Below, piece by piece: positions 1 to 64,000 of a stretch of 64,000 bases of DNA. The notes beneath the pieces were generated by a model. It searched no databases, was not told where the DNA came from, and saw only the letters and a program-made list of their open reading frames with translations. Every line of letters starts with the position of its first letter. The first letter of the stretch is position 1. Origin of the DNA: Paracoccaceae bacterium. Its GTDB lineage: Bacteria > Pseudomonadota > Alphaproteobacteria > Rhodobacterales > Rhodobacteraceae. The translations under genes and the position numbers were made by a program. Location of the stretch: the NCBI GenBank assembly GCA_019634215.1, contig JAHQVS010000101.1, positions 1-64,000 of the forward strand. The letters run 5' to 3'.

Positions 1-39
1 AGTGGCGGGATAGGGCGAGGTCGGAGCCGGCGTACGCCG

Positions 40-1407
40 TTGCTAACCTCTCGACGGTTTTTGCCGCTGTTTCTGGTCCAGGCGCTTGGGGCCTTTAACG
101 ACAACGTCTTCCGATGGGCGTTCGTTGGCCTCGCTACCTATCAGATCATGGCCGGGGTCGACTCATATGAGATCCTGCCAGGGGTTTGGCTCGACCGCCC
201 GGCCTTGGGCGCGGTCGCTGGCGGGCTGTTCATTCTGCCTTTTGCGCTGTTGGCGCCGATGGCCGGGCAGTTGTCTGACCGGATGGACAAGGCCCAGATG
301 ATGCGCTGGGTGAAATTCGCCGAGATAATCATCATGCTCTGCGGCGTTGTCGCATTGCTTATGGGCAGTATCGCGCTCCTGTACCTCGTGCTGTTCTTAA
401 TGGGTGCGCAGTCGGCGTTCTTTAGCCCAATTAAATACGGCGTGCTCCCTCGATATTTGAATCGAGCGGAGCTGGTCGCAGGCAATGGTTTTATTCAAGC
501 CGCCACGTTTTTCGCGATTCTGCTCGGCACCTTGATCGGCCAATTCTTGGTGTTACGTGAGCTGGGATGGGCGTTGGGATTGCCGCTCGATGGCGTTGGT
601 TTGGTATGCCTATCGATTGTCGGCGTCGCCATCATCGGCTGGGTGGCGAGCATGTTCGCTCCACCGGCGCCGCCGATTGAACCGCTGCCGAAGGTGGATT
701 GGATGTTGTTCGGCGCCATGAGCGAGGTGTTCTCCGCCGCTCGCGCCGAGCCGGTGGCGTTTCGGACCATTTTCGCGATTTCATGGTTTTGGTTCGTCGG
801 CGCCACCTTCATGGCCCTACTTCCGGCTTTCACTGTCGATGAACTGCGCGCAGATGAGAGCGTCTCGAATCTGCTGTTGGGGGCGTTTTCGATCGGAGTT
901 GCGATTGGATCAATGTTGTGCGGTTTGATCTATCGTGGGCGGGTCCGGGTCGGGTACGCCCCTTGGGCCGCGGTGGGGATCGGGTTGTTTTCGATCGCTA
1001 TTTTCGCGACCGCACGCTCGATGCCCCCGGCTGGTGAGATGTTGATGAACGTCTCCGACCTGCTGTCCTCGACCAGCGGCTGGTTGTTGGTGCTAGCTTT
1101 TATCGGCCTTGCGGCGTGCGCGGGCCTCTATGTCACCCCGCTCAACGCGGTGTATCAGAGTGCGGCGCCTGAGCAATCTCGTGGGCGGATCGTGGCCTGC
1201 TCAAACATGATCGACGCTTTGGCGATGGCGCTGTCATCGGTGGCGGCGGTGGTGTTGAGCACAAGCTTTGGGCTGGACATCGCCGAGATCTATGGCCTCG
1301 TCGGCGGCACAGGACTGATCGCGGCGGCGTTCGTGGCGCGCTGGGCGCCGGAGACCAAGTTAGGATCGGCCGCCCTCTCGATCTGGCCGATACGGCCGGA
1401 CGCTTAA
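40..1407 (+). CDS. MFS transporter, LplT-like
   Basis: Predicted inner-membrane carrier of the major facilitator superfamily, about 455 residues with some 12 hydrophobic segments. The N-terminus carries TSRRFLPLF followed by GAFNDN, the signature of the subfamily that includes the lysophospholipid flippase LplT and the MFS half of Aas-type acyltransferase fusions. Here the gene ends after the carrier part, so no acyltransferase domain is attached. The only start inside the window is a TTG at 40 with no convincing Shine-Dalgarno sequence, and the frame stays open to base 1, so the true start may lie outside the window. Substrate is inferred only from family; lysophospholipid transport is plausible but unproven. 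Confidence 0.8.
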   Translation: MLTSRRFLPLFLVQALGAFNDNVFRWAFVGLATYQIMAGVDSYEILPGVWLDRPALGAVAGGLFILPFALLAPMAGQLSDRMDKAQMMRWVKFAEIIIMLCGVVALLMGSIALLYLVLFLMGAQSAFFSPIKYGVLPRYLNRAELVAGNGFIQAATFFAILLGTLIGQFLVLRELGWALGLPLDGVGLVCLSIVGVAIIGWVASMFAPPAPPIEPLPKVDWMLFGAMSEVFSAARAEPVAFRTIFAISWFWFVGATFMALLPAFTVDELRADESVSNLLLGAFSIGVAIGSMLCGLIYRGRVRVGYAPWAAVGIGLFSIAIFATARSMPPAGEMLMNVSDLLSSTSGWLLVLAFIGLAACAGLYVTPLNAVYQSAAPEQSRGRIVACSNMIDALAMALSSVAAVVLSTSFGLDIAEIYGLVGGTGLIAAAFVARWAPETKLGSAALSIWPIRPDA

Positions 1408-1435
1408 GAGGGAGGCGGTCTTCTTCGGGCGGCTT

Positions 1436-1990
1436 TTAGGCGGCGGCGAGGTGGCGCAAATAGGCTCGCGCCTCGTCGCTGTCGAGGTGTGCCTCGCCTT
1501 CTATCGCGCCGACCACCTGCGCTGTCTTGTTAATGAAGAAGGTGGTCGGGGTGCCGCGAATGCCGAATTGGCCAGCGTTGTAGCGCCCAGCGTCAAGGAT
1601 TACCTCAAGCGTGCCAATGTCTCGGCGCTTGTAATACTTCGTCACCTTCTCCAGCGCGTCCGAGCCGCTGTCGAGCGAGAGCGGCAAGATGCGGACGTTC
1701 TCCCCAGCCATCTCATCCGCCAACTTGTCGAGCACTGGCATCTCATGTTGGCAGACATGGCACCACGTCGCCCAGAAGGTCGCCACCACCACCTCGCCCG
1801 TGAACGAGGTGAGTTTCACGACGCTCTCGTCGGCGCGCAGCAGCGGCAGCTCCGGCGGGGTGAACGGCTCCGCCAGTATAATCAACTTTGAGCCGAAATC
1901 CGTTTCTGTATTCACCTCATAGGCGTGTGCGCTGGCGGGAGCGACCGCCAGGGCGGCGCCTGCTGCGGCGAGAAAGTTGCGACGGTGCAT
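1436..1990 (-). CDS. TlpA-like thioredoxin-fold protein with Tat signal
   Basis: Predicted periplasmic thiol-disulfide oxidoreductase of 184 residues. The start at 1990 is chosen because AGGAG lies just upstream and the next residues form a twin-arginine signal (RRNFLAAAG, cleavage near AHA, residue 23). The mature part has a TlpA/AhpC-TSA fold with WCHVC (Cys77, Cys80) as the redox pair and a GTPTTFFIN cis-proline loop. Such proteins reduce apocytochrome c or metallochaperone cysteines. No cytochrome c maturation genes are adjacent, so the partner is unknown. It converges on the MFS gene with a 28-bp gap. Longer in-frame starts up to 2182 exist but lack a signal-like beginning. Confidence 0.88.
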   Translation of the reverse strand: MHRRNFLAAAGAALAVAPASAHAYEVNTETDFGSKLIILAEPFTPPELPLLRADESVVKLTSFTGEVVVATFWATWCHVCQHEMPVLDKLADEMAGENVRILPLSLDSGSDALEKVTKYYKRRDIGTLEVILDAGRYNAGQFGIRGTPTTFFINKTAQVVGAIEGEAHLDSDEARAYLRHLAAA

Positions 1991-2210
1991 TTCAACTCCT
2001 GATAATGATGATAAATGTTGAAGCTGGCGACGCCTGAGGACAGGTTTTCTATCCGCGTAGCGCTGCGTTGGCTCACGTATGGCGAATGTTCTAAGATGCA
2101 TATGTGACCCATAGCTGGCGGAGACGCAGCTCAATTTTCGGCGAGGCCCGCCCGGGGCGGCGCGTTCGGCGTTGGGTTTCAATGTTGGCGTTTAGGTGAG
2201 GATAACGACG

Positions 2211-2627
2211 ATGGTCGACCCGCGTGGCGGCGCTGGCAAGCCCCAGCTGGGGTCTCTAAAGGTGAAGTCCGGCCGCAAGCGGGCGGCGGTGGAGGCCCCT
2301 CAGACTGCCCCGAAGCGGTCGGCGCTGATCGAGCCAGAGGTTAAACCCGACCCAGCGGCGCAAGTCGCGGATCGGGTTAAGACGGATATCCTCGTCGAAC
2401 GCCAAAACCGAGAGACCGCTCGCGATGAGGTCGAGCGTACTTGGGCGCGGCTGGATCAGATCTCAATTGAGGATGAGCAAAATGGGCCGCCCGAGACGGT
2501 GTGGCGCCTGGGCTCCTCGGATGATCCTGACATGAGAGTAGCGCCGCAGACTCTAATGACGCAATTGTCGATCACAGCGCTCACAGCCGGCGCTGTCTGG
2601 CTGCTCGCCTTCGTTTTGACCAGCTGA
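2211..2627 (+). CDS. Small protein with C-terminal membrane anchor
   Basis: Unrecognised protein of 138 residues. The first two thirds are charged and proline/alanine-rich, hence probably disordered, followed by a helical stretch around residues 60-90. A hydrophobic segment near the very C-terminus (about residues 118-136) would make it a tail-anchored inner-membrane protein with the bulk in the cytoplasm. ATG at 2211 is preferred over the GTG at 2196 because GAGGAT sits about 8 bases upstream. The stop codon lies 11 bases ahead of the ycgN-like gene, so the two are probably co-transcribed. No function can be assigned. Confidence 0.6.
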   Translation: MVDPRGGAGKPQLGSLKVKSGRKRAAVEAPQTAPKRSALIEPEVKPDPAAQVADRVKTDILVERQNRETARDEVERTWARLDQISIEDEQNGPPETVWRLGSSDDPDMRVAPQTLMTQLSITALTAGAVWLLAFVLTS

Positions 2628-2638
2628 GGCTGCGCCTG

Positions 2639-3109
2639 TTGGCCAATACCAAATCATCACCCGACATCGCCCCAGAATTCTGGCGGACCAAAACCCTCGA
2701 ACAGATGACCCCCGATGAGTGGGAGGCGCTGTGTGACGGGTGCGGCAAGTGCTGTCTGTTGAAGCTGGAGGATGATGACGGCGGGCGGGTCTGGTACACC
2801 GACGTTGCCTGCCGGTTATTTGACGACAAAACCTGCCGTTGCGGAAATTACGCGCTTCGCCGCACGTTGGTGCCGCAATGCATGGTGCTCACCCCAGAAG
2901 TGGTGAAGGAGAGCAAAGATTGGATGCCGCGCACCTGCGCCTACCGTCTGGTGGCGGACGGGTATGATTTATACTCCTGGCATCCTTTGATCTCGGGCGA
3001 TCCGGACAGCGTTCATCGGGCGAACATCTCGGTGCAGGGCTGGACTGTGCCAGAATATGAGGTTCCGGAAGAGGAATTGATCGACCGCACATTTGACGAG
3101 GCGATCTAG
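2639..3109 (+). CDS. YcgN-family cysteine cluster protein
   Basis: Member of the YcgN/UPF0260 family, 156 residues, close to the usual length. It has the conserved cysteine set: CDGCGKCC at residues 32-39, then single cysteines near 58, 66, 68, 81 and 100, followed by the family's YDLYSWHPL motif. The family is predicted to bind a metal or iron-sulfur cluster; its biochemical role is not established. Translation appears to start at TTG 2639, giving the normal N-terminus (ANTKSSP), with TGAGG upstream overlapping the stop of the preceding gene. It therefore forms a two-gene unit with the tail-anchored protein. Confidence 0.9.
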   Translation: MANTKSSPDIAPEFWRTKTLEQMTPDEWEALCDGCGKCCLLKLEDDDGGRVWYTDVACRLFDDKTCRCGNYALRRTLVPQCMVLTPEVVKESKDWMPRTCAYRLVADGYDLYSWHPLISGDPDSVHRANISVQGWTVPEYEVPEEELIDRTFDEAI

Positions 3110-3134
3110 CGTCAAGGCGAGGCGTTCTCCGGCG

Positions 3135-4508
3135 TTATGAATCTCGACCGCTCTCCTGGGGTGCGCAAGCGCGCGCGCGAATGCGCGGATAGAGCGCCAG
3201 CAGCGTTCCGGCGCGTAGAAGCAGCCAAAGCCATACCGACGCCCAGAGGCCGTGGTTGCCCCAGGTCAGCGTCATCCAGTAGCCGCCTGGAAAGAAAAAT
3301 AACGAAGTTAAGATCATAGCGTTGCGCATTTCCACCGAGGCGGTGGCGCCGATAAAAATACCGTCGAGTTGAAAGGCGGCGAAGCCGACCAAGGGGATCA
3401 GCGCTGTCCACAGGACGTATTGCTTCGCGAGGGTTCGCGCCGGTTCGGCTGTGGTCACAACATCAATGATCCAGTGTGATCCGGCGACGAAGGACAGCGC
3501 GATCACAACTGCGAGCGCGCCCGACCAGAGGCTGGTGGCGAGTGCTGCGGCGTCCAGGCGGCGCGGGTCTCGCGCGCCCAGCGCCTGCCCCACCAGCGTC
3601 TCCGCCGCGATTGCAAAGCCGTCGAGAGCGTAAGCTGAGATCATGAAAAATTGTAGCAGCACCACATTCGCCGCCAGAATGGCGTCGCCTTGAAGGCTGC
3701 CCAGGCGCGCGACCCACAAAAAGCCGCTGATTAACAAGATTGTGCGGATGAAAATATCGCGGTTGAGCGCCATCATTCGGATCAGCTCATCACGGCGCAA
3801 CACCCGTGCCGGATCAGGGCGCCACTCTTCTGGCAGGAGCGTGATCAGCCGCCCCCGCGCCAGCCACAACCCATAGGCTAAGCCCAGATAAGAGGCGATG
3901 ACCGTGCCCAGCGCTACGCCAACGATCCCCCAGCCCAACCCCACGGCCAACAGGAAATTCAAGGCAATATTCGCCAAGGACAGCGCAACTTGATGCTGGA
4001 ACATGCGCCGGGTCATCTCCTGGCCTGCGAACCAGCCAACCAGGGCGTAATTCATCAGTTCCGCCGGGGCGCCCCAAATTCGGATACCGATGTATACCGC
4101 CGCCAGCGTTTCAGCCTCCTCCGACGCCTCGAACACAGACAATCCAAGCCAACGCAACGGCAATTGCAGCAGAATCAGCAGGCAAGCGATGGTGAGGGCG
4201 ATCAACAGGCCGCGCAGCAGAGTGTTGACGACCCGCTCCCGCAACCCTGCTCCTAGCGCTTGGGCGGAGAGGCCTGAGACGCCGATTTGCAGGAAGTTGA
4301 AAATGCCGAAAGCGAAGCTCAGCACCTGGGCGCCAATGCCGACTGCCGCCAGAGGGGCGACTTCACCAAGGTTGCCGATGATGGCGGTGTCGATAAAGCC
4401 TTGAAGCGGGACGGTCGCGTTTGACAGCACGACGGGCGCGGCGATCAACAGCACGCGCTGGGAGGTGATTTCAGCCGTTTTGGCGGAATACGAGGGCGCT
4501 GCCGTCAT
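3135..4508 (-). CDS. MATE-family efflux transporter, DinF-like
   Basis: Multidrug and toxic compound extrusion transporter of 457 residues with about 12 transmembrane helices in two homologous halves. The N-terminal half contains NATVPLQGFIDTAIIGNLG, characteristic of the DinF branch, and LPL-type motifs follow in later helices. Members exchange Na+ or H+ for cationic drugs or other metabolites; DinF-type proteins are linked to oxidative and bile-salt stress. ATG at 4508 is the first good start. The gene converges on ycgN with a 25-bp gap. No regulator is adjacent. Substrate unknown. Confidence 0.9.
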   Translation of the reverse strand: MTAAPSYSAKTAEITSQRVLLIAAPVVLSNATVPLQGFIDTAIIGNLGEVAPLAAVGIGAQVLSFAFGIFNFLQIGVSGLSAQALGAGLRERVVNTLLRGLLIALTIACLLILLQLPLRWLGLSVFEASEEAETLAAVYIGIRIWGAPAELMNYALVGWFAGQEMTRRMFQHQVALSLANIALNFLLAVGLGWGIVGVALGTVIASYLGLAYGLWLARGRLITLLPEEWRPDPARVLRRDELIRMMALNRDIFIRTILLISGFLWVARLGSLQGDAILAANVVLLQFFMISAYALDGFAIAAETLVGQALGARDPRRLDAAALATSLWSGALAVVIALSFVAGSHWIIDVVTTAEPARTLAKQYVLWTALIPLVGFAAFQLDGIFIGATASVEMRNAMILTSLFFFPGGYWMTLTWGNHGLWASVWLWLLLRAGTLLALYPRIRARACAPQESGRDS

Positions 4509-4724
4509 CTGTGGCCTAACTCGAGAGGGGAGGTGGCGTCGATATTCGCCGTTGGGTCACTTTGAGATCATGCTTCGTGGCATGTTGAAAAGGCGAACCC
4601 TGGCTTTTGCCGACTTGAGGGAGCCATCGACGACCAGCGTACCGCTAGGCGGATCGACCAGGGTTGGCTAACACAACCATCAGAGCAAAGAAGCGTGGTG
4701 GTAGGCCTTGGGGTTGTGGGCCGG

Positions 4725-5249
4725 TCAGCCTACGGCGTCGGGCAGTAGAAAATGCCCATGCGCCGCTGCTATTGGTCGATCGCGACGCTCCTGCCATGCC
4801 TCCACCCGTACATTTGAGATACGCCGGCCGCGTTTGGCCACCACGGCGCGGGCGAAAACGTCCCGGGCGCGACCGGAACGCAGATAGTCGATGGTCAGGT
4901 CAATCGTACGCGGCCAGGCTGGCAAGCGCCCTTGTTGGATATCCTCCCGCGCCACGCCGCCGGTCTCCAGCCGTTCCCAGATCTCATCCCAGGCCAATTG
5001 CGATAAGGCCGTGTGCTCAAGGAAGGCGCCAATCACGCCGCCATGAAGCGCCGGTAGGACCGGGTTGCCGATCAGTTTCGGGTCGAAGGGCAGCGTCATC
5101 GACAACTCGCCGCCAAGGCGCTCAAGCCTTACGCCGATGCGGCGGGCGAAGGGTGAGGTCTCCGCGAGGCGCTCCAGGGCGGCGTTACGCGCGCTTTCGA
5201 GATTCCGGATCTCAGCCAGAGCATCGGCGGGCGCCATCTTGGCCGTCAT
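4725..5249 (-). CDS. PaaI-type hotdog thioesterase (downstream copy)
   Basis: Predicted acyl-CoA thioesterase of the hotdog fold, 174 residues. The core motif is HGGVIGAFLEHTA near residues 68-80, followed by a strand pair around TIDLTIDYLRSGR typical of PaaI-like enzymes. In the family the residue after the leucine is usually aspartate (LxDTA); here it is glutamate, so catalysis may differ. Its ATG overlaps the stop of the upstream thioesterase by 4 bases (ATGA at 5246-5249), which implies translational coupling and perhaps a heteromeric enzyme. Substrate cannot be told from sequence; aryl- or short-chain acyl-CoA is likely. Confidence 0.85.
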   Translation of the reverse strand: MTAKMAPADALAEIRNLESARNAALERLAETSPFARRIGVRLERLGGELSMTLPFDPKLIGNPVLPALHGGVIGAFLEHTALSQLAWDEIWERLETGGVAREDIQQGRLPAWPRTIDLTIDYLRSGRARDVFARAVVAKRGRRISNVRVEAWQERRDRPIAAAHGHFLLPDAVG

Positions 5250-5770
5250 GTGGAGGCCTTGTCTACCGGAGCGGCGGGCTTCCCTGCCGGGGCGAGGCGT
5301 TCGGCCATGAAAGCGCCGATAGCGGAAGCCACGGGTTGCGAAGGATCATCATGGAACGCCACGGCGCGGATAAAGGTGATCAGACGCGTCTGCCGGTGGC
5401 AAATCGCATGTGCGAGCAACGTGCGGTTCGGGGTGGCGGGCCGCATATAGTCGATTCGCAGGTCCAGCGTCGCCACCGTGTGCGCGGCAGCGTCCGTGTT
5501 CATGCAGGCGACGCCAGCGCAGGTGTCGAGCAGCGCGGTCACCACGCCGCCATGGATCACCCCCGTCTCGGGGTCGCCGATCAGCTCCGTATCGTAGGGG
5601 ATCGCCAAGGCCGCCTCGCCAGAACCGAGGCGTAGGACGCGCATGCCAAGATCTTTGGAGAAAGGCAACCCTTCCAGCAAGTCGCCGCCCTCGGGGTCGG
5701 TCATAGCCTCAGCAAGCAGCGGGGTGATGCTTAGGTCAGCGCGCGGTGCGGTGGTTGCGGGATCGGTCAT
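5246..5770 (-). CDS. PaaI-type hotdog thioesterase (upstream copy)
   Basis: Hotdog-fold thioesterase of 174 residues and first gene of a two-gene operon. The motif HGGVVTALLDTCAG (around residue 74-87) has the canonical aspartate missing from its neighbour, and TLDLRIDYMRPA follows as expected for PaaI-like proteins. It would hydrolyse acyl-CoA thioesters in the cytoplasm. The 3' end overlaps the next gene by four bases. The two proteins are only distantly similar outside the motif, so the pair looks like an old duplication and not a recent one. Linkage to beta-oxidation genes further right makes acyl-CoA turnover a sensible context. Confidence 0.88.
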   Translation of the reverse strand: MTDPATTAPRADLSITPLLAEAMTDPEGGDLLEGLPFSKDLGMRVLRLGSGEAALAIPYDTELIGDPETGVIHGGVVTALLDTCAGVACMNTDAAAHTVATLDLRIDYMRPATPNRTLLAHAICHRQTRLITFIRAVAFHDDPSQPVASAIGAFMAERLAPAGKPAAPVDKAST

Positions 5771-5917
5771 CTGGTTCGGCCCCCTTCGTGGCGGAACAGC
5801 GCGCTGGCGTTCGCCATGTCGGAATGGTGGTTAAGGCCAGAAGGGCTCAACGCTGGGCCATTGACAAGAGGGGATCTGGGCGACGCGGCGCGATAATCCG
5901 CGCCGCGCCGGTAAGGT

Positions 5918-8098
5918 TTACGCGCCGATGAACCCGTACATGGCGGAGAAGGCCGCTACGAGAGAGCCGGCGCCAAGCAGCACGAGAGAAGCGGATCGGG
6001 CCCGGCTGACAGCCGATGCGTCGTCAAGGTCTGACCACATCTCGACCTCGTCGAACACCGCCACAAGATCCCGGCTTTGCGAGAGTTTCATCTCGCGTTT
6101 GGGCGTGCTCTCGCTGTGCGCCGTCCGCTCTGAGCGGTCAGAGCGATCCGCGCCGAAGGAGTGGTCGGAGGGCGATGAGCTGTGGTCTTCGTCGGCGGCG
6201 AAGCGCCGGGAGCCACGCGGTTCTTCTGGTGGCTGGCGTTGCGCCTGTTCCCGTAAGGGGGCCAGGTTTTCAATTCTGTCGGCTAGCAAATCCGCGATCC
6301 GGGGGCCCATCCTGCGGGCTGGCGAATCCATTTTAGCCTCAGAGTCTTGATCGTCCTGAAACGCCTCCTCCTCAGCAGGGGTGAAGTCTTGCTCATTCAT
6401 CTGTGGTGATGAAGTAGGGTTTGTGCGCGGTTTAAACTCCAGGTGATCATCAACAGCACCGCCTAAGTCCAAGGTGGTCGCGATGGTTGGGTCAGGTTTC
6501 AACGCTAAAGCGCGCTGCAGCTCCAGGTCCAATTCGCGATCAAGTCGGCGATTGCGTTCGGTGATGTTCTCAGACTCAGCCGAGTCCAACTGTTCCTCTT
6601 CCTGCGGCTGGGCGTCGCCAACCTCAGCAGCGGCGGCGCCTTTGTCGTTCGTGAGGCGACGGGCCTCCTCCGACATGCGCTGCAGTACCGAATATTGAGA
6701 AACCGCGTCTTGCACCAAATCCTCAATCGATGGGGCTTGGTCACCATCTTTGGGCGCCGCCGATTCATCGGCAGGCGCCTCCTCTGCCGCGCCCGGCTGC
6801 TCGGACATCTCCAGGACGTCGCCCGTTTCCGCACTGCTGTCAGGTCGGGCCGTAGAAAGAGCGGTCTCGCCTTGATCTGGTTCAAAAGCCGCTTCGTGAG
6901 CCTCATGTGAAGGCGCCTCGGGGGCCACGCTCTCCGTGGCGTCGAGATCTCTCTGATGCTCCTGATCGGGCAGCAGATCTTTCAGCGAGGACAGCGAGTC
7001 TTTCAGCCCGGAAGGTTCTTCCTCGGCTCTGTCCTGACCAAGCCGGGCGCGGACCGCCGCCACGTCCAACCGCATCATTTCGTCGGGCTCTTCCGGCTCG
7101 TGCTTGAACATCTGGGTCGCATCTTGGGACAGATGTAGCGAGGTGTCTTCGGACTCCTCATCGGTCTCCGCCCAAACGTCGCCGCCCTCATGTAGCCATT
7201 TGCGAGCTGGCGGGGTGAGATCGATCTCTCGCGTCAATGCGCTCTGCGATTGGAGGGCTTGATCCTCCAACTCTGCGAGTACGGCCGACTCCATCGCGTC
7301 CAGACGCTGTGCCAAAACCGCCACGGCCTCTCCCACCGCACCGGCGATCTCTTGTTGCCGTGTCAGCGCTTCGTCGATCCGGGTGGAGATTTTGGTCAAT
7401 GCATCTTCAAGTGGCGAATCGGTCGACGCCGCATCCAGCCTGTCTAACCGTGCGGTCACGGGCGCGATCGAGCGGTTGAGTTGTTCCGCCATCGCCGGTG
7501 TCAGCGTCCGCATCACTGCTGCGGACACGGATTGCTCCATTGTCTGGGCGTTCATCGATTGCTCGATTTTATTTGAGAGATCGGCGTTAACCGTTTCAGT
7601 CACCCTCTTGGTGATGACGTCCGCCAAACTCTCCGCCGCTTCGGCGGAGAACAGACCGGCGTCGCTTTGGTCCGCTGCTCCCTGGTCCGCGCGGTTCTCA
7701 ATCAGCTCCGAGATAGATCCCGTAACTGTTTGCGATACGGATTGCGCGATTTCAGTGGCGGCACGCTCGGCGACCTCCACCCGCATGCCCGCTTGATCAA
7801 CGGCGCCGGAGACCCGCGACACTTCTGCGGCCATCCCGTCCAACCGGTCGCTGAGGCCGGTCAAATGCTCGTTAAGTGCTGATAATATAATGTCTGGCGC
7901 GATCACCCCAGCGGCTGCGCCGCCCGCTTTTGGAGACACCGGCTCAGAATCGCCGCCCTCCGACTCCGCGATCACCCGCTCTGATAGCCAAGCGCCCAGG
8001 GTCATCCCTTCTCGCTTCGCCGCTGCTTTCGCCGCTTCCCGCGCCTCTGGGCCGATGCCCTTGATGCTCCACGGGGTAGGGCTCCCAGTCTTGCTCAT
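5918..8098 (-). CDS. PodJ-like coiled-coil membrane protein
   Basis: Protein of 726 residues. It begins with SPTPWSIKGIGPEAREAAK and GMTLGAWLSE, the short helical motif that opens PodJ-type polarity factors of alphaproteobacteria. Residues about 65-320 look like long amphipathic helices, about 330-690 are acidic and low complexity, and residues 703-725 form one transmembrane helix at the extreme C-terminus. Caulobacter PodJ continues into a periplasmic SEL1/peptidoglycan-binding region, which is absent here. Start at 8098 is supported by GAGGGGA upstream and by the motif; the frame extends to 8224. Role in cell polarity is inferred from the N-terminus only. Confidence 0.6.
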   Translation of the reverse strand: MSKTGSPTPWSIKGIGPEAREAAKAAAKREGMTLGAWLSERVIAESEGGDSEPVSPKAGGAAAGVIAPDIILSALNEHLTGLSDRLDGMAAEVSRVSGAVDQAGMRVEVAERAATEIAQSVSQTVTGSISELIENRADQGAADQSDAGLFSAEAAESLADVITKRVTETVNADLSNKIEQSMNAQTMEQSVSAAVMRTLTPAMAEQLNRSIAPVTARLDRLDAASTDSPLEDALTKISTRIDEALTRQQEIAGAVGEAVAVLAQRLDAMESAVLAELEDQALQSQSALTREIDLTPPARKWLHEGGDVWAETDEESEDTSLHLSQDATQMFKHEPEEPDEMMRLDVAAVRARLGQDRAEEEPSGLKDSLSSLKDLLPDQEHQRDLDATESVAPEAPSHEAHEAAFEPDQGETALSTARPDSSAETGDVLEMSEQPGAAEEAPADESAAPKDGDQAPSIEDLVQDAVSQYSVLQRMSEEARRLTNDKGAAAAEVGDAQPQEEEQLDSAESENITERNRRLDRELDLELQRALALKPDPTIATTLDLGGAVDDHLEFKPRTNPTSSPQMNEQDFTPAEEEAFQDDQDSEAKMDSPARRMGPRIADLLADRIENLAPLREQAQRQPPEEPRGSRRFAADEDHSSSPSDHSFGADRSDRSERTAHSESTPKREMKLSQSRDLVAVFDEVEMWSDLDDASAVSRARSASLVLLGAGSLVAAFSAMYGFIGA

Positions 8099-8270
8099 GC
8101 CAAGTCCCCTCGTTTGCGTCGCACCGAGCGCCATTGCCGGCCCTTGGTCTCTGCGTTTGGCGAGCTCCCTCTTGATCCGAGTATGGCTCGTTGCGCCGGA
8201 GGGTAAGACCCAAAAGGTTAACAAAGTATAACCACCGAGGGCGAATGTAGGAAAAGAGTAGCGCTTTCAG

Positions 8271-8320
8271 TTGACGTAAACGTCAAAAAAATTAGCCATC
8301 AATCTTGACGTTTACGTCAA
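8271..8320. promoter_or_regulatory. Two 16-bp LiuR-like palindromic operators
   Basis: TTGACGTAAACGTCAA at 8271-8286 and its exact reverse complement TTGACGTTTACGTCAA at 8305-8320, start points 34 bp apart. Each has perfect 7-bp arms (TTGACGT/ACGTCAA) around an AA or TT centre. They resemble the operator of MerR-family LiuR regulators, and a MerR gene of that type starts 117 bp downstream. They sit between it and the divergent PodJ-like gene, so autoregulation is likely. The surrounding 338-bp gap (8099-8436) shows no gene. Confidence 0.75.
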
Positions 8321-8436
8321 TGTAACTTAGGTGCTTGAGGCCAAGGGACAGCTGCACTGGACCCGCTCCCCTAAGGGAAGAAGGTGAGTGAGAGACGGTG
8401 CGGCGCTTGGCGCGAACGCTTCAAGGGAGACAAAAA

Positions 8437-8856
8437 ATGCGGGACACCATTGACTGCGGCGCCACCCAATTCTCCATCAGGGAACTCTGTGACGCCTTCG
8501 AAGTCACGCCCAGGACTCTGCGTTTTTATGAGAGCCAAGAACTACTGTCGCCGAGACGTGAGGGCGCCCGTCGGGTTTACTCTCTGCGTGACCGGGCTCG
8601 GCTGCGCCTAATCCTGCGTGGGAAACGTTTTGGCTTTAGCCTGGCCGAAATTCGGGAGTTGCTGGATCTTTACGACATGGGCGACGGGCAGCTGTTGCAG
8701 CTCGAAAAGACCTTGACCTCGGCTTATGAAAAGCGCGACCAGCTCGAAGCTAAGCGCCGTGATTTGAACGCCGCAATTGAAGACTTCGACCAACAAATTC
8801 GTGTGATTGAGCGTATGCTGGCTGAGAAGAAGTCCGACTTTAGTACAGCTGTCTAG
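8437..8856 (+). CDS. MerR-family regulator, LiuR-like
   Basis: Transcription factor of 139 residues with an N-terminal winged helix-turn-helix (residues about 12-50, FSIRELCDAF then TLRFYESQELL) and a C-terminal dimerisation coiled coil (about 85-130). No cysteine-rich effector end is present, so it is not a metal or redox sensor; the length and helix sequence match the LiuR/fatty-acid branch, which controls leucine and acyl-CoA degradation. ATG at 8437 follows AAGGGAGA. Two matching palindromes lie upstream and an acyl-CoA dehydrogenase gene lies downstream in the same direction, consistent with control of the beta-oxidation genes. Assignment to LiuR itself is an inference. Confidence 0.85.
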   Translation: MRDTIDCGATQFSIRELCDAFEVTPRTLRFYESQELLSPRREGARRVYSLRDRARLRLILRGKRFGFSLAEIRELLDLYDMGDGQLLQLEKTLTSAYEKRDQLEAKRRDLNAAIEDFDQQIRVIERMLAEKKSDFSTAV

Positions 8857-8875
8857 ACTTTATAAGTGGGCGCTT

Positions 8876-8903
8876 GCCGAGGAAATGACTCCATTTCCTC
8901 GGC
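8876..8903 (+). terminator. Perfect 12-bp hairpin after merR
   Basis: GCCGAGGAAATG and its exact complement separated by the four bases ACTC, 20 bases after the MerR stop codon. It should form a very stable stem-loop in RNA, but no run of T follows, so termination is only the most likely role. An mRNA-stabilising or processing element is possible. The remaining gap to 9109 shows no gene. Confidence 0.45.
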
Positions 8904-9109
8904 GCTGCACCTCTGCAAATTAGAGCTCGGATCTTCTGCACATACACAGCAGTCCGATGCGCCCAATAGTCAAGCGCGGTCAGATAGCTTGAGTTTGATC
9001 GCCTAATTCGTCCGAGAGAACCTAGCGAAGGCGTCGCGCAATCAAGATCGCCCTCGCTCGATACTGAAGTTAGGGTGGCCGCCCAGAACGGATTGAGGAG
9101 TTCTATTGC

Positions 9110-10903
9110 ATGACGACTTACACGCCGCCGCTTCGAGATCTGAAATTTCTGCTGCACGAAACCCTGAAAGTTCAGGAGCATGAGGCTGTAGAAGGCTATG
9201 CCGACCTCACCGAGGATCTGACCTCGGCGATTTTGACGGAGGCTGGCAAGCTGGCGTCAGAGGTGATCCACCCCACCAACCAAGCGGGTGATAGCGAAGG
9301 CTGCGTGTTGGAGAATGGCGTGGTGCGGACGCCATCCGGGTTCCGCGAAGCGTTTGACGCCCTGCGTGAGGGCGGTTGGCCTAGCTTGGAGTGTGACCCT
9401 GAGTATGGCGGCCAGGGCATGCCGAATGTGATCACGTCAGCGGTCGGCGAAATGCAATCCGCAGCTAACATGGCCTTGATGATGTATCCGGGGCTGACTC
9501 ATGGAGCTTACTCGGCCCTGCACGCCCATGGCACACCGGAGCAGAAACAGACCTATCTGCCAAAGCTGGTTTCCGGCGAATGGACCGGCACCATGAATCT
9601 GACCGAGCCGCATTGCGGCACCGACCTCGGTTTAATTCGGAGCAAGGCCGTTCCTCAAGGCGACGGGTCGTACCGGATCAGCGGGCAGAAGATCTTCATC
9701 TCCTCCGGCGAACATGACATGGCCGACAACATCATCCATTTGGTGCTCGCCAAAATACCGGGCGGCCCGGATGGGGTGAAGGGCATTTCGCTGTTTGTGG
9801 CGCCGAAGTTTATGGTCAAGGACGACGGCTCTCTGGGAGAGCGCAACGGCGTCTCTTGCGGCAAGCTTGAAGACAAGATGGGCATCCACGGCAACGCCAC
9901 CTGCGTTATGAATTATGACGAGGCGGTGGGCTGGCTTGTCGGCGAGGAGCATAAGGGCCTGCGCGCGATGTTCGTGATGATGAACGAAGCGCGCCTTGCT
10001 GTCGGGATGCAGGGGCTTGGGCAGGCGACGATCGCCTACCAGAACGCCGTCGAGTATGCCCGTGACCGGCTTCAGGGCCGGGCGGTCACCGGCGTAGCGG
10101 CGCCGGAAAAAGCGGCCGATCCGATCATCGTCCACCCGGATGTTCGCCGAGCGCTGATGGCGCAGCGGGCCTTTGTCGAGGGCGGACGGGCCTTTATGTT
10201 GTGGGGGTCGACGCTGATCGACGCCGAGAAGCGCCACAGCGACCCGGCCCAAAGCGAAGCCGCAGCCGGTATGATCGCGCTGTTGACCCCGATCATCAAA
10301 GCTTTCCTCACCGACAAGGGCTTCGAATACGCCTCAGAGGCGCTCCAGCTCTATGGCGGGCACGGCTATATTGAGGAATGGGGCATGTCGCAGTTCGTCC
10401 GCGACGCCCGCATCGCTCAGATTTATGAGGGCGCGAACGGCGTCCAGGCGCTCGACCTCGTAGGCCGCAAACTGCCGCAGAACGGCGGCAAAGCGGTGAT
10501 GGCGTTCTTCGAGGAGGTGAAGAGCTTCATCAAGGAGAATGAGGGCGATGAGTCGCTGAAGGCGGAGTTCCTCGATCCGCTGAAGCAAGCGTCGAAGGAT
10601 CTTCAGGAGGCGGGCATGTATTTCATGCAGGCCGGGATGAAGAACCCCAACGACGCTCTCGCCGGCTCTACCGACTTCCTGCACCTCTTCGGCCATGTCT
10701 GCCTTGGCTTGATGTGGGCGCGAATGGCGAAGACGGCCAAGGCGGCGCTGGAGGCGAACCCAGGCGACCGAGCCTTCTATGAGGCCAAGATCGTCACGGG
10801 CCGGTACTACATGCAGAAGCTGTTGCCAGAGACAGGTCTACGTCTTGCGCGGGTGAAAGCGGGTGGTGAGACGGTGATGGCTCTGGAGGCGGAGGCGTTT
10901 TAA
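9110..10903 (+). CDS. Acyl-CoA dehydrogenase, DmdC/long form
   Basis: FAD-dependent acyl-CoA dehydrogenase of 597 residues, the first oxidation of beta-oxidation. The length is that of the long form with an extra C-terminal helical domain (as in DmdC, 3-methylmercaptopropionyl-CoA dehydrogenase), rather than the 380-residue short form. Visible landmarks are [13 protein letters not shown] in the middle domain, the flavin-contact region [14 protein letters not shown], and IYEGANGVQ with the probable catalytic base Glu440. TTGAGGAG precedes the ATG. Chain-length preference cannot be read from the sequence. It follows the LiuR-like regulator after about 250 bp and likely belongs to its regulon. 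Confidence 0.93.
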
Positions 10904-11119
10904 GCGGGCTCAACACCGAGGGGGTCGGCGCGCTAGCGGGCGCGTCGATTTTCTCATCTGCTGAGATTGGTAAACACTATAGAAGGCAACTCCGGGAATT
11001 AGCCCGGCGAAGCTCCTCCCCAGCCCTCTCTGGCGGTGTGTCGTTTTGGGGGAGCGTTGCGTGCAACTCAGCAGCGTCCTTTGCTTAGGCTTTGGGCTGC
11101 GAAAGGGATCTCTTCACCC

Positions 11120-11668
11120 GTGTCCAGCGACTTTCAATCACCCTGCCCTATCCTGCTTCCTCTAGAGGAAATCGCCCAAGGTGAGGCGGGATATGGAGAA
11201 ATCGCATCTGCCGCTCAGGAGTTCGTCGCAGCTCTCATCGAGCAGGGCGTGTCCGAAGCCATGATGCCCGATGAGGCTCTGCGGGCGGATCTCTGCATGA
11301 ACTATGGGGGCGGTGTTCTCAATGGAGGTCATGAAAGCGGGTACTTTGGCAATGAAACTCATGACGCAGCCGAGCAGAGCATCGTCTTGGACATACTCAA
11401 CGAGATTGAACCGCCCGTGTATCATCTCATCTTTGCGGCGGCGCTTCGGTGGGGCGATGGAGATATCGCCGTCAATATCGATCACGTCGATACGTTGTTC
11501 CACGAAGTGAACGAGCAGCAGCCGCTCGATCAGGCCATTGGCGCTTGGCTGATTGCTCGCCCTGAGGTGCGTGGCGTGCCCTACAGCGAATTGCCGGGAG
11601 AAATTTCCCGTCTTGCCAAGCGGCTTATGACAGCTTCTCCAGAAATTGACGCGGTTAACGTGTCGTAA
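11120..11668 (+). CDS. DMP19/DUF4375-like hypothetical protein
   Basis: Protein of 182 residues. The segment GGGVLNGGHESGYFGNETHDAA resembles, weakly, the NNGGFxQFFxN core of DMP19/DUF4375 proteins; a helical C-terminal half follows. Members are small cytoplasmic proteins of unknown role; the Neisseria DMP19 is described as a DNA mimic. A GTG at 11120 with AAAGGGA upstream is the chosen start; an earlier GTG at 11036 would add an unlikely basic leader. It lies 18 bp before the GST gene. The 215-bp gap before it contains nothing recognisable. Family assignment is tentative. Confidence 0.5.
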   Translation: MSSDFQSPCPILLPLEEIAQGEAGYGEIASAAQEFVAALIEQGVSEAMMPDEALRADLCMNYGGGVLNGGHESGYFGNETHDAAEQSIVLDILNEIEPPVYHLIFAAALRWGDGDIAVNIDHVDTLFHEVNEQQPLDQAIGAWLIARPEVRGVPYSELPGEISRLAKRLMTASPEIDAVNVS

Positions 11669-11686
11669 CCATGGGGAGATCACCAG

Positions 11687-12346
11687 ATGCCTGAATATCG
11701 CCTTCACTGTTTCGCCCAATCCGGCAACGCCTACAAAGTCGCGCTGATGCTGAACCTCTGCGAGGTGAAGTGGACGCCGGTGTTCGTCGACTTTTTCCAT
11801 GGCGCGCACCGAACGCCGGAGTTTCTGAAGCTGAACCCGATGGGCGAGGTGCCGGTGCTGGAAGGGCCTGAAATCCACGGCCACCGTCAGATCCTGACCC
11901 AATCCGGCTCTATCCTGCATCACCTCTCAGGAGAGCTGGCCGCGTTCGGTGGTCAGAATGAAGGGGAGCGTGAGGAGATTCTGCGGTGGATGTTCTGGGA
12001 CAATCATAAGCTGACCAGCTACACCGCCACACATCGCTTCATGACCAACTTCGTCCCCGAGGAGAAGCGCAGCGCCGATGTCATTGCGTTTCTGAAAGGC
12101 CGCCGCGACATCGCATTTAAGGTTCTGGAGGCGCGTCTCGGCGAGCAAGATTTTGTCGCCACCCCTGATGAGCCGAGCATCGCCGACATTTCCTGCTGTG
12201 GCTATCTGTTCTGGCTTGATGAGATGGGTGTCGATCCGGCCGACGTTCCAAACATCTGGGCGTGGCTGCGGCGGATCAAGGCGCTGAAGGGCTGGGTCGC
12301 GCCCTATGAGTTGATGCCTGGTCATCCCCTGCCAGGAAAAGGGTGA
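11687..12346 (+). CDS. Glutathione S-transferase family protein
   Basis: Cytosolic GST of 219 residues. The N-terminal thioredoxin-like domain (about 1-80) has the expected LNPMGEVPVLEG cis-proline loop and the glutathione-contacting LTQSGSILHHL segment; the helical domain follows (about 90-205). An SGNAYKV motif at residues 12-18 puts Ser12 in the usual active-site region, pointing to a serine or cysteine-type bacterial class. ATG follows GGGGAG. It probably forms a unit with the preceding DMP19-like gene and the following 79-residue protein. Substrate unknown. Confidence 0.9.
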   Translation: MPEYRLHCFAQSGNAYKVALMLNLCEVKWTPVFVDFFHGAHRTPEFLKLNPMGEVPVLEGPEIHGHRQILTQSGSILHHLSGELAAFGGQNEGEREEILRWMFWDNHKLTSYTATHRFMTNFVPEEKRSADVIAFLKGRRDIAFKVLEARLGEQDFVATPDEPSIADISCCGYLFWLDEMGVDPADVPNIWAWLRRIKALKGWVAPYELMPGHPLPGKG

Positions 12347-12352
12347 GAGGCC

Positions 12353-12592
12353 ATGGCCGCTAAACGCCTGCCCCTGCCCAAGCGATTCTCAGCAGCGCTC
12401 ACCGATCAAGCTTGCGCGAGACTTAGGGCGCTGAACGCTGAATACGGTCTCGGGAACAACTACTTGTTGGTGGTGCTGTTGGAGCGGCTGGATGAGATCA
12501 CCGATCAGGCCAAGCTTGACGCCGCCTATCGCGATTTTATCGGCGAGTATAGCGCGCCGAAGCCAGCGCCTGGGGGAGCCGGACGTGTCTGA
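12353..12592 (+). CDS. Small hypothetical protein
   Basis: Basic protein of 79 residues with a run of predicted helices and no membrane segment or signal. It starts 7 bp after the GST stop with GTGAGAGG as ribosome binding site, and its last codons overlap the start of a decayed GFA-like frame. Amino-acid composition looks like that of neighbouring real genes. I do not recognise the family. Co-translation with the GST is the only functional hint. Confidence 0.5.
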   Translation: MAAKRLPLPKRFSAALTDQACARLRALNAEYGLGNNYLLVVLLERLDEITDQAKLDAAYRDFIGEYSAPKPAPGGAGRV

Positions 12593-12704
12593 GCAAATGC
12601 CGAAGGGAGGAGCGGTCTCGGCAACGGGAGGCTGCCGATGTGGCGGCGTCTGTTTCCATGTACGGGAGCTTTTGGACAGCGCTGGTGCTGCTTTACGCCG
12701 CTAA
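12585..12704 (+). pseudogene. Decayed start of a GFA-family gene
   Basis: A GTG at 12585, preceded by GGGGGAG, opens 39 codons reading MSEQ... with TGGCRCGGVCFHV, which closely matches the first zinc-binding strand of glutathione-dependent formaldehyde-activating (GFA) family proteins (GGCxCGxVxF). Similarity stops after about 25 residues and the frame ends at 12704; the other two frames to 12839 show no GFA continuation such as CHCxxCQ. It looks like a truncated remnant of a gene that once followed the GST operon. A genuine short peptide is the alternative. Confidence 0.4.
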
Positions 12705-12839
12705 AAGCCGAGTTGGCCGGCTGCATCTCGCAAACGGCCTACCCAGTTACGTGACGCGGCCCGGCGGATTGTCGGGAGCGGGTCCCTTTAGCATCGAGAA
12801 CAAGCAAGGCCGCGTCGAATAGGCGGCAAGGAGGATGTA

Positions 12840-14051
12840 ATGACCGAAGCCTATATCTACGACGCGGTCCGCACCCCGCGCGGCAAGGGCAAGAAGGACG
12901 GCGGCTTGCACGAGGTCACCAGCCTGCGCGCCGCATCAGCGCCGCTGGAGGCGATCCGAGACCGTAATAAGATCGACACCCGCGACCTGGAGGACGTCAT
13001 CCTGGGCTGCGTCACCCCGGTTGGTGAGCAAGGCGGCGAGATCGCACGGACGGTGGTGCTCTATGCCGGGTATGACGAGAGCGTGCCGGGCCTCCATATC
13101 AACCGATTCTGCGCCAGCGGGCTGGAGGCGGTCAATCTGGCGGCCAACCAAGTGAAGGGCGGCGCCGGGTCGGCCTATGTGGCGGGCGGCGTCGAGATGA
13201 TGAGCCGGGTGCCGATGGCCTCGGACGGCGCCTCGATCGCGGTCGACCCGATTCCGGCGATGGCCAGCTATTTCGTGCCGCAAGGCATCTCCGCCGATAT
13301 CATCGCCACCGAATACGGCTTTAGCCGTGACGACGTCGACGCCTATTCGGTCGAGAGTCAGCGGCGTGCTGGTGCGGCTTGGGCGGAGGGCCGCTTCTCT
13401 AAATCGATCATTCCGGTGAAGGACCAGAACGGTATCGAGATCCTGGCCAGGGATGAGCATCTGCGCCCCGAGACCGACATGCAGTCGCTCGGCGCGCTGA
13501 AGCCCGCGTTTCAGATGATGGGCGAGACCATGCCCGGCTTCGACGCCGTGGCGCTGGTTAAGTACCCGCACCTTGAGAAGATCAATCACGTCCACCATGC
13601 CGGCAACTCCTCCGGCATCGTTGACGGCGCGGCGGCGGTGCTGATCGGCGATAAGGCGTTCGGCGAGAAGTATGGCCTCAAACCGCGCGCTAAGGTGCGC
13701 TCCACTGCCAAGATCGGCACCGATCCGACCATCATGCTCACCGGTCCGGTTCCCGCCACCGAGAAAATCCTGCGCGATAGCGGTATGGCGATCGGCGACA
13801 TTGACTTGTTCGAGGTGAACGAGGCCTTCGCCAGCGTAGTGCTGCGCTTCATGCAGGCGTTCGGCGTCGATCATTCCAAGGTGAACGTCAATGGCGGCGC
13901 CATCGCCATGGGTCATCCGCTCGGGGCCACCGGGGCGATGATCCTGGGCGCGCTGCTCGATGAGATGGAGCGTTCGGATAAGGCGACGGGGCTGGCGACG
14001 CTCTGCGTGGCGTCTGGCATGGGCGCGGCGACCATCATTGAGCGTGTTTGA
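12840..14051 (+). CDS. Acetyl-CoA acyltransferase (thiolase)
   Basis: Thiolase of 403 residues catalysing the last step of beta-oxidation, cleavage of 3-ketoacyl-CoA by CoA. All catalytic residues are visible: acylated Cys91 in NRFCASGLEA, His359 in MGHPLGATG and Cys389 in TLCVASGMG, with NEAFA upstream. Length and the DAVRTPRGKGKKDGG start agree with the FadA/FadI-type group. AAGGAGG lies upstream of the ATG. It belongs with the FadB-type gene at 15265, but three unrelated genes (NADAR, antitoxin, Doc) now lie between them on the same strand. A role in polyhydroxybutyrate or acetoacetyl-CoA synthesis is less likely because of that partnership. Confidence 0.95.
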   Translation: MTEAYIYDAVRTPRGKGKKDGGLHEVTSLRAASAPLEAIRDRNKIDTRDLEDVILGCVTPVGEQGGEIARTVVLYAGYDESVPGLHINRFCASGLEAVNLAANQVKGGAGSAYVAGGVEMMSRVPMASDGASIAVDPIPAMASYFVPQGISADIIATEYGFSRDDVDAYSVESQRRAGAAWAEGRFSKSIIPVKDQNGIEILARDEHLRPETDMQSLGALKPAFQMMGETMPGFDAVALVKYPHLEKINHVHHAGNSSGIVDGAAAVLIGDKAFGEKYGLKPRAKVRSTAKIGTDPTIMLTGPVPATEKILRDSGMAIGDIDLFEVNEAFASVVLRFMQAFGVDHSKVNVNGGAIAMGHPLGATGAMILGALLDEMERSDKATGLATLCVASGMGAATIIERV

Positions 14052-14067
14052 AGAGCGAGCCTTGCCG

Positions 14068-14643
14068 ATGTCCGCCGTCCCTCCGGAGCGCTTCGTGTTC
14101 TTCTGGAACGGTCCGTTCAGCCAATGGACGGCGTCGCCGTTTGAGTTGGATGGCCAAGGTTATCTCTGCGCCGAGCAGTATATGATGTCTCAGAAAGCGG
14201 CGCTTTTCGGCGATGAGCAGATCGCCGAAAAAATCGCCGAGGCGCAAGATCCTGGTTTGCAGAAGGCGTTAGGCCGCCGTGTGCGCGGGTTTAACCAAGC
14301 TGTTTGGGATCGGGAAAAGGTGGCGATCGTCGAGCGCGGGTCGGCGGCCAAATTCCAGCAAAATAGGGGATTCCGCCGCAAGCTGTTTCAGACCATCGGC
14401 GCGACGTTGGTCGAGGCCAGTCCGGTCGACCCGGTTTGGGGCATCGGTCTGGCGGCGGATGATCCCAGTGCGCGCGATCGGAACCAATGGCTAGGCGCCA
14501 ATTTACTGGGCGAGATTCTGACCCGCGTGCGCGACCGCTTGGCGGATGAAATGGCGGCTGAAGCGAACGCCGTCGAGAGAGATTACGCAGCTCAGATCGA
14601 CGCGGCGCGTTGCGATGGATGTGGCGATGAACATGATTGTTAA
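14068..14643 (+). CDS. NADAR-domain ADP-ribosyl glycohydrolase-like protein
   Basis: Cytoplasmic protein of 191 residues with the NADAR (RibX/YbiA-like) fold: FFWNGPFSQWTASPFELDG at the N-terminus, CAEQYMM, then FRRKLFQTIGATLVEASP and WGIGLAADDP and WLGANLLGEILTRVR. Members act on N-glycosidic bonds of phosphoribosylated or ADP-ribosylated compounds; some remove ADP-ribose from guanine bases. After the domain there is an unusual 40-residue tail ending CDGCGDEHDC, which could bind a metal. ATG at 14068 follows GAAGAGCGAG; a TTG two codons earlier is possible. The 3' end overlaps the antitoxin start, so expression is coupled to the toxin-antitoxin pair. Confidence 0.85.
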   Translation: MSAVPPERFVFFWNGPFSQWTASPFELDGQGYLCAEQYMMSQKAALFGDEQIAEKIAEAQDPGLQKALGRRVRGFNQAVWDREKVAIVERGSAAKFQQNRGFRRKLFQTIGATLVEASPVDPVWGIGLAADDPSARDRNQWLGANLLGEILTRVRDRLADEMAAEANAVERDYAAQIDAARCDGCGDEHDC

Positions 14644-14827
14644 GAAGATTGACGGGCGTCTGGTGGTGGAGTTGCCGGAGGAACTTGTCGCCCGGCTGGA
14701 CCTCAAGGAAGGCGACGAGATCGATCCAACGCCATTGCTGCGGCGTGCGCAGAACCCAGATTTCACGGCGGCGTTGGACGCCGTGGTGGAGGAGCACGCC
14801 GACGCTTTGCGCGAGTTGGCCAAATGA
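14627..14827 (+). CDS. AbrB/MazE-like antitoxin
   Basis: Antitoxin of 66 residues. The first half has the AbrB swapped-hairpin pattern VKKIDGRLVVELPEELV followed by LKEGDEI and should bind DNA as a dimer; the second half (about residues 36-66) is an acidic helix that would occupy the toxin, as Phd does for Doc. Starts at 14615, 14627 and 14633 are all in frame; 14627 gives the standard beginning. It overlaps the end of the NADAR gene by 17 bp and precedes the Doc gene by 13 bp. It probably represses this block. Confidence 0.82.
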   Translation: MNMIVKKIDGRLVVELPEELVARLDLKEGDEIDPTPLLRRAQNPDFTAALDAVVEEHADALRELAK

Positions 14828-14840
14828 TCGGCTGCTCCAC

Positions 14841-15248
14841 ATGAGCGGCGGTCTGAGATGGCTCACAATCGAGGAAGTCTTCGTGATCCACGAACGGCAG
14901 ATCGCGGAGTTTGGCGGTGCGGCGGGACGGCGCGATGACGGGGCGGTTCGCTCCGCCTTGGCGCGTCCGCAAAACTTGGCCGCCTATGATCAGAACGCGG
15001 ATTTGGCGGCGCTTGCGGCGGTTCTGGCGCATGGCCTCGCCAGGAACCACGGTTTTGTCGACGGCAATAAGCGAACCGCCCTGGCCGCGGCGGCTGTTTT
15101 CCTCCGGCTGAATGGCTCCCGGCTGCATGGCGAAACCGGAGATGTTGTTCGCGCCTTTCTAGATCTAGCGGCCGGCGGCACGGACGAAACAGCGTTCGCG
15201 TCGTGGATAGGCGGCCGCCTTATGTCGTCGCCACCCCAGGATAATTGA
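14841..15248 (+). CDS. Doc-type Fic-domain toxin
   Basis: Toxin of 135 residues with the Doc version of the Fic core, HGFVDGNKR starting at His70. Classical Fic proteins have HxFxxGNGR and transfer AMP; Doc has lysine in place of the second glycine and phosphorylates elongation factor EF-Tu, stopping translation. The N-terminal helix (LTIEEVFVIHERQIAEFGG) is the normal beginning of Doc. ATG at 14841 has no strong ribosome binding site, which fits translational coupling to the antitoxin. The gene ends 16 bp before the FadB-type gene, so the module is embedded in a fatty-acid operon. Confidence 0.88.
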   Translation: MSGGLRWLTIEEVFVIHERQIAEFGGAAGRRDDGAVRSALARPQNLAAYDQNADLAALAAVLAHGLARNHGFVDGNKRTALAAAAVFLRLNGSRLHGETGDVVRAFLDLAAGGTDETAFASWIGGRLMSSPPQDN

Positions 15249-15264
15249 GCGGGAGGACCTCCAA

Positions 15265-17487
15265 ATGAGCACCCAATTCCACTACCAAGTCGATCCGGAC
15301 GGCGTCGCCGTCATCACCTGGGATGTCGGTCCGGGCAAGTCGATGAACGTCCTCAACGAGGACGGCATTCGCGAGCTGGATGGGCATATCGACACCGCCA
15401 TCGCCGACGATGCGGTGAAGGGCGTGGTGATTGCCTCCGGCAAGCCCGATATGGCGGGCGGCATGGATCTGAACGTGTTGGCCCAGATCCGCGCCCAGGC
15501 CGAGGCGGCGGGGGGCAATCCGGCTGAGACGTTGTTCGGCTTCATCATGCAGATGCACGCGCTGCTGCGGAAAATCGAGCGCATGGGCGCTGATCCGAAG
15601 ACCAACAAAGGCGGCAAGCCGGTCGCGAGCGCGACGCCGGGCACGGCGCTTGGCATCGGGCTGGAGATCCTGCTCGCCACCCATAAGCGCTTCGCCGCAG
15701 ACAATCCTAAGGCCAAGATCGGCCTTCCGGAGATTATGGTCGGCATCTTCCCTGGTGCTGGCGGCACCACCCGGTTGGTGCGGATGCTCGGACTCATGGG
15801 CTCGGCTGAGTTCCTGCTGCAAGGCAAAATGGTGGAGCCTAAGAAGGCCAAGGCTGCGGGGTTGATCGACGAGGTGGTTCCGGCCGAGGAGTTGTTGGCC
15901 AAGGCCAAGGCTTGGGTGCTGGCCGCCCAGCCGGACGAGTATGTGAAGCCCTGGGACAAGAAGGGCTACAAGATGCCCGGCGGCGCGCCTTACACCGCGC
16001 AAGGCTTTGAGATGTTCCTCGGCGGCGTCGCCATGACGCATGGCAAGACCCAAGGCGTCTATCCGGCGGCGAAGGCGATGTTGTCGGCGGTGTATGAGGG
16101 CGCGCTGGTGGATTTCGACACCGCGATTCGGATCGAGGCGCGCTGGTTTACGAATATCCTGATGGACCCGCGCTCCAGCGCCATGATCCGCTCGTTATTC
16201 GTCAATAAGCAGGCAATCGAAAAGGGCGCACGGCGGCCCGCCGACGTGCCTGACATGACGGTGAAGAAGCTGGGCGTGCTCGGCGCCGGGATGATGGGCG
16301 CGGGCATCGCTCATGTCTCCGCCTCGGCGGGCATGGAGGTGGTGCTGATTGATCGCGATCAGGACAGCGCCGATCGCGGTCTCGCCACCATCAGCGGGCT
16401 GCTCGACGAAGGGGTTAAGCGCAAGAAGCTGACCGAAGAGAATAAGGCCGACACCCTTGGGCGCGTCACCGCCACCCCGGATTACGCCAAGCTCCAAGGC
16501 TGCGATCTAATCGTTGAGGCGGTGTTCGAGGACACCGGCCTCAAGGCCGACGTCACAAAGATGGCGGAGGCGCAGATCTCCTCGGACGCGATTTTCGCCT
16601 CCAACACCTCAACGCTGCCAATCTCTGAATTGGCCAAGGCGTCAAGCCGCCCCGGCAATTTCATCGGCATCCACTTCTTTTCGCCGGTCCACAAGATGAT
16701 GTTGGTGGAGATCATTAAAGGCGCTGACACCGGCGACGCGGCGGTGGCCAAGGCGCTGGATTTTGTCCGCCAGATCAAGAAGACGCCGATCGTGGTGAAC
16801 GACGCACGGTTCTTCTACGCCAACCGCTGCATCATACCGTATGTGAATGAGGGTCTACGGCTGATCACTGAAGGCGTCGCGGCGCCTTTGATCGACAACG
16901 CCGCCAAACAGGCGGGAATGCCGGTAGGGCCGTTGCAGCTCACCGACGAGACCTCGCTGGAGCTGGGGTGGAAAATCTCCCAAGCGACCATGGCGGCGAT
17001 GGGGAACGCCTATCCGCGTTCGGAGGTGGATGATTTCTTGCGGGTGATGGTTCAAGACAAGGGCCGCCTGGGCCGTAAATCGAACGCAGGCGTTTACGAC
17101 TATGACGACAAGGGCAAACGTCAGGGCTTTTGGCCGGGCCTCGCTGAGATGTACCCGCACAAGGCTGAGCAGCCTGGCGTTGGGGAGGTGAAGAATCGTC
17201 TCCTCACCATTCAGGCCCTTGAGGCGATCAGGGCGTTGGAGGAAGGCGTTTTGGTCGACATCCGCGAAGGCGACGTTGGCGCGATCCTGGGCTGGGGCTT
17301 CGCGCCTTGGTCCGGCGGGCCGCTCTCCTGGGTGGATCTGATGGGTGCGCCGAAATTCCTCGCGCTTTGCGATGATCTGACGGCGCGCTGTGGCGAGCGC
17401 TTCAAGGCCCCTGCCCTGCTGCGCGACATGGCGTCAAAGAACGAAAGCTTTTATGGACGGTTTGCGCCGGCGGCGCAGGCGGCGTGA
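15265..17487 (+). CDS. FadB-type enoyl-CoA hydratase/3-hydroxyacyl-CoA dehydrogenase
   Basis: Bifunctional beta-oxidation enzyme of 740 residues. Residues about 1-300 form the crotonase domain, with GIGLEILLATHKR and GLPEIMVGIFPGAGG providing the two catalytic glutamates. Residues about 330-510 are the NAD-binding 3-hydroxyacyl-CoA dehydrogenase domain (LGVLGAGMMGAGIAH, then IGIHFFSPVHKM with the catalytic histidine), and two C-terminal dehydrogenase repeats follow. It hydrates trans-2-enoyl-CoA and oxidises the product to 3-ketoacyl-CoA, which the thiolase at 12840 would cleave. GGGAGG precedes the ATG. The usual fadB-fadA adjacency is broken by the NADAR/toxin block. Confidence 0.95.
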   Translation: MSTQFHYQVDPDGVAVITWDVGPGKSMNVLNEDGIRELDGHIDTAIADDAVKGVVIASGKPDMAGGMDLNVLAQIRAQAEAAGGNPAETLFGFIMQMHALLRKIERMGADPKTNKGGKPVASATPGTALGIGLEILLATHKRFAADNPKAKIGLPEIMVGIFPGAGGTTRLVRMLGLMGSAEFLLQGKMVEPKKAKAAGLIDEVVPAEELLAKAKAWVLAAQPDEYVKPWDKKGYKMPGGAPYTAQGFEMFLGGVAMTHGKTQGVYPAAKAMLSAVYEGALVDFDTAIRIEARWFTNILMDPRSSAMIRSLFVNKQAIEKGARRPADVPDMTVKKLGVLGAGMMGAGIAHVSASAGMEVVLIDRDQDSADRGLATISGLLDEGVKRKKLTEENKADTLGRVTATPDYAKLQGCDLIVEAVFEDTGLKADVTKMAEAQISSDAIFASNTSTLPISELAKASSRPGNFIGIHFFSPVHKMMLVEIIKGADTGDAAVAKALDFVRQIKKTPIVVNDARFFYANRCIIPYVNEGLRLITEGVAAPLIDNAAKQAGMPVGPLQLTDETSLELGWKISQATMAAMGNAYPRSEVDDFLRVMVQDKGRLGRKSNAGVYDYDDKGKRQGFWPGLAEMYPHKAEQPGVGEVKNRLLTIQALEAIRALEEGVLVDIREGDVGAILGWGFAPWSGGPLSWVDLMGAPKFLALCDDLTARCGERFKAPALLRDMASKNESFYGRFAPAAQAA

Positions 17488-17500
17488 TCCATTCTCGCCG

Positions 17501-17533
17501 CGCTGGGAGGCGGACTAATCCGCCATCTCAGCG
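17501..17533 (+). terminator. Hairpin after fadB-type gene
   Basis: An imperfect inverted repeat (CGCTG, GGCGGA, loop CTAA, TCCGCC, CAGCG) begins 13 bases after the FadB-type stop codon. It lacks a T run, so a factor-assisted terminator or mRNA 3' stabiliser is the most one can claim. Confidence 0.35.
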
Positions 17534-17557
17534 TTGGCGGGGATTGGATGCGGGGTG

Positions 17558-17821
17558 ATGGAAGTAAAATTATTCCTTGTTTTGGCTGTGATTGGCGGGT
17601 CGATCGCGGCTTTGATCTTGATTCGCTACGCCGTTCGCGGTCTGTGGCGGCCTCAAGCCCCGATGGCGCGGCAATCGCAGTCTCAAAGCCAGGGCGGCGG
17701 CGCGTCTTTCGATGGATGGACGGGATCGCCGTTTTGGCGATGGGTGGCGCGGCTGGCGGCGTTGGCGGGGTTAATATCCGTCGGCCTGCAAGTGGCAGAC
17801 ATGGTGCTCTCCAGTGGCTGA
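17558..17821 (+). CDS. Small two-helix membrane protein
   Basis: Hypothetical protein of 87 residues with an N-terminal transmembrane helix (about 4-26), a short polar glutamine/serine-rich linker and a second helix (about 57-82). Both ends are hydrophobic and the middle is disordered. The ATG at 17558 comes directly after GGGG, and the stop is 29 bp before the queuosine-precursor transporter start, so the genes may be co-transcribed. No family recognised; I am not certain it is translated. Confidence 0.5.
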   Translation: MEVKLFLVLAVIGGSIAALILIRYAVRGLWRPQAPMARQSQSQSQGGGASFDGWTGSPFWRWVARLAALAGLISVGLQVADMVLSSG

Positions 17822-17850
17822 CGGGCGGATTTATGTTTTGGAGTGAACAA

Positions 17851-18438
17851 ATGACGATGCCGGTTCGCGGCGTTTTGCTGGGCGTGCTCGCTATGGCGGT
17901 CGTGGTGGCCGCCTCGAATGTGTTGGTTCAATACCCGGTGAACGAATGGTTGACCCTGGGCGCCTTCACCTACCCTCTCGCCTTTCTGGTAACCGATACC
18001 GCCAACCGCCTGTTCGGCCCGGCCGCAGCGCGCCGGGTGGTGTTCGTCGGGTTTCTATTGGCGGTGCTGTTGTCGATCTGGCTGGCGACCCCGCGTATCG
18101 CCATCGCCTCGGGAACCGCGTTCTTGACGGCGCAACTGCTCGATGTGGCCGTGTTCGACCGCCTGCGCGCCGGGAGTTGGTGGCGGGCGCCGTTGGTGTC
18201 GTCAACCCTGGGCTCGATGGTGGACACTGCGCTGTTTTTTACCCTCGCCTTCGCACCGGGTTTAACCCTGTTGGGGCCGGATGAGGTTTGGGCGCAGGAC
18301 GTGGTGCCGCTACTCGGCTTTGGGCCGGAGACGGCGTTCTGGATCAGCCTCGCCGTGGGCGATTTCTTGGTGAAAATGGCGATCGCGTTAGCGGCGCTGG
18401 GCCCCTACCGGCTACTCACAGCGCGCGCATGGCCGTAG
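17851..18438 (+). CDS. yhhQ: Queuosine precursor transporter
   Basis: Inner-membrane carrier of 195 residues in the YhhQ/VUT-1 (DUF165) family, which imports queuosine precursors such as preQ0/preQ1 for tRNA modification. About six transmembrane helices are visible, with family motifs TYPLAFLVTDTANRLFGP and SGTAFLTAQLLDVAVFDRLR, and WWRAPLVSSTLGSMVDTALFF. The start at 17851 is set by GGAG 8 bases upstream; an open frame reaches back to 17548 but overlaps the small membrane protein. No queuosine synthesis genes are adjacent, consistent with use as a salvage importer. Confidence 0.9.
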   Translation: MTMPVRGVLLGVLAMAVVVAASNVLVQYPVNEWLTLGAFTYPLAFLVTDTANRLFGPAAARRVVFVGFLLAVLLSIWLATPRIAIASGTAFLTAQLLDVAVFDRLRAGSWWRAPLVSSTLGSMVDTALFFTLAFAPGLTLLGPDEVWAQDVVPLLGFGPETAFWISLAVGDFLVKMAIALAALGPYRLLTARAWP

Positions 18439-18574
18439 GTGATCTATACATGTAGGCGGCGCTGTGACGTCTTGGCCCTTGCGCCGCCTCATATCTTTGT
18501 CTTCTTTCCCGCCTCGGTTTCTGGCAGACACGCCTCGAGTTAGAGGCGCGGATTGCAATCAACGGGGGGTCAAG

Positions 18575-19873
18575 ATGACCAGCAGTGATATGGCGGCCGA
18601 TATGCCGATGCCCGGCATGTCGGCGACAGCCGAACGGTCTTCTGTATTCTCAAGTATGACGCCAGCTTTATTCAAGGGTGAAACAGGCCGTTTGGCTTGG
18701 CTTGTTTTACGCACCACCTTTTTTACGATAATAACGCTTGGTATTTATCGTTTTTGGATGAAGACTAAGGTTCGTCAATATTACTGGAATGCGGTTCGAG
18801 TTGATGATGAACCACTCGAATATACCGGCACAGCGCTGGAGCTCTTTGTCGGCTTTTTGGTCGCTGTGTTGTTCTTGGCGGTATATCTTGGCGCGATCAC
18901 ATTTGGGTTGTTGTATCTCTCGATTGTGCAGTTGGAGCAGATTCCTGTCATCGCTCCTCTGACATTCATCGCCGTTTTGCCGTTTCTGCCTTACGCCGCA
19001 TACAGATCGCAGCGTTACCTGTTGTCTCGCACCCGATGGCGCGGCATTCGGTTCGGCCTCGAACTTGCCGCCTGGAGCTATACGCTGCGTTGGTTCTTAT
19101 GGGCGTTGTTGTCGATCCTGACGCTCGGTTTGACCTCTCCGTTGGGCGATTATTCGCTCCGACGCTTCATTACCAAGCGGATGAGTTTTGGGGATCAGAA
19201 GTTTCGCTTAGAGGGCGGTGCCGGCGGGCTCTATGGTGGCTATTTGTGGTTCTGGGGGATCGCAGCAGCCACTGTGGCGGGGCTTGTTTACATGTCAGTG
19301 ACGGCTGAAACCGACGCCTTTGGTGAGCCGGTAATGGACCCGCTCGTCTTGACGCTGGTGTTTGTCGGCTATATCGCGGCGTTTCTCGCCTATTTATGGT
19401 ATGGCGGCTATCGGTTGCGCTACATCTTAAATAATACTGTCTTCAGTGATAATGTTCGTCTCCATTCTCAACTTAGCCCATGGCGCTTGGTTGGGATTAT
19501 GTTCGGCGGATATTTACTCACATTCCTCGTGATGTTGGTGACTGTGGTTGTCTTGGTGGCGATCGCGGCTGGCATCGCGTATGCTACTGACGCGGCGGGT
19601 GCTGGTTTAACCCAATTCATCCCTGAGGAGGGGGAGCAGCTGGACCCTGCGGCAATCATGACGTTTGCTGGCGTGTTCCTCGTCGCCTTTTTGGTCGTGA
19701 ACATGGTCGCCGCCATGTGTGCGCAGGTGTTTATCATGCATCGCATCACAGCGCGCATTGTCGAGAGCACCCAAATCGAGAACCTACACAGCCTTGGAGC
19801 CGCCCGTCAGCAGCCGCACGCGGAAACTGGCGGCGAGGGCTTTGCAGACGCGCTCGACGTCGGGGCGTTTTAA
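18575..19873 (+). CDS. DUF898 (YjgN-family) membrane protein
   Basis: Integral membrane protein of 432 residues in the YjgN/DUF898 family. After a methionine-rich disordered N-terminus (about 1-40), the family signature FFTIITLGIYRFWMKTKVRQYYW appears and is echoed near the middle and C-terminal parts, as expected for its repeated helix architecture; about nine hydrophobic segments follow. Function is unknown, but the gene habitually sits next to an M48 metallopeptidase, which is also the case here (gap 117 bp). Start at 18575 follows a G-rich GGGGGG stretch. Confidence 0.85.
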   Translation: MTSSDMAADMPMPGMSATAERSSVFSSMTPALFKGETGRLAWLVLRTTFFTIITLGIYRFWMKTKVRQYYWNAVRVDDEPLEYTGTALELFVGFLVAVLFLAVYLGAITFGLLYLSIVQLEQIPVIAPLTFIAVLPFLPYAAYRSQRYLLSRTRWRGIRFGLELAAWSYTLRWFLWALLSILTLGLTSPLGDYSLRRFITKRMSFGDQKFRLEGGAGGLYGGYLWFWGIAAATVAGLVYMSVTAETDAFGEPVMDPLVLTLVFVGYIAAFLAYLWYGGYRLRYILNNTVFSDNVRLHSQLSPWRLVGIMFGGYLLTFLVMLVTVVVLVAIAAGIAYATDAAGAGLTQFIPEEGEQLDPAAIMTFAGVFLVAFLVVNMVAAMCAQVFIMHRITARIVESTQIENLHSLGAARQQPHAETGGEGFADALDVGAF

Positions 19874-19990
19874 AACGGGCGGCGCTGGGGGGAACTCCTC
19901 CAGCGCCGCATTCCATGTTTGGATTTGTATTGAATGCTCCGAAATGGGCCGGCTGGTCCGTATCGGGCGTATTGATAGGGAGCCTGGGCG

Positions 19991-21124
19991 ATGACAGGGC
20001 TGGGAAGGATCGGTCTGAACGCCAAGGCCGACTATTACGACGGTCAAACCGCTGGAAAACGGGAGATCGAGGTTCGGCTTGGAGGCGATGCGATCGCTTT
20101 ATATGGGCCTGATGGCCGAGCGATTGTCGCATGGCCGCTCGCGACCTTGCGTCGGCTTCCCGGATCGGGAAAGTCGCCAGATGAATTGCGCTTGATCCCT
20201 GATTTCGAGAGCGAAGAGCGTCTCGTGCTGCGTGATCGCTATATGATCGCCGCCATCGAGGATGTCGCTGCAGGGCTCAACAAACGCCGCCCGCCGAAAC
20301 CTGGCATGGTGCGCCGGCTCGTCCTCTGGATAGGCATTGCCGCTGCTTCGGTGGCCGCACTGGTGTTCGTGGTCGCGCCGTTGTTGTCCGACACAATCGC
20401 GCCGATGATCCCGCCTGAGAGCGAGGTCGCATTGGGCGCTCAGATTGCGGATCAGATTGCGGCTGAGGGTGTCATCTTCGCTGGCATCGAGCCGGGGGCT
20501 TGCGAGGCGCCTGAAGGCCTCGCCGCCCTCAACAAGATGGTGGCGCGGTTGGAGCCGGTGTCGGACTCGCATGTGCCCCTGAATGTGCGTGTGCTAAATG
20601 GCGACATGGTCAATGCCTTCGCATTACCGGGTGGGCATATCTTTTTTGTGAGGGGGTTGCTCTCCACCGCCGACTCGCCCGAGGAGGCCGCTGGTGTGTT
20701 GGCGCATGAGATTGGTCATGTGGTCGGCCGCGATCCCACTCGGAATATCTTGAGAAGCTTCGCCTCCGCAGCCGTGATCAGTACGGTGCTCGGCGATTTT
20801 CTCGGTGGCTTCGTGCTTGTGGCTCTGACCAACGCCGCAATCGACGCCAGCTATTCGCGCGAGGCCGAGGCTGAAGCGGATCAAACCGCTCTCAGGCTGC
20901 TGGAGGCGAGTGGTTTGCCGTCGCGACCGCTATCGGGTTTCTTCCTCCGTTTGAAGGAGGAGCTCGGTGATGGCGATAGCTACTTAGAGAAATATCTCGC
21001 GTCTCACCCCAACAGCAGCTCGCGAGAGGTTGTCTTCGCCAGTGCGCCTGGGGCCGATCTCGATAATTTTGAGCCGGTGTTGACTCCTCAGGAATGGGAC
21101 GCTTTGCAGAAAATCTGCGACTGA
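19991..21124 (+). CDS. M48-family membrane metallopeptidase
   Basis: Zinc protease of 377 residues. Residues about 1-100 are a soluble N-terminal domain of the DUF7092 kind, residues 108-132 a transmembrane helix, and the M48 catalytic domain follows with HEIGH at 239-243 and the third ligand in SREAEAEADQ. By topology the catalytic part should face the periplasm or the membrane surface. The family includes HtpX/BepA-like quality-control enzymes. Pairing with the DUF898 gene immediately upstream suggests that the two proteins work as a unit on membrane or envelope proteins. Target unknown. Confidence 0.9.
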   Translation: MTGLGRIGLNAKADYYDGQTAGKREIEVRLGGDAIALYGPDGRAIVAWPLATLRRLPGSGKSPDELRLIPDFESEERLVLRDRYMIAAIEDVAAGLNKRRPPKPGMVRRLVLWIGIAAASVAALVFVVAPLLSDTIAPMIPPESEVALGAQIADQIAAEGVIFAGIEPGACEAPEGLAALNKMVARLEPVSDSHVPLNVRVLNGDMVNAFALPGGHIFFVRGLLSTADSPEEAAGVLAHEIGHVVGRDPTRNILRSFASAAVISTVLGDFLGGFVLVALTNAAIDASYSREAEAEADQTALRLLEASGLPSRPLSGFFLRLKEELGDGDSYLEKYLASHPNSSSREVVFASAPGADLDNFEPVLTPQEWDALQKICD

Positions 21125-21189
21125 TACCGTTCACCGAGTGGGATTGGGGGGATTTTGGGCTAAGCCGCAAATTTAGCAGAGCGGTCGGT

Positions 21190-22266
21190 TTACTCTGACC
21201 GCTCTGGCTCCTTCCAGATATCGACATGCTCAAACAAGGTCACAGTGGAGGGAGTAGCGGCTTGCTCCGAAGCTTGCTGTTGAGGCGCTTGCGCGTTGAT
21301 GGAAGCGGCGTTGAGAGCGCCAGCCGCGGCGAGGGCCACAGCAATAAGCATGGCCGATTTTATGCCGATATTGCTCGCTTGTGCGGGCAGCGGCGTTGAG
21401 AAGCGTGGGGCCGAGTTATCGACCTTAGCTCTAGGCTGCGGTTGATGATCCCAAAGGAGTAAGGTGGCGTTGTTTTGGCGGGGCTCAGCGAGCTCTTGTA
21501 TCGCTGCCATGATTCGATCGGCGCTTTCCGCCGCAGACCCGTCTTGCTCCGTGGATAACAGATCAGCCAATTCTTTCTGGCTGAGAGTGTTGACGCCCTC
21601 ACTTGTCATCAGCAATCGGTCCTGAGCGAGCAGCCGGATATACCGAAGGTCGACCAGGGCAAGCGGGCCGCCAACCAGGGCGGAACGGAGCGCCTTACGC
21701 TTAGGATGGTTGTTAGCCTGGGCTTGAGTGAGCTCTCCGCGTTCAACCTGATTGGAGAGTTCACTGCGCAGTGAGTGATCCTCGTTGAGGCGGTGCAGAG
21801 CCCCGTCGCGCACCAACCAAAGCGCGGTGCCGCCGACACTGACCCAGAATAATAGGCCGTTGTGCTGATAGGCCGCGACCAACGTGGTTCCGACTCCGTT
21901 GAGCACTCCTTGGGGGTCGATACTGTCACGCACCGCGTCATTGGCGGCGTCTAGAGCGGCGCGCAGGCGCAACTCAGCTGGTGCGGAGTCCTCCTCGGTG
22001 AACGCTTCTATGAAGGCGGAGACGGCTGCGCGACTGGCGGTTTGGCCGTCCGAGACGCCGCCCATGCCGTCAGCGAGGACACATAAACTGCCCCCTCCCG
22101 GCAAAGTGATGGCCTCCGCATGATCCTGTTGTGTTGCACGGGCGCCAATCCAATCCCGTATTGCGATAGCCCGCGCTGTTTCTACCGCAGTTAAAATCAC
22201 ATCCTCGTGCGCGTCAGTCAAATATTCACTAGGTTCGTTGAGAAGTGATGGCCTTTGGGTCAACAT
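21190..22266 (-). CDS. PP2C-like phosphatase with altered metal site
   Basis: Protein of 358 residues with a PPM/PP2C serine/threonine phosphatase domain (about 30-275) and a C-terminal transmembrane helix (about 299-320). Conserved parts are ATQQD (Asp48), LADGMGG (Asp66), GVGTTLVA and NEDHS. Two metal-ligand positions are changed: the SDG motif reads SEG (Glu222) and the DN near the end of the domain reads NN (Asn264-265). Activity may be reduced or metal use changed. It would remove phosphate from proteins at the inner face of the membrane. No cognate kinase is in the window. A LiuR-like palindrome lies 70 bp upstream. Confidence 0.82.
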   Translation of the reverse strand: MLTQRPSLLNEPSEYLTDAHEDVILTAVETARAIAIRDWIGARATQQDHAEAITLPGGGSLCVLADGMGGVSDGQTASRAAVSAFIEAFTEEDSAPAELRLRAALDAANDAVRDSIDPQGVLNGVGTTLVAAYQHNGLLFWVSVGGTALWLVRDGALHRLNEDHSLRSELSNQVERGELTQAQANNHPKRKALRSALVGGPLALVDLRYIRLLAQDRLLMTSEGVNTLSQKELADLLSTEQDGSAAESADRIMAAIQELAEPRQNNATLLLWDHQPQPRAKVDNSAPRFSTPLPAQASNIGIKSAMLIAVALAAAGALNAASINAQAPQQQASEQAATPSTVTLFEHVDIWKEPERSE

Positions 22267-22335
22267 TTTAGGTCCATTGTGTAGTCAACAACGAGAGCTG
22301 CCGTGTGAAATATCTGAAAACAAAGTAAAGTGACG

Positions 22336-22351
22336 TTGACGGTCACGTCAA
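22336..22351. promoter_or_regulatory. Third LiuR-like operator
   Basis: TTGACGGTCACGTCAA matches 14 of 16 positions of the operator at 8305-8320 and is also the heart of a longer dyad (TGACGTTGAC/GGTCACGTCA). It lies between the divergent PP2C-like gene (start 22266) and the ABM gene (start 22499). Control by the MerR regulator 14 kb away is an inference. The rest of the 232-bp gap shows nothing else. Confidence 0.5.
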
Positions 22352-22498
22352 TTAATACATTTGCCTTTGGTTTCTATTTTAAGGGTGACTGAGGCAGTCG
22401 AACAACCTGCAGAAGTCAGGGCGAGTCTGATTGCAGAGCGATGGCGCTCGTCGGATGCGCCTTCAACGAAATGAATGCAGCGCTACTTGGGGGTGGGG

Positions 22499-22801
22499 AT
22501 GGAGCTGTTTGTCGTAACTGTTGATTTCGGGATTAAGCCCGAATTCTTTGATGAATTTCTTTCCCGAGTTCGGCGTCAAGCATCGGATAGCCTGTCGCTT
22601 GAGCCGGAATGTCGCCATTTCGACGTTTGTGTCGGCTTGGGCGCGCCGTCGAAACTGTTCTTATATGAGGTTTATGACAGCGAGGCTGCGTTTGATCGTC
22701 ATTTAAGCTCGGAGCATTTTTTGGCGTTCAATGATGAAGTCACGCCTTGGGTGGAGAGCAAAACCGTCAGTAAGTTCAAGCTTTTGCCTGACGCTGAGTG
22801 A
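22499..22801 (+). CDS. ABM-family putative quinol monooxygenase
   Basis: Small dimeric ferredoxin-like protein of 100 residues in the antibiotic biosynthesis monooxygenase (YgiN/LsrG-like) family. FVVTVDFGIKPEFFDEFL, then EPECRHFDVCV and FLYEVYDSEAAFDRHLSSEHF are the family's core strands and helix. Members oxidise quinols or isomerise small carbonyl compounds without a cofactor. ATG at 22499 follows GGGGGTGGGG; an ATG at 22475 has no ribosome binding site. A rho-independent terminator follows. The link to the LiuR-like site upstream is speculative. Confidence 0.85.
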   Translation: MELFVVTVDFGIKPEFFDEFLSRVRRQASDSLSLEPECRHFDVCVGLGAPSKLFLYEVYDSEAAFDRHLSSEHFLAFNDEVTPWVESKTVSKFKLLPDAE

Positions 22802-22817
22802 AAGTGGACGAGGGGAG

Positions 22818-22859
22818 CTGCCGTGCGTTCGTCGATAGAGCGTGCGGCAGAGTTTTTCT
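22818..22859 (+). terminator. Rho-independent terminator after ABM gene
   Basis: CTGCCGTGCG pairs with CGTGCGGCAG (10 bp with two G-T wobbles, 13-base loop) and is followed by AGTTTTTCTT. It starts 16 bases after the ABM stop codon. Confidence 0.6.
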
Positions 22860-22888
22860 TGCGGCAGCTTATACGGCAGGCCGGGCGT

Positions 22889-23794
22889 TTACGCTCCCGC
22901 CATATCCGAGATCGCTTTAGCCTGCGCCAACAGCTTCTTGGCCGTCTCCACATGCAGGTTCTCGACGATTTTGCCCTCGACCACCGCCACCGCTTCGCCC
23001 TTTGAGATGGAGTCTTCGTAGGCGGCGACCTGTTTTTGGGCGAGATCCAGCTCCTCAGCCGAGGGGGCGAACACCTCGTTGGCGATCTCCAACTGCGCCG
23101 GATGAATCAGAGTGCGGCCATCGAAGCCCATCTCCTTTGATTGTTGACATGCCGCCCGCAACCCATCCTCATCCTTGAAGGCGTTATATACCCCGTCGAG
23201 AATCGCCAGCCCGTAGGCCCGTGCGGCCAACATGCACAGCCCGAGGCCGGTGATCATCGGCAGCCGCAACTCGGTATGGGCGGCCCCCAGTTCGTTGGCG
23301 AGGTCGTTGGTGCCCATCACCAAGGCGTCGAGGCGAGGAGTGCTTGCGGCAATGCTCTCCACATGCAGCATGCCGCGTGGGGTCTCGATCATGGCCCAGA
23401 GCCGTGTGGCCGACGTTGCGCCCCAGCGGTTAATCAGACCCTCGATCTCTTCGATTTGGGGCGCGGCGTTCACCTTTGGGATGAGGATCGCGTCCGCCCC
23501 CGCAACCGCCATCGTCTTGAGATCCGCTTCGCCCCAAGGGGTGTCGAGCCCATTGACCCGTACGATCAGTTCCCGCTGGCCATAGCCGCCTTGCTTCAAC
23601 GCCTCAGCGATCATGCCTCGCGCGGCTTCTTTCTCAGAAGGGGCGACCGCGTCCTCCAGGTCGAGGATCAGGCAATCCGCGGACAGCGTCTTCGCCTTCT
23701 CCAGGGCACGCAGTTTTGAGCCTGGCATATACAACACCGAGCGGCGGGGACGGTGTGCGGTGGCTTCAGGCTCAAAGGCGGGCGCGTTGGACAT
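22889..23794 (-). CDS. CoA ester lyase (HpcH/HpaI, citrate lyase beta-like)
   Basis: TIM-barrel lyase of 301 residues, related to CitE and to malyl-CoA/methylmalyl-CoA lyases and thioesterases. Landmarks: RRSVLYMPGSK, LILDLEDAV (acidic metal ligands), VRVNGLDTPWGEADL, IETPRGMLHVE (metal-binding glutamate), LVMGTNDLANELG and GRTLIHPAQ. The reaction is cleavage or condensation of a CoA ester such as malyl-, citramalyl- or methylmalyl-CoA using Mg2+. Start at 23794 follows AGGAAA. Stand-alone location without citrate lyase alpha or gamma subunits argues against the three-subunit citrate lyase. It fits acyl-CoA metabolism elsewhere in the window. Confidence 0.88.
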   Translation of the reverse strand: MSNAPAFEPEATAHRPRRSVLYMPGSKLRALEKAKTLSADCLILDLEDAVAPSEKEAARGMIAEALKQGGYGQRELIVRVNGLDTPWGEADLKTMAVAGADAILIPKVNAAPQIEEIEGLINRWGATSATRLWAMIETPRGMLHVESIAASTPRLDALVMGTNDLANELGAAHTELRLPMITGLGLCMLAARAYGLAILDGVYNAFKDEDGLRAACQQSKEMGFDGRTLIHPAQLEIANEVFAPSAEELDLAQKQVAAYEDSISKGEAVAVVEGKIVENLHVETAKKLLAQAKAISDMAGA

Positions 23795-23937
23795 CGACGG
23801 TTTCCTATGCGTGGTCTCGGTTCCTTTTGCGCATAGCATCCCCCTTCGGGTCTGACAGCCCAATCGTAGATTTTCATTGACTGTGTGCGCCTGCAGATCT
23901 CTGATTTAAGGTCAGGAATGTTGACTGGGTTTTCACT

Positions 23938-24420
23938 ATGACCTCAGAAGCCACGCCTACTTTACCGACGAAGGGGGAGAACCGCCCGGACGCCGTCGCC
24001 TATGGTCGTGACCTGAGGCAGGGCCTTGGCGTTAATCTGCTGGTGCGTGATGTGCCAGCTGAGGCGCGGTTCTTAGTCCAAGCGTTCGGGGTATCAGTTT
24101 CGTATTTCGACGATGATTTTGCCATTGTCGCCGGCTTTGGTGCGGAGTGGATGCTGCATTCTGACGGCTCTTATCAGTCCAATCCTCTGATCGGGGTGGT
24201 GCGTGGTTCTGATGAGGCGGGGGGCGTGCGCGGCGCGGGTATTGAGCTGCGGCTCTACGGCTGCGATCCGGACGCCGCCGTCGTTCGGGTTGAGGCGTTA
24301 ATTGAGGTTGACGCCGAAGCGGTGATCCTTGCCGCGGCGATGGATAAGCCTCACGGCCAGCGGGAGGCCGTGATCATTGATCCAGAGGGGTATGTTTGGG
24401 TCCCGGGCATCCCAATCTGA
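23938..24420 (+). CDS. VOC/glyoxalase-like protein
   Basis: Protein of 160 residues with a vicinal-oxygen-chelate fold: GVNLLVRDVPAEARFLVQAFG at the start, a central strand WMLHSDG, and GQREAVIIDPEGYVWVPG at the end. Typical metal ligands (His/Glu) are poorly conserved, so it may be a binding protein and not an enzyme. It is divergent from the CoA lyase gene with a 143-bp gap and converges with the SUMF1 gene. Substrate unknown. Confidence 0.75.
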   Translation: MTSEATPTLPTKGENRPDAVAYGRDLRQGLGVNLLVRDVPAEARFLVQAFGVSVSYFDDDFAIVAGFGAEWMLHSDGSYQSNPLIGVVRGSDEAGGVRGAGIELRLYGCDPDAAVVRVEALIEVDAEAVILAAAMDKPHGQREAVIIDPEGYVWVPGIPI

Positions 24421-24442
24421 CCACGCGCTTAGTATTTCCGCC

Positions 24443-25525
24443 TTAAGGTGAGCTGACCACACGGAAGCCGACATCACTATACCGCATTGGTCTGCCGGAT
24501 CGCGGCCGCGACGCGAATTGCCGCGCTGACGACCTCAAGCTGCGAGCATCGCTCTTCCAGGAGCCGCCGCGTTTCACTTGGCGCTTACACAGCGGCCCAC
24601 CGACGGCGTTGGCGGTGTTGGGAGCATCCTCATAGTTGCGCTCGTAACAATCTATCACCCACTCAGAAACGTTGCCGTGCATACCGTACAAGCCCCAACC
24701 GTTGGGTGAAAAGGTCCTCACAGCAACTGAGGCGCGCACAATACTGCGGTCGCGGTCGCCTTCCATCCGGGTGTTCCAGCGATACAGTGCGCGGTCGCGA
24801 GACAGCGTGTCACCCCAGGAGAATTCCGTGGTGGTTCCGGCGCGGGCGGCGTATTCCCACTCCGCCTCGGTGGGGAGCCGGTAGGGTGCGCCCTCCACCT
24901 TGCTGTTCAGCCAATCGACATAAAGCTGCGCGTCTTCCAGAGACACTTCAGCTGCCGGGTGGTCGCCTCGGCCCTTGCCGCTGTCACTCGGGACATAGCC
25001 ACCGCAGCCGCCGTCCAACGCGCAGACGTCCCATTGCGCATAGGTGATTTCGGTGTCGCTGATAGCGAAGCGAGGTGTTTCAACAGCACGAATCGGTCGC
25101 TCATTGCGGTACGCGTACTTGCTGGTGGAGCCCATCAGGAACCGGCCGGCCTCCAGAACCACCATGGTGGGGCATTGGTCGCAGTCTTGAAACGTGCTCA
25201 ACGCGCCGCCGGTGCTCAGCTCTATGGCGCCGCTTGACCGTGGCCTGGTGGCTCCAACCTCGCCACAGGTCTCAGCGAAATTGGTGAGGCAAGCACGATA
25301 GGCGGTGAACGCCGCGTCGCAATCAGGAGAGGGAGTCGCGTTGTTCGGGATGGCGATCGACCCAGCTCCGACCCGCTCCAGGCAAGTCTCCGGCAGGTTG
25401 TCAGCGCAAACAGAGCTGGGGTCGGCGCAAAGCGGATTCTCTTGCGCGGTGGCTGGAGCAGCGATAATCGCCAGGGCGCTCCAGACCGACAAGCAGAACA
25501 GGGCGATCGAGACGGGGACGTGCAT
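24443..25525 (-). CDS. Exported SUMF1 (FGE-sulfatase fold) protein
   Basis: Secreted or periplasmic protein of 360 residues. A Sec signal (about 1-27, cleavage near ATAQ) is followed by a cysteine-rich segment (to about 110) and then a SUMF1/formylglycine-generating-enzyme-like domain: GRFLMGSTSKYAYRNERP, EITYAQWDVCALDG, YRLPTEAEWEYAARAG, GLYGMHGNVSEWVIDCYE and a C-terminal YSDVGFRVV. The catalytic cysteine pair of true formylglycine-generating enzymes is not evident, so it is more likely a structural or binding domain. AGGAG precedes the ATG. Only 46 bp separate it from the upstream membrane protein, suggesting one transcript. Confidence 0.88.
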   Translation of the reverse strand: MHVPVSIALFCLSVWSALAIIAAPATAQENPLCADPSSVCADNLPETCLERVGAGSIAIPNNATPSPDCDAAFTAYRACLTNFAETCGEVGATRPRSSGAIELSTGGALSTFQDCDQCPTMVVLEAGRFLMGSTSKYAYRNERPIRAVETPRFAISDTEITYAQWDVCALDGGCGGYVPSDSGKGRGDHPAAEVSLEDAQLYVDWLNSKVEGAPYRLPTEAEWEYAARAGTTTEFSWGDTLSRDRALYRWNTRMEGDRDRSIVRASVAVRTFSPNGWGLYGMHGNVSEWVIDCYERNYEDAPNTANAVGGPLCKRQVKRGGSWKSDARSLRSSARQFASRPRSGRPMRYSDVGFRVVSSP

Positions 25526-25571
25526 GGCGCGGCTCCTGAGTCGGCTTTAACCGTCGCGCATGTAGGCATGT

Positions 25572-26261
25572 TCAGTCGAACAAGCTCAATCCGTATTTTT
25601 TGATCATTTTGAGCAGCTCAGCCTGGTTTTCATACTCATACAGTCGAATTTTCGGCAGTGCGGTAGAGTTTGACGCCGCCACCCCTTCGCGCATCAGAAA
25701 CGGCAACTTGCAGCCCTTGCGCACGAACCAGACCGAATCCACCCCATATCCCAACGCCATGCCAGCCTCGGTCAACACGCTCGAGACCACCTGATCCTCG
25801 TAAATCAGGATGAAGTGGCGCGAGGAGCGGAGCTTTTTCGCATTCTCGCGAAGGGAGCGGCCGGGAAGATCGAACTCGTCGATGTGTTCGATGCCGCGCC
25901 ACGCATAGAACACCTTGAGCTTGGGGTCCTTCTCGATCAGGGATTGGGCGACATGCTCCAGAGTGTCGCGAATGTCGGGTTGATTGCGCTCGGCCTGCGC
26001 CGCCATCGGCGCTGCGATAAACACATCGCAGCGGCTTCCGAACAGCGAATAGGGGGTCATAAACATCGAGGCGACACCGGTCAGCGCCAATAGACCGCAC
26101 AGAAACAGCGTTATGTAGCTGCCAACCAAGTTGTCGGATGGAAAACTGCTCACGGAAAAGATCAGCAGCGCCACGATCGCAATGATGCAAATGAATAGGA
26201 CTCTGAGCGATGGTGGAACAAAGCTCGACAAGGTTTCGATAAATTTCCGGAGGGTGTCCAT
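25572..26261 (-). CDS. Membrane-anchored deoxyribosyltransferase/TIR-like protein
   Basis: Protein of 229 residues I do not recognise as a named family. Two transmembrane helices (about 20-38 and 47-68) tether a cytoplasmic domain that opens with FIAAPM (81-86) and continues with VFYAW, a strand ILIYE, then SSVLTEAGMALG with Glu165 and VWFVR. This order matches the nucleoside 2-deoxyribosyltransferase/TIR-like Rossmann fold, where the glutamate is catalytic and nucleotides such as NAD or dNMP are substrates. It is clearly paralogous to the next gene upstream (26422-26964). GAGG lies before the ATG. Hydrolysis or sensing of a nucleotide at the membrane is an inference. Confidence 0.6.
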   Translation of the reverse strand: MDTLRKFIETLSSFVPPSLRVLFICIIAIVALLIFSVSSFPSDNLVGSYITLFLCGLLALTGVASMFMTPYSLFGSRCDVFIAAPMAAQAERNQPDIRDTLEHVAQSLIEKDPKLKVFYAWRGIEHIDEFDLPGRSLRENAKKLRSSRHFILIYEDQVVSSVLTEAGMALGYGVDSVWFVRKGCKLPFLMREGVAASNSTALPKIRLYEYENQAELLKMIKKYGLSLFD

Positions 26262-26421
26262 CGCCTCATTTCATTTCGCAGCTGAGCGACAGCCTTAGGC
26301 CGAGGGCCGGCTGGGAGCGCTTGTCGCGTTCATTTACCACGACTTATCGGCAACCTTTTCCCTAAGGACAAGCCATGGCGGGACTGCGATTGAATGTTGA
26401 TGGAGATAGAGAGTTGAGGGC

Positions 26422-26964
26422 TTAATCAGCTAATTCGCTTGGAATGTCGTATAATCTATCTTTACATTTTCTGGCCAGCTCTTCAGCGCTTTTATAAGTA
26501 GATATTGAAATTGTAGGCATGAAGTCTACTCTGCGCGCGCCATCTCTCGCGCCTATTAATAAGTAAGGTAAATCTTCTGGGTTCCTAACAAATATGAATG
26601 TACGCTTTTTCATGCCAAGCGCCATGCCCAGCTCGATTAAAGCACTTGTCAGCACCTTTTGCGGGTAGATGAATATAAATATATTGGCGTCAGCCAGTGT
26701 CATCACATCATCTTGAAAGGCGTCGCTTGGCGATGGCGTGAAGTCTGTTTTGTTCGGCTTCTCTTCCCCTGCAAAATAAACAGTATCGACGCGGCGCATG
26801 TCGCGAAGCTCTTGTTGAAGATAAGAAATGTCGTGAAAGTTTTGTTTGTATTCTTGCTTGGATGAGGCCGACATAGGAGCGGCTAGAAAAATACGGTAAC
26901 TATCAATCGGGCGAGTGGCGCGCGTCATCTGGGTCTCTAAGTCGAACCGATCGCCATCAGGCAT
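26422..26964 (-). CDS. Soluble deoxyribosyltransferase/TIR-like paralogue
   Basis: Cytoplasmic protein of 180 residues and homologous to the C-terminal two thirds of its membrane-anchored neighbour: FLAAPM (26-31), VYFAG, IFIFIYPQKV, TSALIELGMALG with Glu111, IFVRNPEDLPYLL and a final helix. The N-terminal 20 residues are polar. The reading frame is visibly AT-richer than its neighbours, with many AT-ending codons, which suggests recent acquisition. ATG at 26964 follows GAGGGAGAC; a GTG at 26994 would add ten residues. It lies 160 bp upstream of the membrane paralogue on the same strand. Function unknown; fold assignment is by motif order. Confidence 0.6.
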   Translation of the reverse strand: MPDGDRFDLETQMTRATRPIDSYRIFLAAPMSASSKQEYKQNFHDISYLQQELRDMRRVDTVYFAGEEKPNKTDFTPSPSDAFQDDVMTLADANIFIFIYPQKVLTSALIELGMALGMKKRTFIFVRNPEDLPYLLIGARDGARRVDFMPTISISTYKSAEELARKCKDRLYDIPSELAD

Positions 26965-27151
26965 GGCCCTGTCTCCCTCAGATTTACGACCCACACCCTA
27001 AATGTGGGGTTAATTCGTTTCAATGATACAAAATAACAGATATCTCTTTTTGCTGAGGCGATGTGGTACCCACGCCTGCAATCCTGGTCAAGTCTACCGC
27101 GATCAGCGATGCATGTCGCGTTGTTTGAGAAAGGTTTGGCGTAGCTCGGCG

Positions 27152-28933
27152 TCATTGTAACTTGGGCGGGTGCAAATCCAACAACCGCCAAACCTCCAGT
27201 CTCAGGGCTTCGGTGCGCGCGTCAATCTCCTCTGCTCCCCAGGTTTCAGCGGTGACGACGCTGCGCAGCAGGTGGTGTCGCCGCGCCTCTTCGACAAGAA
27301 CATCCCGTTTGGCGCGATAATCGAGGTTGGCGACGAGATTGTTGGCCGTACGGCTCATCATCGCCAGGTTGCCGAGCGCGTAGCACAGCCGATCATAACC
27401 AGCGCTGTTCTCGGCCGCCGCGGCACTTTCAGAGAATTGCTCGGGATTGCGCGGCAGCACATGCTCGACCGTGGCGGACCGCATCAATGAGGGGAGGTCT
27501 TCCCGCCACTCCGCCGTCTCCAATAAGCGCGTCAGCGCACTCCAGAGCCAATCGTCTTTAATTTGAGAGCGTAGAGCGCGATCAACCTTTTGGCGCTGCC
27601 GGTCGGTTGGAAACAGGGTGGCGCGGCCCTGTATGGTCGGGTCGCGCCCGGCCTTTGCTGTGCGCATCGCCTTGGCGTAGATCAGCCTCCGGTCTTGCGT
27701 GGAAAGGTCAGCCAGCGCCAGCGCCATACCCCGGCTGAGTAACCGGTTAAACCATTGACGATGCTGGGCCTGGTTGGATGCGTTTACTCCTTCGGCGGCG
27801 TCTTGCCGTTCCCGTTGTCTCCAGCGCCACAACGCAAGGGGACGCCATTCGTCCCAGGGTAGAAAGCTGAGCCGCCAGAGCGCGCGATGTAGCTCATCTT
27901 CGCTGGGATCAGCTTCGATCTCTTTCAATCTCCACCAGCATTCCTCCCAGTGGACCAGTTCCGCCATCCAGCCGCGAATCGCGTCACCGGGATGGCTTCG
28001 CCGTACATAGTCGCCAAGGTCGGTCTGCCACTGCCGACTTTGCGGTTGGCCACGCTCAATCAGGTCGACAGCGGCGAGGAATTTTTCGACGTCAGGACCA
28101 AGACGGGCGGTGATATCGCCCCAAAGATGCTCCACCTCGGCCTCGGCTTCGGCGGAGGCGGCGCATCCGACCAGCTGGCCCTTGAGGATTTCGGTGGGGC
28201 GCAGCGGTTTGCCGTAGAGGTTGGTGGAGACGAAAATCTGCCGCGCCAGCTCAGGTGCGAGCACTTGTGTCACAGTGACCACCGCGCGTTCGGCGACAAA
28301 GCTCCCGAAGCGGCGGCGGCGGTCCGGGTCCCAAGGCTCGTACCGCCGCAGGATCAGGTTTTTGACCCGTTGAATCTGTTTACCCAAATCAAGGTTGGCG
28401 GTGATGATGCGTTGGCGCAGCGCGCCGCCCTCGGTTTGGGCGTCGCGGATCAGCGTTTGGTCGCGATGGCGCAGGTCTAGCCGAAACCCACGGTCATTGG
28501 CGATCAGCGGCCGCAGCGCCGCCTTGCCCGTCTCGGTTGGATCCAAATCGCGCAGAACGGCGAAGAGGATGGTTAAGGTGGTGGTGCGCTGAAGGCCGTC
28601 ATAGATTTCGATTGAGTCCAACGGGTCTTCTGGGTCGTCACCTTCCGCCAGCACTACCGACCCCAGAAAGAAGGTCGCGACAGGTGGCGAATCATGGGTC
28701 TGCTCGATCTCCCACGCTTCGCGAGCTTCCACCTCTGCCCAATACGCCTCCACGGCGACGAACATCTCCTCCAGATCTTCCAGCAGCTGCTGCGCGTCCG
28801 GAGGCTCCCAACAATAGCTGCGCTGCACCGACGCCGGGCGAAATCGCCCTAGGGTCAGGAATTGCTCGATCGTGGCGATGCGCACCCCGATGACAGGCTC
28901 TTCGAGCATCGGGGCTGCGTCGAAATCTTCCAT
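27152..28933 (-). CDS. DUF262/HNH (GmrSD-like) nuclease
   Basis: Protein of 593 residues with the two halves of GmrSD-type enzymes in one chain. The N-terminal DUF262 domain has the RPxxxQRxYxW entry motif (near 32-42) and IYDGLQRTTTL (110-120), which replaces the usual DGQQR; it would bind a nucleotide. The C-terminal DUF1524 domain carries TVEHVLPRN and YALGNLAMM, then NLDYRAKRDVL, the His-Me/HNH nuclease core. Relatives restrict modified or phosphorothioated phage DNA (type IV restriction, SspE-like). No modification genes are in the window. A strong ribosome binding site is absent. It lies upstream of the two deoxyribosyltransferase-like genes on the same strand. Confidence 0.88.
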   Translation of the reverse strand: MEDFDAAPMLEEPVIGVRIATIEQFLTLGRFRPASVQRSYCWEPPDAQQLLEDLEEMFVAVEAYWAEVEAREAWEIEQTHDSPPVATFFLGSVVLAEGDDPEDPLDSIEIYDGLQRTTTLTILFAVLRDLDPTETGKAALRPLIANDRGFRLDLRHRDQTLIRDAQTEGGALRQRIITANLDLGKQIQRVKNLILRRYEPWDPDRRRRFGSFVAERAVVTVTQVLAPELARQIFVSTNLYGKPLRPTEILKGQLVGCAASAEAEAEVEHLWGDITARLGPDVEKFLAAVDLIERGQPQSRQWQTDLGDYVRRSHPGDAIRGWMAELVHWEECWWRLKEIEADPSEDELHRALWRLSFLPWDEWRPLALWRWRQRERQDAAEGVNASNQAQHRQWFNRLLSRGMALALADLSTQDRRLIYAKAMRTAKAGRDPTIQGRATLFPTDRQRQKVDRALRSQIKDDWLWSALTRLLETAEWREDLPSLMRSATVEHVLPRNPEQFSESAAAAENSAGYDRLCYALGNLAMMSRTANNLVANLDYRAKRDVLVEEARRHHLLRSVVTAETWGAEEIDARTEALRLEVWRLLDLHPPKLQ

Positions 28934-29359
28934 GTTCAGGACGCCCTATAAGATTTGATTTCGGCGCCTGACGACGAGAGGCGCTGCTTCAGCGGCATGA
29001 ATTGGCCGTCTGCAATACAGCAGGAGCCGTTTGGGAGCGCGTCCTGAAGTAGGGGCGCCTCAAGCCGAGCCACTTCCCCTTTGAGCCGCTAAACACGGGG
29101 CGGCTTCTTTAAGTATAAAAGCAATTACTGGCTATGCATAGTTTTTGGGCAAGTTGACGCGCCCTCGTATGAATAATAGCAGCTGATACAGTCCCCCAAA
29201 CACATAAACTGGGAGATTTCGATTTTTATAGACTTGTTGATAACAGCTATGTTGCCAAACTGTCGGTGAAGCGTCATCGTTTTGTCATGTTTCGGTCGTG
29301 TCCGGACCGAGTTGGATCACGTCATCGTTTTGTGCGTGGCTAAACTTGAGGAGAATGCG
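28934..29359. other. Intergenic gap with no gene seen
   Basis: About 425 AT-richer bases upstream of the minus-strand DUF262 gene and the plus-strand secreted protein. A short inverted repeat (AGCCGC/GCGGCT, 29084-29105) followed by TCTTT might end an unknown small transcript. No coding frame is convincing. Confidence 0.4.
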
Positions 29360-29728
29360 TTGACAGCTTTCCCGCCCCTCACAAATTTTCTCTCAGTTAA
29401 GCGCACCATGGGGCTCCATTTGATGGCCGCAGTGGTGCTCTCAACCGCTGTCGTTGGTGGTTTGCCAGGATCAGCTTGGGCCGAGGCCGGGCAGGACAAA
29501 TGCGGTCAGCGCGACCGGATGGTTGAACACCTGAAGGCCACCTATGGAGAGATCCGCCGCGGCGGTGGTTTGCAGTCCGCCACGGGCTTGATGGAGCTGT
29601 ATGTGTCTAGTGAAGGCAGCTGGACCCTGCTGCTCACGCGGCCTGACGGCACCAGTTGTCCTGTCGCCGTCGGTGAGGCGTGGCGCAATGACGGCACGCC
29701 GTTCCCTAAGGGCGAAAAACCTGCCTGA
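29360..29728 (+). CDS. Small secreted hypothetical protein
   Basis: Exported protein of 122 residues. TTG at 29360 has an excellent ribosome binding site (TTGAGGAGA); a later ATG at 29408 would give a more compact signal peptide. The signal ends near WAEAG (about residue 43), leaving some 80 residues with two cysteines (DKCGQRD and TSCPVAV) that could form a disulfide, and a central GSWTLLLTRPDG strand. The pattern recurs as a small conserved envelope protein in alphaproteobacteria, but I know no function. A pair of hairpins separates it from the convergent channel gene. Confidence 0.65.
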   Translation: MTAFPPLTNFLSVKRTMGLHLMAAVVLSTAVVGGLPGSAWAEAGQDKCGQRDRMVEHLKATYGEIRRGGGLQSATGLMELYVSSEGSWTLLLTRPDGTSCPVAVGEAWRNDGTPFPKGEKPA

Positions 29729-29730
29729 AG

Positions 29731-29765
29731 CCCAGGTTGTTTGAGTGTCGCTCAAACAGCCTGGG
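29731..29765. terminator. 15-bp stem-loop between convergent genes
   Basis: CCCAGGTTGTTTGAG pairs with CTCAAACAGCCTGGG (one wobble) around TGTCG, two bases after the small secreted gene. It should fold on either strand, and so may terminate both convergent transcripts, though no T run follows. Confidence 0.5.
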
Positions 29766-29779
29766 GCAACATCCCGAGA

Positions 29780-29806
29780 CTTCTCAAGCCAAACCGGCCT
29801 GAGAAG
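29780..29806. terminator. Second hairpin between convergent genes
   Basis: CTTCTCA and TGAGAAG with an inner GCC/GGC pair, 20 bases downstream of the ion-channel stop on its strand. Likely part of the terminator for the minus-strand channel gene. Confidence 0.35.
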
Positions 29807-29825
29807 CGTATCTATCTGAGATCAG

Positions 29826-30713
29826 CTACGGGCCATAATCCGGCCGTTGCGTCTCCCGCCCCTCTTGTATGGTGCGAAGTTCGGCGACCTCTGTGCGCAA
29901 TTGCTTGATTTCATTGAGCAGAAGGTCAAATCGCTCTTGATCGGCGGCCTCTTCCTTATCTCGCAGATCTTGCAACGCTTCCTCCCGGTCATCCTGCATG
30001 GCGTCGACGATAATTCCGATAAACAGGTTCAAAACCGCGAAAGCCGTCACCACCACGAACACCAGGAAGAACAGCCACGCCCAGGCGTACTCCGCCATAA
30101 AGCTGCGGGCGATGCTGCTCCAATCTTCCAGTGTCATGATCTGGAACAGGGTGAACAGCGAGCTTCCAAGCGTGCCGAAATACGTTTGCGCGTCCTCGGT
30201 TGTTCCTTCCCCAAAGGTTTCGGTCGCGAACACGGCGAACACATAGAACACCACGGCGAGCACCCCGATCACCGTCGCCATTCCGGGGATGGCGTTCAGC
30301 AGCCCGGCCACGACGCGGCGCATCTTTTGTGACACGGATAGCAGCCGCAGCACTCTGAGCACGCGTAAGGTTCGGATCACCGAGAGGTTGCCCGGCAGCG
30401 GCAGCAGCGCGACGGCGACCACGGTCACATCGAACCAGAACCATCCGGATTTGAAGGCGTCGAAACGGTCGGCGATCAGGCGGAGCCCGAGTTCGGCGAC
30501 GAATACGCAGAGAATGGCCGAGTCGATCCAGTTCAACAGATCGCCGAATTGCGCGTTGATCTGATCGCTGGTCTGCATGCCGATAATGATGGCGTTGACC
30601 AAAATTAGAATCGTCACGCTCCAGCGGAAAATTTCGGAATGCACCACCTGCTGCAGCGGCGTTTGTGGCGTCGCCTCCGCCCCATCGCTGGCTTGACCGT
30701 GATCCCTCGCCAT
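29826..30713 (-). CDS. NavBac-type voltage-gated ion channel
   Basis: Bacterial six-helix voltage-gated channel of 295 residues. S1-S4 (about 30-135) ends in a voltage sensor with arginines every third residue (R114, R117, R120, R123), followed by S5, the pore and S6. The selectivity filter reads TLEDWSS at 194-200; sodium-selective relatives usually have TLESW. A C-terminal helix (about 240-285) is the tetramerising coiled coil of this family. ATG at 30713 follows AGGAG; the frame continues upstream to 30902 without sense. The channel would carry Na+ or, given the extra acidic residue, possibly Ca2+. Confidence 0.9.
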   Translation of the reverse strand: MARDHGQASDGAEATPQTPLQQVVHSEIFRWSVTILILVNAIIIGMQTSDQINAQFGDLLNWIDSAILCVFVAELGLRLIADRFDAFKSGWFWFDVTVVAVALLPLPGNLSVIRTLRVLRVLRLLSVSQKMRRVVAGLLNAIPGMATVIGVLAVVFYVFAVFATETFGEGTTEDAQTYFGTLGSSLFTLFQIMTLEDWSSIARSFMAEYAWAWLFFLVFVVVTAFAVLNLFIGIIVDAMQDDREEALQDLRDKEEAADQERFDLLLNEIKQLRTEVAELRTIQEGRETQRPDYGP

Positions 30714-30913
30714 CTTCGTCTCCTTCGACAGACCCAATCCAGGCCCGCGCCGACGGTCCGACGGCCTGAACACGAGAAAATTCAGCTGGTGATGCGCGAC
30801 CACGCTTAGGGGCTCAACTGGAATCCGTCGCCGCGCGCCGGTTTTGCCCGTCACTGACGCAGTCCTCGCCCGGTTCCGGAGTGGGTTGACAGCGCTCTGC
30901 AATTAATGAAAAA

Positions 30914-30931
30914 AAATGAAAAAATTCATTT
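30914..30931. promoter_or_regulatory. Inverted repeat upstream of RND operon
   Basis: AAATGAA-AAAA-TTCATTT, an 18-bp dyad in an AT-rich patch 81 bp ahead of the exporter ATG. A TTGACA lies at 30886-30891 but no good -10 is visible. The TetR gene at the end of the operon is a candidate ligand. The rest of the roughly 300-bp gap (30714-31011) shows no gene. Confidence 0.35.
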
Positions 30932-31011
30932 ATCCATTTTGAGCGTGTTGGCCTGAAGCCATGCTTGCAAGCGTTCTCCGGTGGGAATGCGACCAAATGG
31001 AGGAGGTAAAG

Positions 31012-34000
31012 ATGACGGAGACTCAACCACCGGTTGGCCGAAGCGGCGGCGGCGGCGTAGAGCAAACCAGCGTCATGCGCGCCGCCGAGGCGATTGTGCG
31101 ATTGCGTTGGCTCTGGATAGCGATGACGCTGGTGATCGTCGTGGTGTCCGCTTTGGGGCTAGGGCGCCTCACCCTGGACCCGAGCGCGCGCGTGTTCTTC
31201 GACCCGAAAAACCCCGACCGGATCGCGCTCGACCGTTTCGAAACCATTTTCGCCAAAGACGACAACCTGATGTTCGTCATCGCCCCTAAGGGCGGCGACG
31301 TTTTCACGCCGGAGATGCTTGCGCTTCAGGGGCGGATCACCGAATGCCTCTGGCGCCTGCCCTTCGTGCGGCGAGTCAATTCCCTCACCAATTTCCAACA
31401 TACCTACGCCGAGGCCGACGATATGATCGTGCGCGACCTCGTGCCCGATCAGCCCTATGGCCGCAGTCTTGAGAATAACGCCTGCGATCTAGATCTCGAT
31501 GCGGTTGCCGTGACGCCGGAAATGGCGGCGGAGGCGCGGGAGATCGCGCTGTCTAGGGTCGAGTTGCTCAACAGCTTCGTTGATCCCGATGGCGAGGTGG
31601 CGCAGGTGCAGACCCTGTTCAAACTGCCTGGGCTGAACAAAGCGCAAGAAGTGCCTGTGGTCGCGGCCGAGGCGCTGGCGCTTGCCGAGCAAGTCGAGGC
31701 CGCTTTCCCGGATGTTTCGGTGAAGCTCTCTGGTGCGATCATGATCAACAATCAGTTCGCCGGCGCGGCGCAGGCGGACGGGCAGCTACTGACCCCGCTG
31801 ATGTTCCTGGCGATCCTCGTCCTGGTGGGGCTGACGCTGAGAAGTGTGATCGCAACATTCATGACGTTGATCGTGATCATCGTGTCGTCGTTGGCGGGCC
31901 TTGGGGCTTTGGCGTGGTCGGGCGTGCCAATCAACTCGGTGACGGCGCTGTCCTATCTTTACATCTCCACGCTGGCGGTCGCTTCCGCAGTGCATATTCT
32001 AGCCAGCGTCCGTCAAACCATGCCCGAGACTGAAGATCGGCGCGAATGGGCCCGGCGGGCGTTGTCAGAGCATATGGTCGCGATCATCGTCGCCTGTGTG
32101 ACGACGGCCATCGGGTTCTTGTCGCTGAACTTCTCGATCTCTCCGCCCTTCAGGCAGCTTGGCAATATCGTCGCGTTTGGGGTGATCGTCTCGATGGTGC
32201 TGACGCTCACGCTGCTGCCAGCGCTGGTCACCTTGCTGCCGATGCGCCGCCGCTTGGTGGCGCCGACGGCTGCGGTCTTTATGGCTCGCCTGGGCGATTG
32301 GGTGGTGGACAACCGCCGCATGCTGTTGCCGGGCATGGCGCTGATGGTGGTTCTTTGCGGGCTGGGAATTCAGCGTATCGTGTTGGAGGACGACTTCGTT
32401 CGCTACTTCGACGAGCGCTTTCAATTCCGTAAGGACGTTGACTTTATCGAGGCAGAGCTGACCGGGATCAATTTGCTTGAATGGCCGCTGGACAGTGGCG
32501 AGACCGACGGCATTAACGATCCCGAGTATCTCGCCAAGGTGTCGGCGTTCGTGGACTGGATGCGCGAGCAGCCCGAGGTGACCTCGGTTCGATCGGTCAC
32601 GGACACGATCAAGCGTCTCAACATGAACATGAACAGCGATGACCCCAGCTATTACCGGCTGCCCAAGGTCCGTGAGGAGGCGTCGCAGTATCTGTTCCTG
32701 TATGAGCTGTCGATGAACTACGGCATGGATCTGACCGATCAGATCGATATCGACCGGCGGATCATGCGGGTCTCCAATGCAATGACCGGCGTCACCACGG
32801 CTGACATGCGCGCTTTCACCGAAAGGGCGAAGGAGTGGTTGAGCGTAAATGCGCCGGACTTAACAACCGGCCCGGACGGCAAAAGAGACCCGACCGGCCT
32901 AGTCCACGTGTTCAACCTAATCTCGGAGCGGGACGTCAAGGCGATGCTCGGAGGCACGGTGTTGGCCTTGGTGCTGATCTCTGGCGTGCTGCTGTTTGTT
33001 CTGCGTGATGTGAAGGTGGGTGTGGTGTCCTTGGTGCCCAACCTGATCCCCGCCGTGATGGCGTTTGGGGTTTGGGGCTACACGGCTGGCGCGGTGACAT
33101 TAGCGATCGCGGTGGTGCTGGCCGCCACGCTGGGCATCGTGGTCGACGATACCGTGCATTTCCTCTCGAAATACGTCAAAGCCAGAAGAGAGGGGAAAAG
33201 CCCAGAGGATTCAGTGCGCTATGTGTTCCGAACCGTTGGGATGGCCTTGCTGATCACTACCTTGGCGTTGATCGCGGGCTTCTTGGTGTTGGCGCAATCC
33301 GGCTTCGCCGTGAATGGCGACTTGGCGCGTCTCACCGCGCTCACGATCGCCATCGCGTTGATCGCCGACTTCCTGCTGCTCCCGCCCCTGCTGATTGTGA
33401 TTGATCGAATGATGCATCGTAAAAGGAGCGTCGACATGACCCCGTCAAAGTCCGCCGCCACGACAGCGGCTCTGTGTCTCGCCCTTCCTCTCGCGGCCGT
33501 GCTGCTCGCCCCTGGGACGGCGCGGGCGGAAACGCCGGAGGAGAAAGGGCTCGCCATCGCCGTCGAGGCCGATAAGCGCGACCTCGGATGGAGCGACATC
33601 CGAGTCGATGGTGAGATGGTGTTGCGCGACGCTTCAGGACGCGAAAGCCGCCGCACATACGAGAACCTGTTCCTAGAGGTTCCGGCCTCCGAGCTCGGCG
33701 ACAAGTCCATCATCGTGTTCGACAGCCCGCGCGACATCAGGGGCACCGGTCTGCTGACCCACGCCGAGATTGAGCCGAAAGATGACAATCAGTGGTTGTA
33801 TTTACCGGCGATTAAGCGGGTGAAGCGGATCTCTTCCTCGAACCGTACGGGTAAATTCGTCAGTTCTGAGTTTTCGTATGAGGATCTCGGCGCACAGGAA
33901 GTTGATGATTATGAATATAAATGGCTGCGTGATGAGCCATGCCCTGGCGCGGAAGATCTGACCTGTTTCGTTTCGGAGAGCTATCCGAAAAATCAACGCT

Positions 34001-34272
34001 CCGGTTACTCAAAGCGCGTGTCTTGGACCGATCAGAACGAATACCGTCTGATGCAGGTGGAGTTTTACAATCGGCGTGGCGATTTAGAGAAAGTACTGAC
34101 CTTTAATGGGTATCAGCAGTATCTCGATAAATATTGGCGCGCGGACAAACTGACGATGGTGAATAAGCAGACCGGCAAAGAGACCGATCTTATCTCAACC
34201 AACTATCGGTTTAAGACGGGGCTTGAGAATGGGCAGTTTGTGTCGCAGGCGCTGCCGCGCATGGCGCGATGA
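31012..34272 (+). CDS. RND (MMPL-type) exporter fused to LolA-like protein
   Basis: One continuous frame of 1086 residues. Residues 1-808 are an RND exporter of the MMPL/HpnN type with 12 transmembrane helices and two periplasmic loops (VGLTLRSVIATFMTL in the first bundle, LGIVVDDTVHFLSK in the second). At residue 809 an ATG (33436) is preceded by AAAAGGAG and starts a protein with its own signal-like helix (LLAPGTARAE) and a 250-residue outer-membrane lipoprotein-sorting (LolA/LolB-fold) domain with DNQWLYLPAIKRVKRI. These are normally two genes; here there is no stop between them. The N-terminal start is fixed by AGGAGGT. It probably exports a lipid or hydrophobic compound across the envelope with the barrel gene downstream. 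Confidence 0.9.
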   Translation: MTETQPPVGRSGGGGVEQTSVMRAAEAIVRLRWLWIAMTLVIVVVSALGLGRLTLDPSARVFFDPKNPDRIALDRFETIFAKDDNLMFVIAPKGGDVFTPEMLALQGRITECLWRLPFVRRVNSLTNFQHTYAEADDMIVRDLVPDQPYGRSLENNACDLDLDAVAVTPEMAAEAREIALSRVELLNSFVDPDGEVAQVQTLFKLPGLNKAQEVPVVAAEALALAEQVEAAFPDVSVKLSGAIMINNQFAGAAQADGQLLTPLMFLAILVLVGLTLRSVIATFMTLIVIIVSSLAGLGALAWSGVPINSVTALSYLYISTLAVASAVHILASVRQTMPETEDRREWARRALSEHMVAIIVACVTTAIGFLSLNFSISPPFRQLGNIVAFGVIVSMVLTLTLLPALVTLLPMRRRLVAPTAAVFMARLGDWVVDNRRMLLPGMALMVVLCGLGIQRIVLEDDFVRYFDERFQFRKDVDFIEAELTGINLLEWPLDSGETDGINDPEYLAKVSAFVDWMREQPEVTSVRSVTDTIKRLNMNMNSDDPSYYRLPKVREEASQYLFLYELSMNYGMDLTDQIDIDRRIMRVSNAMTGVTTADMRAFTERAKEWLSVNAPDLTTGPDGKRDPTGLVHVFNLISERDVKAMLGGTVLALVLISGVLLFVLRDVKVGVVSLVPNLIPAVMAFGVWGYTAGAVTLAIAVVLAATLGIVVDDTVHFLSKYVKARREGKSPEDSVRYVFRTVGMALLITTLALIAGFLVLAQSGFAVNGDLARLTALTIAIALIADFLLLPPLLIVIDRMMHRKRSVDMTPSKSAATTAALCLALPLAAVLLAPGTARAETPEEKGLAIAVEADKRDLGWSDIRVDGEMVLRDASGRESRRTYENLFLEVPASELGDKSIIVFDSPRDIRGTGLLTHAEIEPKDDNQWLYLPAIKRVKRISSSNRTGKFVSSEFSYEDLGAQEVDDYEYKWLRDEPCPGAEDLTCFVSESYPKNQRSGYSKRVSWTDQNEYRLMQVEFYNRRGDLEKVLTFNGYQQYLDKYWRADKLTMVNKQTGKETDLISTNYRFKTGLENGQFVSQALPRMAR

Positions 34273-34282
34273 GGCGAAACCT

Positions 34283-35548
34283 ATGCGGGTGAAAGCATGT
34301 GGCGTTGCGGCGGGCGTTTGGCTCGCCGCCGTTGGCGGAGCAGCGGTTGCTCAGGAGGCCGAGAAAGAGGAAGTCTCGCCTCTCGATCCTGAGGCTGTAG
34401 AGTTCTACGGATCAGCGGAGTTTGAAGGCTCCGTGTTTGCCAAGGAACCGGCCTTCGCCGGCCAAAACCGCAACGATTTCTCCTTTGCGATCGAGCCAAC
34501 ACTGTTGGCTGAGTGGTTTAACGGTGATGTGGCGCTGACGGTCACCCCGTTCCTGCGGTGGGACGCCGCCGACGACCGGCGCAGCCACTTTGATCTGCGC
34601 GAGGCCAAGGTGGATTGGCGCATCGGCGATTGGGAGCTGACCGCCGGCAACGATTTCGTGTTCTGGGGGCGGACCGAGGCCCAGCAGCTGGTCGACATCA
34701 TCAACACCGTCGATGGCGTCGAGGGGTTGGATGAGGAGGAGAAGCTTGGCCAGCCGATGCTCAAGGTCACTCGTCTGACCGACATCGGCGCCTTCACCGG
34801 GTTTTACATGCCCTATTTCCGCGAGCGGACCTTCGCCGGCGAGGGCGGGCGGCTGCGCGCGTCAATCCCGGTGAATGACGGCGATGCGGTGTTTCTGAAT
34901 GGCGGCGGCGAGTGGGACCCCTCCTTCGCAGTGAGATGGGCGCATGTTATCGGTGATTTTGACGTTGGCGTTCATGGTTTCCACGGCGTTAGCCGAGATC
35001 CGGCCCTGGAGGCGTTTCAATTCGACGGGGTGGGGCGGCCGACGGCGCTACGGCCTGTCTATGACACCATTTCTCAGGTTGGCTTGGACGGGCAGTACAC
35101 TTCGGGTCCGGCGCTATGGAAACTGGAGTCGATTTACCGCTTCGATCAACTCGATGGGAACCTGGAGCGCCAAGATTACGCCGCCATCACGGGGGGAGTG
35201 GAGTACACTTTCTTCGATGTGAGCGGCAGCGGCGCCGACATAGGGTTGATCCTTGAGGGGGCCTACGATTCGCGCGGGGATGCCGCGCTAACCCCGTTCA
35301 ATGAGGATGTCATCGGCGGCGTACGTCTGGCGCTCAATGATGAGCAGGACACCAGCTTCCTGGCGACCAGCTCGGTCGACCTCGAAAGCGGGGCGAGCAT
35401 CTTGCGCCTGGAAGCGGAGCGGCGTCTCGTCGATGGTTGGAAGGTTGAGCTGGAAGGCAACGCGTTCCTGGGTGATTCCTCCGACGACGTCGAATCCAGC
35501 TTTCAGGACGACAGTTTTGTGCGCGTGAAGCTCATATATTTTTGGTGA
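34283..35548 (+). CDS. Outer-membrane beta-barrel protein
   Basis: Protein of 421 residues with a Sec signal (about 1-23, AAVAQ) and a mature part of alternating strands ending in VRVKLIYFW, the aromatic C-terminus used for barrel insertion. It belongs to the DUF1302-like porins that accompany RND/LolA-type exporters. ATG at 34283 is preceded by GAGG and starts 11 bp after the exporter, so it is the third function in one operon: inner-membrane pump, periplasmic LolA-like domain, outer-membrane barrel. Substrate unknown; a lipid or sterol-like compound is plausible. Confidence 0.8.
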   Translation: MRVKACGVAAGVWLAAVGGAAVAQEAEKEEVSPLDPEAVEFYGSAEFEGSVFAKEPAFAGQNRNDFSFAIEPTLLAEWFNGDVALTVTPFLRWDAADDRRSHFDLREAKVDWRIGDWELTAGNDFVFWGRTEAQQLVDIINTVDGVEGLDEEEKLGQPMLKVTRLTDIGAFTGFYMPYFRERTFAGEGGRLRASIPVNDGDAVFLNGGGEWDPSFAVRWAHVIGDFDVGVHGFHGVSRDPALEAFQFDGVGRPTALRPVYDTISQVGLDGQYTSGPALWKLESIYRFDQLDGNLERQDYAAITGGVEYTFFDVSGSGADIGLILEGAYDSRGDAALTPFNEDVIGGVRLALNDEQDTSFLATSSVDLESGASILRLEAERRLVDGWKVELEGNAFLGDSSDDVESSFQDDSFVRVKLIYFW

Positions 35549-35691
35549 CGCGTTTACCTTTATTCGGCGCCCCGGCATCATCGCGGGCGTCGGTTGTTGT
35601 GATTTTGGAAAATCGCAAAACGCGATAGTAAGGATGACCGCGCGCATGCGGCATCTTGGCGCAACCGGCGTCAGTGGTTTAGATTGGAAAT

Positions 35692-36324
35692 ATGGACGGC
35701 TCAGAACCAAATTTTATCAGCGCAGCAGCTCCGGAGCGGGACAAAACGCGAGAGGCAATCATCTCTCGCGCCCTGACGTTGTTTCAGCACTACGGCTACT
35801 CAAAGACCAACATTAGCGACATCGCCACCGCGTGTGAAATGTCGGCGGGCAATCTCTACCGCTACTTCAGGAATAAGCAGGCGATTGGGCACGCTGTCGT
35901 GAAGGGGTATTTTGAGCAGGAAGAGATCTGCACATCAGCTGTTCACGCGGATCGGAGCCTGGGGGCCGAGGCTCGGCTGCGCGCGCTTGTGACGGCCGGT
36001 GTGACGCACACCGTCGATCATCTGCGCAAATTCCCCAAAATCGTCGAGCTGGCGGAGATGATCTGCGAGACCGAGGACGGTCGCGAGTTAATCGCCGACC
36101 ATGTCCAGCACCGTAAAGCTGTGTTCTCCTCCATCATTCGCGATGGGATCGAGGCGGGAGAGTTTCGCGTGACCAACCCGGACGCCGCCGCGCGCGCGGT
36201 GCAGATGGGCACGAAATTCTTCCATGTGCCGTTCGCAATCGCGCGTCATGGGCTGGATCAGGTCGAGGAAGACCTTGAGCTTACGCTCGACCTGCTGTGT
36301 GCCGGTTTACGCGGCGGTTGTTAA
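35692..36324 (+). CDS. TetR-family regulator
   Basis: Regulator of 210 residues with the N-terminal TetR helix-turn-helix (about 18-66, ALTLFQHYGYSKTNISDIA then GNLYRYFRNK) and a variable ligand-binding C-terminus. It follows the RND-barrel operon after 143 bp and probably represses it; AAATGAA/TTCATTT at 30914 is a candidate site. Its stop overlaps that of the convergent ScfR-like gene by the four bases TTAA at 36321-36324. Ligand not predictable. Confidence 0.9.
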   Translation: MDGSEPNFISAAAPERDKTREAIISRALTLFQHYGYSKTNISDIATACEMSAGNLYRYFRNKQAIGHAVVKGYFEQEEICTSAVHADRSLGAEARLRALVTAGVTHTVDHLRKFPKIVELAEMICETEDGRELIADHVQHRKAVFSSIIRDGIEAGEFRVTNPDAAARAVQMGTKFFHVPFAIARHGLDQVEEDLELTLDLLCAGLRGGC

Positions 36325-37727
36325 CTCTCGTATCGTGTGTTGCCACGGCGGCTGGTGTCGATCGGCAGATCGATAAACAGCGGCTGATGTGCGCGCTGAG
36401 AGCAGGCTTGGCGCGGGCACAAGTGGCAGTTGATGCCAATCGGGCTGAACAGGCCGTCATCGTCTAGATTAAACGAGGCGGCATAGGCGAGGCGCTCCGC
36501 GTGCCGCATTTCACAGCCAAGCGCCAACGCTAGCCGGCGATCCTGGGTTTCGCGGCTGAATACCGGGCGGTCGGTGGTGCGGCTGATGGTGAAGAACCGC
36601 TCCCCGTCCGGCAGCTCGACGAATTGTGGGATGATCACCCCGGGGTTTCGGAATGAGGTGTGGATGTTCCACACCGGGCAAGAACCGCCATATTCCGCCA
36701 GTTGAAACGATGTCGAGTTGAAGCGCTTGGTGACATTGCCGGCCTTATCCACCCGCAAAAAGAAGAACGGCACGCCGGTCTCATCCTCACGTTGCAGAGT
36801 GGTGAGGCGGTGGCAAACCTGTTCGAATGAGACGCCGAACTCCGCCGCGATGCGGTCGACGTCGTACCGGGTGCGCTCGGCCGCACGCAGAAATGGGCTG
36901 TAAGGCATCAGGACCGCCGAGGCGAAATAATTGGCAAGCTCGACCTTGCATCGCGCCAATCCGGTCTCCGATGCGACGCCGCTGTCAGCTTTTATCGACT
37001 CCAGCAAGGCCTCTTGCTCAATCAGGCAGATCACATGGGCGAGCTGAAACACCCGGTTTTGGTGGTCGAGCGCCTCGGAGAGGCGTAGTTCGGAGTTCTC
37101 GCGGTCATAGACCCGCAGCGTGTCGCCCATGTCGTCCAGCGAGCAGGTGCGGACGATGACGCCGTTGGTGTCGCGCAGGCGGTTTTTCAGAATGAAATAG
37201 GCGTCGTCGACGTCGAATGGCGTTTCCACCCGCAAGCGCGCCGCCGCATTCTCTAGTTCAGGGAAATGGTTTTTATGGTCCCGGAAAAAGTCGTGAATCA
37301 CGGCTTCCGGCGAGGAGGCCAGCAGATTTTCGGGTGCGCTGTCCGTACCTTGCCGCATGATTTTGTCTAGGGCGGTGCGGTGGCTGCGGTAGAGCTGTAG
37401 AAAATGGTCGACAAGCTGGGGCGCGTGGTCGATCGCCGCCCGTAATTCTTGCAGGTCCGGCGGGGTTTCACCGAAAATCGGATCTTGCATGGCCGCCCGC
37501 AGATCGGTCAGACGGGTGGAGCTTTCGTCCTTAATCAGGTCGCGCCAATCCACCTTATAGGCGTCTGAGAGTGCCATCAGCACCTGCACTGATAAGCTGC
37601 GTTGATTATTTTCCAACAAGTTAACGTAGCCAGCGCTGACTCCGAGCGCCTTGGCCATCTGGGCTTGAGTCTGTTTATGCTGCCGCCTGAGTTGGCGCAG
37701 CCGGGGGCCGACAAAAGTTTTGCTCAT
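36321..37727 (-). CDS. ScfR/RamB/PccR-type transcription regulator
   Basis: Regulator of 468 residues. An XRE helix-turn-helix occupies residues about 8-62, an ImmA/IrrE-like region the middle (LAHVICLIEQEALL, CKVELANYFASAVLMP), and a cysteine-containing C-terminus (INCHLCPRQAC, about 440-450). This architecture is that of ScfR/RamB/PccR proteins, which sense short-chain acyl-CoA and control propionate, acetate or glyoxylate pathway genes. In the divergent gap to 37915, GTTGC and GCAAC (37792-37809) form an inverted pair similar to the TTGC-type boxes of the family. That region is AT-rich. Acyl-CoA enzymes elsewhere in the window fit the role. Confidence 0.85.
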   Translation of the reverse strand: MSKTFVGPRLRQLRRQHKQTQAQMAKALGVSAGYVNLLENNQRSLSVQVLMALSDAYKVDWRDLIKDESSTRLTDLRAAMQDPIFGETPPDLQELRAAIDHAPQLVDHFLQLYRSHRTALDKIMRQGTDSAPENLLASSPEAVIHDFFRDHKNHFPELENAAARLRVETPFDVDDAYFILKNRLRDTNGVIVRTCSLDDMGDTLRVYDRENSELRLSEALDHQNRVFQLAHVICLIEQEALLESIKADSGVASETGLARCKVELANYFASAVLMPYSPFLRAAERTRYDVDRIAAEFGVSFEQVCHRLTTLQREDETGVPFFFLRVDKAGNVTKRFNSTSFQLAEYGGSCPVWNIHTSFRNPGVIIPQFVELPDGERFFTISRTTDRPVFSRETQDRRLALALGCEMRHAERLAYAASFNLDDDGLFSPIGINCHLCPRQACSQRAHQPLFIDLPIDTSRRGNTRYES

Positions 37728-37914
37728 TTTCCGCTCACGTGGCGCCTAATTCTCATTCATATATTTTACAACATTACAAATTTAAATCCAAGTTGCATCA
37801 TCTCGCAACACAATGACCCGATTTGACGTGCGAAAAAATCCTGCCCTCGATAGTAATTTCACCTGGGAGGCGCAAAGCGTCAATGTGTTCGCGCCAATAT
37901 TGAGAGATGGTGAA

Positions 37915-38967
37915 ATGACGTATAAAATTCTCATTCTTGGTGCTTCGTACGGGTCCCTGCTTGGAACAAAGCTGGCGATGGCCGGCCATGATGTGACCTT
38001 GGTGTGCCGTGACGCAACAGCGTCGCTGATCAACTCGGAAGGCACCGAAGTTCGGCTTAAGTTTAAGGGCGAGAACGCCCATCGCGCCATCAAATCAGCC
38101 GATCTGCCGGGCTGTATCGATGCAGCTACGCCGGAGCAGGTCGACCCGGCGCGCTATGACATGGTGGCCCTGGCGATGCAGGAGCCGCAATACGCCGCGC
38201 ATCCGATCCGCATGCTGTTGAAGCGCATTGCCGAGATGCAGGTGCCGTGCCTGTCGATCATGAATATGCCGCCCCTGCCCTACCTGAAGCGAATTCCGGG
38301 GTTGAACGTTGATAGTCTGGAGGCGGCTTTCACCAACCCCCGGGTTTGGGATGGCTTCGAGCCGGGCCTCGTTTCGCTCTGTTCGCCCGACCCGCAGGCG
38401 TTCCGGCCGCCGGAAGAGGGCGCCAATGTGCTGCATGTCGGCTTGCCGACCAACTTCAAGGCGGCGCAATTCGCCAGCGATATCCACAACCAAATGCTGC
38501 GCGAGCTGGAGCAGGATATCGCCGATGTGCGTGTCGATGATCTTGACGTGCCGGTGAAGTTGCGGGTGCACTCCTCGTTGTTCGTGCCGATGGCGAAGTG
38601 GAGCATGTTGCTGACTGGCAATTACCGATGTGTGCTGCGCGGCGGCGTTCGGCCGATCCGCGAGGCGGTGCATGGCGACGTGGCGCAGTCTCGGGCGATC
38701 TACTCGCATGTCGACGCTATCGGCCAGCGCTTGGGCGCCGACCCGAAGGATCAGGTGCCGTTCGAGAAATACGCCGCCGCCGCCGAGAGTTTGCTCAAAC
38801 CTTCCTCCGCCGCTCGGGCCATCACCTCTGGAGCGCCTGTGATTGAGCGGGTTGATAAGCTGGTGCAACTGGTCGGCCGTCATCTGGGCATGCCGAATGC
38901 TGCGATCGATGAGGTGGTCGACACTGTCGACGCCGCCTTGGAACAGAACCAAGTACGCGCAGCTTAA
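37915..38967 (+). CDS. Ketopantoate reductase-like oxidoreductase
   Basis: NAD(P)-dependent dehydrogenase-like protein of 350 residues. The N-terminus (YKILILGASYGSLLGTKLA) is a Rossmann nucleotide site of the ApbA/PanE superfamily, and ALAMQEPQYA marks the second strand pair. The C-terminal half is mostly helical. Length exceeds PanE (about 300), and the catalytic lysine/glutamate of ketopantoate reductase cannot be assigned with confidence, so it may act on another 2-oxoacid. ATG at 37915 is preceded by GAGAGATGG. It is divergent from the ScfR-like gene and followed by a strong hairpin. Confidence 0.7.
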   Translation: MTYKILILGASYGSLLGTKLAMAGHDVTLVCRDATASLINSEGTEVRLKFKGENAHRAIKSADLPGCIDAATPEQVDPARYDMVALAMQEPQYAAHPIRMLLKRIAEMQVPCLSIMNMPPLPYLKRIPGLNVDSLEAAFTNPRVWDGFEPGLVSLCSPDPQAFRPPEEGANVLHVGLPTNFKAAQFASDIHNQMLRELEQDIADVRVDDLDVPVKLRVHSSLFVPMAKWSMLLTGNYRCVLRGGVRPIREAVHGDVAQSRAIYSHVDAIGQRLGADPKDQVPFEKYAAAAESLLKPSSAARAITSGAPVIERVDKLVQLVGRHLGMPNAAIDEVVDTVDAALEQNQVRAA

Positions 38968-39001
38968 GCGTTTTAATCAATTCTCCCTCCACGATGACAA
39001 G

Positions 39002-39034
39002 GCGAGGGGCGCGCTCAATGGGCGCGCCCCTCGC
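39002..39034 (+). terminator. 13-bp GC hairpin
   Basis: GCGAGGGGCGCGC pairs exactly with GCGCGCCCCTCGC around a 7-base loop, 34 bases past the ketopantoate-reductase-like stop. No T run follows, but the stem is very stable; most likely a terminator ahead of mdh. Confidence 0.5.
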
Positions 39035-39042
39035 GCCTGTAG

Positions 39043-40113
<1,071 letters not shown>

Positions 40114-40152
40114 AGGATTAAACTGGGCTGCCGCCCGGCTTTGGCGGTGGAA

Positions 40153-40542
40153 TTAACCTTCCGCCGTCTCATTGCTAACCTCAACCAGATTGCCGTCTGG
40201 GTCGCGAAAATACACCGACACCAATGGGCTGCGTGCGCCGGTTCTGGCAACAGGGCCCAGCTCAATTTCCACACCTTCGCGTTTGAGATGCGCGACCACC
40301 CCGTCGATTGGTGTTTGGGTGGTGAGGCAGAAATCCCCTGATCCTGGTGTTGGCTGAATCGCTTTCGGCTCGAACTCGGCCCCGGATTGGTGCAGGTTGA
40401 TCTTCTGATCACCGAAGGCTAGTGCGGTGCGGCCTTCGCCGAACTGCACGGCTGTAAAGCCGAGCGCGCGCGTGTAGAACTCGACTGTTGCGTCAACTGA
40501 GGCGACGGTCAGCACAAAATGATCCAGACGGTTGATTCTCAT
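40153..40542 (-). CDS. VOC-family (glyoxalase/bleomycin-resistance-like) protein
   Basis: Small protein of 129 residues with two VOC modules. RLDHFVLTVASVDATVEFY holds the first metal ligand (His), KINLHQSG the second, and VYFRDPDGNLVEV the terminal glutamate. This is the common dioxygenase/lyase/bleomycin-resistance fold. ATG at 40542 follows GAGGCCC; the frame continues upstream to 40617 without support. Reaction unknown. It is divergent from the RND efflux pair. Confidence 0.88.
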   Translation of the reverse strand: MRINRLDHFVLTVASVDATVEFYTRALGFTAVQFGEGRTALAFGDQKINLHQSGAEFEPKAIQPTPGSGDFCLTTQTPIDGVVAHLKREGVEIELGPVARTGARSPLVSVYFRDPDGNLVEVSNETAEG

Positions 40543-40784
40543 TAAGGGCCTCGTCGCGCTGAAGTCATGCGCCCCAATAGCCGTGCGCTCTTGGTGAGCG
40601 TCAAGAATTTGATGCAAGAGGCTGTCATCTTGCAGCTAGCTTGGCGCCGCTAGAATGAGTTGTGGCGGTTGATGCGGCGAAATCGTCGCCCCGGACATGC
40701 GACGCGCAAATGGAGCGGCCTTCACCCTTTCGCAACTGCGAAAAGGCGCTATCTACAGCTACAAGATTTGTGGAAGGGGCGATG

Positions 40785-41990
40785 ATGCCTAGTTTAGTGA
40801 ATCGGCTGATGCAGGCGCACGGGGTCGCCCGCATTTCCAAGGTCGCGATTTTTAGTATGGCGTTGACGGCCCCACTGGTTCTTGCGCCGTCACAGATCGC
40901 CGCTCAGGGGCGGGCCGCATCCGTGGTGGTGGATTTCGTCGACACCCGTGAAATCGCCGAGACCGCACCGGTTATCGGGCGTCTCGCGCCCTCGGTTGAG
41001 AGCCGGGTTGCAGCGCGCACCGCCGGTGTGGTCGCAGAGGTGTCCGTGCAGGTCGGCTCTGCGGTTAAGAAGGGCGACGAGATCGCTCGGCTTGACGACG
41101 AATTGCATAAGATCGAACGCCGCGCCCGGGCGGCGGCTGTGGCTGAGGCTGAGGCCGGCGCGTATGTCGCCAATGCGCAATTGCGCTTGGCCGAACAAGC
41201 GCTGAAGCGCATGGATCGTCTGAAGGACTCCACAGCTTTTAATCAAAGCTCGTTTGAAGACGACGAAGCGCGGGTGGCTGAGGCGTCGGCGGCGCGGCTC
41301 CGGGCGTATGCGGCGGTTGAATCGTCGCGGGCCGCGTTGGCGCGGGCTGACTATGATCTAGCACGCACCAAGATCACCGCGCCGTTTGATGGGGTGGTGT
41401 TGGAGAAGATGGCGCAGCCTGGCCAATATATCTCGGTCGGAGACGCCACCGCGACCCTGCTGGATTTGGGCGGGCTGGAGATCGAAGCTGATGTCCCGAC
41501 CGATCTGATCGGTGGTTTGGAGGTTGGCGCCGAGTTTGAGATCGCCTTCGAGGCTGGGGGTGGCGGGTCCGCCATCATGAGGGCGGCGGTGCCGCAAGCG
41601 GCGCTGTCGACCCGCACCCGTCCCGTGCGCTTTTCCTTGGATTTATCGGCGATCGATGCGTCGCGCTTGGCCGACGGTGAGGCGGTGACGGTGTATCTTC
41701 CCGCTGGGCCAGCGCGATCGGTGATCACCGCCCCGAAGGACGCTTTGGTGAATGCGGTCGGCGGTTGGGTGGTGTTCGTGGTCGAAGACGGCAAAGCGGC
41801 GTCGCGTCCGGTTACCGTCGGCGCGCCGGCGGCGGACCGGGTGGAGATTCGCTCTGGTTTGCAGCCGGGTGACATGGTGGTGGTGCGCGGCAACGAGCGG
41901 TTGCGGCCGGGTCAGCCGGTGACGCCGCGTCAGGCCTCGGAGCGAGGCGGCGCCAGCCCCGCGACGGCGGCGAGCAAAAGCCAGGGTTAA
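40785..41990 (+). CDS. RND efflux periplasmic adaptor
   Basis: Membrane fusion protein of 401 residues. A signal or N-terminal anchor (about 20-42, ending IAAQG) is followed by the biotinyl-lipoyl halves (VGSAVKKGDEIARLDD and KITAPFDGVVLEK), a coiled-coil hairpin (about 110-200), and beta-barrel and membrane-proximal domains. It links the inner-membrane pump encoded immediately downstream with an outer-membrane channel not encoded here. Two adjacent ATGs (40782, 40785) follow GGAAGGGG; the second has better spacing. The stop is 3 bp from the permease start, so translation is coupled. The 242-bp gap before it shows no gene. Confidence 0.9.
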   Translation: MPSLVNRLMQAHGVARISKVAIFSMALTAPLVLAPSQIAAQGRAASVVVDFVDTREIAETAPVIGRLAPSVESRVAARTAGVVAEVSVQVGSAVKKGDEIARLDDELHKIERRARAAAVAEAEAGAYVANAQLRLAEQALKRMDRLKDSTAFNQSSFEDDEARVAEASAARLRAYAAVESSRAALARADYDLARTKITAPFDGVVLEKMAQPGQYISVGDATATLLDLGGLEIEADVPTDLIGGLEVGAEFEIAFEAGGGGSAIMRAAVPQAALSTRTRPVRFSLDLSAIDASRLADGEAVTVYLPAGPARSVITAPKDALVNAVGGWVVFVVEDGKAASRPVTVGAPAADRVEIRSGLQPGDMVVVRGNERLRPGQPVTPRQASERGGASPATAASKSQG

Positions 41991-41993
41991 CTC

Positions 41994-44900
41994 ATGGATA
42001 TCATTCGCATCGCCATTGAGCGCCCGATCGCCGTGATCGCGGCGGTGCTTATGGCTGTTATGTTCGGCGCTTTGTCCTTGGCTCGGATTCCGATCCAACT
42101 CACGCCTGATGTGCGCAAGCCGGTGATCGAGGTCACCACCAACTGGGGCGGCGTCGCCCCGGTGGAGGTTGAGCGCGAGATCGTCATTCCGCAAGAGGAT
42201 GAGCTGAAGGGCTTGGAGGGGCTGGAGACGATGATCTCCAGCGCCCAAACCGGTACGGCCCGTATCACCCTGGAGTTTGCGATCGGCACCAATATGGACC
42301 GCTCGCTGTTGTTGGTCTCCAACCGGCTGGACCGGGTGTCGGGTTACCCCGAGGAGGCCGACGAGCCCACGCTCGACACCTCAGGCTCGGACGACAATCC
42401 GATCGCTTGGATGATTCTGAAGCGCGAGCCAGGCAATGAGACGCCGATCGAGCAGTTCGGCGATTTTGTGAATGATGTCGTCAAGGAGCGTCTTGAACGC
42501 GTACAGGGCATCGCCACCGTCAATGTGTATGGCGGCGTTGAGCGCGAGTTGCAGGTGATTGTCTCGCCCGAGCGCCTCGCCAAGGTGCGGCTGACCATCC
42601 CAGAGATCGTGAATCGCCTGCGGGTTGAGAACATCTCCGTTTCCGCTGGCGACGTCGATGAAGGCAAACGCCGCTATGTGGTCCGGGCCGAGGGCGAGTT
42701 GAATACCGTCGAGGCGGTGGAGAATGTCGTGCTGCGCAGCAGCGCTGCAGATGACGGGTTTGGCCGGGTGCTGGTGAGCGACATCGCCGAGGTGCGGTTC
42801 GGCCATAAGGAGCCGACGGCGCGCATTCGACAGAGCGGAGAGGCGGCGATCGCCTTCAACGCCGTGCGCGACACTGGCGCGAATGTAATCGAGACCATGC
42901 GTGGCCTGCGTACGGCCCTGGAAGAGCTGCGCGTTGAGGCGCTGCCGCGTGAGAATTTGACGGTCACCCAGGTCTATGACGAGACCGTTTATATCGATGG
43001 CGCGATCGAGTTGGTGATCCAGAATATTTGGATCGGCGGTTTAATGGCGGCGGGCGTGCTACTGCTGTTCCTGCGCTCCCCACGCGCCACGCTGGTGATC
43101 TCCCTGGCGATTCCAGTGTCGATCATCGCCTCTTTTGTGGCGATGGCGGCGTTGGGGCGGACGTTGAACGTGATCTCCCTCGCTGGCATCGCCTTCGCGG
43201 TGGGTATGGTGGTCGACGCCGCGATTGTGGTGCTGGAGAATATTTACCGCCTTCGCCAACAGGGCATGCCGCCCGCTCGCGCCGCCTATGAGGGCGCGCG
43301 GCAGGTGTGGGGCGCTATCTTGGTGTCCGCTTTGACCACGGTGCTGGTGTTTGCGCCGATCCTGATGATGGATCTGGAGGCTGGGCAACTGTTCCGCGAC
43401 ATCGCGGTGGCGATTTCGGTGTCGGTCATGTTGTCGTTGGTGGTCGCCATGACCGTGATTCCAGCGTTGTCGAGTCGCTTATTGGGCGGGCGGGGGAGCG
43501 CAAAATTATCGGTGATGCCGCTGCCGATTATCGACCCGATTGGACGCGGCTTCTCGTGGCTGGTGCAGCGCTATGTGGTGGCGACGACGCAATATCGTCT
43601 GCTTGGCTTTTCGCTGGCGGCGGCGATGACCGGGGCGGCGATCTGGGGGGCGATCACCTTCCTGCCGAAACTGGAGTATCTGCCTGAGGGCAATCGCAAC
43701 CTGGTGTTCGGCATCATCGTCCCGCCGCCGGGCTACAATCTCGACACCATGACCGGCATCGCCGAGAACATCGAGAATGTCGCCCGCCCGCTGTGGGAGA
43801 AGGAGGAGAACGGCGACCCCAGCGAACCGCCTGCAATGGATAATTTCTTCTTCGTCGCCTTTCGCGGCAACACGTTCCTCGGTGGCTCCTCACAGGACCC
43901 GAGCCGGGTCGCTGAGCTGATTCCGGTGCTCTCGACCCCTATCTTCTCCGAGCCGGGCACCTTCGGCTTTATCAATCAACGCTCTTTGTTCGGGCGCGGC
44001 ATCGGCGGTGGGCGGGCGATTGAGCTGAATGTCTCGGGCGACAAGTTGGAGGATATTCTGGGGGTCGCGCTGCGTGCTGCGGGACGGATTGGGGCGGTGT
44101 TCCCACGTCAGGAAGGCAACCAGTTCCGCCCGCAACCGGGCCTGGAGCTAGGCTCGCCGGAGGTGCGGCTGGCGCCGGACCGAGTGCGCCTCGCGGATGC
44201 GGGCGTTGACGCCCAGACCTTAGCCTTAACCGTGGACGCCTTTAACGATGGCCTGCGGGTGGACGAGATCACGGTTGGAGCGGATCGGCTGGATTTGATG
44301 CTGAAGGGCGAAGCCAGCCTGGATGCGGATGGCAGCGGGTTGCGGACGCAGGATATCGGCGAGTTCCCGGTGGTTACTCCCAGCGGCCGCATCGTCCCAG
44401 CCTCGCGCCTGGCGGAAGTGGTGCTGACCGCCGGTCCGACTGAAATCCGTCACCGTGAGCGCTTCCGAACCGTCACCTTGGAATTGCGCCCCTCGGCGGC
44501 GATCCCATTGGAAACCGCCCTGGAGATCATGCGCACCGAAGTGATGCAGCCGCTTGAAGAGGAGGCGGCGCAGATGGGCGTGAACATGAGCCTCTCCGGT
44601 GCGGCTGATGAGTTGAGCAAGACCTGGGCGGCGTTGCAGATTAACCTGCTGCTAGCGATGGTGATCGTGTTCTTGGCGATGGCGGTGCTGTTCGAGAGCT
44701 TTATCCTGCCGCTGGTGATCATGGTGTCTGTGCCAGTGGCCGGAGCGGGCGGCGTCGCTGGCTTGGCGGTGCTCAACCTGTATCAGCCCCAACCGCTCGA
44801 CATGCTGACACTGCTTGGGTTCGTGATTCTGATCGGCATCGTGGTGAACAACGCCATCCTAATCGTTCACCAATCGCTCTATCACTTGCGCGAGGAGGGT

Positions 44901-45182
44901 ATGAGCCCGCAGGCGGCGATCCAGGAGGCGAGCCGCAACCGTATCCGGCCGATCTTTATGAGCACGCTGACAAGCGTCTTCGGCATGTTGCCGCTGGTGG
45001 TGTTCCCTGGCGCCGGCTCGGAGTTGTATCGCGGTCTTGGCTCGGTGGTGGTCGGCGGATTGTCGATGTCGGCGTTGCTGACCTTATTGTTGGTTCCGGC
45101 GCTGTTGCGGTTGGCGTTGTCAGGGGAAGGAGTTCCGGTGAAGGCCGGGGCGGCGGCTGTGGCGGCGGCGCCCGCAGAATAA
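41994..45182 (+). CDS. RND efflux permease
   Basis: Hydrophobe/amphiphile efflux-type RND permease of 1062 residues with 12 transmembrane helices and two large periplasmic loops (about 35-330 and 560-860). DIIRIAIERPIAV and VGMVVDAAIVVLENIY correspond to the first helix and TM4; the latter has one aspartate (VVDAA) where AcrB has two, a pattern shared by a known branch of the family. GIVVNNAILIVHQSLYHLREEG marks the second half. It exports drugs or other toxic compounds using the proton gradient, together with the adaptor upstream. No outer-membrane TolC gene is present. Confidence 0.93.
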   Translation: MDIIRIAIERPIAVIAAVLMAVMFGALSLARIPIQLTPDVRKPVIEVTTNWGGVAPVEVEREIVIPQEDELKGLEGLETMISSAQTGTARITLEFAIGTNMDRSLLLVSNRLDRVSGYPEEADEPTLDTSGSDDNPIAWMILKREPGNETPIEQFGDFVNDVVKERLERVQGIATVNVYGGVERELQVIVSPERLAKVRLTIPEIVNRLRVENISVSAGDVDEGKRRYVVRAEGELNTVEAVENVVLRSSAADDGFGRVLVSDIAEVRFGHKEPTARIRQSGEAAIAFNAVRDTGANVIETMRGLRTALEELRVEALPRENLTVTQVYDETVYIDGAIELVIQNIWIGGLMAAGVLLLFLRSPRATLVISLAIPVSIIASFVAMAALGRTLNVISLAGIAFAVGMVVDAAIVVLENIYRLRQQGMPPARAAYEGARQVWGAILVSALTTVLVFAPILMMDLEAGQLFRDIAVAISVSVMLSLVVAMTVIPALSSRLLGGRGSAKLSVMPLPIIDPIGRGFSWLVQRYVVATTQYRLLGFSLAAAMTGAAIWGAITFLPKLEYLPEGNRNLVFGIIVPPPGYNLDTMTGIAENIENVARPLWEKEENGDPSEPPAMDNFFFVAFRGNTFLGGSSQDPSRVAELIPVLSTPIFSEPGTFGFINQRSLFGRGIGGGRAIELNVSGDKLEDILGVALRAAGRIGAVFPRQEGNQFRPQPGLELGSPEVRLAPDRVRLADAGVDAQTLALTVDAFNDGLRVDEITVGADRLDLMLKGEASLDADGSGLRTQDIGEFPVVTPSGRIVPASRLAEVVLTAGPTEIRHRERFRTVTLELRPSAAIPLETALEIMRTEVMQPLEEEAAQMGVNMSLSGAADELSKTWAALQINLLLAMVIVFLAMAVLFESFILPLVIMVSVPVAGAGGVAGLAVLNLYQPQPLDMLTLLGFVILIGIVVNNAILIVHQSLYHLREEGMSPQAAIQEASRNRIRPIFMSTLTSVFGMLPLVVFPGAGSELYRGLGSVVVGGLSMSALLTLLLVPALLRLALSGEGVPVKAGAAAVAAAPAE

Positions 45183-45280
45183 CCTGATCGTTAGGGCGCG
45201 CTGAGTGAGAGCATTTGCGTCTTGGCGCGCCCTCAGGCACGGTGCTCGTGAGGCTTATGAGGGCGTGCAAGCGAGAAAAG

Positions 45281-46255
45281 ATGCGGTTTCCCCTGTCAGT
45301 GCCGTTGACCGGCGGCGCGTTGGATCGCGCGGCGCAATTGCGTCCCGACCCAGCTGCACTGTCGGCGTTGGCGTCAGCGGACTTGGCGCGTCTCCTGCCA
45401 CTGTGGCGCGGAAAAGCCCCGATTGATCTGAGCGATTCGGCTGGGCCGCGTTTGGCCTGGATCCCAATGTCAGAAGATATCCTTAAGATCAGCGCTGAAG
45501 CTGCGGTTTTCCTGGGGCGGGCTCTGGATGAGGGCGATCAGCTTCCGGCTCGATTTGCCGCTGATATTTCAAGTGTTGAAGAGGAAAACCTCCCAGAGAT
45601 TGCGTCTCGTTTCGGCGGCGCGGTGAAGTTTATCGACCTACGCTCGATCGCTTCAGAGCTGCCGGCCACGGAGCCGGCAGTTTGGGCGGAGGCGAAATCC
45701 TTGTTGGAATGGCACGCCAATCACCGGAAATGCAGCCGGTGCGGCGCCACATCGCAATCTTCGGAGGGCGGGTGGCGGCGCGATTGCGGCGCGTGCGGCG
45801 GCAAGCATTTCCCCCGGACCGACCCCGTGGTGATCATGTTGGTGGTGCATCGCGGGGACGACGGCCTGGAGCGGGTATTGATCGGTCGCCAACCCAATTG
45901 GCCGCCTCGAATGCATTCCCTGCTCGCTGGCTACATTGAGCCGGGGGAGACCGTCGAGGAAGCGGTGCGGCGTGAAACCTGGGAGGAGGCGGGCGTCAAG
46001 GTCGATGAGGTCGGTTACCTCGCCTCGCAACCCTGGCCGTTCCCCTCCACCTTAATGATCGGCTGTTGGGGCAGGGCGATGAACGCCGATTTGACCGTGG
46101 ATCAGCATGAGCTGGAGACAGCGCGCTGGGCTGACAAGGCTGAGATGCGCGCTGCCTTAGCCGGGGAGCATCCGGTGTTTGATGCCCCCCGCCGTGACGC
46201 CATCGCCCGGGTGTTGACCGAGGCGTGGGCGACCGACCAACTCATGCTTCTTTGA
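45281..46255 (+). CDS. nudC: NADH pyrophosphatase
   Basis: Nudix hydrolase of 324 residues that splits NADH to NMNH and AMP, and in E. coli removes NAD caps from RNA. It has a zinc ribbon (CSRCGATS...CGACGG), the Nudix box GYIEPGETVEEAVRRETWEE with the REXXEE core, and the NudC signature SQPWPFPSTLM just after it. ATG at 45281 is the most likely start; an ATG at 45257 is an alternative. It converges on pheA with a 7-bp gap. Confidence 0.95.
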   Translation: MRFPLSVPLTGGALDRAAQLRPDPAALSALASADLARLLPLWRGKAPIDLSDSAGPRLAWIPMSEDILKISAEAAVFLGRALDEGDQLPARFAADISSVEEENLPEIASRFGGAVKFIDLRSIASELPATEPAVWAEAKSLLEWHANHRKCSRCGATSQSSEGGWRRDCGACGGKHFPRTDPVVIMLVVHRGDDGLERVLIGRQPNWPPRMHSLLAGYIEPGETVEEAVRRETWEEAGVKVDEVGYLASQPWPFPSTLMIGCWGRAMNADLTVDQHELETARWADKAEMRAALAGEHPVFDAPRRDAIARVLTEAWATDQLMLL

Positions 46256-46262
46256 TCTGGCC

Positions 46263-47105
46263 CTACCGATCCGCCCGCGCCGCACTTGCGGGGTAGACGC
46301 CTAAGATCTTGGTCGAGCTGGTGAAAAAATGAAGTTCCTCCAGCGCGCGCGCCACGGCGGGGTCGTCAGGATGGCCTTCAATGTCGGCGTAGAATTGTGT
46401 CGCGGTGAATTGGCCGTCGACCATATAGCTCTCAAGCTTCACCATATTGACGCCATTGGTCGCGAACCCGCCCATCGCCTTGTAGAGCGCCGATGGCAGG
46501 TTGCGGACCCGGAACACAAAGGTGGTGATCGAGGGGCCGTTCAGCCGGTCGGCCTCGATCTTCTGCCGTGAAGCCACCAGGAAGCGGGTGGTGTTGTGCG
46601 CCGCATCCTCGATATTGGTGGCGAGCGCCTTCAGCCCATAAATCTCCGCCGCCAGGGTCGAGGCGATCGCCGCGCGGCTGATATTCTCGGCGGCGGCGAT
46701 CTCTTTCGCCGACCCGGCGGTGTCGGCGCCGACAACGGCGTTGAGCTTATGAGATTGGATAAAAACCCGGCACTGCCCGAGCGCGACCACATGGCTTTGC
46801 ACCGTGTCGATCTCGTCGATCGTGGCGTCCTTCACGCCAAGCAATTGCAGGCGGATCGGCAGGAAATGCTCGCCGATAATATACAGGCCACTGCCCGGCA
46901 GCAGATGGTGGACGTCCGCCACCCGGCCATAGAGTGAGTTTTCCACTGGCAACATCGCCAGCTTGGCCTCGCCGCGTTGCACCGCGCCGATCGCCTCCTC
47001 GAAAGTCGCGCAGGGCATGGCGGTCATGTCTGGGTAAACGTCGCGGCAGGCTTGGTGCGAATAGGCGCCGGGCTCGCCCTGGAAAGCGATTTTGTCCTCA
47101 GACAT
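46263..47105 (-). CDS. pheA: Prephenate dehydratase
   Basis: Monofunctional prephenate dehydratase of 280 residues converting prephenate to phenylpyruvate for phenylalanine synthesis. FQGEPGAYSHQA opens the catalytic domain, LPVENSLYGRV and DAAHNTTRFLV (with the essential TRF) complete it, and an ACT regulatory domain occupies about 190-270 (GPSITTFVFRV, NMVKLESYMV). There is no chorismate mutase part. ATG at 47105 follows CAGGAGA. It is divergent from the cytochrome c gene, an arrangement common in alphaproteobacteria. Confidence 0.96.
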   Translation of the reverse strand: MSEDKIAFQGEPGAYSHQACRDVYPDMTAMPCATFEEAIGAVQRGEAKLAMLPVENSLYGRVADVHHLLPGSGLYIIGEHFLPIRLQLLGVKDATIDEIDTVQSHVVALGQCRVFIQSHKLNAVVGADTAGSAKEIAAAENISRAAIASTLAAEIYGLKALATNIEDAAHNTTRFLVASRQKIEADRLNGPSITTFVFRVRNLPSALYKAMGGFATNGVNMVKLESYMVDGQFTATQFYADIEGHPDDPAVARALEELHFFTSSTKILGVYPASAARADR

Positions 47106-47270
47106 GTGAGTCTCCTGGGCCGCAGGAGCCTCTAGGACCCAAAATGCGGCGTGTTGCATTCGACACACCGCGCAATTGGCGATAAATCGCGGTGATAGGA
47201 TTTGAAGGTTTACCCGATAAGCCGATATTGCCGCGCGTGAAAGTGCGATCAGACAACTGCGGATAGAGAA

Positions 47271-47825
47271 ATGGACGCTTTTGAGCTTAACAAAATCTTC
47301 GGTGCGTTGACCGGGGCCTTGGTGGTGTTCCTGGGCGTCAGCTTCGTGACCGAGGGTATCTACCACACCGGTGGCCATGGCGGCGGCCATGGGCATGAGA
47401 AGTTGGCTTACAGCCTCGAGATCGAGGAAGCCGATGGGCATGGAGATCAAAAGGAGGTTGTGGAAGAAATCTCGCTCGCGGCGCTGCTTTCCGAGGCCGA
47501 TGTCGCCAAAGGCGAGAAGGTCTTCAAAAAATGTTCGGCTTGCCACAACGTCGAAGTGGGCGGTGGCAACAAGACCGGACCGGCCTTGTATGGCGTTATG
47601 GGCCGCGACATCGCCAGCATGGATTTCGGCTATTCTGCGGTTCTCGCCGATATGGACGGCGGTTGGGGCTGGGAGGAGATGAACGGCTTCTTGACCAAAC
47701 CGAAAGAGTGGGCTGATGGCACCAAGATGAATTTCGCCGGTCTGAAAAAGTCCGAAGACCGGGCCAACCTTATGGCTTACCTCAACGCGCAAAGCGAAGC
47801 GCCGATTGCTCTTCCGGCGGAGTAA
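47271..47825 (+). CDS. Membrane-anchored class I cytochrome c (CycM-like)
   Basis: Protein of 184 residues. An uncleaved N-terminal helix (about 8-28) anchors it in the inner membrane, followed by a histidine/glycine-rich linker (HTGGHGGGHGHE) and an acidic stretch. The heme domain begins near residue 70 with CSACH (Cys88, Cys91, His92); Met153 in GTKMNF is the probable sixth ligand. CycM-type proteins pass electrons from complex III to cytochrome oxidase. The start follows GATAGAG. The histidine-rich linker could bind metal. Confidence 0.93.
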   Translation: MDAFELNKIFGALTGALVVFLGVSFVTEGIYHTGGHGGGHGHEKLAYSLEIEEADGHGDQKEVVEEISLAALLSEADVAKGEKVFKKCSACHNVEVGGGNKTGPALYGVMGRDIASMDFGYSAVLADMDGGWGWEEMNGFLTKPKEWADGTKMNFAGLKKSEDRANLMAYLNAQSEAPIALPAE

Positions 47826-47988
47826 TCCACGGAAGGCCGCTCCGGCGCCGCCTCGGCCTCGCGTTGATTTGCGCGGGTTTACGGCGGTCTGCCCTTGATG
47901 CGGACCTGGGACGCCCCTACCCCTTACTGTAACGTGGTTTCCGCGCCCGACATAAAGTTACGGCGCGGATCGTTCAGGGAAGGGCCGA

Positions 47989-49842
47989 ATGCGCATCGAC
48001 CGACGGAAGTTTATACAATCCTCCACTGCTGCGGCGACCCTGGCTGGCGCGCCGGTGCTTAGCGCCGCTCCCGCATTTGCGGAATGGTCTGGCGGCGGCG
48101 TGCGCTCTCATGGCGAGTCCCTGCTCGGCGCGCTGAAATACGGCCCTGATTTCAAGCATTTTGATTATGTGAACCCGGACGCGCCAAAGGGTGGGACCGC
48201 TAAATTGTCGGTCGGCACGCCTTATGACAGCTTCAATCCCTTCAACGCCAAGGGCCAAGCGGCCTCCGGCGTGAGTACTCTGGTGTATGAAAGCCTGATG
48301 ACGCCGCCTATGGACGAGGGCTCGACCCATTATGGCCTATTGGCTGAGTGGATGGAGTTCACTAAAGGCGGTGATTGGGCGGCGTTCCGTCTGCGCGACG
48401 GCGCTCGTTGGCATGACGGTGAGCCTGTCACGGTCGCTGACGTTCAGAAGAGCTTTGAGTTGCTGACCACTCAGGGCAACCCTCTGTACCGCTACTATTA
48501 CGGTGATGTGTCGGAAGTGATCGATGAGGGCGACCGCATCGTTCTGTTTAAATTCAGCACCACCGAAAATCGCGAATTGCCGCATATTCTCGGACAGCTC
48601 AACGTCTTTCCCGCACATTTTTGGGAGAGCCGCGCCTTCGATCAACCCACATTGGAGTCGCCGCTTGGTTCGGGTCCCTACCGTATCAGCAGGTTCGAGG
48701 AAGGCCGTTTCGTGGAGATGAGCCGGGTCGAGGATTATTGGGGCGCTGATCTGCCGGTACGGGTCGGATCAAATAACTTTGAGACGCTTCGTTTTGAGCA
48801 TTTCCTCGATCGTGACACCGCCTTTGAGGCCTTTAAGAAGGGCGACGTCGATTATTGGGAAGAGAACAGCGCCCAACGTTGGGCGGAGCGCTTTGATTTC
48901 CCTGCGCTGCGCAAGGGGCATGTGGTCAAGGATGAGCCCAAGTTAGAGGGGCCGAAGACGATCCAGAGCTTCGCCTTCAACCTTCGCCGTCCGCAATTCG
49001 CTGATCGCCGCGTGCGTGCCGCCTTGGGTCTGGCGTTTGATTTCGAGTGGTCCAACAAGGCGGTTTTCTTCGACCAATACGCTCGTCCCTATAGCTATTT
49101 CCAAGGCTCCGAAGGTTTGATGGCGCTTGGTGTTCCCGAAGGGGATGAGTTGGCGTTGTTGGAGCCCTATCGCGATCAATTGCCTGCGGAGCTGTTCGAA
49201 AAGCCGTTTAAGAACCTGGAGACCGACGGCTCAGGCAGTAATCGGCGCGGCCTGCGAAGAGCGCGGAAGTTGTTGGAGGAGGCTGGTTGGACGATTCAAG
49301 ATCAGCGCTTGGTCAACGCCGAAGGGACCCCGTTGACGCTTGAATTCCTGCTGACCCAGGCGAGTTCGCAGGAGAAGGTGGTGCAGCCCTTTCTCGACAA
49401 TCTGGCAAAACTTGGCGTCGAGGCCACACTGCGCAGCGTTGACTCAGCGCAATATGTCAGGCGGCGGCGCAGTTATGATTTCGACATGATCCTCGCTGGT
49501 GTCGCAAACTCCGAGAGCCCGGGAAATGAGCAGCGCGAATTCTGGGGCTCGAAGGCGGCCAACGTCGAGGGCAGCCGGAATGTCTCGGGTGTGGATAACC
49601 CGATTGTCAACAGCTTGATCGAGGTCATCATCAATGCTCCTGAACGTTCCGCTTTGGAAGCCGCCAGCCGGGCGCTCGATCGTGTGCTATTGTGGGAGCA
49701 CTATATGATCTCCGAGCTGTATACCCCTTATGAGCGCGTCGCTTATTGGGACCGTTTCGGACACCCCGAGCCCTATCCGCCCCGTGCTGTCGGCTTTCCG
49801 AATGTCTGGTGGTGGGACGCCGAGAAGGCCGCCAAGATTTGA
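47989..49842 (+). CDS. yejA: Peptide ABC transporter substrate-binding protein (first copy)
   Basis: Periplasmic family 5 (oligopeptide) binding protein of 617 residues. The N-terminus has a twin-arginine-like signal (DRRKFIQSSTAAATLAG, cleavage near AFAEW), so it may be exported folded. HFDYVNPDAPKGG and WHDGEPVTVADV are YejA-type landmarks. It would deliver peptides or microcin C-like compounds to YejB/YejE. AGGGAAGG precedes the ATG. It starts a five-gene operon whose second gene is a paralogue. Confidence 0.92.
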   Translation: MRIDRRKFIQSSTAAATLAGAPVLSAAPAFAEWSGGGVRSHGESLLGALKYGPDFKHFDYVNPDAPKGGTAKLSVGTPYDSFNPFNAKGQAASGVSTLVYESLMTPPMDEGSTHYGLLAEWMEFTKGGDWAAFRLRDGARWHDGEPVTVADVQKSFELLTTQGNPLYRYYYGDVSEVIDEGDRIVLFKFSTTENRELPHILGQLNVFPAHFWESRAFDQPTLESPLGSGPYRISRFEEGRFVEMSRVEDYWGADLPVRVGSNNFETLRFEHFLDRDTAFEAFKKGDVDYWEENSAQRWAERFDFPALRKGHVVKDEPKLEGPKTIQSFAFNLRRPQFADRRVRAALGLAFDFEWSNKAVFFDQYARPYSYFQGSEGLMALGVPEGDELALLEPYRDQLPAELFEKPFKNLETDGSGSNRRGLRRARKLLEEAGWTIQDQRLVNAEGTPLTLEFLLTQASSQEKVVQPFLDNLAKLGVEATLRSVDSAQYVRRRRSYDFDMILAGVANSESPGNEQREFWGSKAANVEGSRNVSGVDNPIVNSLIEVIINAPERSALEAASRALDRVLLWEHYMISELYTPYERVAYWDRFGHPEPYPPRAVGFPNVWWWDAEKAAKI

Positions 49843-49904
49843 GCGGCGGGCTGTGTTGTGAGCGTGAGGGGCGGGAAACGGGCATGATCAAGAAGGAGCG
49901 TCGC

Positions 49905-51776
49905 ATGCGCTGGCGTATATCGACGATGATCGCGGCGGCGGTGGCGGTTGGCTGGGGTATAAGCGGCGAAGCCGCTAAAGCGACCGAGACCACCGTTACT
50001 CATGGCCTCTCCGCCTTCGGTGAGTTGAAATATCCTTCCGATTTCACGCATTTCGATTACGTCGTCCCCGACGCCCCCAAGGGAGGGCGTATCCGGCTCC
50101 GCCCCACGGTGGCGAACCGCACCTTCGACAACTTCAACCTCTATATCTTGAAGGGCGACGCTGCCGACGGCACAGACCTGTTGTTCGACAGCTTGATGGC
50201 GCGGGCGTATGACGAGCCGGACGCGCTGTATGGGCTGTTGGCTGAGAGCGTCGAATTGCCCGCCGACCGCTCCTACGCCATCTTCACTCTGCGCCCGGAA
50301 GCCAAATTCGCGGACGGCTCACCCGTGACTGCGGAAGATGTCGCTTGGTCGATTGAGACCCTGCGCGACAAGAGCCGCCCGGTGTATCGCCTGTCCTACC
50401 GTGACATCGCTTCGGCCAAGGTGCTGGATCAGCGCAGGGTGCGGTTTGATTTCGCCGAGGGCGCGGCGATGCGCGATCAGGCGGCGCGGGTGGCGCAAGC
50501 GCCGATTTTTTCCAAAGCGCATTTCGAGGGGCGGGACTTTGAACAGCCTGAGCTGACGCCCCCGCTCGGTTCTGGGCCTTACCAGGTCGGCAAGGTCAAC
50601 GCAGGCCGCACTGTCACGTATGAGCGCCGCGAGGATTATTGGGCGAAGGATTTGCCGGTCCGTCAAGGCGCGTATAATTTTGATCAGATCGTTTACGAAT
50701 ATTTTCGAGACCATGATGTCGCGCTAGAGGCGTTTAAGGCCGGGGCATTTGATTTCAATGAAATCTACAGCTCTAAGAATTGGGCGCTGCAATATGATTT
50801 TCCAGCGATCCAAAAGGGCTGGGTGATCAAAGAGCACATCCAGGACGGCCGTCCTTCCGGCACTCAGGGCTTCTGGATCAACACCCGCAAGGAGAAATTC
50901 TCCGACCCCCGGGTGCGCGAAGCGCTGGATTGGGCGTTTGATTTCGAATGGACCCGCGATCGGGTATTCTACGGTCAATATGAGCGCACCGACAGCTTCT
51001 TCGAAAACTCGGAGGATCTCCAAGCCTCCGGTCCGCCTTCGTCTGAGGAGTTGGCCCTCCTGGAGCCTTTTCGCGGTCAATTGCCGGCCACGGTGTTCGA
51101 AGAGGACGCCTATCTTCCCCCCGTCACCAAAGGGGACGGGGTAATCCGCCGTAACCTGCGCCGAGCCCGCAAACTGCTTGATGAGGCCGGTTGGACCATT
51201 CAGGACGGCGTGCGCAAGAACGCAGCGGGGGAGGCTCTCACCATCGAATTTCTGGATCGGGTGGGGGGGCGGTTTGGCTCCGTCCTCGATCCATACATCG
51301 CCAACCTGAAAACACTTGGCATCGAGGCGATGCAACGGCAGGTGGACCCGGCGCAATATGAGCTCCGCCAGAAGTCGTTCGATTATGACATCGTCACAGG
51401 CCGCTTCGTGCCGCCGCCAACTCCAGGGACTGAATTGCGCGGCTTTCTCTCCTCCGCCAGCGCCGGTCAAAACGGCTCCTTTAACCTTGCTGGGGTAAAC
51501 TCGCCGGTGATCGATGCGTTGATTGAGAAAGTGAATAACGCCGCCTCTCGCGATGAACTGCGGGCAGCGGCGCGGGCGCTTGATCGGGTGTACCGCGCTG
51601 GGCGCTACTGGGTGCCGCAATGGTATAGCGGCACGCACCGGCTGGCCTATTGGGACATGTTCGGACGCCCAGAGGACCGAGGCGTTGAGAAACCGCGCTA
51701 TTGGCGCGGCGTGCGCCTGACCTGGTGGTATGACGAGGCCAAGGCGGCGGCGTTGGCTGAGAAACGCGGCAAGTGA
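49905..51776 (+). CDS. yejA: Peptide ABC transporter substrate-binding protein (second copy)
   Basis: Second YejA-like binding protein, 623 residues, 62 bp after the first. It has a classical Sec signal (about 1-27, EAAKA) instead of the twin-arginine type of its neighbour, then the same fold: HFDYVVPDAPKGG, FADGSPVTAEDV, WALQYDFPAI and RDHDVALEAFK. The two copies are clearly homologous but divergent, suggesting different ligands served by one permease. ATG at 49905 follows AAGGAG; an ATG at 49884 is possible. Confidence 0.92.
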   Translation: MRWRISTMIAAAVAVGWGISGEAAKATETTVTHGLSAFGELKYPSDFTHFDYVVPDAPKGGRIRLRPTVANRTFDNFNLYILKGDAADGTDLLFDSLMARAYDEPDALYGLLAESVELPADRSYAIFTLRPEAKFADGSPVTAEDVAWSIETLRDKSRPVYRLSYRDIASAKVLDQRRVRFDFAEGAAMRDQAARVAQAPIFSKAHFEGRDFEQPELTPPLGSGPYQVGKVNAGRTVTYERREDYWAKDLPVRQGAYNFDQIVYEYFRDHDVALEAFKAGAFDFNEIYSSKNWALQYDFPAIQKGWVIKEHIQDGRPSGTQGFWINTRKEKFSDPRVREALDWAFDFEWTRDRVFYGQYERTDSFFENSEDLQASGPPSSEELALLEPFRGQLPATVFEEDAYLPPVTKGDGVIRRNLRRARKLLDEAGWTIQDGVRKNAAGEALTIEFLDRVGGRFGSVLDPYIANLKTLGIEAMQRQVDPAQYELRQKSFDYDIVTGRFVPPPTPGTELRGFLSSASAGQNGSFNLAGVNSPVIDALIEKVNNAASRDELRAAARALDRVYRAGRYWVPQWYSGTHRLAYWDMFGRPEDRGVEKPRYWRGVRLTWWYDEAKAAALAEKRGK

Positions 51777-51856
51777 CGATTTGGACCAACATTGGCTGCG
51801 CCGCCGCCCCCTTGGCGGCGCTGGGGCGGACCGGACGGGCTGCTTAAGGAGATCTG

Positions 51857-53020
51857 ATGGGCGCCTACATCCTCCGACGTCTGTTGCTGATCATTCCGAC
51901 CTTGCTCGGCATCATTCTGGTGAACTTCATTGTCGTGCAGTTCGCCCCGGGCGGCCCTGTTGAGCAGGCGCTGAGCGAGCTTCAGGATCTCGGCGGCGGC
52001 TCGGGAGCCACCGACCGTTTCACCGGTGGGGGTGGTGATGGCGCGGCAGCCTCTCAGACTGGAGAATCGAGTTATCGCGGCTCGCAAGGGCTTGATCCGG
52101 AGCTAGTGTCGCGTCTTCAGGTGCAATTCGGGTTCGCCCGCATCGTGTGTGAAGATGGGCATCAAGGCGAGCCGAGCCTTTCGGCCGAGACCTGCAAGTC
52201 GGAAGAGATCCCTTCCTATGAGCAATTCCTGATCATGGTCGGAAACTATCTGACGTTTGATTTCGGCGAGAGTTTCTTCAAGGGCAAATCCGTCACCGAG
52301 CTGATCTGGGACAAGCTGCCGGTTTCACTAACTCTCGGTTTCTGGACCTTCGCGCTCTCCTACGGCATCTCAATCCCGCTCGGCATCCGCAAGGCGGTGA
52401 GAGACGGGACGCCGTTCGACGCCTGGACCTCCGGAGTGATTATCGTCGGCTACGCCATCCCGAACTTTTTGTTGGGGATCATGCTGCTGATTTTCTTCGC
52501 TGGCGGGTCCTACTTCCAGTTCTTTCCTCTGCGCGGCCTACACTCGGACGGATGGGAGGATTTCAGCCTGATCGGCCAGCTCCTGGACTATATCTGGCAT
52601 ATCGTTTTGCCGATCACCGCCCTGGCGGTTGGCGGCTTCGCCACCCTGACGTTGCTGACCAAGAACTCATTCCTTGATGAGATCAAGAAACAGTACGTGA
52701 TCACCGCCCGCGCCAAGGGCTTGACCGAGAATCGGGTGCTCTATGGCCATGTATTCCGCAACGCCATGCTGATTGTGATCGCTGGCTTTCCGGCGGCGGT
52801 GATCGGTATTTTCTTCGGCGGGTCCCTGCTGATCGAGACGGTTTTCTCGCTCGACGGCTTGGGGTTGCTCGGCTACGAGGCGGTCATTCAGCGGGACTAC
52901 CCGATTGTGTTCGGCACCCTGTTTATCTTCTCGCTGATTGGTTTGGCGGCCCACCTGCTCACGGACATCACTTACACCCTCATCGATCCTAGGATTGATT
53001 TTGAGAGCCGGTCGACATGA
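51857..53020 (+). CDS. yejB: Peptide ABC transporter permease YejB
   Basis: Inner-membrane permease of 387 residues, DppB/OppB type. An N-terminal helix (YILRRLLLIIPTLLGIILVN) and FAPGGPVEQ are followed by a long extracytoplasmic segment (about 40-125, glycine- and serine-rich) that is usual for YejB, then five helices with the EAA-like loop ITARAKGLTENRVLYGHVFRNAML contacting the ATPase. AAGGAG precedes the ATG. It pairs with YejE. Confidence 0.95.
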   Translation: MGAYILRRLLLIIPTLLGIILVNFIVVQFAPGGPVEQALSELQDLGGGSGATDRFTGGGGDGAAASQTGESSYRGSQGLDPELVSRLQVQFGFARIVCEDGHQGEPSLSAETCKSEEIPSYEQFLIMVGNYLTFDFGESFFKGKSVTELIWDKLPVSLTLGFWTFALSYGISIPLGIRKAVRDGTPFDAWTSGVIIVGYAIPNFLLGIMLLIFFAGGSYFQFFPLRGLHSDGWEDFSLIGQLLDYIWHIVLPITALAVGGFATLTLLTKNSFLDEIKKQYVITARAKGLTENRVLYGHVFRNAMLIVIAGFPAAVIGIFFGGSLLIETVFSLDGLGLLGYEAVIQRDYPIVFGTLFIFSLIGLAAHLLTDITYTLIDPRIDFESRST

Positions 53021-53033
53021 GGAAGGCGACGCG

Positions 53034-54146
53034 ATGATGCTGAAATTCGTCCGTTCCCCCTGGCTCAAGCTCGATCCGATTGCGCAGCGGCGGTGGGACA
53101 ATTTTCGAGCCAACAAGCGCGGTTTCTGGTCGTTGAGGATCTTCCTTGCGCTCTATGCGCTGTCGCTGGTCGCTGTGGTGATTGCCAATGACAGGCCATT
53201 GTTGGTGTCCTACAACGGCGAGTGGCTGTCGCCAGTCGTGGCCTCCTACGCCGAAACGCGGTTTGGCGGTGAGTTCAAGACGGAGGCGGATTATAAGGAT
53301 ATCGCTGTTCAGTGCCTGATCCGCACTGGCGGCGTTGAGGAATGCCTCGACGAGCCAGAAGCGATTTTGGAGGAGCTGCAGGAGCCCAAGGGGTGGATGC
53401 TCTGGCCACTGATCCCCTGGTACCATGACACCATTAATAAAGCCGCGCCCCGGCTGCCCGCGCCGCCCTCGGGCAATAATTGGCTGGGCACCGATGATCG
53501 CGGCCGGGATTTGCTGGCTCTGACGATTTACGGCTTCCGCCTCTCGGTCACATTCGGATTGATCGTCACCGGGTTCGCGGCGGTGATCGGGGTGCTGTCA
53601 GGCGCCGCGCAAGGCTATTTCGGTGGTATGGTCGATCTGGTGTTCCAGCGATTTATTGAGGTGTGGGCGGCGATTCCGTTCCTCTACATCGTAATGATCA
53701 TGTCTTCGATATTCCCGCCCAACTTCCTGATGTTGACCGCGATCGTGGCGCTATTCACCTGGACCAGTTTCGTCGGCGTAGCGCGAGCCGAGTTTCTCAG
53801 GGCGCGCAATTTCGAGTATGTAGCGGCGGCGCGAGCGCTGGGGGTGAATGATTGGGTGATCATGGTGCGGCACCTGCTGCCAAACGCCATGGTCGCAACC
53901 CTGACCATGCTGCCCTTTGTACTGACCGGCGCGATCTCGACCCTGGCGATCCTAGATTTTCTCGGTTTCGGCCTGAGCGAAAGTTACCCCTCGCTGGGTG
54001 AGATCGGCCTTCAGGCCAAAAACAATCTCCAGGCGCCATGGCTTGGGCTGACGGCGTTCTTCACCCTGTCGATCATGCTGTCTCTACTGGTGTTCATCTT
54101 TGAGGCGGTGCGGGACGCGTTTGATCCGAGGAAGACCTTCCAATGA
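53034..54146 (+). CDS. yejE: Peptide ABC transporter permease YejE
   Basis: Second permease, 370 residues, DppC/OppC type. DNFRANKRGFWSLRIF begins the first helix, a periplasmic loop follows (about 55-145), then NNWLGTDDRGRDLLA and an EAA loop ARALGVNDWVIMVRHLLPNA. It starts 13 bp after yejB (ATG at 53034 with AGGAAGG upstream) and its stop overlaps the yejF start by four bases (ATGA), so translation is coupled. Confidence 0.95.
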   Translation: MMLKFVRSPWLKLDPIAQRRWDNFRANKRGFWSLRIFLALYALSLVAVVIANDRPLLVSYNGEWLSPVVASYAETRFGGEFKTEADYKDIAVQCLIRTGGVEECLDEPEAILEELQEPKGWMLWPLIPWYHDTINKAAPRLPAPPSGNNWLGTDDRGRDLLALTIYGFRLSVTFGLIVTGFAAVIGVLSGAAQGYFGGMVDLVFQRFIEVWAAIPFLYIVMIMSSIFPPNFLMLTAIVALFTWTSFVGVARAEFLRARNFEYVAAARALGVNDWVIMVRHLLPNAMVATLTMLPFVLTGAISTLAILDFLGFGLSESYPSLGEIGLQAKNNLQAPWLGLTAFFTLSIMLSLLVFIFEAVRDAFDPRKTFQ

Positions 54147-55825
54147 CGGCGCCGGACCAAAAGCAACCCGACATCCGGATGCACCCGGCTTCTGAGCCAG
54201 ACGCCGCCGCGCCGTTGTTAAGCGTGCGCGATCTCTCCGTGACCTTTCGCTCGGCCGAGACCGAAACTCTGGCGGTGAGCAAGGTGTCGTTCGACATCCA
54301 TCCTGGCGAGACGGTTGCTTTGGTGGGGGAGTCTGGTTCTGGGAAATCAGTGACAGCGCTCTCCACGCTGCGGCTGCTGCCAGGGTCAGCGGAGTATGAA
54401 GGCTCGGTTCGCTACCAGGACGCTGAGGTGTTCGAGGCTGACGAGCCGACATTGCGGGGGATACGCGGCGACGATATCTCGATGATCTTCCAAGAGCCGA
54501 TGACCTCGCTGAATCCCTTGCATACGGTGGAGAAGCAGGTGACGGAGAGCCTGGAATTACACCAGGGATTGAGCGGTGCGCCGGCGCGGGAACGGGTGTT
54601 GGAGCTGCTCAATCAGGTGGGCCTGCGGGACGCTGAAAGCCGGCTGGGCGCCTATCCGCATCAACTCTCTGGCGGCCAGCGTCAGCGGGTGATGATCGCC
54701 ATGGCGCTGGCCAATAACCCCAAGCTGCTGATCGCGGATGAGCCGACAACCGCGCTCGATGTCACCATTCAGGCGCAGATTCTCGTCCTGCTAAAAGACC
54801 TCCAGCGCGAACGCGGCATGGCGATGCTGTTCATTACGCATGATCTTGGGATCGTACGCAAAATCGCTGACAAGGTTTGCGTCATGCAGGGCGGTGAGAT
54901 CGTCGAGACAGGGCCGACCGCCCAGCTGTTCGACGCGCCTCAGCACCCCTATTCCAAGCTTTTGCTCGGCGCCGAGCCCAAGGGTCGCGCCGATCCGTTG
55001 CCGGAAGATGCACAGGAAATTCTCAACGTTGAGAAACTCAAGGTGTGGTTTCCCATCAAGCGCGGTCTGATGCGCACCACCGTCGGCCATGTTAAGGCGG
55101 TGCTAGAGGCGGATTTGACGTTGCGGGCGGGGGAAACCCTTGGGGTGGTTGGCGAATCCGGCTCAGGCAAAACCACTCTCGGTTTGGCGATTTTGCGCTT
55201 AATCCGCTCAGAAGGGCGGATCACTGCCCTGGGGCAAGAACTGCAGGGCCTGGGAACTAACGCGATGCGCCCGCTGCGGCGGGATATGCAGATCGTGTTT
55301 CAAGACCCTTACGGGTCTCTCAGCCCGCGTATGTCGATCGCGCAAATCATCGGCGAGGGTCTGGATGTCCATGGTCTCGCCACCAAGGGGGAGGACCGGC
55401 GCGCGGTAATCACTGAGGCGCTGGAGGAGGTTGGCCTCGACCCGGAATCTATGGACCGCTATCCGCACGAATTCTCCGGCGGCCAGCGTCAGCGGGTGGC
55501 GATTGCACGGGCGATGATTTTGAAACCTAAATTCATGGTGCTGGATGAGCCGACATCGGCGTTGGATATGACGGTACAGGTCCAAATCGTTGAATTGTTA
55601 AGAGAGCTGCAGCGCAAGTATGGCCTGTCCTATCTGTTTATCAGCCATGATTTGCGGGTGGTGCGGGCGATGTCTCACCGGATCATGGTGATGCGCGCTG
55701 GCGAGATCGTTGAGGCGGGACAGGTGGAGCAGATCGTATCCGCCCCGAACCATGACTATACCAAGGCGTTAATGGCGGCGGCCTTCAACCTGGAGACGCA
55801 CGGGAGCGAAGCAATCGCCGACTAG
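54143..55825 (+). CDS. yejF: Peptide ABC transporter ATPase YejF (fused double ATPase)
   Basis: Cytoplasmic ATPase of 560 residues with two complete ABC domains, serving YejB and YejE. First domain: [33 protein letters not shown]. Second domain: [38 protein letters not shown]. Each domain is followed by an oligopeptide-type C-terminal extension ([18 protein letters not shown]). Start overlaps yejE by four bases. It ends the importer operon; an intergenic repeat follows. Confidence 0.96.
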
Positions 55826-55853
55826 GCGGATCGCTTGAGCTAAAGCGTCTTCC

Positions 55854-55960
55854 CTAGAGTATTTTTAGCAAAAGCGTGTACGGTTTTGCAGTTCTAAATT
55901 GCGACAAAACAAGGAATTACAGCCTTTGGAGTGAACGGGAATTCATGGAAAAGGCTCTAG
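55854..55960. repeat. Intergenic repeat copy 1, CTAGAG-bounded
   Basis: A 107-bp AT-richer element with near-complementary ends (CTAGAGT at 55854, GCTCTAG at 55954), containing AAAACAAGGAATTACAGC and GGAGTGAACGG. It resembles the interspersed palindromic repeats seen between genes of alphaproteobacteria. A second, shorter relative is at 57530. It fills most of the yejF-cpaA gap. Confidence 0.45.
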
Positions 55961-55975
55961 CGTCTATTTAAAAGT

Positions 55976-56488
55976 TCAGAGGAAGATCAGCCTGAACAGG
56001 TCGGAATGTGGCCAAGCGGTCAGCGCGCCGATCGTGATCGCTACGCCATACGGGGTCGCTTCTCGAAACCGGCCGAGGGCGGGGCTGTCCAGGCCAAACA
56101 CAATGCCCACTCTCTGATGAAAGCATATCGCCATCAGCGCCATCACGCCCAGGGTTCCACCGGCCATGGTGGTGTGCAGGGCGAAATTGAGTGCACCGGC
56201 GCTATCGAACCAGAGCGCCGCCGCCGCCAGGAGCTTGCCGTCGCCACCGCCCCAAAAGCCGAGGCAAAATAGCGTGAAGCCGATTCCGAGCGCCGCTGTG
56301 CCGACCATGAGATGCTCTAGGATGCTCTCTAGTGACGGTTGGGCTAGAAGGGTGAACAGCGCAAATCCGCCAATCAAGCCAAGTGAGGTCCAATTGGGAA
56401 TGATGAAGCGGCGCGCGTCGGAAAGCGCAGCGAGGATTAGGAAAAACGGCAGAGCCAGGGCAGCAGTTGGCGCTAAAATGGCTGTCAT
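55976..56488 (-). CDS. cpaA: Prepilin peptidase CpaA (A24)
   Basis: Integral membrane aspartyl peptidase of 170 residues that cleaves Flp-type prepilins. The two catalytic aspartates lie in SDARRFIIPN (about residues 23-32) and GGGDGKLL (about 80-87); about six transmembrane helices are visible. ATG at 56488 is the first methionine giving the normal length; the frame extends to 56575. The pilin gene lies 184 bp upstream on the same strand. Other tad genes (cpaB-F, tadB-G) are absent here. Confidence 0.88.
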   Translation of the reverse strand: MTAILAPTAALALPFFLILAALSDARRFIIPNWTSLGLIGGFALFTLLAQPSLESILEHLMVGTAALGIGFTLFCLGFWGGGDGKLLAAAALWFDSAGALNFALHTTMAGGTLGVMALMAICFHQRVGIVFGLDSPALGRFREATPYGVAITIGALTAWPHSDLFRLIFL

Positions 56489-56672
56489 CGCCGAAGTATT
56501 CCATCCGTGGGGGACACAGGTTTGAGCCCCATGCGCTGTGATGTTGACCAGCGCGCGCCGTCGCGATTGACCCACTGGATCAATCGCAATTGCGCCTGGC
56601 CCCGGCGCTTGTCTGCGAGCCGGGAGCGCTGGTTCGAACCTGATGAGGCGGCCTCATCAAGCATTGAAGATA

Positions 56673-56867
56673 TTAGGTGCCACCGCCGCCGCCGCCGCCG
56701 CCGCCGCCAGCGCCGCTGATGGAGCTGCCCGCAGTGGTCATCATGCCTTCAATATTTCCACGCAGAGTGCCCAGTGCGCCGATCAGCGCCACACCGATCA
56801 ACGCTGCAATCAGCGTGTACTCGATGGCGGTCGCGCCCGACTCGTCCTTCCAGAATTTCACAAGCAT
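56673..56867 (-). CDS. Flp/Fap-type pilin with poly-glycine tail
   Basis: Prepilin of 64 residues. ESGATAIEYTLIAALIGVAL has the Flp processing site (cleavage after glycine, then glutamate at +5 of the hydrophobic helix). Mature pilin is the N-terminal helix plus a short C-terminal part that ends, unusually, in ten consecutive glycines followed by threonine. The glycine run is encoded by a (GCC)8 tract on the plus strand. ATG at 56867 follows GGAGAGAG; an ATG five codons earlier lacks a ribosome binding site. It is the substrate of CpaA encoded downstream. Confidence 0.88.
   Translation of the reverse strand: MLVKFWKDESGATAIEYTLIAALIGVALIGALGTLRGNIEGMMTTAGSSISGAGGGGGGGGGGT
56685..56708. repeat. 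(GCC)8 trinucleotide repeat in pilin gene
   Basis: Eight perfect GCC units (GGC on the coding strand) within the 3' end of the Flp pilin. Such tracts can change length by slippage, altering the number of glycines without shifting the frame. Confidence 0.9.
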
Positions 56868-57050
56868 TACATCTCTCTCCATCTTGGCGTATCGCCGTCG
56901 CTCTCCACCGCGACAAGAGCCATTATTGAGATGAAAAGCTTTCAATTCTGTTTATGCGTGGTTTTTGTACGTTAATAATCCCTATTTACTTGTTGTTATG
57001 GTTTTGAATTAGTTAATATTGCCCAAGTTTCTCAGTTAACTTGAGGTTGT

Positions 57051-57497
57051 ATGGAAAGACCCGAAATCACTACCCAACTCACCCGAGGAGCGCGAAGGGC
57101 ACTGGCGTCACGGGATTATGCTTCACTACAGGAGTTCTCGCCCACGCCAGGGCTGCGTGTGGATCTGTTTGGTCTCTCCAAACGGGGTGAAATGGTTATT
57201 CTCGAGGTGAAGTCCGGTTTGGAGGATCTGCGGGCCGACCGGAAATGGCCCGATTATCTCTGCTGGTGCGATAAATTCTATTTTTGCGTCGATCTCGCTT
57301 TCCCCCTGGAGGCGCTGCCGCCCGAACCAGGGGTAATGCGGGCGGATGGTTTTGGGGCTGAGGTGGTGCGCGACGCGCCGGAGGGTAAGTTGGCGGCTGC
57401 ACGTCGCCGAAGCTTATCTCTGAGATTCGCGCGCGACGCAGCTCGCCGTCTGCAGCGGTTGGAGGACCCCAGCGGGGGTCACGCCGACGCACAATGA
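57051..57497 (+). CDS. mmcB: MmcB-family DNA repair protein
   Basis: Protein of 148 residues of the MmcB family, linked in Caulobacter to mitomycin C tolerance. Motifs: LTRGARRALA, LRVDLFGLSKRG, ILEVKSGLEDLRADRKWPDY (the D...ExK pattern of a PD-(D/E)XK nuclease-like fold) and CWCDKFYFCVD, ending in ARRRSLSLRFARDAARR. Family members are often under LexA control, but I see no GTTC-N7-GTTC box in the AT-rich region upstream. ATG at 57051 follows TGAGGTTG. It stands alone. Confidence 0.9.
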   Translation: MERPEITTQLTRGARRALASRDYASLQEFSPTPGLRVDLFGLSKRGEMVILEVKSGLEDLRADRKWPDYLCWCDKFYFCVDLAFPLEALPPEPGVMRADGFGAEVVRDAPEGKLAAARRRSLSLRFARDAARRLQRLEDPSGGHADAQ

Positions 57498-57529
57498 TCC
57501 AATTGGGAAAACTAAAGAGAAACAGAATC

Positions 57530-57573
57530 CTAGAGCTGGTGGAGTGAGCTGAGTCGAATCCAACATGCTCTAG
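57530..57573. repeat. Intergenic repeat copy 2, CTAGAGC...GCTCTAG
   Basis: A 44-bp element with perfect 7-bp terminal complements (CTAGAGC at 57530, GCTCTAG at 57567) around TGGTGGAGTGAGC, preceded by AAAACTAAAGAGAAACAG, similar to the inner part of the element at 55854. It lies in the gap between mmcB and the convergent kinase-like gene. Confidence 0.5.
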
Positions 57574-57597
57574 AATTCATGCTACTTGGCAGGCGCG

Positions 57598-58728
57598 TCA
57601 ACTGATCACGCTCTCCGGCAAAAACGCGATCCTGGCTGTTGAACCAGCGCCAGGGATGGATTGGAACTCCACACGGGCGTTGTCCACCGCCATGATGGTG
57701 CGGACCTTAGACAGCAGGTTTTTCAACCGGCTTGGCAAAGGGGTGTTGGGAGATAGCCGCCAGCCAGGACCGTCATCGACGATGTCAATCGCCACGCCGC
57801 CATCATCCAACTGAACCACATGCAGCAACACCCGCCCGCCGCCGCCAACGGTGTCGATGGCAAATTGGCACAGCGTTTCAATCGCTGTCTTCAAGCGCGC
57901 GCGCCCGGCGATAACCCGGCGCGGGGCGTCCTGTAGGTCGACCGTCAGCCGCGCGCGATGATGCATGGCGCGCATCTTCAGGGATGTAATTCGGGTTTCG
58001 GACAGGGTGTTGGAAAGATCAATCCAGCAGGGAGAGACAGAGTCTAGGCTCGAGGTCGGTGCTGTTGTGTCAGGGGCGTTATTGGCAGGCTCTACAGACG
58101 CATGCATCACGCTGGCGAATTTGGCGTCACGGGTGCTCGCCGCCGCAAGTGCGCGCCCGGCTGAAGTGATGGCTGCTAGCTGTTCGCGGCGACGAGGATT
58201 GTCTTGCGTGCATTCCTCTTGGGCCAGCTCGGCATATCCGAGAATTGTGTTGAGGTGGGTGCGTAGCAGGTGATTGGCGTCATAATCGCCCTCGCTTGGA
58301 AAGCGGGTGGCGGTTTTTGGTGTTAGATCCGTCTCTTCCTGCGGCATGATCAGAACCACATACCGCACCTTTGACGCCGCCTTACGAGATGATTGCTGTG
58401 CGCGGGACGGGGGCGCAGGCGCCATACGCAGGGTCACGGGCGCGCCGCCGCAGCTTTGGGTCACGTGGCCGGAGATAGGTTGCTCAAACTCGATCATTCC
58501 CTTGGCCGTCATGTTTCGGGCTGTCTCGGAGAGCTTCGTTGCGGTCGAATCGTCCAGGAGGGAAGTTAACGGGCGGCCCATGGCCTCGCGCGGAGATTGT
58601 CCGAGCAGTTTGAAGGAGATCGCGTCACCACCGACAATGCAGCCTCTGGCGTCCAACATCAGACGGTTCTGGGTGATGGTCCGTGTTGTTGCGTTTTGAT
58701 CGATATTTCTCTGCTGCTCGCCCCGCAC
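57598..58728 (-). CDS. Degenerate histidine-kinase-like protein
   Basis: Protein of 376 residues with a PAS-like sensor region (about 15-100, ARGCIVGGDAISFKLLGQ) and a histidine-kinase-like second half. The dimerisation motif reads HLLRTHLNTILGYAEL at 153 (canonical HELRTPLN), so the glutamate and proline are lost; the ATPase N-box lacks its asparagine (LCQFAIDTVGGG, about 287-298) while IVDDGPGW (G1 box) survives near 317-323. There is no membrane segment. It may be a pseudokinase that binds a partner. GTG at 58728 follows AGGAGAG. No response regulator is adjacent. Confidence 0.7.
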   Translation of the reverse strand: MRGEQQRNIDQNATTRTITQNRLMLDARGCIVGGDAISFKLLGQSPREAMGRPLTSLLDDSTATKLSETARNMTAKGMIEFEQPISGHVTQSCGGAPVTLRMAPAPPSRAQQSSRKAASKVRYVVLIMPQEETDLTPKTATRFPSEGDYDANHLLRTHLNTILGYAELAQEECTQDNPRRREQLAAITSAGRALAAASTRDAKFASVMHASVEPANNAPDTTAPTSSLDSVSPCWIDLSNTLSETRITSLKMRAMHHRARLTVDLQDAPRRVIAGRARLKTAIETLCQFAIDTVGGGGRVLLHVVQLDDGGVAIDIVDDGPGWRLSPNTPLPSRLKNLLSKVRTIMAVDNARVEFQSIPGAGSTARIAFLPESVIS

Positions 58729-58811
58729 CGTTCTCTCCTATCCGCCGGTTGCCTCGATTTGGGCTGAACAAAGCAAGGCCCGTGCCGAACGCAGGTGAGT
58801 GAGGGGGGAAA

Positions 58812-59039
58812 TTATTTTGCGGAGCGTTTGGTGGAAAGCCTCTCGGCGGCGGCGCGGATTTCGTCGGCGATCTCGATTGCGTCCTCGACCTCATAGTCCA
58901 ACTCGATCACACCGTTGCGGTTGGTGATGATCAGACGAACCATGTCATGATCGGTGACGCCAATTTGCAGCCCTCCGGCGTCGTCATCGCCAAGTTCCGC
59001 CATAAGCGCCTCGCGCGGGGCGGGGGATTTTTTTCGCAT
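58812..59039 (-). CDS. Small conserved alphaproteobacterial protein
   Basis: Protein of 75 residues, acidic and soluble, with MVRLIITNRNGVIELDYEVEDAIEIADEI suggesting a beta-hairpin followed by a helix, and a basic C-terminal end (TKRSAK). This resembles small uncharacterised alphaproteobacterial proteins, but I cannot name a function. ATG at 59039 is chosen from CAGG upstream and the sensible N-terminus (MRKKSPAP). It lies 83 bp upstream of the kinase-like gene on the same strand. Confidence 0.6.
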   Translation of the reverse strand: MRKKSPAPREALMAELGDDDAGGLQIGVTDHDMVRLIITNRNGVIELDYEVEDAIEIADEIRAAAERLSTKRSAK

Positions 59040-59167
59040 GTGAGCCTGCTCTCCGCTAAGGTTGCAGCGCGACGCCAAATTTTTGGGATAACGCTGTGAT
59101 TCTTCACTACGTTAGAGGCGTCGCGGGTCTTGCAATGACGTTCGACAGTCAGTACGTCAACGGCGAA

Positions 59168-59244
59168 GCCGCCTTAGCTCAGTTGGTTAGAGCGCTAGAT
59201 TGTGGATCTAGAGGTCCCCGGTTCGAGCCCGGGAGGTGGTACCA
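59168..59244 (+). tRNA. tRNA-His (GUG)
   Basis: Full cloverleaf of 77 bases with encoded CCA: acceptor GCCGCCT/AGGTGGT, D arm GCTC/GAGC, anticodon stem CTAGA/TCTAG with loop TTGTGGA (anticodon GTG, His), T arm CCCGG-TTCGAGC-CCGGG. The discriminator is A73 and the base before G1 is A (59167), so the usual extra G-1 of tRNA-His is not encoded. That combination is the known alphaproteobacterial form. Confidence 0.95.
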
Positions 59245-59594
59245 TCCCTCGCACTCCGTGGCTGGAACAGAACTCCCCATTATTGATTTTATGTATTGGT
59301 CGTTTGATCATTGCATTATTTTGTAATTATGGCGCGGCTATTTCGCGGATTGGGAGCTGTTGTTGAACTGTCATGCATTTGACATCCCAATTGAGGCAAA
59401 CTGTTAAAAATCTCCTGTAGGTCAGCCTGATCTAGCGAAGGACGGCTGTCGAGCTGGATGGGTGCGGGGGAGAAGCGGCTGAACTTGCCGCTGGGGCGCA
59501 AGCGCTGCGTGATTCTTTGTTTGGTGAAACTTGATCCTCCCTAAGGCGGAAACCGCTGGCCTGTCGCTTCGCGATTCGAGATGGGAGGGACGAC
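59245..59594. other. Gap without a gene
   Basis: About 350 bases between tRNA-His and the nucleotidase-like gene. The first part is AT-rich and no coding frame looks real on either strand. The leader of the secreted nucleotidase, with GGGAGGG before its ATG, occupies the end. Confidence 0.5.
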
Positions 59595-62500
59595 ATGGCC
59601 ACTTTTACACTTCAGATTTTGCATGCTTCGGATCTTGAGGGCGGCGTCGACGCAATTGCGAACGCGCCGAATTTCGCCGCTGTAGTGGATGCGCTTGAGA
59701 CTGATGCGGCCACCACTGGGTTCAGCTCGATCCTGTTGTCGGCTGGCGATAACGTGATCCCCGGCCCATTCTTCAACGCCTCGCAGTTTATCGGCGACCA
59801 GATTTTCACCGATACTTATAATGCCATCTTCGCTGAGGAACTCGACGGCGAGCTTTTGACCAGCGTCGGCGATGGTCGCGGCTTTACCGACATCGCCATC
59901 ATGAACATTCTCGGGTTCGACGCTTCGGCGGTTGGCAACCACGAGTTTGACAGCGGTCCAGACGCGTTCGAGACTCTGATTGAGGAAGCGCTCGACGACA
60001 ACACCATCGAGGACGTGTTCGGCGCGTCGATCGCGGACATCGAGCATTTCGGCGTTCAGTTCCCATATCTCTCAGCCAACCTCGACTTCTCGAATGAGCC
60101 GAACCTGGCCAACCTGTTTACCGACAACATCCTGCCGTCGTCGGATTACCGCACCGTCCCGGACAGTTTGCTGGAGGATGGCGGCGCCAACCCGTTCAAG
60201 CTCGCCGCCTCTACCATTGTCGAAGCTGATGGCCAGCAGATCGGCGTGGTTGGCGCCACAACTCAGCGGGTCTCCACCATCTCCTCCACCGGCGGCGTCG
60301 AGTCGACTGCTGGAACCGTAGACGACATGGCGGCGCTAGCGGCTGACATTCAGCCGGATATCGACGCCCTGGTCGCACAAGGTCTCGACAAGATCGTTTT
60401 GGTCTCGCACTTGCAGGACTTCAATCTTGAAGCCGAGTTGGCGACGCTGCTGACCGATGTCGATGTGATCATCGCCGGCGGCTCTGACACCCGCTCCGCT
60501 GATGATCAGGATCGTCTCCGCGAAGGCGATGTCGCTGAGCAGCCCTATCCGGCGCTGTTCAACGACGCCGACGGCAATCCGGTCGTGGTGGTGTCTACCG
60601 ATGGCGAATACAGCTATGTCGGCCGCCTCGTGATCGAGTTTGATGAGGACGGCTTCATCCTCCCGGCCTCAATCGACGCCGACGTCTCCGGCGCTTACGC
60701 CACAGACGAGCAGGGCGTGTTGGACGTCACTGGCGCAGCCACTCTGGCCGATGCGATTTCGGCTTCCGAAAAGGCGACCCTGGTCGACAACCTGACCACA
60801 GCGGTGCAGGACCTGGTGACCGAGAGCGACGGTGTCGTGTTTGGCGAGACCAGCGTTTTCCTCGATGGCCGACGTGAAACCGTGCGAACCGAAGAGTCGA
60901 ACTTTGGCAACTTGACCGCAGACGCTAACCTCGCCGCAGCCAAGTCAGTCGATACGTCGGTTGTGGTGTCGCTTAAGAACGGCGGCGGCATTCGCGCCCC
61001 GATCGGTGAGATCAACGGCGACACCGGCGAACTGTTGCCTACCGTGGATAACCCGGCCTCGGGCAAGGAAGCTGGCGAGATCTCAGAACTAGACATCCAG
61101 AACGCGCTGCGTTTCAACAACGGTCTGACGCTGCTGACCTTGTCCTCGGAGGATCTCAAGGTCATCCTTGAGCACGCGGTCGCTTCTAGCGGACCAGGCA
61201 GCACACCTGGTCAGTTCCCGCAGGTCGGCGGTTTGCGTTTCTCCTTTGATGCGTCCGAGACGGCGCAAGTTCTGAACGATGACGGCTCAGTGGCCACCTC
61301 TGGTGAGCGGGTGAAGACTGTGTCGCTGGAGACCGAGGACGGGCTGCTGACGATCGTTCGCGATGGCGAGGTCGTAGAGGGCGCGCCGGAGTCGATCCGC
61401 CTTGTCACTCTGAACTTCCTCGCCGATGGCGGCGATGGGTATCCGTTCCAAGAGCTGGGCGAAGATTTCGTCATCACCTTGGCGGATGGCTCCAGCATCT
61501 CGCAGGAAGCCTTCTACGCGCTGCCGGAAGAAGATCAGCCGGAGATCCTTGGCGAGCAGCAGGCTCTGCAAGAGTTTCTTGCAGAGAACTTTCCGGTTGA
61601 CGGCGACGCCAGCTTTGATGCGCCGGAAACTTCCGCCGCTTTCGATACACGCATCCAGCAGCTTGATGCTCGCCTCGATCTAGCCGCTGCGCCGGAGAAG
61701 ACCAGCACGCTCTCCATCAGCGAGATCGCGCGCTTTGACAGTGGTGTGGGCGAGGGCGGCGCCGAGATCGTCAAGCATGAAGACGGCGTGCTCTATGTCA
61801 CCAATGGTGAAGCGGACGCGGTTGACCTGTTTGATGTGCTCGGCGGTTCCAAAATCACCTCGATTGATCTGACCACCATCGATGGCTATGACGGCGTCAA
61901 CTCGCTCGACGTTAAGGACGAACTGCTGGCGGTAGCGATTGCGGGCGAAGGCGCTGAGAACGGCCAAGTGGCGTTTTACGACGTGTCTGGGGCCACTCCG
62001 ACCCTGATCAACACCGTCGAAGCCGGCAACTTGCCGGACATGGTCACCTTCACGCCGGACGGCTCCAAAGTGCTGGTCGCGAACGAAGGCGAGCCGGTGT
62101 CGGCGAACAGCAATCCGGTTGGCTCGGTCAGCATCATCGACTTGGCCAACGGTGCGGAAAACGCGGCGGTGCAGGAAATCTCCTTCGCGTCACTGAACGG
62201 CACTGAGGATCAGCTCCGCGCCGACGGCATCCGGATCTTCCCAGGCTTCACCGCCGCCGAGGATTTGGAGCCTGAGTTCATCGCCGTTTCTCCGGATGGG
62301 ACGACTGCCTATGTTACGCTCCAGGAGAACAACGCCTTCGCGTTGATCGACATCGAGAGTGGCACACTGACCGAGGTCATCAGCCAGGGCACGGTAGACT
62401 TCAGCGAAGCAGGCAATGAGGCTGACGTCTCCAACCGGGACGACGGCATCAACATCCAAAATTGGCCGGCGGAAGGCTTCCGCATGGCCGATGGGATGGC

Positions 62501-63809
62501 GAGCTTCGAAATCAATGGTGAGACATACTTTATCACCGCCAACGAAGGCGATGCGCGCGAGTACACCGTTGAGGAAGAGGGTGTGGCGTTCGAAGGCGGC
62601 GAGATCCTGGATCTCACCCGCGTCGGCGACCTCACTCTCGACCTGACCGCGTTCCCGGACGCCGAGGAGTTGCAGCAGGACGAGAATCTTGGCCGCCTGG
62701 AGACCTCGACCATTGATGGCGATACGGATGGCGATGGCGACGTCGATCAGATCTTCGCTTTCGGTGGCCGTTCGGTCTCGATCTTCGACGCCGCAGGCAA
62801 TCTGGTCTCGGACACTGGCGGCCTGTTCGCCAAGATCGCTGCGACGCTGAACGAGGACGAGTTTCAGGCGAATGACGGCGATTTCGACGGTCGTTCCGAC
62901 GACGCCGGTGTTGAGCCGGAGTCGGTCGCCGTGGGCGTGGTCGGTGGCCGCACCTACGCGTTTGTTGGGCTGGAGCGCGACAGCGGCATAGTGGTGATGG
63001 ACATCTCTAACCCGAAGAGCCCGGAGTTCGTTGAGTACTTCAATGGCTCGGACACCAGCGGCGACGTCAGCCCGGAGGGCATCCAGTTTGTGTCCGCCGA
63101 GGATAGCCCGACAGGTGCGCCGGTCCTGGTGGTGTCCTACGAGGTCTCCGGCACGACCGCCGTATATGCGCTTGGCGATGGTGAGGGTGTGGTGATCAAG
63201 GGCGCCGTCGATGGCGGTCTCTTCACCGGCTCCAGTTTCCGGGATCGTATGGTGGCGGGGGAAGCTGAGGATCAGATCATCGCAGGCGGTGGCGACGACT
63301 CCATCGGCGCAGGCGGCGGGGACGACGCTGTCTTCGCCGGTGCGGGTGATGATCGTGTTCTCGGTGGCGCTGGTGATGATGAGTTGCGCGGTTCGCTGGG
63401 CAATGATGTCATCCGGGGCGGTGAAGGCGACGACGCCATCTTTGGCGGTGCGGGCGACGATATCCTGCGCGGCAATGCCGGGAATGACGAAATACTCGGT
63501 AATGCGGGCGACGACATTCTCGACGGCGGCGCCGGCGATGACGTGTTGAACGGCGGCTTGGGTGTCGACCGGCTTTCGGGCGGCGAAGGCGCAGACACCT
63601 TCGTGTTCGTCGGCCCGTTCGAGACCGATGTCGTGCGCGACTTCGATGCAGGGGTCGATCAACTTATGATCGGCGGCGTCTCATCGTTCGATGATTTGAC
63701 CCTGACTCAAAACGGCGACAACACCATCGTCACTGTTGACGCCAACCGCAGTGTGATCCTGAACAGTGTCGACGCCGATGATTTGGCGGCGGACGACTTC
63801 ATCTTCTAA
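59595..63809 (+). CDS. Secreted 5'-nucleotidase-like RTX protein
   Basis: Protein of 1404 residues. Residues about 5-330 are a metallophosphatase (HASDLEGG with Asp13, LLSAGDN, AVGNHEFDSG), about 400-590 the 5'-nucleotidase C-terminal substrate domain (NFGNLTADANL, NGGGIRAPIG, FNNGLTLLTLS), about 630-1190 a choice-of-anchor/beta-propeller-like region, and about 1218-1333 calcium-binding RTX repeats (GGAGDD-type, about eleven). A C-terminal end rich in aspartate and without a cleavable N-terminal signal indicates type I secretion. It would release phosphate from nucleotides outside the cell. No T1SS genes or Pho box are visible here. A strong terminator follows. Confidence 0.92.
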   Translation: MATFTLQILHASDLEGGVDAIANAPNFAAVVDALETDAATTGFSSILLSAGDNVIPGPFFNASQFIGDQIFTDTYNAIFAEELDGELLTSVGDGRGFTDIAIMNILGFDASAVGNHEFDSGPDAFETLIEEALDDNTIEDVFGASIADIEHFGVQFPYLSANLDFSNEPNLANLFTDNILPSSDYRTVPDSLLEDGGANPFKLAASTIVEADGQQIGVVGATTQRVSTISSTGGVESTAGTVDDMAALAADIQPDIDALVAQGLDKIVLVSHLQDFNLEAELATLLTDVDVIIAGGSDTRSADDQDRLREGDVAEQPYPALFNDADGNPVVVVSTDGEYSYVGRLVIEFDEDGFILPASIDADVSGAYATDEQGVLDVTGAATLADAISASEKATLVDNLTTAVQDLVTESDGVVFGETSVFLDGRRETVRTEESNFGNLTADANLAAAKSVDTSVVVSLKNGGGIRAPIGEINGDTGELLPTVDNPASGKEAGEISELDIQNALRFNNGLTLLTLSSEDLKVILEHAVASSGPGSTPGQFPQVGGLRFSFDASETAQVLNDDGSVATSGERVKTVSLETEDGLLTIVRDGEVVEGAPESIRLVTLNFLADGGDGYPFQELGEDFVITLADGSSISQEAFYALPEEDQPEILGEQQALQEFLAENFPVDGDASFDAPETSAAFDTRIQQLDARLDLAAAPEKTSTLSISEIARFDSGVGEGGAEIVKHEDGVLYVTNGEADAVDLFDVLGGSKITSIDLTTIDGYDGVNSLDVKDELLAVAIAGEGAENGQVAFYDVSGATPTLINTVEAGNLPDMVTFTPDGSKVLVANEGEPVSANSNPVGSVSIIDLANGAENAAVQEISFASLNGTEDQLRADGIRIFPGFTAAEDLEPEFIAVSPDGTTAYVTLQENNAFALIDIESGTLTEVISQGTVDFSEAGNEADVSNRDDGINIQNWPAEGFRMADGMASFEINGETYFITANEGDAREYTVEEEGVAFEGGEILDLTRVGDLTLDLTAFPDAEELQQDENLGRLETSTIDGDTDGDGDVDQIFAFGGRSVSIFDAAGNLVSDTGGLFAKIAATLNEDEFQANDGDFDGRSDDAGVEPESVAVGVVGGRTYAFVGLERDSGIVVMDISNPKSPEFVEYFNGSDTSGDVSPEGIQFVSAEDSPTGAPVLVVSYEVSGTTAVYALGDGEGVVIKGAVDGGLFTGSSFRDRMVAGEAEDQIIAGGGDDSIGAGGGDDAVFAGAGDDRVLGGAGDDELRGSLGNDVIRGGEGDDAIFGGAGDDILRGNAGNDEILGNAGDDILDGGAGDDVLNGGLGVDRLSGGEGADTFVFVGPFETDVVRDFDAGVDQLMIGGVSSFDDLTLTQNGDNTIVTVDANRSVILNSVDADDLAADDFIF

Positions 63810-63834
63810 GCTTTGAGCTTGTAAGGAAGTCACC

Positions 63835-63866
63835 ATGGGGCGCGCTGCGGCGCGCCCCATTTTTTA
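63835..63866. terminator. Strong rho-independent terminator
   Basis: ATGGGGCGCGC pairs perfectly with GCGCGCCCCAT around TGCG and is followed by six T. It sits between the convergent nucleotidase and the YgfZ-like gene, ending the former. Confidence 0.85.
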
Positions 63867-63874
63867 TGCGGCGT

Positions 63875-64000
63875 TCAGTCAAACGCTGTCGCGGTGGCGG
63901 GAGAGCCGCCGACGCTAAGATCGCTGTTTTCTGCCCTATCCACTCGCATCACCGCGAGGGCGGCGCCATCGGCGGTTGAGCCAATGAAGCCGGAGTCTTT
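63875..64000 (-). CDS. 3' end of a YgfZ/GcvT-like gene (partial)
   Basis: Only the last 41 codons are in the window, read from 64000 to a TGA at 63875. They encode GFIGSTADGAALAVMRVDRA followed by a short tail with LSVGGSPAT, which resembles the C-terminal beta-barrel of YgfZ/CAF17-like folate-binding proteins (GxxxGLALxRxDRA). Such proteins help assemble iron-sulfur clusters. The 5' part lies outside the window; the family call is tentative. Confidence 0.5.
   Translation of the reverse strand, partial: KDSGFIGSTADGAALAVMRVDRAENSDLSVGGSPATATAFD

What the first reader, a model, noticed from the sequence alone, without database searches (positions are those of the whole stretch)
24443..28933. 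Candidate four-gene defence or signalling module
Four same-strand genes: a DUF262/HNH nuclease of the GmrSD/SspE type, two paralogous deoxyribosyltransferase/TIR-like proteins (one soluble, one with two membrane helices) and an exported SUMF1-fold protein only 46 bp behind the membrane one. The soluble gene is visibly AT-rich, as if acquired. DUF262 nucleases are established antiphage proteins; deoxyribosyltransferase- and TIR-like enzymes degrade or make nucleotide signals in other defence systems. I know of no described system with this set. That the four act together is an inference; gaps of 187 and 160 bp leave room for separate promoters.
Basis: partly seen in the sequence, partly recalled or inferred. 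Interest (0 to 1): 0.8.

Follow-up and report, generated by a model that had tools for sequence, protein, structure and literature searches.

The report
Inserted defence-gene cluster, not one module
Four neighbouring genes read by the first stage as one new defence system are real but look like separate parts that landed in the same inserted stretch of DNA; the interesting part is a pair of enzymes from an unnamed, scattered family that probably cuts nucleotides such as NAD+, one of them held in the cell membrane.

Summary
In detail: four intact same-strand genes. A is a DUF262/HNH nuclease, B a soluble and C a membrane-hairpin protein with paralogous deoxyribosyltransferase/TIR-like domains, and D an exported SUMF1-fold protein. 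The "four-gene module" reading is not supported. B/C relatives were found in only three outside genomes; none lies beside a DUF262 or SUMF1 gene. They are a lone hairpin copy, a fusion near a PtuB-type gene, and a DUF4062 fusion next to an integron integrase. D is one of about 15 SUMF1 paralogues in its own genome and lacks the FGE catalytic cysteine. A carries a complete GmrSD-type domain set and is closest to HEC-06, reported to work alone. New here: in seven relatives the genes flanking the block are direct neighbours, so about 5.4 kb, holding all four genes plus a glyoxalase-like gene, was inserted in this lineage. B/C fold like MilB/NDT/DNPH1 N-glycosidases and keep the catalytic glutamate, but lack MilB's hmCMP gate residue. 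Most likely: independent defence-type genes in one accessory block, with B and C cleaving NAD+ or a nucleotide. The B/C family has no Pfam, NCBIfam or PADLOC name. No activity or phenotype was tested.

The parts
27152..28933 (-). Gene A: DUF262 + DUF1524 (GmrSD_N/GmrSD_C) single-chain nuclease, 593 aa, with QR, DGLQR, FxxxN and His-Me/HNH motifs present
   Evidence: Pfam GmrSD_N 6.6e-18, GmrSD_C 2.5e-12; PADLOC best hit HEC-06 1.4e-24, also Orf5 and SspE; motifs named in PMC11411939 read in the translation
26422..26964 (-). Gene B: soluble NDT/DrHyd/TIR-like N-glycosidase-fold protein, 180 aa, AT-rich
   Evidence: AlphaFold model pLDDT 72, pTM 0.70; Foldseek MilB E 4e-6, DNPH1, NDT; GC3 0.46
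26632..26634 (-). Codon of Glu111 of B, aligned with catalytic Glu103 of MilB
   Evidence: phmmer alignment; the MilB E103A chain (4ohb) carries Ala exactly opposite it
25572..26261 (-). Gene C: N-terminal two-helix membrane hairpin plus the same domain, expected in the cytosol, 229 aa; catalytic-type Glu165
   Evidence: BLASTP to B 3e-14; hydropathy; same architecture in Flavipsychrobacter L029
26058..26207 (-). Membrane hairpin of C (helices about residues 19-37 and 48-68)
   Evidence: Kyte-Doolittle peaks 2.98 and 2.12; helices H26-48 and H51-85 in the model of the L029 homologue
24443..25525 (-). Gene D: exported SUMF1/FGE-fold protein without the FGE catalytic Cys; member of a genome-wide paralogous family; probably not functionally part of the set
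   Evidence: Pfam 3.6e-51; about 15 paralogous matches in own genome; no Cys after residue 313; alignment
23864..29281 (.). Inserted accessory block (glyoxalase-like gene, D, C, B, A) between HpcH/HpaI lyase and a small exported-type protein, which are direct neighbours in seven relatives
   Evidence: tblastn of flanking genes on relatives' loci L078-L081, L083-L085

Best explanation
This is an inserted accessory block carrying several independent genes, not a single four-part machine. A is a self-sufficient GmrSD-type (type IV-like) restriction nuclease: its DUF262 domain would sense foreign, probably modified, DNA and use NTP binding or hydrolysis to license cutting by its His-Me/HNH domain. 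B and C are two diverged members of an unnamed branch of the NDT/MilB/DNPH1 (DrHyd) superfamily that borders on TIR. By fold and catalytic glutamate they should break an N-glycosidic bond in NAD+ or another nucleotide, and the likely use is an infection-triggered depletion or signalling effector. C does this from the cytosolic face of the inner membrane, held by a helical hairpin; B is free. D is an exported, catalytically dead SUMF1-fold protein from a lineage-wide expansion; with C's domain expected in the cytosol it could meet C only at a loop of about ten residues. Shown: the genes, domains, paralogy, fold, catalytic Glu, insertion, and lack of conserved linkage in the cases found. Inferred: enzymatic activity, substrate, trigger, membrane orientation and defence role.
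For: Insertion: HpcH and the small protein are divergent neighbours about 270-430 bp apart in L078, L079, L080, L081, L083, L084, L085, but 5.4 kb apart here with A-D between. B/C fold and catalytic Glu. Relatives in other architectures and settings: DUF4062 fusion beside an integron integrase (DUF4062 is an antiphage NADase, PMC13174449); 502-aa fusion near a PtuB-type HNH gene; lone hairpin copy. The DrHyd/TIR clade is described as NADase effectors or signal makers in conflict systems (PMC9503650). A: full domain set and HEC-06 best hit; HEC-06 reported to act alone (PMC11411939); nearest relatives lack B/C. D: about 15 paralogues in the genome, none of those inspected near B/C or DUF262.
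Against: Only three outside B/C homologues were found, so linkage was tested on a small sample. All four genes share a strand and C-D are 46 bp apart, so co-transcription is possible. No phage, metabolite or expression data. Structure models rest on five-row alignments (pLDDT 72-74). B and C being adjacent paralogues is itself a hint of joint work.
Confidence: 0.55

Rival explanations
1. B and C form a two-gene system of their own: the soluble paralogue makes or senses a nucleotide signal and the membrane-tethered paralogue answers it, or they assemble into a hetero-oligomer; A and D are bystanders.
For: Adjacent, co-directional, 29% identical paralogues with the catalytic Glu kept in both; duplication with division of labour is known in TIR-based systems (established knowledge of Thoeris).
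Against: None of the three outside relatives has a partner copy; the composition of B and C differs strongly, so they arrived or aged separately.
Confidence: 0.25
2. B and C are housekeeping nucleotide-sanitising or salvage enzymes (MilB/DNPH1-like) with no role in defence.
For: The closest solved structures are CMP N-glycosidases and DNPH1.
Against: Patchy presence: none in 295 sampled other genomes of the same family, 2 of 398 in the phylum sample including its own; settings beside an integron integrase and near a PtuB-type gene; membrane hairpin; fusion to DUF4062; MilB substrate residues mostly changed.
Confidence: 0.13
3. The four genes are one new defence module in which exported D senses the phage outside, C passes the signal through the membrane, B acts in the cytosol and A cuts DNA.
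For: Same strand, C-D gap of 46 bp; SUMF1/C-lectin folds are proposed antigen sensors in bacterial conflict systems (PMC10907252).
Against: No co-occurrence of A, B/C and D outside this locus in the cases found; D belongs to a large paralogous family without B/C; gaps of 187 and 160 bp; composition of B unlike its neighbours.
Confidence: 0.05
4. A and B/C are two tiers against phages with hydroxymethylcytosine: B/C destroy hmCMP-type precursors as MilB does and A cuts the modified DNA as GmrSD does.
For: B is nearest in fold to the hmCMP N-glycosidase MilB and A to the GmrSD family, which includes enzymes that cut modified-cytosine DNA.
Against: The motif F-L-(G/A)-(G/A)-P-F-(R/K) that marks hmCMP enzymes (PMC4081090) reads FLAAPMS in B and FIAAPMA in C: no R/K gate and no stacking Phe.
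Confidence: 0.02

Closest known systems
GmrSD / HEC-06 / BrxU / SspE single-chain DUF262-DUF1524 nucleases
   Same: Gene A has both domains in order and all named motifs (DGLQR in place of DGQQR)
   Different: Only 23-30% identical to any relative found; target modification unknown
MilB/BcmB CMP N-glycosidases, DNPH1 and nucleoside 2-deoxyribosyltransferases (DrHyd superfamily)
   Same: Fold of B and of the C homologue; catalytic Glu; F-L-A-A-P loop; MilB Asp78 kept as Asp86 in B
   Different: MilB Phe22 and Arg23 not kept; membrane hairpin in C; below every Pfam cut-off
Swarozyc (DUF4062 TIR-like NADase)
   Same: One outside relative (P0005 in L005) fuses DUF4062 to the B/C-type domain
   Different: B and C have no DUF4062 domain
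NDT-like effector of type II retrons
   Same: NDT-fold effector used in a defence system (established knowledge)
   Different: No PADLOC model hits B or C; no reverse transcriptase near them
SUMF1/FGE C-lectin sensors of conflict systems and diversity-generating retroelements (PMC10907252)
   Same: D has the domain and a GGSW...GFRV C-terminus; paralogues in the same genome are fused to caspase-like and TIR-NTPase-like regions
   Different: The only reverse transcriptase found in the genome is a retron; no template repeat found; D is exported

Membership tests
GmrSD-type nuclease (gene A) | DUF262 N-terminal and DUF1524 C-terminal domains in one chain | tested here: met
   Pfam above curated cut-offs
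GmrSD-type nuclease (gene A) | QR, DGQQR and FxxxN motifs plus His/Asn His-Me finger | tested here: met
   QRSYCW, DGLQR (one substitution), FVSTN, EHVLPRN...LGNL...N...N read in the translation; motif list
GmrSD-type nuclease (gene A) | Cleavage of modified DNA | not testable with these tools
   Needs an enzyme assay
NDT/MilB/DrHyd superfamily (B, C) | Rossmannoid NDT fold | tested here: met
   Foldseek E 4e-6 (B) and 1.3e-5 (C homologue L029)
NDT/MilB/DrHyd superfamily (B, C) | Catalytic Glu | tested here: met
   B Glu111 opposite MilB Glu103; Glu invariant in five relatives
MilB hmCMP N-glycosidase | F-L-(G/A)-(G/A)-P-F-(R/K) motif | tested here: not met
   B FLAAPMS, C FIAAPMA
TIR NADase | TIR domain by sequence | tested here: not met
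   B and C: no TIR hit; only the L005 relative hits TIR_2 1.5e-7
Swarozyc | DUF4062 domain | tested here: not met
   B and C lack it
Type II retron NDT effector | Match to PADLOC effector model, adjacent reverse transcriptase and ncRNA | tested here: not met
   No PADLOC hit; the one RT found in the genome lies on another contig
Formylglycine-generating enzyme (gene D) | Catalytic Cys downstream of the GGS motif | tested here: not met
   GGSWKSDARSLRSSAR; last Cys is residue 313; the position of the catalytic Cys is from established knowledge
DGR target protein (gene D) | Template repeat and DGR reverse transcriptase | tested here: inconclusive
   Only RT in the 82%-complete genome is a retron-TIR; a DGR on missing sequence cannot be excluded

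The most novel reading that the evidence does not exclude
B and C represent an undescribed antiphage effector family: a TIR/deoxyribosyltransferase hybrid N-glycosidase that moves between phyla, exists in a membrane-hairpin form able to stand alone, and recurs fused to DUF4062 or to an unknown sensor domain; C would be a single-gene membrane-tethered nucleotide-depleting abortive-infection system.
Probability: 0.3. Interest if true: 0.55.

Novelty: new variant of a known kind. Interest (0 to 1): 0.37.

Why it matters
It removes a tempting but unsupported four-gene system and points to the testable part: a small unnamed family between TIR and deoxyribosyltransferase enzymes, including a membrane-anchored form shared by this genome and a Bacteroidota genome and not recognised by the current Pfam, NCBIfam or PADLOC models. 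It also shows a variable-content insertion site next to the HpcH lyase gene that may hold other defence genes in related genomes.

Tried and rejected
B/C homologues in plasmids, phages (50, 103) and viral contigs (19, 23, 24, 38, 83, 104): none. A five-row alignment was too diverse for a pattern scan. Plasmid DUF4062 proteins do not carry the B/C domain. A diversity-generating retroelement behind D's family was considered because its C-termini resemble variable regions; the genome's only detected reverse transcriptase turned out to be a retron-TIR. The hmCMP two-tier idea was rejected on the MilB motif. Promoter and terminator scans found no more than shuffled sequence. No tRNA or integrase lies beside the block. 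Repeats at the gene edges: nothing convincing.
Full report
OBSERVATION. The four minus-strand genes are real and at the stated coordinates. Gene A (27152-28933) carries GmrSD_N and GmrSD_C above Pfam's cut-offs; gene D (24443-25525) carries FGE-sulfatase; gene B (26422-26964) reaches the deoxyribosyltransferase families only below the cut-off and gene C (25572-26261) reaches none. B and C are homologous to each other (29% over 148 aa, E 3e-14). C has two strongly hydrophobic helices, B has none, D has a signal-peptide-like start. B is by far the most AT-rich gene-sized stretch of the window, while C has the normal third-position composition, so the pair is not a fresh duplication.

WHAT B AND C ARE. 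AlphaFold models of B (pLDDT 72, pTM 0.70) and of the C-like homologue from Flavipsychrobacter (pLDDT 74) match the CMP N-glycosidases MilB and BcmB, human DNPH1 and nucleoside deoxyribosyltransferases. C itself was not modelled. In the sequence alignment Glu111 of B lies opposite the catalytic Glu103 of MilB; the E103A structure 4ohb shows alanine at that very column. This glutamate is invariant in the five family members in hand. The MilB motif for hydroxymethyl-CMP, F-L-(G/A)-(G/A)-P-F-(R/K) (PMC4081090), is only half kept: FLAAPMS in B and FIAAPMA in C, so hmCMP is an unlikely substrate. The related domain in P0005 hits both TIR_2 and Nuc_deoxyrib_tr in Pfam, placing the family at the TIR/DrHyd border; that clade is described as NADase effectors or makers of ADP-ribose signals in conflict systems (PMC9503650).

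WHERE RELATIVES OCCUR. Apart from the window's own genome, nothing was found in the samples of the same family (296 genomes searched), order (293) or class (385), in plasmids or phages, or in viral contigs. The phylum sample gave one: a protein with an N-terminal DUF4062 domain (9e-32) and a C-terminal B/C-type domain, encoded on the opposite strand beside an integron integrase (TIGR02249 1e-119), so probably a gene cassette; attC sites were not searched. DUF4062 has just been described as a TIR-like antiphage NADase, Swarozyc (preprint PMC13174449). The scan of 84,980 genomes, limited to two short peptide patterns and so not exhaustive, gave two more: a 502-aa protein with an unknown N-terminal region, on a contig that also carries a PtuB-type HNH gene and a helicase-type protein, and a 249-aa protein with the same two-helix hairpin as C and no obvious partner. 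None has a DUF262 or SUMF1 neighbour.

GENE A. It carries the motifs of its family (QR, DGLQR, FVSTN, His-Me finger; motif list in PMC11411939). Its best PADLOC match is HEC-06, reported to work as a single protein (same paper). Its two nearest relatives in the related genome G016 (27-30% identity) have no B/C-type gene nearby (profile search). Plasmid relatives are at most 26% identical.

GENE D. The same genome holds about 15 matches to D, many exported, some fused to caspase-like or TIR/NTPase-like regions or to a peptidoglycan-binding-like segment (these fusions were read from the sequences, not scored against a library). The neighbourhoods inspected contain no B/C or A homologue. Neither D nor any aligned paralogue has the catalytic cysteine of formylglycine-generating enzyme after the GGSW motif (cysteine position from established knowledge). 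D is therefore best read as a non-catalytic binding or structural protein of a lineage-specific expansion. Because it is exported and the catalytic part of C is expected in the cytosol (inferred from the charge pattern), the two could meet only at a short loop.

AN INSERTION. In seven of the nine relatives whose HpcH/HpaI lyase locus was fetched, that gene and the small protein encoded at 29282-29728 are divergent neighbours about 270-430 bp apart (L078-L081, L083-L085). In the window they keep the same orientation but stand 5.4 kb apart, with a glyoxalase-like gene and D, C, B and A between them. The block is thus an accessory insertion in this lineage. In four of these relatives the small protein is followed closely by the counterpart of the gene at 39082-40113, which is 9.4 kb away here, so the whole stretch looks variable in content. 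No integrase, tRNA or clear end repeat marks the block.

MECHANISM. Most likely A protects alone by recognising and cutting foreign, perhaps modified, DNA. B and C, when triggered, hydrolyse an N-glycosidic bond in NAD+ or another nucleotide, B in the cytosol and C at the inner face of the membrane. Shown: genes, folds, catalytic residue, insertion and lack of conserved linkage in the few cases found. Inferred: activity, substrate, trigger, orientation and defence role. A division of labour between B and C stays open at about one in four.

NOVELTY. DUF262 nucleases, deoxyribosyltransferase/TIR-type effectors and SUMF1 expansions are each known. The hairpin-anchored deoxyribosyltransferase/TIR-like architecture, recurring in two phyla, was not found under any name in Pfam, NCBIfam or PADLOC or in the open literature searched. 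It is rated a new variant of a known kind.

Noticed in passing
L072 (G000:C322) 7200-9213: Retron of the RT-TIR type (NCBIfam Retron_TIR 1.9e-162, PADLOC type XII) with a 153-bp upstream element present twice (86% identical, each with an internal palindrome), possibly two ncRNA copies.
   Followed up: partly
G000 contigs C182, C51, C114, C29, C308, C199 (L050, L051, L057-L060): A small exported Cys-rich N-terminal domain shared with D is joined to SUMF1, peptidoglycan-binding-like or unknown C-terminal parts: an unnamed exported domain family expanded in this genome.
   Followed up: partly
L062, L063, L066 (G016): SUMF1 paralogues with similar frames but scattered differences between GGSW and GFRV, reminiscent of diversity-generating-retroelement variable regions, although the only reverse transcriptase found in that genome is also of retron type.
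   Followed up: partly
window 29282-40113: A second 9.4-kb stretch (ion channel, MMPL transporter and others) separates two genes that are close neighbours in four relatives: the same place looks like a hot spot of variable content.
   Followed up: partly
L005 514-1401: A 295-aa protein of no known family (P0006) follows the DUF4062 fusion gene near the integron integrase; it may be its partner.
   Followed up: no
L055 6265-9321: 1018-aa protein with a TIR-like start, an NTPase-like middle and a SUMF1 end in the window's genome, resembling proposed conflict-system sensors.
   Followed up: no
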